A program made the translations under genes and the position numbers. A DNA stretch of 27,924 nt from a virus: positions 1 through 27,924 of the IMG/VR virus record IMGVR_UViG_3300025927_000123; one strand, written 5' to 3'. Shown here piece after piece: positions 1-27,924 of the stretch. Each line of letters starts with the position of its first letter. Position 1 is the first letter of the stretch. Below the pieces are notes generated by a model that ran no database searches, was not told the origin of the DNA, and saw only the letters and a list, made by a program, of their open reading frames with translations.

Positions 1-5
1 TATTA

Positions 6-118
6 TAGCGTTATAGCGTTATAGCGTTATAGTAATAAAAAATAATAAAGAATACAATAACTTACACCACATCATTTCGATAACGCGCTAAATTTTCATA
101 TGCGTTATTATGCGTTAT
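6..118. repeat. GCGTTAT iteron-like cluster in AT-rich DNA
   Basis: GCGTTAT occurs at 8, 16 and 24 (perfect 8-bp period, unit TAGCGTTA) and again at 102 and 112. An inverted copy, ATAACGC, lies at 80-86. An A/T-only tract at about 33-50 separates the groups. Direct repeats next to an easily melted tract, beside primase and helicase genes, are the usual make-up of an iteron origin. They could instead be operators for a regulator. No initiator box was recognised, so origin function is inference. A run of eight C follows at 119-126. Confidence 0.45.
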
Positions 119-142
119 CCCCCCCCGCCAGGAGTATGTTCT

Positions 143-1714
143 TTACTTGAAATACCACCATCTTCTTTGATTTGTTCCTTCAATATTGCGAACTTCCGAT
201 CTAAAACCGAAACGACGTAAAGCGGTATCCATTTTGCTTTTGTGTCTAGTAAAATCATTTGGTAAATCTGTATTGAATGCTGTTTCAGATCGTAACCACG
301 ACGTAATAAATTCGTGTCTAACTCCATCTTTCTTAGCTAGCTCCATATTATTGACATTTCCACTTACACCATCAAAATATGCCTCAATCCATTCATACTC
401 TGTCGTAACCAATTCTCTATCTGTAGTTTGACTAGTTTGTATCTCCATTTCGCCATTATTCAAAAACGGCAGCTTTCCACTATCATACATGTGTATTGCT
501 TGAGATAATATTTGTGGATACTCTCTTTCAAATTCTTCTAAATCCACAAATACATTCATAGGCAGATTTGATCTAATAGGAATACAACGTGTATTGCCAG
601 TAGGATCATTAAGATGATGCCAATTATTGGTTGTTACTATAGCAATACATCTTTTCAAATACGAAGCAAATTCCTTTGTCTGATAGAACACTTTGTATTT
701 GCTAATTGGATCTGTTACCCAACTCTTCCAAACATTAATACTTGTTTTGTCTAATCCACCTTCTTCATCCATTTCTACTATAGCCATGCCTACTGTAGAT
801 TTATCAAAATTAGTTGGGTCCTCTTTAATATGACCTTTAGTAAACCAAAACGATGGAACAAATCTCTTACACAGCTCTGACTTACCAATATTTTGAGCAC
901 TTTCTATAGCGAAATAATAACGCAATGGACATCCTGGCTCATAACATCTGCGCACCAACGATAACATTAACAATCTTGACCAAGTAGCACTCCACTGGCA
1001 AACATCCGCTTTAAGATATTTGACTGCTATACAATTCTCTTGCGTATATCTGTCAATACCATCCCACAATCCTCTATACCCATCCATCCATTGCTTATAA
1101 AAGTCAACTTTATTCGTTTGAGAAACAAATAATACAGCATCATCTAATGCACTAAACGTAATCTCAGTTGGGAATATAAATTCATTCAATGTTTGTTTCA
1201 ATCCTGTTTTATTGGTCAAATCATATCTATAATACGTTCTTTCCGATTCATTAACATTTAATACAAATTCTTTAGTTTTTGATTCCCAACACATTTTACT
1301 GAAATATATATCATCTGACATAGTATCAAATACAAATTGGACTTTGGTAGACGCCAGGAGTATTTGCTTATAGTTGAATGGATTGGCCACCGGCATACCA
1401 TTCTTGTTAGTTAATAAGTTCTCTGCCGTAGTGAATGCGTTTATAGTGCTTTTGACTTTGGCCTTTTCTCTATCATCAAATATATCTTTGATTCTGCCTT
1501 TGGATCCACGAACTGTCTGTGATATTTCTTCCAATATTCTATCGTAATGAAGACCGTCCAATTGCTTTAGTTGCCACAACCCCTCAATGAATACATCTCC
1601 ATCTCTACCATATAATATTGATTTGCGTTCCAACGCCTCAATTCTTTGTAATTTATTAATGAACATCTCCAATGCATCTATGATATCAAATATATCATTT
1701 GTATTAGAACTCAT
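143..1714 (-). CDS. VirE/VapE-family P-loop ATPase (replicative helicase-like)
   Basis: The 523-residue protein resembles the virulence-associated E (VirE/VapE) ATPases of phages and plasmids, which act as ring helicases beside a primase. A Walker A-like loop, ESAQNIGKSE, lies near residue 275. A Walker B-like AIVEMDEE lies near 313 and a sensor-like IVTTNN near 360. A conserved basic segment (NTRCIPI) follows. The first glycine of the usual GxxGxGKS loop is replaced. The start overlaps the end of the upstream primase gene by 11 bases, so the two are translationally coupled and probably form a primase-helicase pair. It lies directly before the GCGTTAT repeats. Family assignment is from motifs only. 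Confidence 0.75.
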   Translation of the reverse strand: MSSNTNDIFDIIDALEMFINKLQRIEALERKSILYGRDGDVFIEGLWQLKQLDGLHYDRILEEISQTVRGSKGRIKDIFDDREKAKVKSTINAFTTAENLLTNKNGMPVANPFNYKQILLASTKVQFVFDTMSDDIYFSKMCWESKTKEFVLNVNESERTYYRYDLTNKTGLKQTLNEFIFPTEITFSALDDAVLFVSQTNKVDFYKQWMDGYRGLWDGIDRYTQENCIAVKYLKADVCQWSATWSRLLMLSLVRRCYEPGCPLRYYFAIESAQNIGKSELCKRFVPSFWFTKGHIKEDPTNFDKSTVGMAIVEMDEEGGLDKTSINVWKSWVTDPISKYKVFYQTKEFASYLKRCIAIVTTNNWHHLNDPTGNTRCIPIRSNLPMNVFVDLEEFEREYPQILSQAIHMYDSGKLPFLNNGEMEIQTSQTTDRELVTTEYEWIEAYFDGVSGNVNNMELAKKDGVRHEFITSWLRSETAFNTDLPNDFTRHKSKMDTALRRFGFRSEVRNIEGTNQRRWWYFK

Positions 1715-2747
1715 TGTCTCTCTCCGCCTTTTCTTTGCCGTTGCGAATGCCGTCCCTTATCGTTCTGTCATCATTCTTAGTATTGCCTCGCCAATAATAC
1801 ATGCATTTGTCTAATAACTCATCTATAACCTCATCTTCATCAAGTAATTCTTGCCAAATCAATTCTCCCATCCAACTGCTAAATTTGTATAATGGTCTAT
1901 GTCTATTGCCTTCTGTAAGATCCCACAAATGCACTACTTTATCATCATCATCTTTAATATTGCCAGCTTTGAGAAATGCTTCAGCTTGTTTCTTAGTTCG
2001 CTTATTCAAACGATATGATCGCTCTCCAACAACTCTTTCTGTATCACTAATTTCTGTATAGATCTGATCTCCTGGTATCCATGCCACCAAATCCGAACAT
2101 GGATCTGCCATACCAATAAACGTTGGTCTCGCAACATAAATAGCCTGTATTGGGCTAAATAAAGCACTGTCCACCACTGATGTGAAGTGCTTTTTCAACG
2201 ACAAACAAGATATTCTTGCGCTATTCCACAAGAACAATCTGATATTTATACCAGGTTTTCTTTCGCTCAAGTAACTAGCACTTGGTATCGCGAATGCTTG
2301 AACACCACTGAGACCTAGCGCCAGGAGCATCTTTTGAGCATCTTGCTTTAGATCACCACTACATTTATCGTAATTGTCTACATCCAATGCATACCAATTC
2401 TGTTCTTGCTCAATAATAGTTGCCGGATCACCTTTAACTTTATCATCATACAACAATCGTCGTTGTTTCGGCAAAGTATCATCTTTAGCCACTCCGCGCA
2501 ATAAACAACACTTAGGCCTGTGCAACAAGTATCGCACAAGCTGACATAGATCATCTAAACACTCGATTTCTTTACTGAAGAATTTGTAATGATATGCGTT
2601 TTTGAAATCAATAATTCTGCCATCAGCAAATATAGTTTTGTTTAATTGCTTGCCACCAAGAGCAAGTGCAACCGTAACTATATTACGATTGGCAAACGTT
2701 TGGGGCTTTACTTCCGTATCGCGATCGACTATATACTCGTTGGCCAA
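1704..2747 (-). CDS. Putative archaeo-eukaryotic-type primase
   Basis: The 347-residue protein contains WYALDVDNYDK near residue 120, matching the hhDhD metal-binding motif of AEP/PrimPol primases. Downstream are a beta-strand segment (INIRLFLWN) and a C-terminal helical region (MGELIWQELLDEDE) like the PriCT-type tails of such proteins. It would make primers for phage replication with the VapE-type ATPase encoded immediately after it. The start is TTG at 2745-2747, with AAAGGA about 8 bases upstream. No ATG in frame is better placed. The SxH motif of canonical AEPs is not clear, so the call is moderate. Confidence 0.6.
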   Translation of the reverse strand: MANEYIVDRDTEVKPQTFANRNIVTVALALGGKQLNKTIFADGRIIDFKNAYHYKFFSKEIECLDDLCQLVRYLLHRPKCCLLRGVAKDDTLPKQRRLLYDDKVKGDPATIIEQEQNWYALDVDNYDKCSGDLKQDAQKMLLALGLSGVQAFAIPSASYLSERKPGINIRLFLWNSARISCLSLKKHFTSVVDSALFSPIQAIYVARPTFIGMADPCSDLVAWIPGDQIYTEISDTERVVGERSYRLNKRTKKQAEAFLKAGNIKDDDDKVVHLWDLTEGNRHRPLYKFSSWMGELIWQELLDEDEVIDELLDKCMYYWRGNTKNDDRTIRDGIRNGKEKAERDNEF

Positions 2748-2780
2748 TTACTTGATCCTTTCGAGTGGTTGGTTATCCAT
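2748..2780 (-). CDS. Possible leader peptide MDNQPLERIK before the primase
   Basis: A 10-codon ORF (MDNQPLERIK) starts with ATG behind a GGGGGGAACAAT ribosome site. Its TAA stop is immediately followed by the TTG start of the primase gene. The Shine-Dalgarno sequence of the primase lies inside this ORF. The arrangement would allow coupling or attenuation. It could also be chance, because ten codons is too short to judge by composition. Confidence 0.3.
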   Translation of the reverse strand: MDNQPLERIK

Positions 2781-2830
2781 ATTGTTCCCCCCAAAGACTA
2801 TATGGTTTCTATGCCTACTACATACTAACT

Positions 2831-2874
2831 AAGAGGCCAGGAGCGTCGCAAGCAAATCCTGGCCTCTTTTCTTC
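2831..2874 (+). terminator. Intrinsic terminator in the divergent control region
   Basis: A 12-bp perfect stem (AAGAGGCCAGGA with TCCTGGCCTCTT) encloses a 16-base loop and is followed by TTCTTC on the plus strand. One arm contains a copy of GCCAGGAG. No plus-strand gene ends here. It may stop transcription coming from the left, or end a short RNA begun in 2748-2830. The U-run is interrupted. Confidence 0.55.
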
Positions 2875-2879
2875 AGCAA

Positions 2880-2954
2880 CCTAACGTAACCGAACGGTAA
2901 GACTACGCTCCCGCGTTCGCGAGGTAAAGCGTCGAATATACTTAGGAGTGGCCG
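2880..2954 (+). promoter_or_regulatory. Structured leader pairing the SD of the GC-rich gene
   Basis: CCUAA-C-GUA (2880-2888) pairs with UAC-UUAGG (2939-2946). This closes a helix around ACGCU/AGCGU (2905-2909 with 2928-2932) and a CGC/GCG hairpin with loop GUUC. The closing helix includes the first bases of the Shine-Dalgarno AGGAG (2944-2948) for the ATG at 2955. It may limit translation. The fold was drawn by hand. Confidence 0.35.
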
Positions 2955-3353
2955 ATGGCTGAGACGCTGTTGTGCAAAGGATCATGGGCTCTCGGCACGG
3001 CATGCGGCCGGTGTCCGCGTTGCAAGAGATCGCCCCAACGAACGCAGGATCAGACAATGGACGATAGTTATATTTTGGCCGGCGCCAAGTTTTACGCGCG
3101 AGCCGTCGCGACGCGAGCAGTGAGTGGTGTCATTCCCGAGTGGGATGATGAGGCAGACGACGCCAACTGGCGCAGGACGCGCCCTGATGTCCGGTCCGGA
3201 TGCCTCGACATGGTGCGCGGGATTGTCGCCGCCGCCGGATTCCGGCTGGCGCAAGAGGCGGTCGGCAAACGCCGTCGAGAGACGCCGGCCCTGGCGCCGC
3301 GAGGCCGTGTGGAGAAGAAGCCCGAGGCGCACCGCAGCACCGAACGAAAGTGA
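2955..3353 (+). CDS. GC-rich hypothetical protein with CxxC motif
   Basis: The 132-residue protein has no recognised family. CGRCPRC near residues 18-24 gives two overlapping C-x2-C pairs, suggesting a small zinc site. The middle is acidic (EWDDEADD) and the C-terminus is strongly basic (GKRRRE, EKKPEAHR). AGGAG lies 6 bases before the ATG. Codon use is strikingly GC-rich at third positions, unlike every neighbour. The stretch from about 2955 to 3420 therefore looks like recently acquired, host-like DNA. Overlapping ORFs on both strands here are by-products of the high GC content. Confidence 0.6.
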   Translation: MAETLLCKGSWALGTACGRCPRCKRSPQRTQDQTMDDSYILAGAKFYARAVATRAVSGVIPEWDDEADDANWRRTRPDVRSGCLDMVRGIVAAAGFRLAQEAVGKRRRETPALAPRGRVEKKPEAHRSTERK

Positions 3354-3426
3354 ACCCCTGGGCTTCGCCGGAGGATGCTTCGCCGTTGCTGCGGCGCCAG
3401 AGGGTATCCCAATCTTTTGCATCCCA

Positions 3427-3705
3427 ATGATTAGATCTAATGATCGACGAATATTAATAGTTGACAAGTTGAGATTTCTTTGGGTATTGTGTGTTCTTGC
3501 TGACATGAAGGAACGCGGCCAGAAGATTACTTGGTTCAATTTAGAAAATGAACTCGGTCAAGAAACTCACGAGATGTTTCGTTTCTATCGCGATATAGCT
3601 ATGGACAACAAATATATAGCGCCAGATAGCCAAACTCTGACCGATAAAGGTCAAAGAGCAGTGGCTAACTGGCGCCATATACAAGCAAAGTTATTTGACT
3701 TCTAA
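3427..3705 (+). CDS. Small winged-helix-like protein
   Basis: The 92-residue protein starts MIRSNDRRILIVDKLRFLW. It alternates helices with a final strand pair (YIAPDSQTLTDKGQRAV) resembling a winged helix, as in small phage regulators. The family is not recognised. Its start coincides with a sharp return from GC-rich to AT-rich DNA. A longer frame open to 3124 runs through the GC-rich island and has shadow-like composition. No good Shine-Dalgarno is visible before 3427, so the start is uncertain. The last 15 bases overlap the convergent gene at 3691. Confidence 0.5.
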   Translation: MIRSNDRRILIVDKLRFLWVLCVLADMKERGQKITWFNLENELGQETHEMFRFYRDIAMDNKYIAPDSQTLTDKGQRAVANWRHIQAKLFDF

Positions 3706-3966
3706 TCGTTTCGATTCTGTAAATTTATGTAGCCATCTGTCATATTCAACCCTAGTATCAAATTCATTATCTCGATAAAATTTGTCCTCAATTCTTATTA
3801 ATTCACTGTGTAATTTTCTTGATAATGCTACTATTTTATCACCAATGATTACGCTGTTGCCTTTATTATTCAAATTGGCTATCTTTACCAATTTGTTTAT
3901 AACGTCATCCACTTCAATATAAATTTGTTTCATCAAATCCAACGTCATTGTTCTTTTATTACTCAC
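3691..3966 (-). CDS. Hypothetical helical protein
   Basis: The 91-residue protein (MSNKRTMTLDLMKQ onward) is rich in helix-forming charged residues. No family was recognised. The GTG start at 3964-3966 is chosen because AGGGAG lies 8 bases upstream. The frame stays open to an ATG at 4047 behind a strong GGAGG, but that stretch would have to encode a perfect GCGGCG-AAA-CGCCGC hairpin (about 3985-3999), which suits a leader better. It converges on and slightly overlaps the gene ending at 3705. Confidence 0.5.
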   Translation of the reverse strand: MSNKRTMTLDLMKQIYIEVDDVINKLVKIANLNNKGNSVIIGDKIVALSRKLHSELIRIEDKFYRDNEFDTRVEYDRWLHKFTESKRLEVK

Positions 3967-4070
3967 AGTATTTACTCCCTTTACTTCGCGGCGTTTCGCC
4001 GCTATATACCCGTTCGCGTGAGAGATTTGGGCCGGACACTCAAACATTTCTCATTTGCATACCTCCAAGT

Positions 4071-4100
4071 AAAATGGCCCTGTATACCAGGGCCATTTTA
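4071..4100 (-). terminator. Bidirectional intrinsic terminator
   Basis: The perfect 12-bp stem AAAATGGCCCTG/CAGGGCCATTTT has a 5-base loop, with A and T runs on either side. It lies just past the stop of the minus-strand gene 4105-4968, which it would terminate. It also separates that gene from 3691-3966. Confidence 0.8.
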
Positions 4101-4104
4101 TTAT

Positions 4105-4968
4105 TCACTCGGCAGTTTCTGTAGTCTCGCCAGGAGTAGTTACTTCTTCTGGCGGTTGGTTCTTTCTCATATTGACATACCAGAACCTCGGATTTGGTGA
4201 GCCATCCTCCAGAAATTCCGGCTGGTCAGCATAATACAGACCAATATAGCCATGCATTAGGTCGTTGTCCCAATGCCATCTTTTCGGACCAGAGAACTCT
4301 GTATTTTTCTTCGACATCAGGCTGCTGTCGAATGGTGTATTCAAGTATTGGTCATAGGTCATTCCGTTCTCATACAAGTTGAAGGAATGATACCCATGGC
4401 TACTGACTTGACGAGGATTATCGTCAACCAATATACGCAAGCGCAAACCTGCGTCATACTTGAAGGTCCTGGCATTGGGTTTCTCAGTAACCACACCCTT
4501 CGGTCTGCCCTTCCGGCCAGAAGTAGCTGGTGCATCTGATCCATTCAACTTGCGGTATAGTTCAGCACCAAGTTCCGTCAGCTGAACACCAGTCAACATT
4601 TTCGTTTCGTCATCGTAGACTGCATTAAAGATACCTCGCCCAACAACATTATCTCTCATGCTGGGCTGGAACCAAGGCTTCATATCCTTGTGCAGTTCCT
4701 CAAACGAAACTGTTTTGGTGATAGGATCAGTCTCACCAATATAAGTTTCCATGAAGTGCTTCACCACTTTCACTTCATTGGGCTTCAGCTTTCTCGGGCC
4801 AGAAGCCCGCTTTACTGGCTTTGCTTCTTGTTCCTCTGCCGTAACTGTTTCCTCCATCGGCACAGCAACTTGTGCACCAGTGGTATCCACAATTACTTCT
4901 GGCCCAGGAGGCAAAGGATGCTCAACGCTCTGAGTTGTAGACACAGTGTTACCTTTCTTGCGACTCAT
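4105..4968 (-). CDS. Hypothetical protein with AT-hook-like motif
   Basis: The 287-residue protein was not recognised. The N-terminus is low-complexity and acidic (EETVTAEEQEAKPVKR). A central GRKGRPKG resembles an AT-hook and suggests contact with nucleic acid. The C-terminal half (FKYDAGLRLRILVDDNPRQV, then YENGMTYDQYLNTPF) looks like a folded domain. The ATG at 4966-4968 is chosen over the upstream 5076 candidate because GAGGT lies 5 bases before it and the extra stretch is structured leader RNA. It ends in an acidic threonine-rich tail. A copy of GCCAGGAG lies near its 3' end. Confidence 0.55.
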   Translation of the reverse strand: MSRKKGNTVSTTQSVEHPLPPGPEVIVDTTGAQVAVPMEETVTAEEQEAKPVKRASGPRKLKPNEVKVVKHFMETYIGETDPITKTVSFEELHKDMKPWFQPSMRDNVVGRGIFNAVYDDETKMLTGVQLTELGAELYRKLNGSDAPATSGRKGRPKGVVTEKPNARTFKYDAGLRLRILVDDNPRQVSSHGYHSFNLYENGMTYDQYLNTPFDSSLMSKKNTEFSGPKRWHWDNDLMHGYIGLYYADQPEFLEDGSPNPRFWYVNMRKNQPPEEVTTPGETTETAE

Positions 4969-5104
4969 TACATACCTCACAATGTCAAAGATCATAGGCC
5001 GGACTGAAAGCGTATCGTTACGCTTCCGACAATAGCCTAGCCTATCCCATCGGCTGAGTAAACCCCCATAGGACAATAATCCGTCTGCGTAACGATGGCT
5101 ACAA
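4969..5104 (-). promoter_or_regulatory. Structured leader region upstream of gene 4105-4968
   Basis: On the minus strand this interval contains several hairpins: CCUAU/AUAGG, then CCGA-AUAG/CUAU-UCGG, then AAGCG/CGCUU with loop UAACGAUA. The plus-strand words AGCCTAGCCTATC (5036-5048) recur before the glycosyltransferase gene (5996-6008), so the two leaders share a regulatory element. A GCCAGGAG copy lies at 5117. No -35/-10 pair is convincing. Confidence 0.35.
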
Positions 5105-5965
5105 TTATCGCTGCGGGCCAGGAGTAAGATAACGTTGTTTGATTTCTGGAATTTGAGATAATTCTGCTTTCAATTTAGTTTGTTCTTTGAGTGCGTTTCG
5201 CGGACAATGAGCATAATATCTACCATCAGTCAATACAGCTTTACTGGTTAATGTTGGCTTCATTACCCATTTTGGATCATTCCAAATTCTACGAACCATT
5301 ACGCTGTTATATTGCTCTACAATTGATTTGCTGTATATGCCGTATCCAAGTTTGTGTTTAGAATGATGTTGTATTGGGCTCATCATCTTCCGTAATGCAA
5401 CATGTCCTTTATGGAACAATACTGAGCATAAATACTGTTCATCTAATGACCCTGGTAGATGTTCCATTTCATCCCAAGCAGCTGCCAAAGTGTAGATAAT
5501 ACCTCGGCCAGTAGGGAACCAAGGTTGTGGTCCAATAAATGTTGCCCTTCCGTGTCCGTAACTACCAAATGCTCCACCCATACCTAAGTAACATTGTCGA
5601 TTTGATACTTTGGAGAAATGTTCCATATCTTGTATGGCCTCAAGAATGAAATCCTCCCAACCATTATTAAATACAAAATCATCATCAGACAATATATGAT
5701 ATTTGGGCTGAAAATGTTTCTCAGCCAAAGCACATGCTAATGATCTTGCCTCTGCTAAGGATATACAAGGATCAGTTATCTTCAAATGTCGATATTCCGC
5801 CACGAAATTGTTACGAATAACAACTGAATTTTCGCTCCAATTTTTACCGTTGAGCAATATAGCAAATCCAATTCTCGAACTGCGACAACTCTCTGCTATA
5901 GACATAATGTATCTGGTTTCATTCGGCTGATGTGACGGCATCTCAAATATGATATCGGGAGTCAT
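5105..5965 (-). CDS. GT-A fold glycosyltransferase
   Basis: The 286-residue protein starts MTPDIIFEMPSHQPNE. The segment YHILSDDDFVFNNGWEDF near residue 90 carries a DDD/DxD motif that binds a nucleotide-sugar through a metal ion, following a Rossmann-like first half. This is typical of family-2-like GT-A transferases. Phage versions glycosylate modified DNA bases or the host surface. Nothing here decides which. AAGGGA lies 9 bases before the ATG at 5963-5965. The frame remains open to 6181 but that extension is the structured leader. It could act with the nucleotide-metabolism cluster at 15626-19547. Confidence 0.65.
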   Translation of the reverse strand: MTPDIIFEMPSHQPNETRYIMSIAESCRSSRIGFAILLNGKNWSENSVVIRNNFVAEYRHLKITDPCISLAEARSLACALAEKHFQPKYHILSDDDFVFNNGWEDFILEAIQDMEHFSKVSNRQCYLGMGGAFGSYGHGRATFIGPQPWFPTGRGIIYTLAAAWDEMEHLPGSLDEQYLCSVLFHKGHVALRKMMSPIQHHSKHKLGYGIYSKSIVEQYNSVMVRRIWNDPKWVMKPTLTSKAVLTDGRYYAHCPRNALKEQTKLKAELSQIPEIKQRYLTPGPQR

Positions 5966-6758
5966 CGTCTCATTTCCCTTACGCTCCGCTCTAGAGCCTA
6001 GCCTATCGTCGTGGGCGACGCTAGATACAAATTTAGACTGATCTAAATCATGGCTAAGAACGTATCGCGAACACAAACAGAACAAACCGAGGCAATCTAT
6101 CGCCCAGGAGGGTAGGCCTGGACTAATCGGCCAGGAGCCTGCAGACAGCTTGCATAGGCCCTGCAAACAGGCCTGTAGCATGGACCATGTGTTTGAAGCA
6201 TCAGATGCCCGTCTAAAAACAAAGATTAGTCTCGAAACTGGCTCTAGACGTCCAGTTTGTATTCGGGCAGGATATACATAGATAAAAGAAATAGCCTAAA
6301 CGGTCCCCGGCGGGGGCCGGCTCTTTGAAAAGGGAATCAGGATATCTCGGGAACCCCTAGGGCGGTATAGTCCTGGCGGGTTCCTAGGAACGTTTGGGCT
6401 TAGGCTCTAGAACGTCCCTAGTCGGAATAGGCTTATATACTGCGGATGTTTGTTCCTGCGGTAGCCTAGGACTGGACCGTAAACTTCCTTGTAGCGAAAG
6501 CGGGATTTTGGAAGATTGTAGCGGGCGGTTCTCGTTGGGTGGCCATTTCGATGGGGTATCGTTGACTTTCCGAAATTCTTTGAAACGGTGTATACGGTAG
6601 CGTAAAGGAACCTCTAGAGCGGGCTGAATATGCGCCCCTAGAACGGGAAACTTTGCGTGTTTCCGGTATATAGTAAATCTGGTCTAATCGTAACGAAATA
6701 GCCTCTTTACCTGCGACTATTGTTTGCGGAGGGGTTTATTACCGTTGCGATATCCATT
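5966..6758. other. Long noncoding, structured, CTAG-rich interval
   Basis: About 790 bases without a credible gene. A short frame at 6394-6600 has no ribosome site and shadow-like composition. The left part (5966-6180) is the minus-strand leader of the glycosyltransferase gene and includes a GCCAGGAG copy and a near copy. The right part holds many CTAG sites and GC-rich hairpins, such as GGUCCCC/GGGGGCC at 6302-6318. It lies between divergent transcription units, so promoters must be here, but none could be named with confidence. Confidence 0.5.
6349..6421 (+). ncRNA. Tandem hairpin element of unknown function
   Basis: Two adjacent compound hairpins share a boundary. The first pairs GGAACCC (6350-6356) with GGGUUCC (6378-6384) and inside it CUAGG with CCUGG. 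The second pairs CUAGG (6384-6388) with CCUAG (6417-6421), then CGUU with AACG and GGGC with GCUC. Such long nested pairing is unlikely in unconstrained DNA. It may be a processed leader or small RNA. No known class was recognised. Confidence 0.4.
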
Positions 6759-6846
6759 GTTCCTTTCTAGGTAATGTGGCTATTGTTAGAATGTTCTAAC
6801 AATAAAGGTTGGCAAGCCCTAAAACACAGAGCCCCTAGTAAGGAAT
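6759..6846 (+). ncRNA. Twister self-cleaving ribozyme gating gene 6856
   Basis: All twister elements are present. P1 is CUAGG (6767-6771) with CCUAG (6834-6838), extended past one U-U mismatch to 6759/6846. Then come conserved UAA (6772-6774), P2 UGUG (6775-6778) with CACA (6825-6828), GCU, and a 10-bp P3 hairpin (6782-6803). P4 is AGG/CCU with loop UUGGCAAGC, then AAAA and GAG. Expected cleavage is between U6772 and A6773. The Shine-Dalgarno AAGGA (6840-6844) lies in the 3' strand of extended P1, so cleavage would release the strand that hides it. The start codon is at 6856. Confidence 0.85.
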
Positions 6847-6855
6847 GTATGTAAA

Positions 6856-7329
6856 ATGTCAAAGCTCACTTCTGCTCAGCTGACCGCTTATCTTAACAAG
6901 GGTGACTTTGTTAAGCCGGTGTTTCACTTGTATGTGATCGAGTGCGCCAAAACGGGCGGCAAATACTATACCGTTCGCCAGAATATGTCCGGCGAGGCGT
7001 TTATGCGTATCGTGGCGATGACCGTCAATAACGATGCGGATCGTTCGCCTCTAGCTTGGAGTGTTCGCCGGTATGGCTTTAACTCCCATGAGATCCGGCG
7101 GATTGCTACCTATACTGACCGGACTGAGGCGAGGATTGTTGCCGCCAAGTTGATCGAAAATATCGCGTCTAAGGGTTTGTCGCTTAACGGTGGTCGTGCT
7201 CGCGTTGGCGCTTCCGATAATTGGAATTGGTATTCGGAAAATGAGGCCAAGAAGTTGATTGCTACTAGGACAGCAAAGTCCAAGAATAAGCCGTCCAAAT
7301 CCGCGCCTGTTCTTGAGGCGAGTGCGTAA
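6856..7329 (+). CDS. GIY-YIG-like nuclease domain protein
   Basis: The 157-residue protein has the layout of a GIY-YIG domain: LYVIECAKTGGKYYTV (degenerate GIY/YIG strands) near residues 25-40, then SVRRYGFNSHEIRRI with the usual arginine and tyrosine near 70-85. EARIVAAKLIE follows near 95, then SLNGG. Family members are homing or Slx-type endonucleases. The core triads are altered, so activity is uncertain. It is more GC-rich than later genes and ends in a basic, low-complexity tail. A twister ribozyme forms its leader, so its translation may depend on RNA cleavage. Confidence 0.5.
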   Translation: MSKLTSAQLTAYLNKGDFVKPVFHLYVIECAKTGGKYYTVRQNMSGEAFMRIVAMTVNNDADRSPLAWSVRRYGFNSHEIRRIATYTDRTEARIVAAKLIENIASKGLSLNGGRARVGASDNWNWYSENEAKKLIATRTAKSKNKPSKSAPVLEASA

Positions 7330-7334
7330 TACTA

Positions 7335-7364
7335 AGGGCGCCAGGAGAATACTTCTGGCGCCCT
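7335..7364 (+). other. Strong intergenic hairpin abutting the hammerhead
   Basis: AGGGCGCCAG (7335-7344) pairs perfectly with CTGGCGCCCT (7355-7364) around loop GAGAATACTT. No U-run follows, so it is not a classic terminator. After hammerhead cleavage at 7370 it would sit at the 3' end of the upstream mRNA and protect it from exonucleases. The loop side contains GCCAGGAG. Confidence 0.7.
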
Positions 7365-7365
7365 A

Positions 7366-7414
7366 CTGTAGTGGGATGTGTATCCTGCCTGATGAGCTCT
7401 AAAGAGCGAAACAG
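7366..7414 (+). ncRNA. Hammerhead self-cleaving ribozyme (type III)
   Basis: The full catalytic core is present. CUGAUGA is at 7389-7395, stem II is GCUC/GAGC (7396-7399 with 7404-7407, loop UAAA), and GAA is at 7408-7410. Stem III is ACAG (7411-7414) with CUGU (7366-7369), and the cleavable base is A7370. Stem I is seven pairs (7371-7377 with 7382-7388, loop GUGU). Cleavage after A7370 leaves a downstream RNA whose first base is already in stem I. It precedes CTAGAAAGGG and the ATG at 7438. Stem III is only four pairs, so activity may depend on loop contacts. Confidence 0.85.
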
Positions 7415-7437
7415 ATATCTAGAAAGGGAACGGAATA

Positions 7438-7632
7438 ATGGTAAATCTAAATAATAGCGAAGCAGCTATGTTGTTTGGGCAAGTCAAAAGCCATTGCAGC
7501 GCGCTAAAGAATTGGATCGCGACTGCAGTTGAAAACGATGATATTGGTCGCGCGAGAGAATTGATCAAAGAATTGCGTGAATATCAGTCGCTATATTCTA
7601 AATTGAATGGTGCTATTAAGTATGGCGATTAG
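7438..7632 (+). CDS. Small helical hypothetical protein
   Basis: The 64-residue protein is almost wholly helical (NNSEAAMLFGQVKSHCSALK, then GRARELIKELREYQSLYSKL) and was not recognised. It may be a small host-interaction or nucleic-acid-binding protein. The start is ATG 10 bases after CTAGAAAGG, as in six other genes here. The hammerhead ribozyme forms its leader. Its TAG stop overlaps the start of the next structured RNA. Confidence 0.65.
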   Translation: MVNLNNSEAAMLFGQVKSHCSALKNWIATAVENDDIGRARELIKELREYQSLYSKLNGAIKYGD

Positions 7633-7711
7633 CAGAGTGGGCCGCTAGTAATAGCGGCTTAATGCACCGGTCGAAAGACTGCTGGTCACAAGTCCAGATA
7701 TTGTGCGTTAA
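7632..7711 (+). ncRNA. Twister-like three-way junction, possibly permuted or decayed
   Basis: Hairpin GCCGCUA-GUAA-UAGCGGC (7641-7658) is preceded by CAGAGUGGGC, identical to the P2/L1/P1 strand of the twister at 8097. It is followed by UUAAUGCACC, like UAA-P2-(G/A)CC. Then come GGUC-GAAA-GACU and CUGG-UCACAAGU-CCAG, the twister P4 hairpin. Read this way the element is a twister circularly permuted within P2. Alternatively UUAAUGCAC (7659-7667) pairs with GUGCGUUAA (7703-7711) to give a plain three-way junction without catalytic loops. The usual AAA before P2 is missing. It occupies the same place as the real ribozymes. Confidence 0.5.
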
Positions 7712-7732
7712 ATCTAGAAAGGATAGGAACAA

Positions 7733-8053
7733 ATGGAAAAACTTTATACAGTCGCCAGTTATGTGGGTGACTATCCTCTTGAGAATCAAGATTGGTGGGC
7801 CGAAGGTTTTACTGATCTACAAGAGGCCATCGATGCTGCTCGTGAGCAGCATAATAAGATGTCGGTTAAGCATGCCGATGTCTATACAATGGTGCTTGAT
7901 TATGAACAAATTGAGGCTGGTGGTGACGATGTTCTGTGGCTTATTCACCAAGACAAGATCAGGATTGGTGAAGATGCAGAAGCATTCGCCAATTACTTGT
8001 CCAGCCGCGAGGATGATGATCCTCTCGGCACGTGGCACGGGAGGAACGAGTGA
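7733..8053 (+). CDS. Small acidic hypothetical protein
   Basis: The 106-residue protein (MEKLYTVASYVGDYPLENQD onward) was not recognised. It is acidic, with a predicted alpha/beta mix and a FTDLQEAIDAAREQHNKM helix as in small YopX-like or immunity-type folds, though no family can be named. The ATG lies 11 bases after CTAGAAAGG. Its leader is the twister-like three-way junction, and a GCCAGGAG hairpin plus a twister follow its stop. Confidence 0.6.
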   Translation: MEKLYTVASYVGDYPLENQDWWAEGFTDLQEAIDAAREQHNKMSVKHADVYTMVLDYEQIEAGGDDVLWLIHQDKIRIGEDAEAFANYLSSREDDDPLGTWHGRNE

Positions 8054-8076
8054 TGACTGACAATGATTGATGTCTA

Positions 8077-8097
8077 CTCCTGGCCGCGCGCCAGGAG
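8077..8097 (+). other. CTCCTGGC/GCCAGGAG hairpin abutting a twister
   Basis: An 8-bp perfect stem with loop CGCGC, made from one inverted pair of the dispersed octamer. Its final G (8097) is also the first base of the twister P1 that follows. After ribozyme cleavage at 8100 it would cap the 3' end of the upstream transcript. Confidence 0.65.
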
Positions 8098-8149
8098 CCT
8101 AATGTAGCCTTTGCCCGTCACAAGCCGGGATGCGAAATACAGAGTGGGC
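8097..8149 (+). ncRNA. Twister self-cleaving ribozyme
   Basis: P1 GCCU (8097-8100) pairs with GGGC (8146-8149). UAA spans 8100-8102. P2 is UGUA (8103-8106) with UACA (8138-8141), then GCC. P4 is CCCG (8114-8117) with CGGG (8126-8129), loop UCACAAGC, followed by AUGCGAAA and then GAG in the 3' L1 strand. The order and conserved bases match the twister consensus. Expected cleavage is U8100/A8101. P1 is short. It lies upstream of CTAGAAAGG and the ATG at 8171. Confidence 0.82.
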
Positions 8150-8170
8150 AACTAGAAAGGACAAGGAACA

Positions 8171-8308
8171 ATGTATTTGCTAATATTGATTGCTGGCGGA
8201 ATGCTGGCAATGGTATCGCTCATGTTCGATGTGGCTGTGGCCATTCTCTTTTGGTCAGTCGTCATCATGGGAACCATATTTCTGCTCAGAAATGCGGGAG
8301 TGTTGTAA
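8171..8308 (+). CDS. Small membrane protein (45 aa)
   Basis: The product is nearly all hydrophobic: MYLLILIAGGMLAMV, then VAVAILFWSVVIMGTIFLL, with a short basic end. It probably forms one or two membrane segments. ATG lies 11 bases after CTAGAAAGG, the same spacing as its neighbours, and its TAATG junction couples it to the next gene. A holin-like or superinfection role is possible but there is no direct evidence. Confidence 0.65.
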   Translation: MYLLILIAGGMLAMVSLMFDVAVAILFWSVVIMGTIFLLRNAGVL

Positions 8309-8517
8309 TGCAAGTAACATGGACTGGTGCTCCTCCATCAGAGTGTGATGTTTGCTCCCACAAGATCACAGCTGAATTCTATGATGCCCGAACAAGAACG
8401 GGCCAGTGGGGTTGTCTTTGCCACAATTGTTTCAAGTCTCACGGTGTGGGTCTTGGGCAAGGCAAAGGCCAGCATTACGAAAAGCTGGGTAGCGCATGGG
8501 TGAAAGTCAATGGCTAA
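8308..8517 (+). CDS. Small zinc-ribbon-like protein
   Basis: The 69-residue protein starts MQVTWTGAPPSECDVCSHK. Two cysteine pairs, CDVC near residue 14 and CLCHNC near 37, form a four-cysteine zinc site around a beta segment. The glycine-rich end (GVGLGQGKGQHYEKLG) recurs in many phage zinc proteins that bind nucleic acid or act as adaptors. The start overlaps the previous stop (TAATG), which is preferred to the in-frame upstream start at 8251. It overlaps the next gene by 8 bases. Confidence 0.7.
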   Translation: MQVTWTGAPPSECDVCSHKITAEFYDARTRTGQWGCLCHNCFKSHGVGLGQGKGQHYEKLGSAWVKVNG

Positions 8518-8740
8518 ATCCCCGATACAACAACGCGACGTTCATATCGCAAAGTTGGAGGCGCTCATTCGCGCTATCCAAGATGCGTTGAATACTTGCG
8601 AAACTGGCGATAATCTAGTGTCTGTCGCTAGAGCGGCACATCAAGCCGAACTCGTAATGTCCAAGATCACGAATATCGTTGACGGATATACTCATGTCAA
8701 CGAATGGGAGGATGTGGATAACGATTCCGCTCCGCTCTAG
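8510..8740 (+). CDS. Small helical hypothetical protein
   Basis: The 76-residue protein is predicted to form two helices (QRDVHIAKLEALIRAIQDAL and VSVARAAHQAELVMSKI) with an acidic tail (EWEDVDNDSAPL). The family is not recognised. ATG overlaps the end of the zinc protein gene, so both are co-translated with the membrane protein gene as a three-gene unit. A strong hairpin begins 7 bases past the stop. Confidence 0.6.
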   Translation: MAKSPIQQRDVHIAKLEALIRAIQDALNTCETGDNLVSVARAAHQAELVMSKITNIVDGYTHVNEWEDVDNDSAPL

Positions 8741-8746
8741 CCTATC

Positions 8747-8895
8747 CTCCCGCGCCTAGGCGAGCGTAGCCTAGGACTAGGCGCGGGAGCCTCCCGCTAG
8801 ACGCCCTAGGGACGATCCTAGGGCCGTAGAACGGAGGGGGCCGCTACCCTAGGCGCGGATCCTCTAGCCTACGCCTCTAGCGCGATCCTAGAGGC
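8747..8895 (+). other. CTAG-dense hairpin array
   Basis: About 150 noncoding bases carry roughly ten CTAG tetranucleotides as arms of hairpins. CTCCCGCGCCTAG (8747-8759) pairs perfectly with 8777-8789. CCCTAGG (8804-8810) pairs with 8817-8823. GCCTCTAG (8873-8880) pairs with 8888-8895, ending exactly where the twister P1 begins. It is probably a 3'-protecting structure for the upstream mRNA. It is not a U-tract terminator. Confidence 0.55.
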
Positions 8896-8952
8896 TTCTC
8901 TAAACCGCCATCGTCTGGTCCCAAGTCCAGAGTGCGAAAGGTGAGGGGAGAA
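8896..8952 (+). ncRNA. Twister self-cleaving ribozyme
   Basis: This is the clearest of the set. P1 UUCUCU (8896-8901) pairs with GGAGAA plus a G-U (8947-8952). UAA is at 8901-8903. P2 is ACC (8904-8906) with GGU (8940-8942), then GCC (8907-8909). P4 is CUGG (8915-8918) with CCAG (8927-8930) and loop UCCCAAGU, followed by AGUGCGAAA and GAGG. Expected cleavage is U8901/A8902. It abuts the 8873-8895 hairpin and precedes CTAGAAAGG and ATG 8975. Confidence 0.9.
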
Positions 8953-8974
8953 TGATCTAGAAAGGAACGGAACA

Positions 8975-9283
8975 ATGGCAATGATTTGGATAATGATGCA
9001 TCCGCGTGCTACCCATGATATGCTGGGATTCATTCCTGGCTTTCTGGATGAAAATGATCCGCGTTCTGCTAAGGAACAAATACATGCCAACTACATCTCT
9101 GGTTGGCATACTTTCCAGGGATTCAAGATGGCCGACAATGGCAATCTTCTGTATCCTGGTGATCCGCCAACAAGACTGCTCGCGATGACACACTTGCGAA
9201 ACGAAACCATCTTGTTCTATGAACATGATTGGTTGGCAATAATGCAGCGTGATGGTTCTTTTGAAGTTGCGAGGATTGACTAA
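8975..9283 (+). CDS. Hypothetical protein
   Basis: The 102-residue protein starts MAMIWIMMHPRATHDMLGFI and mixes strand and helix, with an aromatic-rich second half (ILFYEHDWLAIMQRDGSFEV). No family was recognised. ATG lies 10 bases after CTAGAAAGG and the leader is a twister ribozyme. It ends directly against the next start (TAA then ATG), so the two genes form a pair. Confidence 0.65.
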   Translation: MAMIWIMMHPRATHDMLGFIPGFLDENDPRSAKEQIHANYISGWHTFQGFKMADNGNLLYPGDPPTRLLAMTHLRNETILFYEHDWLAIMQRDGSFEVARID

Positions 9284-9481
9284 ATGACGCCAGAAGAACT
9301 GAATGAGCGATTATTGGATATAATATCTGAAAATCGCAAACTGCAACGACATATCAATGTCCAAATGATGACGATACTTTCAAGTATCATCGAGCGCCTT
9401 GATAACAATGAGCTTGATGAAGCTATGGATGTATTGAAAACTGTGCATGCACTATATGTGCATAAAGTAGCTGGTGACTAA
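9284..9481 (+). CDS. Small helical hypothetical protein
   Basis: The 65-residue protein is wholly helical and partly coiled-coil-like (NERLLDIISENRKLQRHI). The family is not recognised. The start abuts the preceding stop, with GAGG about 10 bases upstream inside the previous gene, so translation is coupled. A perfect 11-bp hairpin and a twister ribozyme follow. Confidence 0.6.
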   Translation: MTPEELNERLLDIISENRKLQRHINVQMMTILSSIIERLDNNELDEAMDVLKTVHALYVHKVAGD

Positions 9482-9490
9482 ACTGGTGAA

Positions 9491-9517
9491 CCTAGGCCCT
9501 ATACGCTAGGGCCTAGG
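9491..9517 (+). other. Perfect 11-bp intergenic hairpin
   Basis: CCTAGGCCCTA pairs with TAGGGCCTAGG around loop TACGC. No U-run follows. It precedes the twister at 9532 by 14 bases and would shield the 3' end of the upstream message after cleavage. Confidence 0.65.
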
Positions 9518-9531
9518 CGCGCTAGACTATC

Positions 9532-9587
9532 GCTTAGTAATGTAGCCAATGGCGGTGGCCAGCCCGCAAGTAATACAGAGCCAAGGC
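9532..9587 (+). ncRNA. Twister self-cleaving ribozyme
   Basis: P1 GCUUAG (9532-9537) pairs with CAAGGC (9582-9587) with one A-A mismatch and one G-U. UAA is at 9538-9540. P2 is UGUA (9541-9544) with UACA (9574-9577), then GCC (9545-9547). P4 is GCGG (9552-9555) with CCGC (9564-9567) and loop UGGCCAGC, then AAGUAA and GAG. The loop has CAGC where the consensus has AAGC, so it is the most divergent of the four. Expected cleavage is U9538/A9539. It precedes CTAGAAAGG and ATG 9610. Confidence 0.75.
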
Positions 9588-9609
9588 AATCTAGAAAGGG
9601 ACAGGAACA

Positions 9610-9903
9610 ATGGAAGATGAAAGGCGGAATCGGCAAAGCCTCATAATGCTTGAATTAACTGAGGTGATGAAGACACATTGGGATGCTGCGCTTGCCAAAA
9701 CAATTGCTAGTCCTAATCGCGCCAAACGTATCATGGGCGATGTAGTTGCGGACATCATTATGGCATTATCATGTTCTATTTTAGCTTTTACTATGTCTAT
9801 GATGGATTTGTCTGAAGAAAATATGGAACAATTCATCGAACATTTTGCCGCCGATATGAGAGATCTATATCACAATTATTTGAGGAATGACAATGACCTC
9901 TGA
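9610..9903 (+). CDS. Helical hypothetical protein
   Basis: The 97-residue protein starts MEDERRNRQSLIMLELTEVM. A hydrophobic helix near residues 45-63 (VVADIIMALSCSILAFTMSM) could be a membrane segment or a buried helix. An acidic C-terminal helix follows. The family is not recognised. ATG lies 11 bases after CTAGAAAGG behind a twister. It overlaps the next gene by 17 bases. Confidence 0.6.
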   Translation: MEDERRNRQSLIMLELTEVMKTHWDAALAKTIASPNRAKRIMGDVVADIIMALSCSILAFTMSMMDLSEENMEQFIEHFAADMRDLYHNYLRNDNDL

Positions 9904-10102
9904 GGACCGAAACAAAGTCAAACTGCTTTGGGAACAAATTCTCAAGACAGTGAAACGTCCTGATATAGTCATGTTCATCCTCAGCGATATGGATGCTGAT
10001 GGCGACAATAATACCCAAGTAATGACCAACTTGGATAAGATTGATGCCGTTAGATTCATGAATGATATTGCTAGGCTTGCCGGACCCATTGTGCGTAATT
10101 AG
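9887..10102 (+). CDS. Small hypothetical protein
   Basis: The 71-residue protein (MTMTSEDRNKVKLLWEQILK onward) is mainly helical with a short acidic loop (DMDADGDNN) that resembles a calcium-binding loop but is too short to call. GAGGA lies close to the first ATG (9887). A second ATG at 9893 is equally possible. It is translated with the preceding gene through a long overlap. Confidence 0.55.
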   Translation: MTMTSEDRNKVKLLWEQILKTVKRPDIVMFILSDMDADGDNNTQVMTNLDKIDAVRFMNDIARLAGPIVRN

Positions 10103-10117
10103 TCTTTGTCTTGATTC

Positions 10118-10166
10118 CTCCTGGCCGAGAACGCGGGCCAGGAGCGACCAGGACAAAGTGTTCTGG
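10118..10166 (+). other. Double-hairpin processing-like module
   Basis: CTCCTGGCC (10118-10126) pairs with GGCCAGGAG (10136-10144). A three-base CGA linker follows, then CCAGGAC (10148-10154) with GUUCUGG (10160-10166). The same word order (TGATTC, octamer hairpin, CGACCA) recurs at 10550-10586. It takes the place of the ribozyme modules found upstream of earlier genes. Confidence 0.6.
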
Positions 10167-10176
10167 ATGAGGAACA

Positions 10177-10452
10177 ATGGAGAATACAATGACTCTTAAT
10201 GAGTTGGAAACAGCATATAAACAATGTAGTAAAATTGCAACTCCACATCGAGAACTAAACTTTGATTATCTTCGCAAAATTGCGAAAGATGATGCAATTA
10301 TCAAAGGGACATTGGTGTTCATCGAAGAACACAATACTGGATATGCCGGTCATTTGGAACGTTGGATAATAGTTATTCCAACGAAAGATGAAAAAACAAT
10401 ATCAGTTCAAATTGATCTTCTGCCAGGACAAATCAAAAATGCCTCCCGCTGA
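10177..10452 (+). CDS. Hypothetical protein
   Basis: The 91-residue protein starts MENTMTLNELETAYKQCSK and has an alpha/beta pattern ending in strands (ERWIIVIPTKDEKTISVQI). The family is not recognised. GAGGAACA precedes ATG 10177. A second in-frame ATG lies four codons in. It overlaps the following small membrane gene by 14 bases. Confidence 0.6.
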   Translation: MENTMTLNELETAYKQCSKIATPHRELNFDYLRKIAKDDAIIKGTLVFIEEHNTGYAGHLERWIIVIPTKDEKTISVQIDLLPGQIKNASR

Positions 10453-10546
10453 TATTATGACAGTAACGATCAGCATATACATGGCTGGATTTATCTTTGC
10501 TAGTCTAGCTATAGTATTTCTGGGGTGGTTACTCAGTAAACTATGA
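10439..10546 (+). CDS. Small membrane protein (35 aa)
   Basis: MPPADIMTVTISIYMAGFIF is followed by ASLAIVFLGWLLSKL, giving a single hydrophobic span with a short polar N-terminus and a basic end. A CCAGGACAAATC ribosome region precedes it within the upstream gene. It is a separate frame from 10177-10452. Function unknown. The conserved hairpin module starts 9 bases past the stop. Confidence 0.5.
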   Translation: MPPADIMTVTISIYMAGFIFASLAIVFLGWLLSKL

Positions 10547-10554
10547 CGTGATTC

Positions 10555-10597
10555 CTCCTGGCCGGAATACGGGCCAGGAGCGACCACCTCATGGTGG
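10555..10597 (+). other. Double-hairpin processing-like module
   Basis: CTCCTGGCC (10555-10563) pairs with GGCCAGGAG (10572-10580). A CGA linker follows, then CCACC-UCAU-GGUGG (10584-10597), then AAC and CTAGAAAGG. About 35 bases of the first hairpin and its flanks are near-identical to 10110-10150. Confidence 0.6.
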
Positions 10598-10621
10598 AAC
10601 CTAGAAAGGAAAATAAATGAT

Positions 10622-10876
10622 ATGGAAAAGTTACGACTTGTTATCGCCATCAGTATGCTTGCTGTTGGGGCCAATGCACAAACTCTCAATACTAGGAAAG
10701 ACAGTATTGGCCAAACGCACATCGACGGCACTGATCGGAATGGTAACCATTTCTCTGGTATTTCTCGCAGAGATAGTCTTGGTCAAACTCATACTTCTGT
10801 CCGTTCTGACAACAGGACAATAGAATGTATTGGGCGGACTAACTCACTTGGCTATACTCGGCAGGAGTGCCACTAA
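10622..10876 (+). CDS. Secreted repeat protein with signal peptide
   Basis: Residues 1-20 (MEKLRLVIAISMLAVGANAQ) form a signal peptide with an AxA-type cleavage site. The mature 64 residues carry three copies of a (D/N)S(I/L)G(Q/Y)T(H/R) motif and two cysteines (ECIG, QECH) that could form a disulfide. It is likely periplasmic. Similar small exported phage proteins act in superinfection exclusion or lysis control, but this family is not recognised. ATG lies 13 bases after CTAGAAAGG. A competing out-of-frame ATG at 10617 has better spacing but gives an implausible product. Confidence 0.65.
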   Translation: MEKLRLVIAISMLAVGANAQTLNTRKDSIGQTHIDGTDRNGNHFSGISRRDSLGQTHTSVRSDNRTIECIGRTNSLGYTRQECH

Positions 10877-11208
10877 TGGTTACCAATCGGAAACTAAAAT
10901 TGGTTGTCGAGAACTCACAGCCTCGCGCCGGAACCAAATGGCAGGGATTGGACAACATTTTCATCCATCGGTCTCAAATAGAATTGGGAACGAAACTGCT
11001 TAATTTTGGTAGACTAGACCACGACAGTATTTGGGAAGTCCAAACGATATTCTCTGTGTTTGAGAATTCAGGACGCAGAAAGTATTTGGACAATATTGAT
11101 AAATTGAATGATCAAGTTGTATTGAAACGTATCGGCAGTAACGAAACGCGACAAATGACGTTCGTCTATCTATCCTATTCTGCTATATGGAGATTGATGA
11201 ACGAATAG
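10876..11208 (+). CDS. Hypothetical protein
   Basis: The 110-residue protein starts MVTNRKLKLVVENSQPRAGT. It looks alpha/beta with a basic mid-section (SGRRKYLDNIDKL). The family is not recognised. The ATG overlaps the previous stop (TAATG) and AGGAG lies 9 bases upstream. A GTG three codons earlier is less likely. It is co-translated with the exported repeat protein. Confidence 0.6.
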   Translation: MVTNRKLKLVVENSQPRAGTKWQGLDNIFIHRSQIELGTKLLNFGRLDHDSIWEVQTIFSVFENSGRRKYLDNIDKLNDQVVLKRIGSNETRQMTFVYLSYSAIWRLMNE

Positions 11209-11219
11209 CACAGGTTGAC

Positions 11220-11273
11220 GTAGTGAGCGCCAGAAGTAATTCTGGTGGCTCATTACGCCAGCGATAGTGCTGG
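11220..11273 (+). other. Double-hairpin processing-like module
   Basis: A long hairpin, GUAGUGAGC-CCAGAA with UUCUGG-GCUCAUUAC (11220-11256), carries the GCCAGAAG variant. It is followed two bases later by CCAGC-GAUAGU-GCUGG (11258-11273), then AUCTAGAAAGG and ATG 11294. Confidence 0.6.
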
Positions 11274-11293
11274 ATCTAGAAAGGAATGGAACG

Positions 11294-11497
11294 ATGGAAA
11301 ATACTGATATGATCAAACTTGATATAGCGGAAATGATTCTGCGAAGCAACAATTGCAGAATCACTTCGTTTCTCTCCAGTGGCTCTACTCAATATGTGGT
11401 AAAGAAACGCAAATTGAGTATATCGCCAAGCTTTCTCAAAATAGGAACATTGTGTGATTGGATAATCAACAATGAAACCTATATTGAGGGGGCATAA
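11294..11497 (+). CDS. Small hypothetical protein
   Basis: The 67-residue protein starts MENTDMIKLDIAEMILRSNN and continues with a basic stretch (YVVKKRKLSISPSF). It was not recognised. ATG 11294 is chosen over the in-frame 11267 because CTAGAAAGG lies 10 bases upstream. It is followed closely by the coiled-coil gene. Confidence 0.55.
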   Translation: MENTDMIKLDIAEMILRSNNCRITSFLSSGSTQYVVKKRKLSISPSFLKIGTLCDWIINNETYIEGA

Positions 11498-11499
11498 AT

Positions 11500-11685
11500 T
11501 TGGCCAAGAAACCAATTAAGAAAGAATCAGAAACCGACAGAAAAATTCGGTTGCTGGAGAACAAGATCAAGAAAATGGACAAAACGATCAAAGAATTAGA
11601 GCGTAAGATAAATCACGTGTATGATATTGATTCCTCACCAATAAAAGATCAAGATGTATTGAATAAGCCTGCTGTTCAGCCGTAA
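11500..11685 (+). CDS. Small coiled-coil protein
   Basis: The 61-residue, highly charged protein has a heptad pattern (IRLLENKIKKMDKTIKELER) predicting a coiled coil, flanked by basic N-terminal and flexible C-terminal ends. The start codon is TTG, with GAGGGGG about 9 bases before it, two bases after the preceding stop. It may be an oligomerisation or adaptor protein. Not recognised. Confidence 0.5.
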   Translation: MAKKPIKKESETDRKIRLLENKIKKMDKTIKELERKINHVYDIDSSPIKDQDVLNKPAVQP

Positions 11686-11693
11686 CTATATTT

Positions 11694-11737
11694 GGCGCCA
11701 GGAGAATACTTCTGGCGTCGCTTTGCTCGATTGAGCA
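11694..11737 (+). other. Double-hairpin processing-like module
   Basis: GGCGCCAG (11694-11701) pairs with CUGGCGUC (11712-11719). It is followed by UGCUC-GAUU-GAGCA (11724-11737) and then UGAAAGG. It is built like the modules at 10118, 10555 and 11220 and repeats the GCCAGGAGAATACTTCTGGC word seen at 7340. Confidence 0.6.
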
Positions 11738-11754
11738 TGAAAGGAACTGGAACA

Positions 11755-11994
11755 ATGGACAAAACGTTTGACTTGATGGTAGAAGGCACGTCAGATGATC
11801 CATATAAGGTTGCGCCACTTGCTCTTGAATTGAACAATCTTGTTTGGAATGAAGATGTTCCTCCAGATATAGTTGTATTGCCTGGTGGCACTATGCTTAT
11901 CAAAACTGGTAGATATTTGACGTCTGGTAATCATTACTGTTATAGAATAGCAACTGTTGCCTTTTTGATTGAAGGGAAATTGGAGAAAAAATAG
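11755..11994 (+). CDS. Small hypothetical protein
   Basis: The 79-residue protein starts MDKTFDLMVEGTSDDPYKVA. It looks mainly beta (VVLPGGTMLIKTGRYL, ATVAFLIEGK) and was not recognised. ATG 11755 is preferred to the in-frame 11692 because the upstream part encodes the hairpin module and AAAGGAACTGGAACA directly precedes the ATG. Confidence 0.55.
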   Translation: MDKTFDLMVEGTSDDPYKVAPLALELNNLVWNEDVPPDIVVLPGGTMLIKTGRYLTSGNHYCYRIATVAFLIEGKLEKK

Positions 11995-12022
11995 AGGGAT
12001 TTACTTCCCCTTTCGTTCGCGC

Positions 12023-12090
12023 TAGACTTACTCCGCCCTTGGATGGGCAAATGATTTGTAATGGCGCAAATCATTATTGGAGCAAGTCTA
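12023..12090 (+). ncRNA. Three-way-junction leader sequestering SD and start
   Basis: UAGACUU (12023-12029) pairs with AAGUCUA (12084-12090) and UCC (12032-12034) with GGA (12079-12081). They enclose GCCC-UUGGAU-GGGC (12035-12048) and a 9-bp hairpin, AAUGAUUUG with CAAAUCAUU (12050-12058 with 12067-12075). The helix holds the Shine-Dalgarno GGAG (12079-12082) and the A of the ATG at 12090. It is therefore a candidate translational switch: riboswitch, thermosensor or protein-binding leader. No known class was recognised. Confidence 0.55.
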
Positions 12091-12491
12091 TGTCTGATAA
12101 TACTTCAAATGCTGTTGTAAAGCAAATCATTCCTCTACCGATCACTGTAGAAGAAATGATTGCTAAGCGCACAATGCCTGACAAACGCACCCTTAATGAC
12201 TATGTAGATGATATACATAAAGCATTATGGGCAGAGTCAAATGAAGAATACCAAAAATTGCTAGATGCAGTTTACGATGAGGATGCAGTTGAAGGTTCTC
12301 TAGCAATTGATAATGCCAAAGCTGCAGAGATCATTCGTAATTGGGCATTGCAAGATGATAGAATGCCTTATGTTGCAACCAAGAAACTAGCAACAATTGT
12401 TAAAGCACTTAATGTTGTTCTGAAACGCTACAAAATGACTCGCAAAGAACGTGCTTCTACCATTGATGGTAGAGTGGTTAACGGCGAGTAA
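12090..12491 (+). CDS. Hypothetical acidic helical protein
   Basis: The 133-residue protein starts MSDNTSNAVVKQIIPLPITV. It has an acidic helical centre (KALWAESNEEYQKLLDAVYD) and a basic C-terminus (VLKRYKMTRKERAS). Not recognised. ATG 12090 is chosen over the in-frame 12039 because GGAG lies 7 bases upstream and the 12039-12089 stretch forms the paired leader. Translation may be controlled by that leader. An intrinsic terminator follows. Confidence 0.6.
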   Translation: MSDNTSNAVVKQIIPLPITVEEMIAKRTMPDKRTLNDYVDDIHKALWAESNEEYQKLLDAVYDEDAVEGSLAIDNAKAAEIIRNWALQDDRMPYVATKKLATIVKALNVVLKRYKMTRKERASTIDGRVVNGE

Positions 12492-12498
12492 CAACAAT

Positions 12499-12529
12499 TG
12501 GGCCAGGAGCATACTTCTGGCCCATTTTT
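12499..12529 (+). terminator. Intrinsic terminator built on the octamer hairpin
   Basis: TGGGCCAG (12499-12506) pairs with CTGGCCCA (12517-12524) around loop GAGCATACTT and is followed by TTTTT. It is the only member of the GCCAGGAG hairpin family with a proper U-run. Located 8 bases past the stop at 12491, it may attenuate read-through into the gene at 12540. Confidence 0.75.
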
Positions 12530-12539
12530 GGAGGAACAC

Positions 12540-13514
12540 ATGGACAAACTAGCAGAGCAAATTCGTAATGATCTAGTAAGAATAGAAAAAGCTGATAATG
12601 AATGGGTGGAAGGCACATTGTCTCTATGCCAACATTTGTTAGAAGCAAGGAATAAACATCCAAATAACAATAAATTTGGAGATTGGTTGAAAAGCAATAA
12701 GCTTGCTATCAACGAACATGATAGAGAAGCATTACTTCATATGGCGCATGAATTGACTCTGACTAAAATAGTTTTACAAGAAACTAAACGTAAATCATAT
12801 CAATATATTTGGCGAGAAGAAATAAAGCCGCGTTCCGCTTACGTAAGCGGAACGCGTGATAACGTAATAATTTCTGAAAAGAAACATCAACGTGTAACCC
12901 CAAAATTAGATGCGGCCAGAAAAATTGTCAGAGAAAAATTGGAATCTAACGAGCCTATTATTAGAGACAAAATATCTAATGAACACAACATTCCAAATTG
13001 GACTGTTGCTAACGCAATTGTTGCTGAAAAGGCCAGATTAGAAGCCAAAGAAGAAATTAGACAAGAAGCAGAAAATCCACCATATAATAGAGAGGAATGG
13101 TTGAAAGAAGTTAATGCACTTTCAAATCAATCGGAAAAGAAACGTTTATTGAAACTTGATAAAACTGTATGGAGTGGATTTGATGAAGCTGTCAGTAAAA
13201 GATGCCAAAAATGGGCAGATGAAAGTGGCATTTCATTTTTCATGAAACGAATTGATTCTGATTTGCAAATGTTTAACAATCCCCGTAATGCTGTTATGTA
13301 TAAAACTGAATACAATATAATTTTACGAGCATTACATCCTGATACTGGACACACTAGAACCAAAGAACAAATGGAGGAAGCATTTAGAATATTCACCCGT
13401 TATAAATTCAAAATGATCAATGATGCTGAAGAGCGTGAAAATGCCATAAGAGCATTACACAGTTCAATGCCCAAAACTCTGGCGGAAATGATGGCCAGAA
13501 GAAAGAACAAATAA
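12540..13514 (+). CDS. Phage DNA-binding-like protein (DUF3102-like N-terminus)
   Basis: The 324-residue protein starts MDKLAEQIRNDLVRIEKADN. The N-terminal part (GTLSLCQHLLEARNKHPNNN, FGDWLKSNKL) resembles DUF3102-type segments of phage and plasmid proteins. A helix-turn-helix-like stretch (IIRDKISNEHNIPNWTVANA) lies near residue 140. The C-terminal ILRALHPDTGHTRTKEQM segment recurs in alphaproteobacterial phage proteins. GGAGG lies 5 bases before ATG 12540. The gene contains a 28-bp perfect palindrome that it might bind. The function is inference. Confidence 0.5.
   Translation: MDKLAEQIRNDLVRIEKADNEWVEGTLSLCQHLLEARNKHPNNNKFGDWLKSNKLAINEHDREALLHMAHELTLTKIVLQETKRKSYQYIWREEIKPRSAYVSGTRDNVIISEKKHQRVTPKLDAARKIVREKLESNEPIIRDKISNEHNIPNWTVANAIVAEKARLEAKEEIRQEAENPPYNREEWLKEVNALSNQSEKKRLLKLDKTVWSGFDEAVSKRCQKWADESGISFFMKRIDSDLQMFNNPRNAVMYKTEYNIILRALHPDTGHTRTKEQMEEAFRIFTRYKFKMINDAEERENAIRALHSSMPKTLAEMMARRKNK
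12829..12856. repeat. 28-bp perfect palindrome inside a gene
   Basis: CGCGTTCCGCTTAC is followed directly by its reverse complement with no spacer. It is GC-rich within an AT-rich gene and encodes PRSAYVSGTR. A spacerless palindrome of this length is very unlikely by chance and suits a dimeric protein site, a nicking or resolution site, or an inserted element. Confidence 0.8.
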
Positions 13515-13521
13515 TATACAA

Positions 13522-13559
13522 GTGGAATAGCGGGGCTTTACGCGCCCCGCGCTTTCCGC
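13522..13559 (+). other. GC-rich hairpin after gene 12540-13514
   Basis: GUGGAA (13522-13527) pairs with UUCCGC (13554-13559) and GCGGGGC (13530-13536) with GCCCCGC (13544-13550), loop UUUACGC. There is no U-run. It may end or protect the upstream message. The following GCTAGACTT word also occurs at 12021. Confidence 0.55.
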
Positions 13560-13593
13560 TAGACTTCCTTCGCTACAAGAAAAGGAACAAGCA

Positions 13594-14097
13594 ATGAAAG
13601 ATGTAAGGCTAGAAAAAATCACCAATTTAGCAGAGAATATGAGGGATTTAGAAAACGAAATAACAGTTATACAGAAACGATTAAAAGCCTTGACTAATCA
13701 GCACGATCAAATATCAGCGGTAGAATTGCCTGAGTTGATGGCAGAAATCAACTTGAGCAGTTTTACTTTGTCTGACGGAACGAAAATCAATATCGCTCCC
13801 GTATTTAAGATCAGCGTTACTAAAGACAAAATGGAGAGCGCTTACCAATGGTTGGTTAAACATCAACATGACGGTATGGTCAAAACTCGAGTATTGTTGC
13901 CGACAGGTGTCGACAATTACGTCCTCAATCAAATAGCCGAATACTTGCGTGAAAAGGTAGGATGCGATGTGCAAACTGAACGAGTAATACATCCTCAGAC
14001 ACTTGGTGCTTGGGGCCGCGAGTGCGAGAGAGAGGGTATAGTTATACCAGAAGAACTATTTTCAATCTTTCGCAGCAACAAAACAGTGATTGGATAA
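13594..14097 (+). CDS. Conserved-type phage protein (coiled coil plus core domain)
   Basis: The 167-residue protein has an N-terminal coiled coil (LAENMRDLENEITVIQKRLK). It is followed by a domain with the pattern VELPELMAEINLSSFTLSDG and AYQWLVKHQHDGMVKTRVLL. I recall this combination from hypothetical proteins in phage replication regions, often next to an SSB-like protein as here. No enzymatic motif is visible. GGAACAAGCA precedes the ATG. It is followed without a gap by the SSB-like gene. Confidence 0.5.
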   Translation: MKDVRLEKITNLAENMRDLENEITVIQKRLKALTNQHDQISAVELPELMAEINLSSFTLSDGTKINIAPVFKISVTKDKMESAYQWLVKHQHDGMVKTRVLLPTGVDNYVLNQIAEYLREKVGCDVQTERVIHPQTLGAWGRECEREGIVIPEELFSIFRSNKTVIG

Positions 14098-14101
14098 TAC
14101 A

Positions 14102-14956
14102 ATGGTCAAACGTGTTAGTCGTATGGACTCAGTAACTGAACAACTTCCCGCCACACTTACAGCGGAAGAAGAAGAACTTATCAAACTTGCTCAAAAGAAT
14201 ACGAAATTTGATCGAAATGAACTAGTTGTTCCAAGACTCAAGATATTGCAGCCATTGAGCCCAGAAGTTCAAGATGGAGGCAATCAATACGTTAATGGTG
14301 CGAAACCAGGAATGTTATACAATACATCATCTGGTAAACTTACTCCTGGCCAGGAGGGGATGATTTGTTGCATCATTGGGCACCAGAAACAAGTGATCGA
14401 ATGGATACCTAGATCAGCCGGCAGCGGTCTAGTAAAGATTTGGGGTATGGACGATGGCTGGAAAGCATTGTGCGAACCCGATCAACGAGAGGCTTTAAAT
14501 CCAGTAACGAAAGATGGTCACACTATAGATAAACAAAGATCATTCTTGATCTTTGATATAGACCCCAAAACTGGTGCGGATGATCCTAGTTTCTTCAATA
14601 TGAAAGGCACCAGTAATAGAGTGGCCAGCCATCTATCCACAATGCTTACTCAAGTCAGATTGAAGATGGGCGACGGCAAGACGATCATTACTCCACCATA
14701 TTATTATTATCTCTACAAGTGCACGATAGAGCGTATGACCAATGAAAAGGGCACGTGGTGGTCACCTAAATTCGTCAAATACACCAACGATAAAGGTGAA
14801 CACGTTAGAACTCAAGATATGCCTAACGGCCAGGAGACATTTGAAAAGGCCAAGTTATTCCAAACTCAATTCTTGGAAGGAACCATTCAACAAGATACCT
14901 TTGATCAACCAATCGACACCAATAATGATCTAGATGGTGACGCCGTAGCGTTCTAA
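14102..14956 (+). CDS. Possible single-stranded-DNA-binding-type phage protein
   Basis: The 284-residue protein has an acidic C-terminal tip ending DLDGDAVAF. This aspartate-rich tail with a final phenylalanine is the hallmark of bacterial and phage SSBs that contact polymerases and helicases. The N-terminal half (ELVVPRLKILQPLSPEVQDG) and central beta-rich part fit an OB-like core but could not be matched. ATG 14102 is chosen; a TTG four codons earlier overlaps the previous gene. A palindromic octamer pair (14343-14356) encodes TPGQEG. The function is inference. Confidence 0.45.
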   Translation: MVKRVSRMDSVTEQLPATLTAEEEELIKLAQKNTKFDRNELVVPRLKILQPLSPEVQDGGNQYVNGAKPGMLYNTSSGKLTPGQEGMICCIIGHQKQVIEWIPRSAGSGLVKIWGMDDGWKALCEPDQREALNPVTKDGHTIDKQRSFLIFDIDPKTGADDPSFFNMKGTSNRVASHLSTMLTQVRLKMGDGKTIITPPYYYYLYKCTIERMTNEKGTWWSPKFVKYTNDKGEHVRTQDMPNGQETFEKAKLFQTQFLEGTIQQDTFDQPIDTNNDLDGDAVAF

Positions 14957-15146
14957 CAAATTCAGATTGAGGTTCTGAGGCAACTCTCACATGACGGGTG
15001 CACATGGCGACATGGTTATTCTTCCCTAACAATTATGGGTCCTCTTATCGGCTCCCTCCCAAATTGTATGGGCAAACTTTCCTCAGGTAAAAAACAAAGA
15101 GTAAAGATAACCGCACCCACTAATCCATACACAAGGAAACTAAATC
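14957..15146 (+). other. Noncoding gap with modest structure
   Basis: About 190 bases without a gene. ACAAUU/AAUUGU with CCC/GGG (about 15027-15080) forms one long hairpin, and CUGAGG can pair with CCUCAG across the region. No terminator, ribozyme core or CTAGAAAGG is present. The start at 15147 uses AAGGAAACTAAATC as its ribosome site. Confidence 0.4.
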
Positions 15147-15629
15147 ATGGCAACGCCGGTCAATTATACTGAAATTGTTCATAGTATTGATGAACGATTG
15201 GCTAAAATTGAGAAGATGATTACTGCTATCTATAATGATGAAGAACCTCCATCAGCATCTCCAGTAATGCCGAGGAAATCATTTGATAGCAATAAGTCTA
15301 GAGATGAAATGACCGCTGAAGAAGAAGTCAAAGCCTATGGTCAACAAATACCCTACAATTTGTTAGATAATCCAGTTGAAGTGGCTGAGTTTCAGCAGTT
15401 TCTTTACGAGTGTAAGACCAAGTATCGCCAGAAACTATACGACAAAGAATTGGAAATGGTAGACTATGCGGATAAAGGTTTTGAAGACGTAAGATTGTCC
15501 AATCGGCACTTGGTTACGATGAAGAAAATATACCTCAAAGTAATGGGAAAGCAATGGCCATTTCACACTAAATCTGGTTATATGTATAAGCTTGATCCAT
15601 ATGCACCATATTGGGAATGGATTCAATGA
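15147..15629 (+). CDS. Hypothetical protein
   Basis: The 160-residue protein has an N-terminal helix (YTEIVHSIDERLAKIEKMIT), a linker rich in proline and serine, and a compact basic C-terminal domain (FQQFLYECKTKYRQKLYDKE). The spacing suggests a protein-protein adaptor. Not recognised. Its stop overlaps the start of the oxidoreductase gene (ATGA), so it heads the metabolic operon. Confidence 0.6.
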   Translation: MATPVNYTEIVHSIDERLAKIEKMITAIYNDEEPPSASPVMPRKSFDSNKSRDEMTAEEEVKAYGQQIPYNLLDNPVEVAEFQQFLYECKTKYRQKLYDKELEMVDYADKGFEDVRLSNRHLVTMKKIYLKVMGKQWPFHTKSGYMYKLDPYAPYWEWIQ

Positions 15630-16552
15630 TCATATTAGGCGCTGGACTTAGCGGTTTGCTCGCCGCCAGGAGCTTACAACAATTCAAACCCATTATTGTG
15701 GAGAAACAATCATCACTTCCCAATAATCATAGCGCATTATTGCGTTTCCGTAGCAATGAAATAGCCCAGATTACTGGGCTTCCTTTCAAAGAAGTCAATG
15801 TCTATAAAGGTGTGTTGACTGAAAGTGGAATCATAACCAATACTCCAACAATACGAGATTTCAATGCCTATTCTATAAAGGTCACCGGACAAGTATCAGA
15901 GCGATCTATTATTAATCTAGCGCCATCGAAACGATACATTGCTCCTGGCGGGTTAATCTCTACATTGAGCGATAACCTAAACATTACTTACAATATGGAT
16001 GCGAAAGATTTGGTCTATACGGCAGATGGGCCTATTATTTCTACAATACCTATGCCTGAACTAATGATTATGCTAGAGTATCCTCATGCTATTCCTTTCC
16101 AATATAAACCTATTTGGACTATCAATATAGAGTTGGCGAATGTCGATGTCTACCAAACGTTGTATGTTCCTTATATTGATAGCCATCCGTATCGAGTGAG
16201 TATTACTGGTAACAAAATGACTTTAGAGTTCGCTACAGAACCATTAGAGGATCATCAAGAATTAGTGGAATATTATATGGACTTGTTGTTGCCCAACTGG
16301 TATCACGCTAACGTTTATATCAAATCAAAAGCATTAAAGCTACAAAATTATGGCAAGATTATTCCGGTATCGGATGATAAACGGCAATCGTTTATGATGT
16401 GGGCTACTGATAATCATAATGTATATTCATTGGGGAGATATGCTACTTGGAGACAAATACTATTGGATGATTTGGTGAAAGATTTACGACTGATAACGAA
16501 ATGGATTGTTCAGCGAAACAACTATGAACGCAGAAAGGAAACCGCACAATGA
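15626..16552 (+). CDS. FAD/NAD-binding oxidoreductase
   Basis: The 308-residue protein begins MIILGAGLSGLLAARSL, the GxGxxG dinucleotide-binding fold of amine-oxidase-like flavoproteins. It ends with an FAD-contacting segment (YSLGRYATWRQILLDDLVKD) resembling that of UDP-galactopyranose mutase-like enzymes. The substrate cannot be told. It lies directly before thyX in an ATG-overlap operon, so a role in nucleotide or base modification is possible. Start choices at 15611, 15617 and 15626 are all in frame. 15626 overlaps the previous stop in the usual way for this cluster. Confidence 0.7.
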   Translation: MIILGAGLSGLLAARSLQQFKPIIVEKQSSLPNNHSALLRFRSNEIAQITGLPFKEVNVYKGVLTESGIITNTPTIRDFNAYSIKVTGQVSERSIINLAPSKRYIAPGGLISTLSDNLNITYNMDAKDLVYTADGPIISTIPMPELMIMLEYPHAIPFQYKPIWTINIELANVDVYQTLYVPYIDSHPYRVSITGNKMTLEFATEPLEDHQELVEYYMDLLLPNWYHANVYIKSKALKLQNYGKIIPVSDDKRQSFMMWATDNHNVYSLGRYATWRQILLDDLVKDLRLITKWIVQRNNYERRKETAQ

Positions 16553-17292
16553 AAGTCACGGTAATATCCTGCACGCCAGAAGCCATAGAGTTGCTCATCT
16601 TTACCAAGAATACTCGACTCAATATGGGTCCGAAAGGAATGGCCGACATACGCTCCTGGCCGAGAGAAAAGAAGATGGAAGAATTAAAGTATATGTCAAC
16701 TACAATTCCCAGTTCATGGGAGTTTGTAGACCTTACCTTTTGTATTGAAGGCGTATCGCGTGCCTTTACTCATCAATTGGTGAGGACAAGAACAGCTTCA
16801 TTTGCCCAACAGGCTATGCGTATAGTTGATATGACTGGGTTCGATTATCACGTTGGACCATCTATTGAGAACAACGAAGCTGCCAAAGAATTATACGATG
16901 CAGAAATGATAGCGATTAGTGATTGTTACGGCGATCTAATAAAAGCTGGGGCGAAACCAGAAGATGCTCGTGGTGTATTGCCTACTGATATTCTCACCAA
17001 TATCTGCATGAAGATGAATCTCAGGGCGTTTTCTGATCTAGTCAAGAAACGCTCTAGTCCACGAGTTCAAGATGAATACGCTCAAGTATTGAAGCTGATG
17101 GTAGAAGAAGTATTGAAAATATGGCCTTGGGCACTAACGTTTATCATGCCTAGACATAGTGATGCGTTCATTGCGTTGTCACGTTATTTCACTGTTCAAC
17201 TGAACAAAGAAGTGAAAGAAACAGGTAAATCACAAAACGAAACTGAGGCTTGGGCAGCAATGAAATATCTGGATATACTTCGCCAGGAGTAA
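16549..17292 (+). CDS. thyX: ThyX-type flavin-dependent thymidylate synthase
   Basis: The 247-residue protein has the ThyX signature region FTHQLVRTRTASFAQQAMR near residues 72-91. ThyX uses FADH2 and methylene-tetrahydrofolate to methylate dUMP. The canonical RHRxxSxxxxSxR motif is altered: the histidine is threonine and the second serine is alanine. The C-terminal ALTFIMPRHSDAFIALSRY fits the family. The variant motif might mean a changed substrate or one-carbon product, as in phages with modified pyrimidines. It overlaps the preceding gene by 4 bases and couples to the next through a GCCAGGAG copy. Confidence 0.85.
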   Translation: MKVTVISCTPEAIELLIFTKNTRLNMGPKGMADIRSWPREKKMEELKYMSTTIPSSWEFVDLTFCIEGVSRAFTHQLVRTRTASFAQQAMRIVDMTGFDYHVGPSIENNEAAKELYDAEMIAISDCYGDLIKAGAKPEDARGVLPTDILTNICMKMNLRAFSDLVKKRSSPRVQDEYAQVLKLMVEEVLKIWPWALTFIMPRHSDAFIALSRYFTVQLNKEVKETGKSQNETEAWAAMKYLDILRQE

Positions 17293-17297
17293 TGAAC

Positions 17298-17453
17298 ATG
17301 TATGTAATAATAGCCGGCAATCCACTAGTTGGTTTCGATGTATATGGAACATTTCCAGATGAAAGGGCGGCAGAAGAATATGGTGAAATAAATCTAACGG
17401 AATATTGGATAATCGAACTAACGCCGCCGTTAGAGGAGAATGATGATGAGTAA
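17298..17453 (+). CDS. Small hypothetical protein
   Basis: The 51-residue protein starts MYVIIAGNPLVGFDVYGTFP, with a beta-alpha-beta look and an acidic end (PPLEENDDE). ATG 17298 has AGGAG, part of a GCCAGGAG copy, 8 bases upstream. ATG 17292 is in frame and overlaps the thyX stop. Not recognised. It overlaps the SDR gene. Confidence 0.55.
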   Translation: MYVIIAGNPLVGFDVYGTFPDERAAEEYGEINLTEYWIIELTPPLEENDDE

Positions 17454-18195
17454 AGAAGCCATCTCAATTAATTATCTGCAAGAAACCAAAACCAAGTATC
17501 TATCTGACAATGAATATCCCTATGAAGCATTTGTAGTTGGTAGCGATAAACAAAATAATATCGGTGCCAATATAGCCAAATTATTGAGAAAAAAACTATG
17601 GACTGTAACTGAATTTGAAAAGCAAAATTGGAGTCCATTTGCGTTAGCGGAACATGGTAATCATTTATCAACTATAGTATTGGCCAATGGTTATACTCAT
17701 CTAGACTGGATTGAAAATCAACCCGACAAAGAAATCATAGAGTCAGTATTTGTCAACTTATCGGTATCAATGTTGGCCGCTAAACATTTCGTGCAAAATA
17801 CGATCAATAATCCGTGGCCGAAATATATTGTATTTATTGGGTCTATGGCGTATAGATCAGTGCTTAATGGTTCGGCGCCATATTGCGCAGCTAAGGCTGG
17901 ATTGGCTCATTTCGCTAGATGTATCGCTTACGAATTGGCACCCAAGAACTATAATGTATTCTGTATACATCCAAGTAATACTGAAGGAACTCCAATGACG
18001 GAAAAAACTATAGTTGATCTACAACGATACCGTAACTTAACCAGAGATGAAGCAGAACAATATTGGGGACACGGATTACCTAGACTTAACTGGCTACAAT
18101 CAACTGATATTGCCGAACTAGTGGCTTTCCTAGTTAGCGGCAAAGCTGATTACTTGAGTGGAGGGAACATAGATCTTACTGGTGGACAAAGATAA
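17440..18195 (+). CDS. Short-chain dehydrogenase/reductase (SDR)
   Basis: The 251-residue protein has SDR order: a coenzyme-binding segment VVGSDKQNNIGANIAKLL near residue 32, NG near 83, catalytic serine in IGSMAY near 134, and YCAAKAG (YxxxK) near 148. The end, YLSGGNIDLTGGQR, is typical. SDRs reduce or oxidise a carbonyl with NAD(P)H. A phage SDR beside ThyX suggests work on a nucleotide or sugar precursor. The glycine motif is degenerate. Three tandem ATGs (17440, 17443, 17446) follow GAGGAG, and the third has the best spacing. Confidence 0.8.
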   Translation: MMMSKEAISINYLQETKTKYLSDNEYPYEAFVVGSDKQNNIGANIAKLLRKKLWTVTEFEKQNWSPFALAEHGNHLSTIVLANGYTHLDWIENQPDKEIIESVFVNLSVSMLAAKHFVQNTINNPWPKYIVFIGSMAYRSVLNGSAPYCAAKAGLAHFARCIAYELAPKNYNVFCIHPSNTEGTPMTEKTIVDLQRYRNLTRDEAEQYWGHGLPRLNWLQSTDIAELVAFLVSGKADYLSGGNIDLTGGQR

Positions 18196-18491
18196 TGAAC
18201 GCAATAGACAATATAGAACAAATGTTGTCCACATATCGTGAACGCAATGCGATATATGGCGACAACTATAAGGTAGCAGGCGTAATATTTAAGCAACTAT
18301 TCAAAGATGGATTAGAAATCAAAACAATTGAGGATTACAACAGATTTGCTATTCTTATGCAAATCATTAACAAAATCATTAGATATAGTTTTAATTGGCA
18401 AACTGGTCATTGTGATAGTCTACATGATCTAGCAGTATATTCCGCAATACTAATGGAACTGGACCAGGAGTATATCAATGACGTTAAATGA
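18195..18491 (+). CDS. DUF1599/DUF6378-like nucleotide-modification-associated protein
   Basis: The 98-residue protein has the layout of small phage proteins linked to modified nucleotides: TYRERNAIYGDNY near residue 13, a central helix with INKIIRYSF, and CDSLHDLAVYSAILMELD near the end. Family members resemble all-helical NTP pyrophosphohydrolases. The match is by pattern from memory. It starts on the SDR stop (TAATG) and overlaps the methyltransferase gene. A near copy of the octamer (ACCAGGAG) serves as the next ribosome site. Confidence 0.5.
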   Translation: MNAIDNIEQMLSTYRERNAIYGDNYKVAGVIFKQLFKDGLEIKTIEDYNRFAILMQIINKIIRYSFNWQTGHCDSLHDLAVYSAILMELDQEYINDVK

Positions 18492-18993
18492 ACCTAATGA
18501 TCTATCAAGTTTGTTCTATACTGCTATGCTTAGAACCATACCAGAGTATTCTCCTGGCCGCCAGGAGCTGCTCAAATTGAACATAGGACCAGGCTTTAAG
18601 CGTATCCAAAATACTATTGAGCTTGACTTGCCTGATTGGAATGCTAATACTGATGATATACCTTACGACGATGAAAGTGTAGGTGTGATATATTGTTTCG
18701 GTATGCTTGATCATATTAGCAACGTCCCTAATTTTATTGGTGAGTGTCAGCGCGTATTAGCGCCAGGAGGAACACTTAACATAAGTGTGGCTTTCTACAA
18801 GTCTAGTCTAGCCTGGGAGGATATATACCATAAGTCATGGTTTACGGAAACCACTTGGAAGAAATTGTTCGAAAAACAATATTGGTTGGCGGATAGTTTT
18901 GAATGGAAACTCAATATTGGTATCAACTTGATCATAGGTGTGGTGGAACGGAACTTGATCGTATTAACACAAATGATAAAAGGTGGTGACTGA
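18478..18993 (+). CDS. SAM-dependent methyltransferase (class I)
   Basis: The 171-residue protein has motif I KLNIGPGFKRI near residues 32-42, the acidic ribose-binding end of strand 2 (IELDLPDW), then IPYDDESVGVIYCFGMLDHI and ECQRVLAPGGTLNISV. This is the Methyltransf_11-type order. The substrate is unknown. AGGAG (18466-18470) lies 7 bases before the ATG and is part of an octamer-like word. The gene contains three octamer copies. Cluster position suggests small-molecule or nucleotide modification. Confidence 0.75.
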   Translation: MTLNEPNDLSSLFYTAMLRTIPEYSPGRQELLKLNIGPGFKRIQNTIELDLPDWNANTDDIPYDDESVGVIYCFGMLDHISNVPNFIGECQRVLAPGGTLNISVAFYKSSLAWEDIYHKSWFTETTWKKLFEKQYWLADSFEWKLNIGINLIIGVVERNLIVLTQMIKGGD

Positions 18994-19547
18994 TGACTAT
19001 CATTTTTCTCGATACAGAAACGACATCGCTCCTGGCGCCAGAAGCTGCTGAACTACAACATCAGCCATACATTGTAGAAATATACTGTATCAAAACGAAT
19101 AAAGATTTGGAGACAATATCAATATTCCATACGTTGATAAAACCACCAATAAAAATACCCGATGAGGTAATTAAAATACATGGTATCAATGATGATAAAG
19201 TATCGGCTGAGAAACCATTTGCTGGTCAGTATAAGCAATTGGCCCGGTTCTTCACCGGCAGTGTATATATGATCGGACATAATCTTCAATTCGACAAAAG
19301 ACTAATGATATATGAACTACAACGCATCAATAAACAGTTTCATTTCCCTTGGCCAATAAACAACGTGTGTACAGTTGAGGAAATACAAAAGCTGAAAGGA
19401 CATCGCATGTCACTTGGAGATTTACACGAAGAATTATTTGGTATGCGGTTTGATGCTGCTCATTCGGCAGAAGCTGATACTCAGGCGTTATTGCGTGTCT
19501 ATAAAGAAATGATACGTAAGGATTGGATGAAAGGACCAGCGCTATGA
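18993..19547 (+). CDS. DnaQ-like 3'-5' exonuclease (DEDDh)
   Basis: The 184-residue protein has the DEDDh residues: FLDTETT (Exo I) near residue 6, HGINDD near 62, GHNLQFDKRLM (Exo II) near 95, and AHSAEAD (Exo III, H with D five on) near 155. It is the size of a PolIII epsilon catalytic domain. It probably proofreads for the PolIII-alpha-type polymerase 300 bases downstream. Start overlaps the methyltransferase stop (TGATG). Confidence 0.85.
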   Translation: MTIIFLDTETTSLLAPEAAELQHQPYIVEIYCIKTNKDLETISIFHTLIKPPIKIPDEVIKIHGINDDKVSAEKPFAGQYKQLARFFTGSVYMIGHNLQFDKRLMIYELQRINKQFHFPWPINNVCTVEEIQKLKGHRMSLGDLHEELFGMRFDAAHSAEADTQALLRVYKEMIRKDWMKGPAL

Positions 19548-19735
19548 TGGTTAATACAGATATACAAGAACGACATACTATAGTATGGATTCAATCTGAT
19601 ACGCAAGGCATATTGGTATCGTGGGAATGGAATGAAGCTACAATTAGTTGGCATGTTAGTATAGAAAAAACACCAGTTCATACAATGACGCCAGGAGAAT
19701 ATGAAGTATTATGGAGAGGGGAAGTAGCGCCATGA
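19544..19735 (+). CDS. Small hypothetical protein
   Basis: The 63-residue, tryptophan-rich protein (IVWIQSDTQGILVSWEWNEA) looks like a small beta sheet. ATG 19544 overlaps the exonuclease stop (ATGA). It contains an octamer copy encoding TPGE. Not recognised. Position between exonuclease and polymerase suggests a replisome accessory, which is inference. Confidence 0.5.
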   Translation: MMVNTDIQERHTIVWIQSDTQGILVSWEWNEATISWHVSIEKTPVHTMTPGEYEVLWRGEVAP

Positions 19736-19908
19736 CACATCATTTATTGAAAGGAAATGAAACGCTAGAAGAATGGTGGAAAAAGAATGGGCTCAATCAT
19801 GATAAGGCTAGAGAACAACGTAGAGAAGTCTATATAAAACAACTAAAAGAAACCGCAGCAATAATGGATAGGTATAAGAATGAAAACCCAACTACAGATC
19901 AGAACTGA
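19732..19908 (+). CDS. Small basic helical protein
   Basis: The 58-residue protein starts MTHHLLKGNETLEEWWKKNG and is highly charged and helical. ATG 19732 overlaps the preceding stop (ATGA), which is preferred to the in-frame 19711. It overlaps the polymerase gene by 29 bases. Not recognised. Confidence 0.5.
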   Translation: MTHHLLKGNETLEEWWKKNGLNHDKAREQRREVYIKQLKETAAIMDRYKNENPTTDQN

Positions 19909-22669
19909 ATATTCATTTCGTTGGGCTTATGGTCATGTTGGTAGAGTAACGTCCAGACTTAAAGAAATGGGTTGTCAAGCTGCGGCCATTACTGATCGTA
20001 ACTCTACCTTTGGACATATACCGTGGGATAAACACTGCAAGACAGTGGGAATCAAGCCGTTATTTGGTTGCGAATTTGCATTTATTGAGGATGCTACAGT
20101 TAAAGAAAAGCGCCAGAAGTTGTTCTATTTGCCTATAGTGGCTAGAACCAATGCTGGATTGAGAGAAATATACGCAGCAATGGAAGAAGCCACTAGTCAG
20201 TTTCATTATGTGCCTCGCTTATCTTTTAACAAAGTAAATGATTTTTCTCAAGATGTAATAATATTGTCGGGGAACACAGGTCTAGGTCAAGGCTTTTGCG
20301 GAAAATTACCCGGCTACGTATCGGCTAGTCCGTCCACGCTCTACTCTTTATTATCAAATAATAATCTAGTGCCGGTATCTGACAACTATATGATTACTGT
20401 TAACGACAGATCAGCCTATGAAATATTGGCTGGTAAGAATAAAAATGATCGCCCATCACCAATGCATATCTTAGATGAATGGGAAATCAAAAACGAAATT
20501 GAACTAGAAGATGAATCGTTTCTCCTGGCGGATAGACTCGCTGAAGAATGTAATGCTACAATACAAATCGCCGACAACATCCGATATAGAACCAATCAGT
20601 CATTGTTGGAGTTGTGTATAGCTGGCGCCCAGGAGCGTGGACTGGAACTAAACCAAGTATATATTGATCGAATGAACTATGAACTAGAGCTGATCGAACA
20701 TAAAGATTTCACGGACTACTTCTATGTAATACATGATATGGTTAGATATGCGAAAAGGAATATGATCGTTGGACCTGCTCGCGGTAGCTCTAGCGGTAGT
20801 CTTGTCTGTTATTTGTTGGGTATTACTGACATTGACCCTATACCTCATGATCTCATATTTGAGCGTTTTATTGATCTAACTAGATCTGATTTGCCTGATA
20901 TAGATATTGACTTCCAAGACAATAAGCGCGAAATGGTATTTGAGTATATACAAAACAAATACGGGCAGGAGAATGTAGCTAGACTTGGAACTGTATTGAG
21001 GTATAAGCCCAAGTCAGCTATATCGGATGCTGCTAAAGCATTACAAATACCAGATTGGGAAACCAAATCCGTTAAAGATTCAATATTAAAACGATCCGGC
21101 GGTGATTCTCGTGCGACCTATTGTATAATGGATACGTTCTCAGAACTAGAGGTGGGACAAGCATTCCTCAAGAAATATCCTGCGATGAAGATTGCCGGTG
21201 ATCTAGAGGGACACGCTCATTATACTGGTAAACATGCGGCCGCAGTCGTCATTACTGATAAGCCGCTAATCAATTACGTTTCTAAAGATATCAGAACCAA
21301 TACCGTTCATCTAGACAAATTTGATATTGAGCATATCAATCTACTTAAGATAGATGCTCTCGGCCTCAAAACGTTATCCATTGTATCCGATTGTCTAGCG
21401 GCAATAGGTTGGACATATAATGATCTGCTTAAACATCCATTGGATGATGATGTAGCATTTCAAGTATTGCGGCGATTTGAATTCTGTGGTATATTTCAAT
21501 ATGAGGGACAGGCTTTACAGACATTGGCCAGAAGAGTTCATATTGATCGTTTCGATGATGTATCAGTATTAACAGCATTGGCCAGACCAGGAACATTTGC
21601 TTCTGGCGCGAGTAACGATTGGGTTCAACGACGAATGGGCCGCCAGGAGGTATCTCATATTCATCCAGTAACGGAAGCCATTACTGGTAGCACATATGGA
21701 CTCATTGTCTACCAAGAACAAGTAATGAAAATAGTTAGAGAAGTCGGTCATCTATCTTGGGAAGATACGTCGCTCATCCGTAAGGCTATGAGTAAGTCAC
21801 TCGGTGTAGAATACTTTGATCGTTATTGGATTAAATTTAGGGCTGGTGCTCTAGAACATGGTTTCGAAGAAGAAACTGCGAAGAAGATTTGGGATGCTAT
21901 CAATACTATGGGGTCTTGGTGCTTTAATAAATCTCACGCTGTCGCTTATGGTATGCTTAGCTATTATTGTTGTATCCTTAAAGGACATTATCCGATTGAA
22001 TTTGCTCTGGCATGCATACGCAATACCGGTGATGTTAACTCTATTAAACGGTATCTCAGAGAACTAGATCGCGCTGGATTTGCGGTTAAAAGTCACGATC
22101 CGATGCTTAGTGAGATAGGATGGTCCTATAAAGATAATCAATTCTTGGGCGGATTGACTAATATCAAAGGCATAGGGGCCAAGAAAGCCGCAAGAATACT
22201 CCTGGCGCCTCCCGGTAATAGACCATTCATGTTGCCTAATCCGATCGTTACTCCATACGACAATTTGTTTGAAGGCAGAACTAGGTTCGCTGATATAATG
22301 GCCAATCCTCGCAAATACAATATCATTCATCATAAAAGATCAGACTTAATCGACATCAGCGATGATTATGAGGGGCCAGTAGTATTCATTGCGAAGATGG
22401 TTCATCGAAACGAACGATCATTGAACGAAACTATGTTTTTAGTCCAACGCGATAATATCAAGGTGCCCAACGACAAATGGCTCAACGTCATATTGGAAGA
22501 TGATACGGCAACGGTATATGCTACCGTTAGTCGGTTCAAGTATCCATCTATGGGAGTCACGTTGCTCAATAAACATAACTTGGGTGATTGGTTCATTGTG
22601 GGAGGCATGGTGCGCAATGGTCGCAGAGTATATATAGAGCGGTTTAAGTTTATCGGGGCGGCTAGCTAG
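19880..22669 (+). CDS. dnaE: DNA polymerase III alpha subunit-like (family C)
   Basis: The 929-residue protein is a shortened PolIII alpha. An N-terminal PHP-like domain (QIRTEYSFRWAYGHVGRVTS) has arginine where the metal-binding histidine of HxHTEYS is expected, so PHP activity is probably lost. The palm has GPARGSSSGSLVCYLLG near residue 296, the catalytic pair in PDIDIDFQD near 340, and the third acid in LKIDALGLKTL near 488. A helix-hairpin-helix (IKGIGAKKAA) lies near 762 and an OB-like segment (VVFIAKMVHRNERS) near 833. It is shorter than the usual 1100-1200 residues. It acts with the adjacent DnaQ-like exonuclease. Confidence 0.92.
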   Translation: MKTQLQIRTEYSFRWAYGHVGRVTSRLKEMGCQAAAITDRNSTFGHIPWDKHCKTVGIKPLFGCEFAFIEDATVKEKRQKLFYLPIVARTNAGLREIYAAMEEATSQFHYVPRLSFNKVNDFSQDVIILSGNTGLGQGFCGKLPGYVSASPSTLYSLLSNNNLVPVSDNYMITVNDRSAYEILAGKNKNDRPSPMHILDEWEIKNEIELEDESFLLADRLAEECNATIQIADNIRYRTNQSLLELCIAGAQERGLELNQVYIDRMNYELELIEHKDFTDYFYVIHDMVRYAKRNMIVGPARGSSSGSLVCYLLGITDIDPIPHDLIFERFIDLTRSDLPDIDIDFQDNKREMVFEYIQNKYGQENVARLGTVLRYKPKSAISDAAKALQIPDWETKSVKDSILKRSGGDSRATYCIMDTFSELEVGQAFLKKYPAMKIAGDLEGHAHYTGKHAAAVVITDKPLINYVSKDIRTNTVHLDKFDIEHINLLKIDALGLKTLSIVSDCLAAIGWTYNDLLKHPLDDDVAFQVLRRFEFCGIFQYEGQALQTLARRVHIDRFDDVSVLTALARPGTFASGASNDWVQRRMGRQEVSHIHPVTEAITGSTYGLIVYQEQVMKIVREVGHLSWEDTSLIRKAMSKSLGVEYFDRYWIKFRAGALEHGFEEETAKKIWDAINTMGSWCFNKSHAVAYGMLSYYCCILKGHYPIEFALACIRNTGDVNSIKRYLRELDRAGFAVKSHDPMLSEIGWSYKDNQFLGGLTNIKGIGAKKAARILLAPPGNRPFMLPNPIVTPYDNLFEGRTRFADIMANPRKYNIIHHKRSDLIDISDDYEGPVVFIAKMVHRNERSLNETMFLVQRDNIKVPNDKWLNVILEDDTATVYATVSRFKYPSMGVTLLNKHNLGDWFIVGGMVRNGRRVYIERFKFIGAAS

Positions 22670-22714
22670 ATCCTATAGATTTACATAGGTTGCGCAATAC
22701 TTGGCATAGTATTA

Positions 22715-22773
22715 CTACCCGTTAAATAGGCTCTAGACGATAGCTCGGACGTAGGCTATTCTTTAACGGGTAG
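22715..22773 (+). promoter_or_regulatory. Long leader hairpin before zinc-finger gene
   Basis: CTACCCGTTAAATAG (22715-22729) pairs with CTAT plus TTTAACGGGTAG (22756-22773), interrupted by one small bulge. It ends 3 bases before GGGAG, the ribosome site of ATG 22789. It may be a 5'-stabilising or terminator-like element between the polymerase and downstream genes. No U-run follows. Confidence 0.55.
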
Positions 22774-22788
22774 AGCGGGAGAAATAGA

Positions 22789-23112
22789 ATGATTATTATT
22801 TGCGCTCAATGTAATAAATCGCATGTTACCAGTAGAACAAATGCTAAATTTTGCTCTGAAAACTGTAGAGTTTTATACCACTATCATCATTCTACCAAAA
22901 TAAAGAATATCAAAAATACTAAACAGATCCAAAATTTTAGTTATGTAAATACTGCTGGACAAGCCATTCGCAAGCCTATGAGCGATCATGTTTATCATCC
23001 TCAAAATATTCTAAAGATGGATGATAGAACCAATTATTATAGAGGCAATGGCATATTTGGATATGATGATCATGAGGCTATCGGCATCGAAGATGAAAGC
23101 AGCATAGAATGA
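22789..23112 (+). CDS. Small zinc-finger protein
   Basis: The 107-residue protein starts with a treble-clef-like zinc motif: CAQC at residues 5-8 and CSENC near 22-26. It is followed by tyrosine/histidine-rich and polar segments and an acidic tail. This zinc motif is widespread in phage proteins that bind nucleic acid. GGGAG lies 7 bases before the ATG. It sits between polymerase and helicase genes. Confidence 0.7.
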   Translation: MIIICAQCNKSHVTSRTNAKFCSENCRVLYHYHHSTKIKNIKNTKQIQNFSYVNTAGQAIRKPMSDHVYHPQNILKMDDRTNYYRGNGIFGYDDHEAIGIEDESSIE

Positions 23113-23197
23113 AATATGGAGATGAATGGAATAATGAGAACACTACAACCGCCCTAGAAACCGCTTTATCGAAAACGATAACGGAAACGAGAAAACA

Positions 23198-23524
23198 ATG
23201 AAGTATGTGATACTTAACGGCAAATCAATTATTAAACCTGCATATATTGAGCCTGTGATCAAATATATTGTGGAAAATGAATTAAATCAATTTGGAATGC
23301 CAATTGATAACAATACAAAAACTTGGTTTGAAATTCCAATCATTAAACCACCAAGTGTTAAGCCGAAATTAAAACGCAAACGTTATTTGAAAGCCAATAA
23401 AGAAATACGACAAAATTTTGATATAATTAAACGATATCGGCGCTGCTATATTTGTAACAAAAGATTCAAAGTGCCGAATTTATCCGATAAAAAATACCAC
23501 TATTGTTCAACATGTAAAGGATAA
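23198..23524 (+). CDS. Small C-terminal zinc-ribbon protein
   Basis: The 108-residue protein has a basic middle (KPKLKRKRYLKANKEIR) and a C-terminal four-cysteine ribbon, CYIC near residue 87 and CSTC near 104. It is likely a nucleic-acid-binding adaptor. The ATG follows AACGAGAAAACA with no strong Shine-Dalgarno. A small UAUCG-AAAA-CGAUA hairpin lies just upstream. The helicase gene starts 8 bases past the stop. Confidence 0.65.
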   Translation: MKYVILNGKSIIKPAYIEPVIKYIVENELNQFGMPIDNNTKTWFEIPIIKPPSVKPKLKRKRYLKANKEIRQNFDIIKRYRRCYICNKRFKVPNLSDKKYHYCSTCKG

Positions 23525-23531
23525 GCAATAA

Positions 23532-24983
23532 ATGCAACCTGAACTATACTTCCATCAAAAAGAAGCACTAAATGTTGCATACGATAAAACTGCATTTGCT
23601 TGGTTCATGGAGATGGGGACCGGCAAATCAGCTATCATTATCCATGAAATCAGTCATCTGATTGAACGAGAAGAAATCAATTGTGCGATTATATTGGCTC
23701 CCAATAACGTTCACGTAAATTGGAAGTCAGAGTTTTTCATTCATTGTCCTAATATTGAGAAGATAGGAATACAGATTTGGCGATCAGGTCAAGACAAAGA
23801 AAAACGTGAAGCGGAAACCAAAGCCATTTTGAACTCTGGAAAAACACTGGTGTTCTTGATGAACATCGAAGCTATATCCACAACTACTGGCCGGGAGTAT
23901 CTCAAACGAATACTTAGCGCCAGAAGAAAGGCTTATTTGGCTATAGATGAAAGCCATAAGATCAAAAATCCTACCGCCATCAGAACAAAATCAGCCATAG
24001 AGTTGAGCAAATTTGCCAAGATCAGACGTATCGCTACCGGAACAGAGGCAGAAGAAGGTATTGAAAATTTGTTCTCTCAATTTAAGTTTCTTGATCCGAA
24101 CATTATCGGCACTAGATCATATACCGCATTTAAGGCTATGTTTTGTGTAATGGGTGGATTTGAGAATAGAGAGATCAAAGGATACCGAAACGAAACTATA
24201 TTGGCCAAAAATATTGCACCTCATATTTATTCTAAGCGCAAGAAGGATTGTTTAGACTTGCCTGATAAAGTATATGTGAGACATGAAATATCGCCGACTA
24301 TGGAGCAATTTAAATTATATCGGCAACTAGAAGAAGAATTGATAATTGAGTTGAAGAATGGAACCATCGTAGATGCAACAATGGCTGTGACTAGAATAAT
24401 ACGACTACAACAAATACTTTGTGGTCACTTGAATAGTTCTGAAAGAATTCAATCAGACGGTAAAACGCAATATTTATTGTCTAGACAACACGTCGAAACA
24501 ATACCATCCAATAGAGCATCATACGTGGCTGAAATAGTCGATGAGGCCAGTAGCAAGGTGATTGTATTTTGTCGTTTCATTAAAGATGTAGAATTGGTGG
24601 TATTAGCTTTAGCCAATGCTGGTATTGGTTCTATTGGTATATCATCATTAGTTGATGGTAACAATCGTATGGCGGAAATAGATCGTTGGAGAAAAGAACC
24701 TCATTTGAAGGCTCTAGTAATGACCACTGCTACTGGCGGAATAGGACTAACCCTCAATGAAGCAACAACAACTATCTTTTACAGCAATAGTTGGTCGGCT
24801 ACCGATAGAATTCAGGCAGAAGATCGCAACCATCGTATTGGTCAAAACGATAAAGTAACATATCATGATATGGTAGTGCCTAATACTGTAGATGATAAAT
24901 TGTTGAGAGCACTGTTGAATAAGCAGAAAGATTCAATAGCGTTTCGTAATTTGACTGACGTCGTAAGATTTTTAGAGGAATAG
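23532..24983 (+). CDS. SNF2-type DEAD/DEAH helicase
   Basis: The 483-residue protein has the superfamily 2 motif order of SNF2 enzymes. HQKEAL (Q-like) is near residue 8, motif I MGTGKSA near 28, motif II DESHKIKN near 138, and motif III IATGTEAEEG near 168. A second RecA domain has IVFCRF near 340, TATGGIGLTLNEA near 398 and motif VI AEDRNHRIGQ near 428. Phage SNF2 proteins help replication or recombination. It is compact and lacks accessory domains. It is the last gene of the rightward block. Confidence 0.88.
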   Translation: MQPELYFHQKEALNVAYDKTAFAWFMEMGTGKSAIIIHEISHLIEREEINCAIILAPNNVHVNWKSEFFIHCPNIEKIGIQIWRSGQDKEKREAETKAILNSGKTLVFLMNIEAISTTTGREYLKRILSARRKAYLAIDESHKIKNPTAIRTKSAIELSKFAKIRRIATGTEAEEGIENLFSQFKFLDPNIIGTRSYTAFKAMFCVMGGFENREIKGYRNETILAKNIAPHIYSKRKKDCLDLPDKVYVRHEISPTMEQFKLYRQLEEELIIELKNGTIVDATMAVTRIIRLQQILCGHLNSSERIQSDGKTQYLLSRQHVETIPSNRASYVAEIVDEASSKVIVFCRFIKDVELVVLALANAGIGSIGISSLVDGNNRMAEIDRWRKEPHLKALVMTTATGGIGLTLNEATTTIFYSNSWSATDRIQAEDRNHRIGQNDKVTYHDMVVPNTVDDKLLRALLNKQKDSIAFRNLTDVVRFLEE

Positions 24984-25057
24984 CGGTATCGTTACTCGAC
25001 GCGACCTAGGTATTTCTCTATAAGGATAGTTGCGCTTCCTCGCGCGTCCGACGCCTA

Positions 25058-25169
25058 GATCGCTTCTACTTCCGCAGCAGAGAGCTATTTACTTATGTAA
25101 ATAGATGATCCTGCTCGGTATCGTAGAGGCGATCAACGAACTAAATGTATGCTGCGGAGCATAAGTTCG
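25058..25169 (+). ncRNA. Structured RNA element downstream of the helicase gene
   Basis: GAUCGCUUCUAC (25058-25069) pairs with GUAGAGGCGAUC (25123-25134), twelve pairs with one U-G. It encloses GCAG/CUGC and a perfect hairpin CUAUUUAC-UUAU-GUAAAUAG (25085-25104). Next is CGAACU/AGUUCG (25137-25142 with 25164-25169) with inner AUGCU-GCGG-AGCAU. The whole 24984-25226 interval has no gene. It may be a small RNA or a processed 3' region ended by the terminator at 25227. No known class was recognised. Confidence 0.45.
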
Positions 25170-25226
25170 GGCCGGGTATGATTGGCGCGCGAGGAACAAA
25201 CTACTCATATTCGATGGACGCGCGGG

Positions 25227-25262
25227 AAGCGCACTAACATTTAGTTGTTGGTGCGCTTTTCA
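25227..25262. terminator. Strong terminator between convergent blocks
   Basis: AAGCGCACTAACA (25227-25239) pairs over 13 positions with TGTTGGTGCGCTT (25246-25258), loop TTTAGT, followed by TTTTC on the plus strand. It separates the rightward replication block from the leftward structural block. Confidence 0.85.
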
Positions 25263-25278
25263 TTTGTATTACTTGACA

Positions 25279-25572
25279 TCAGATGCGTTTCTCAATACCA
25301 ATTGCTCTATTATCGGCTCTTTCACTGGCGCGAATTAATTCATCAAGTTTTAATTGAATTGCATTGGTGTCGCGATTTTGCGTGTGCTGTAATAAGAACA
25401 CCATTAGAAACGTGATGATTGTTGTAGCGGTATTGATCACCAGTTGCCAAGTATCTGACCAATTAAATATTGGTCCGGATATTATCCATACAATAATAAG
25501 TATCAAGGCAATGCAAAAGGCAATGCCAGTCCCGGCCGCCGCAGAACCCCATTCGGCAATTTTAGAAAACAA
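25279..25572 (-). CDS. Low-affinity iron permease-like small membrane protein
   Basis: The 97-residue protein has two membrane spans (AGTGIAFCIALILIIVWIIS and TATTIITFLMVFLLQ). Around and after them is the signature WSDTWQLVINTATTIITFLM, then QNRDTNAIQLKLDELIRA, typical of the bacterial low-affinity iron permease family (PF04120). Bacteria carry it as a cellular gene, so it looks host-derived. Transport activity is unproven. The start is TTG, abutting the preceding stop (TAA then TTG). It is the last gene of the leftward block. Confidence 0.75.
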   Translation of the reverse strand: MFSKIAEWGSAAAGTGIAFCIALILIIVWIISGPIFNWSDTWQLVINTATTIITFLMVFLLQHTQNRDTNAIQLKLDELIRASERADNRAIGIEKRI

Positions 25573-25668
25573 TTAAATTTTCTTTATCGGTAAAGGTTTG
25601 GTTTTTACCGGCATTCTAATGTAATTGATAACTATTGAACGTATTTTAGTGCAGGCACCACATGCCAT
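25573..25668 (-). CDS. Small basic peptide (31 aa)
   Basis: MACGACTKIRSIVINYIRMP is followed by VKTKPLPIKKI. AAAGGA lies 7 bases before the ATG, which overlaps the preceding stop (TAATG). CGAC provides a C-x2-C pair. It is coupled at both ends to membrane-protein genes. Not recognised. Confidence 0.5.
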   Translation of the reverse strand: MACGACTKIRSIVINYIRMPVKTKPLPIKKI

Positions 25669-25886
25669 TACTTTATCCTTTCCTGTTGCAATAAACACTT
25701 GCGCACGATTTCAGTGAGCAAAGCATTGCGTTGTTCAGCATTATTATTGATGAACCATACTACAAATCCAAGAAATATAATATTGATAATTACCAGTAAT
25801 AAAAATGCTGGTGGTAATACGGAAATAAGTTTGTCGCTTATCCTGCCAATTAACCCATGTCTACCATTGCCATTCGTTTCGGACAT
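25668..25886 (-). CDS. Small single-span membrane protein
   Basis: The 72-residue protein has a polar glycine-rich N-terminus (MSETNGNGRHGLIGRISDKL), one strong membrane span (PPAFLLLVIINIIFLGFVVW) and a charged cytoplasmic or periplasmic helix (NNNAEQRNALLTEIVRKCLL). Its position among membrane genes after tail genes suggests a lysis role (holin- or spanin-like), without direct evidence. Confidence 0.6.
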   Translation of the reverse strand: MSETNGNGRHGLIGRISDKLISVLPPAFLLLVIINIIFLGFVVWFINNNAEQRNALLTEIVRKCLLQQERIK

Positions 25887-26063
25887 TTACCAAATGCGTC
25901 CGCCAAATATAAGCAACAATATCACTATCAATACAACAATACCTATACCACCACCATAATAAGGCCCATATGGCGAGCTGTTATAATAACCTGAATGCCA
26001 TCCCCATCCACCCATCAATATAAATATCACAAGTATAATTAGCAGTAACGTGACAATACTCAT
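25887..26063 (-). CDS. DUF3309-like small membrane protein
   Basis: The 58-residue protein has two hydrophobic spans (MSIVTLLLIILVIFILMGGW and IGIVVLIVILLLIFGGRIW) joined by a tyrosine/glycine-rich loop (GYYNSSPYGPYYGGG). This is the pattern of the DUF3309 family common in proteobacteria. Its ATG overlaps the stop of the next upstream gene (ATGA). Function unknown. Probably host-derived. Confidence 0.65.
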   Translation of the reverse strand: MSIVTLLLIILVIFILMGGWGWHSGYYNSSPYGPYYGGGIGIVVLIVILLLIFGGRIW

Positions 26064-26239
26064 TCTTTTTGTTCCTCTGTTTTTGCTCCTGGCGGAGGCA
26101 CTCTGCCCATTTCTATATTGGCCTGTTCAATCAGAGCATTAGCATTGGCCACAACTTCTTCAGGAATAGCGTGTAAATTAACTACAGGCGGGACTGTAGC
26201 GAGTGGGTCGGCAGGTAAGACATTGATTTCATCAGACAC
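26060..26239 (-). CDS. Small hypothetical protein
   Basis: The 59-residue protein starts MSDEINVLPADPLATVPPVV. It is proline-rich with one helix (PEEVVANANALIEQANIEMG). The GTG start at 26237-26239 has AGGAG 7 bases upstream and is preferred to the ATG at 26278, which would overlap the fibre gene. A CTCCTGGC copy lies in its C-terminal part. Confidence 0.55.
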   Translation of the reverse strand: MSDEINVLPADPLATVPPVVNLHAIPEEVVANANALIEQANIEMGRVPPPGAKTEEQKE

Positions 26240-26252
26240 AGTGCTTCTCCTA

Positions 26253-27311
26253 TTAGAGTATTTGTCCACCAGTTCCAACTGTTCCTGCTACGCTGCCTGG
26301 TAGCGTAGCCCCTCCATTGCTTGTGGTAATAATGCCATTAAGAAATGCATTGTATTTTGCTCCAGTGACAGTTCCAGATGTAGGCCAGGTCGTTGCATTC
26401 ACTTGCCCTACCGCTCCTGCTTGTATTATTGCTGAAGAATAATTTGGAGAACCAGTGAATGTAGTTGTTACGCTGACTAATGTAATACTAGCTCCAGATG
26501 CTGAAGAAATCATATTTGGTGCTGAACCATAAACACTCAATGTAGTTAGTGTGGTATTGAACGGATATATTACGGCACCATTATCTGCCACCATTTGTCC
26601 ATGTGAACATGGACCAAGTGCAACAGCATCGTAATAAATTACAGCACTTCTACTGGCATATAAGCCATAACCAAGAGTCTTGTAATCTTGTCCAGTGCTA
26701 ATGCCTGTGGCTTCTACTGAAAGCCCTTGTGCAACAACTACTATACTTTGAGTTGCTTGGATTGCAGGGCCATCAGTATTCTTTACGATATAGTTTCTGG
26801 GGTTAAGTTTATCACCAGTAATCATCCACATTCCATTGATAGGAATTGAGAAAATAACCTGCGCATAAGTCCCCGCAGTTTTCAATTGAAGATTTATACT
26901 GAAACCAGCCGGATCAATATGAGATGTTATCCAATTGACTGCGAATTGTAATGTTCGCCAAGGCGTTCCAACCGCGCCGTTACCCGTGGTATCATTACCA
27001 GCAAGATCAACATAATAATTAGTGCTGGCGGTAAGCGCCGTTTTAAACTTGCCGCTAATCGCATCGCGCAAAGTATTAGGATTTACATCACTCGCGGTTT
27101 GTCCACCCCAAGTAAATACACTAGCCATCTGACCATACAGATAGTTGTCCTTTTGATCGTTCCACTGTTGAACAGAATTAAATTGTTCAATAGTAGGTGG
27201 GGCTTGACCAATATAAGACCAACCAGCGGCAGCTTGCGTATCACTAGGGTCTTGTAGTGTGCCGCTCGATGCCCACCATTTTGTAAAACGATTAAACCAA
27301 TTAGCTGGCAT
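26253..27311 (-). CDS. Tail fibre/spike-like protein
   Basis: The 352-residue protein has an N-terminal particle-attachment-like part (MPANWFNRFTKWWASSGTLQ, then QFNSVQQWNDQKDNYLYGQM). Next comes STNYYVDLAGNDTTGNG and WRTLQFAVNWITSHID, the entry motif of right-handed beta-helix tail spikes. The rest is serine/threonine/glycine-rich strands, ending in GGATLPGSVAGTVGTGGQIL, typical of fibre tips. It is exposed on the virion and likely contacts the host surface. A repeated strand pattern is visible but no depolymerase residues can be named. Confidence 0.75.
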   Translation of the reverse strand: MPANWFNRFTKWWASSGTLQDPSDTQAAAGWSYIGQAPPTIEQFNSVQQWNDQKDNYLYGQMASVFTWGGQTASDVNPNTLRDAISGKFKTALTASTNYYVDLAGNDTTGNGAVGTPWRTLQFAVNWITSHIDPAGFSINLQLKTAGTYAQVIFSIPINGMWMITGDKLNPRNYIVKNTDGPAIQATQSIVVVAQGLSVEATGISTGQDYKTLGYGLYASRSAVIYYDAVALGPCSHGQMVADNGAVIYPFNTTLTTLSVYGSAPNMISSASGASITLVSVTTTFTGSPNYSSAIIQAGAVGQVNATTWPTSGTVTGAKYNAFLNGIITTSNGGATLPGSVAGTVGTGGQIL

Positions 27312-27323
27312 TCAACTATTCCT

Positions 27324-27924
27324 TCACACAGATACCGGGCCAGGAGCAATTGCCCATTTCCGTCTAGGGTATTTGCTATTGGCTACAGTATTCTTTTGCA
27401 TCTGTTCAAGTATCCAAGCGTAACTGTCATCTGCTCCTGGCGCACCCGCAGCACTCAACAATGCTAATGCTCCCATAATATAGCTAGGATAAGTCAAATC
27501 TAGTGTAGTTGGAAATGCATTGGCATCAGTATATTTAACTTTAGTGGATTGGAATTGTTCATTGAGTTGCCATGCCTCTAACCAATCATCAGCATAAGGC
27601 CCAGATGATGTTCCTCTTATTACCATAGTATACAATGTCGGCACCGCACGAACCCATCCTGATACGCCGTTGGTGCGTGCCATTATATCTTTGGCTTTCC
27701 AATTCATGACTGGGCGCCAATCTTCATGGCCAGCACAAACAATCCAACCCAATACTGCTGAAAGAAAATCTTCCATCCAAATTGATACGTAACCATTAGC
27801 AGGAATAGGTGGCGATGCCGGCGCCCCATTGCCATCACTAACTATGTTGAAGTTACTAGCTGGTGGAGTAGTGCTACCAACCCATCGCGTCATAAACCAT
27901 TCACGTTCTTGATCTAACAACGTT
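27324..27924 (-). CDS. Phage structural protein, C-terminal part (runs off window)
   Basis: About 200 residues are visible (TRWVGSTTPPASNFNIVSDG onward) and the frame continues past the window edge, so the true start is outside. WMEDFLSAVLGWIVCAGHED and LDLTYPSYIMGALALLSAAG suggest a globular catalytic or binding domain of a tail-associated protein. It lies just upstream of the fibre gene. No catalytic motif could be assigned. It has octamer copies near its end (27339, 27434). Confidence 0.55.
   Translation of the reverse strand, partial: TLLDQEREWFMTRWVGSTTPPASNFNIVSDGNGAPASPPIPANGYVSIWMEDFLSAVLGWIVCAGHEDWRPVMNWKAKDIMARTNGVSGWVRAVPTLYTMVIRGTSSGPYADDWLEAWQLNEQFQSTKVKYTDANAFPTTLDLTYPSYIMGALALLSAAGAPGADDSYAWILEQMQKNTVANSKYPRRKWAIAPGPVSV

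Follow-up and report, generated by a model that had tools for sequence, protein, structure and literature searches.

A GC-rich island with a chimeric open reading frame in a 41%-GC phage, probably acquired from a GC-rich phage

The window analyzed here is a single IMG/VR virus record of 27,924 bases from a soil phage, with 41% GC, identical to part of a 45,177-base contig (L002). It encodes a VapE-like protein and, by PHROG matches, a DNA polymerase and a tail-fibre-like protein. The locus under study lies between a primase-like gene on its left and a 322-residue gene on its right, and consists of a hairpin, a leader, a GC-rich island holding a 132-residue open reading frame (ORF), and a small gene that also occurs at this site in related phages. 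The coordinates of these features are collected in Table 1.

Table 1. Features at the island and its flanks (window positions).
Feature	Position	Strand	Remarks
Hairpin, then short T-rich tract, in the divergent intergenic region; recipient site	2831..2868	+	12-bp perfect arms
Own leader of the gene at 3427	2881..2943	+	aligns with L068, L069, L070 and L071 when the island is left out
GC-rich island, inserted	2944..3426	+	GC 0.646 against a mean of 0.408; absent in 4/4 relatives read; partly shared with GC-rich phage contigs
Ribosome-binding-like leader and ATG (AGGAGTGGCCGATG)	2944..2957	+	start of the L004 homology
Chimeric 132-residue ORF	2955..3353	+	alignment A2; CxxC near the N-terminus
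N-terminal CxxC stretch, 34 residues	2955..3056	+	in L004; absent from L009 and L028 (alignment A2; the L006 contig begins later)
Core small-protein gene of GC-rich phages, 66 residues	3057..3254	+	90-97% amino acid identity to L004, L006 and L009
Internal scrap of group II intron domain I; gives the ORF its C-terminus and stop	3291..3363	+	73 bases
Distal island part	3364..3426	+	seen only in this phage
Resident downstream gene, 92 residues, predicted winged-helix-like	3427..3705	+	same start in 4/4 relatives, 36-58% identity

The island spans 483 bases with a GC content of 64.6% (0.645 for 2955-3425), whereas windows of this length taken with overlap from the remainder of the record (1320 in all) average 0.408 (sd 0.044) and reach 0.559 at most. 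The sliding-window analysis thus upholds the GC-rich island with abrupt borders that a sequence-only reading of this DNA had described. Measured in 30-base steps, GC climbs to 0.60 at 2941 and drops to 0.37 at 3421. The fall near 3420 stands as originally placed; the left step, first put at 2890-2955, lies nearer to 2941 than to 2890, the bases 2881-2940 (GC 0.50-0.53) being the phage's own leader. Codon analysis agrees with the foreign composition claimed in that reading: third-position GC is 0.69 in the 132-residue ORF, while six other genes lie at 0.27-0.38, and the codon score towards GC-rich phages is +0.28 per codon, against -0.23 to -0.77 in 12 other genes, each left out in turn. By part, the score is near neutral for the N-terminal piece (+0.04), +0.28 for the core and +0.55 for the tail. 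The CxxC gene attributed to the island is present as an ORF, and further, overlapping frames are open on both strands; one of them (3124-3705, plus strand, GTG start) runs into the downstream gene.

Other features of the record were seen away from this locus. The palindrome CCTAGG occurs 11 times against 3.5 expected, a count reached in 0/100 shuffles, with clusters at 8755-8853, 6356-6470 and 9491-9517. The segment 8736-8905 is the second GC peak of the record and folds well (z -2.1, 7/200 shuffles equally good). Among the related phages, L068 has five such palindromes in 78 bases and L071 five in about 870 bases; the other relatives' loci counted hold 0-4. A Type-P5 twister ribozyme matches 7631-7697 on the plus strand with 51.2 bits (cut-off 37.6), and a 32-base gene-start leader (like ATCTAGAAAGGA..GGAACAATGG) is found in six copies, at 7417, 7712, 8150, 8955, 9589 and 11274, the one at 8955 having further matches in relatives, among them L034, L036, L037 and L041.

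The 132-residue ORF is a patchwork of a 34-residue CxxC stretch, a core of about 66 residues (35-100) and an intron-derived tail. The N-terminal stretch gives weak tblastn matches only (best E 0.8, to a Rhizobium phage), and the genes of L009 and L028 start at the core's own methionine. The structure model predicts helices at residues 37-57, 65-74 and 77-109, where the local pLDDT is mostly 86-89; the whole model, with a mean pLDDT of 63.7, retrieved no viral structure match at E<=0.001. The ORF has no Pfam match at E<=1 and one match at E 0.04 to a PHROG of unknown function. An NCBIfam match to DpdF (14.9 bits against a cut-off of 550) was without weight, and tblastn against phages gave only weak matches, to tail collar proteins in three Bordetella phage records (best E 0.4). 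At a guess, held with more doubt than belief, the captured protein may be a small helical accessory protein from the early or recombination region of its donors.

A structured RNA was rejected as an alternative product of this region. Four Rfam matches were found in 2750-3500 at E<=5, all of them far below their cut-offs, bases 3286-3412 fold no better than shuffled sequences (z -0.68), and no tRNA was found. The window and L009 cores differ at 21 of 177 bases, distributed 4, 1 and 16 over the three codon positions, a pattern that supports a protein rather than an RNA. These differences correspond to a dN of 0.023 and a dS of 0.56, and the L004 and L009 cores compare similarly (dN 0.015, dS 0.47); both the ratios and the codon-position pattern indicate that selection has maintained the core in GC-rich phages. 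The window core differs from that of L004 or L006 by 3/177 bases, too few to tell whether selection continues on the core in this phage. At one position, 3106, another contig of the same phage (L007) carries the L004/L006 base, so that the window base there is probably a later change.

Copies of parts of the island were found in contigs of GC-rich phages. A first scan of viral contigs gave eight loci, of which L002, L003 and L007 belong to the same phage as the window and the remaining five are GC-rich. When alignment A1 was used for a second scan, ten loci were obtained, namely the same eight contigs and the new L028 and L029. The single-protein query recovered 8/8 known core carriers, and alignment A1 recovered the carriers in the viral_contigs collection. 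L004 is 98.1% identical to window 2944-3255 over 312 bp and L006 is 98.6% identical to 3070-3363 over 294 bp; L009 is 86.5% identical to 3044-3272. The L006 contig starts at the equivalent of window position 3070 and L004 covers 2944-3255, and no single donor contig spans the piece. The GC-rich contigs include close pairs: L004 and L005 show no difference over 6377 bases, L008 and L009 are 99.95% identical over 6497 bases, and L006 is related to L004 (93% over 1842 bases). The GC content is 63-64% in L004, L006 and L009, 70% in the rest of the L004 contig and 73% in the rest of the L006 contig, and the rest of these two contigs codes, as judged by eye, for apparent phage tail and virion proteins. 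Elsewhere, the DNA of this phage (the window and the rest of the L002 contig) matches the GC-rich contigs examined with 65-80% identity over only 48-369 bases. One tail protein encoded by this phage shares 48-49% identity with a protein of L004 and L006, which suggests that the recipient and these phages have related hosts. Metagenome 3300026088 yielded both L006 and L046, the latter a relative of this phage with 79% polymerase identity over 401 residues.

The more distant cores in L028 and L029 share 70-76% protein identity and lie in a 64-residue frame in L028 and nearly the same one in L029. The core gene is followed in L028 by Gp157 and ERF genes (Pfam, above cut-off) and in L029 by a RecT match below cut-off; L009 has an integrase-like gene. 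In L029, a DNA methyltransferase gene that runs intact in L028 seems to be interrupted by an ORF (1087-1899) which by eye resembles a LAGLIDADG endonuclease. Far from the island, neighbouring genes at window 12114-13511 share segments with L078 (bases 1-12500 of the L009 contig) at 34-84% protein-level identity, a likeness that may be an older sign of exchange or of shared descent.

The tail of the ORF derives from an internal piece of a group II intron. The 73 bases of the scrap match introns on plasmids of Rhizobium (91.8%, 73 bases), Sinorhizobium (94.1%, 68 bases) and, at 77-83%, two Novosphingobium plasmids. In the two rhizobial plasmid records read, reverse transcriptases are annotated about 250-350 bases downstream, and a block of about 2 kb (L011 2878-4877) is common to the Rhizobium and Sinorhizobium copies; if this block is taken as the intron, the scrap begins about 120 bases inside it. 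L006 has the same 5' breakpoint and retains 204 nt of the intron, with an RF02001 match of 55.3 bits, after which homology to L004 resumes. The window keeps 73 bases, and its sequence switches at 3364. Homology to the intron stops at 3363, and neither the 5' nor the 3' end of the intron nor domains V and VI were found; the window yields no RF00029 match and, even at E<=5, no RF02001 match. Pfam finds no reverse transcriptase or maturase in the 132-residue ORF, and the scrap is too short for one, although ORF-less group II introns do not need either. Beyond the switch, bases 3364-3426 have no match in the loci compared, and a 20-mer from this stretch matches only two same-phage contigs in viral_contigs.

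The corresponding gene end is variable in the GC-rich phages. L009 lacks any insert there; in L006 the intron scrap is present, and L004 carries, close by, another insert of about 80 bases. Judging from these sequences, the gene end looks break-prone. The L004 insert (1438-1516) sits in the same small gene near the position of the L006 scrap and has no Rfam match.

The empty site can be read in related phages. A query with the polymerase returned 21 loci; the polymerase is identical in five, one of which is L002's own contig. Sixteen of the 21, together with L054, made up the 17 relative records that were searched for the core; L031, L033, L044 and L046 were left out. Seven of the 17 hold the primase-like gene on the left of the island and six the 322-residue gene on its right, and at least three (G009, G015 and G025) are pieces of the same or a near-identical phage without a primase-like gene match. 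An alignment A1 search, run without a positive control of its own, did not find the core protein in any of the 17, of which only the seven with the primase-like gene might cover the site. We read the site in four records, G012, G014, G017 and G018; three more that match the primase-like gene (G016, G019 and G024) were left out. The primase-like proteins of these four are 48-61% identical to that of the window, so the relatives are not very close, and the 322-residue gene lies farther from the primase-like gene in G014 and G018 than in G012 and G017.

In all four, the resident gene follows a leader alignable to 2881-2943, with no island in between, which places the insertion between the leader and the ATG at 3427 and bears out the claim of the sequence-only reading that the DNA was captured. 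A clear BLAST match of the leader exists only for G017/L069 (79.6%, 49 bases), the other relatives resting on alignment. Upstream of the leader, the hairpin has a folding energy of -23.4 kcal/mol (z -4.5), and hairpins of different sequence precede the same gene in L069 (z -5.6) and L068 (z -5.4), the two relatives folded. A terminator scan did not flag the hairpin in the window. The resident gene gives a structure model with a pLDDT of 82.5 and weak PDB matches to the winged-helix regulators AF1382, DtxR, MarR and YodB, none of them at E<=0.001.

The island itself was seen in 4/4 contigs of this phage found to cover the site: the window, L002, which is identical across the island, L003, and L007, which crosses the left edge only. 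L003 comes from another dataset and spans the two edges; over 5323 bases it has 16 substitutions, none of them within 2944-3426. Fourteen of these 16 differences sit in 109 bases of the primase-like gene (window 2454-2562), a pattern suggestive of a short recombinational replacement. Inspection by eye revealed no clear target-site duplication or microhomology at the edges of the island. The left edge carries the motif AGGAGTGGCCGATG, present in one copy in the window and found before genes once each in L004 and L005 and twice each in L008 and L009. The piece begins at a ribosome-binding-like motif that recurs in these GC-rich phages and stops just short of the resident ATG, which gives the captured ORF a site to start translation downstream of the resident leader.

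Together, these data argue for a recent acquisition of the island by the 41%-GC phage from a GC-rich phage of the L004/L006 type, a reading to which we assign a probability of roughly 0.85. Confirmed homologs of the core were found only in this phage and in GC-rich phage contigs, and since the core belongs to the latter, the transfer appears to have run from GC-rich to GC-poor. In the donor lineage, the small gene would already have been joined to the domain-I scrap of a rhizobial-type group II intron. The transfer was presumably an illegitimate recombination event, through microhomology or an annealing protein, with both phages in one cell, and would have placed the piece between the resident leader and its gene. 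Transcripts from the resident leader would then translate the captured ORF first and the resident gene second, the regulator-like resident becoming the unbroken second member of a two-gene unit. The intron-derived tail would be an accident, and the captured protein may be only a passenger here.

The alternative that fares best, an improbable one in our judgement, is that the island is host or plasmid DNA taken up as a moron, as the sequence-only reading had proposed, and that the GC-rich phages received it from the same bacterial source. The close identity of the scrap to plasmid introns of Rhizobium and Sinorhizobium would fit such an origin, and the GC content would suit many alphaproteobacterial genomes. 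These strong bacterial matches, however, are limited to the intron part. No coding match was found in plasmids by tblastn of the protein against the plasmid collection, and a whole-protein scan of genome_contigs, with one genome per species, found no relative at the close range to which that scan is confined. A scan of genome_contigs with the core alignment returned only two matches, both in Paenibacillus (38-41% over about 48 residues), which were rejected as chance when the DNA was read. The near-identical copies and the confirmed core relatives are instead carried by phage contigs, two of the relatives lying close to recombination genes of phages, which speaks against the proposed source.

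Group II intron machinery offers a second route that we regard as very unlikely, in which an RNA running from the donor ribosome-binding site into the scrap was reverse transcribed and joined into the phage. The piece does start at a ribosome-binding site and enter group II intron sequence in the sense direction, but the scrap lacks intron ends, no reverse transcriptase was found with it, and 3364-3426 would be left unexplained. The 5' breakpoint is already present in L006, so the join between gene and scrap probably predates the transfer, which argues against this route. Less probable still is a chimeric assembly that joined a GC-rich phage fragment to the contig. Every record is a metagenome assembly, and a single metagenome gave both a GC-rich carrier and a relative of this phage, but L003, with its substitutions and its separate dataset, has both edges and L007 has the left one, so that a chimera would need an identical origin more than once. 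That the island is an old resident of the phage group with an odd composition fits its presence in every contig of this phage that covers the site, and is scarcely credible given its absence from the four relatives read and its 98% DNA identity to unlike phages.

Acquisition from a GC-rich phage can be compared with known forms of gene gain. Phage genomes are mosaics in which extra genes, or morons, are gained one at a time between resident genes. The island resembles a moron in its absence from the relatives read, its foreign composition and its position between genes, neither of which is broken, and in these respects the original suggestion of a moron stands. It differs in that donor-type phages can be identified and in that, in place of an intact moron gene, it holds a 132-residue chimera whose tail comes from an intron. 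It also showed neither a promoter nor a terminator of its own in a limited scan of the plus strand for sigma-70-like promoters, a single promoter type, and terminator-like sites, a scan that missed the 2831-2868 hairpin as well. In T4-type phages, cassettes of an early promoter and a stem-loop serve gene reshuffling. The arrangement seen here is similar, with an inserted small ORF following a hairpin and a leader; unlike those cassettes, the inserted piece brought no hairpin of its own, and the leader is only a putative promoter.

According to PMC12350094, phages had been considered to lack group II introns; the paper gives matches in 9,229 of 15.7 million IMG/VR contigs. The island is like those cases in having group II intron sequence within phage DNA, and unlike them in holding an internal domain-I scrap without ends or domains V and VI that is translated in an ORF. 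Bacterial group II intron copies are mostly truncated or inactivated, according to PMC4424553. No paper on this exact case was among the literature matches listed, from a search mostly outside subscription journals.

Gene capture between phages is already well known, and the present case leaves the view of phage evolution unchanged. As a speculation that we consider unlikely in its general form, unlike soil phages that share a host may trade single small genes at ribosome-binding-site edges, with intron debris at a break-prone gene end helping to make or carry the piece and becoming new protein tails. Donor-type sequence, recipient site, empty site and intron scar are seldom all visible together. 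Here they allow one to infer that the capture ran from a GC-rich to a GC-poor phage, that its edges lie at a ribosome-binding site and a start codon and, from the 98% identity, that it is recent, and they provide an example of group II intron debris that forms part of a phage open reading frame.
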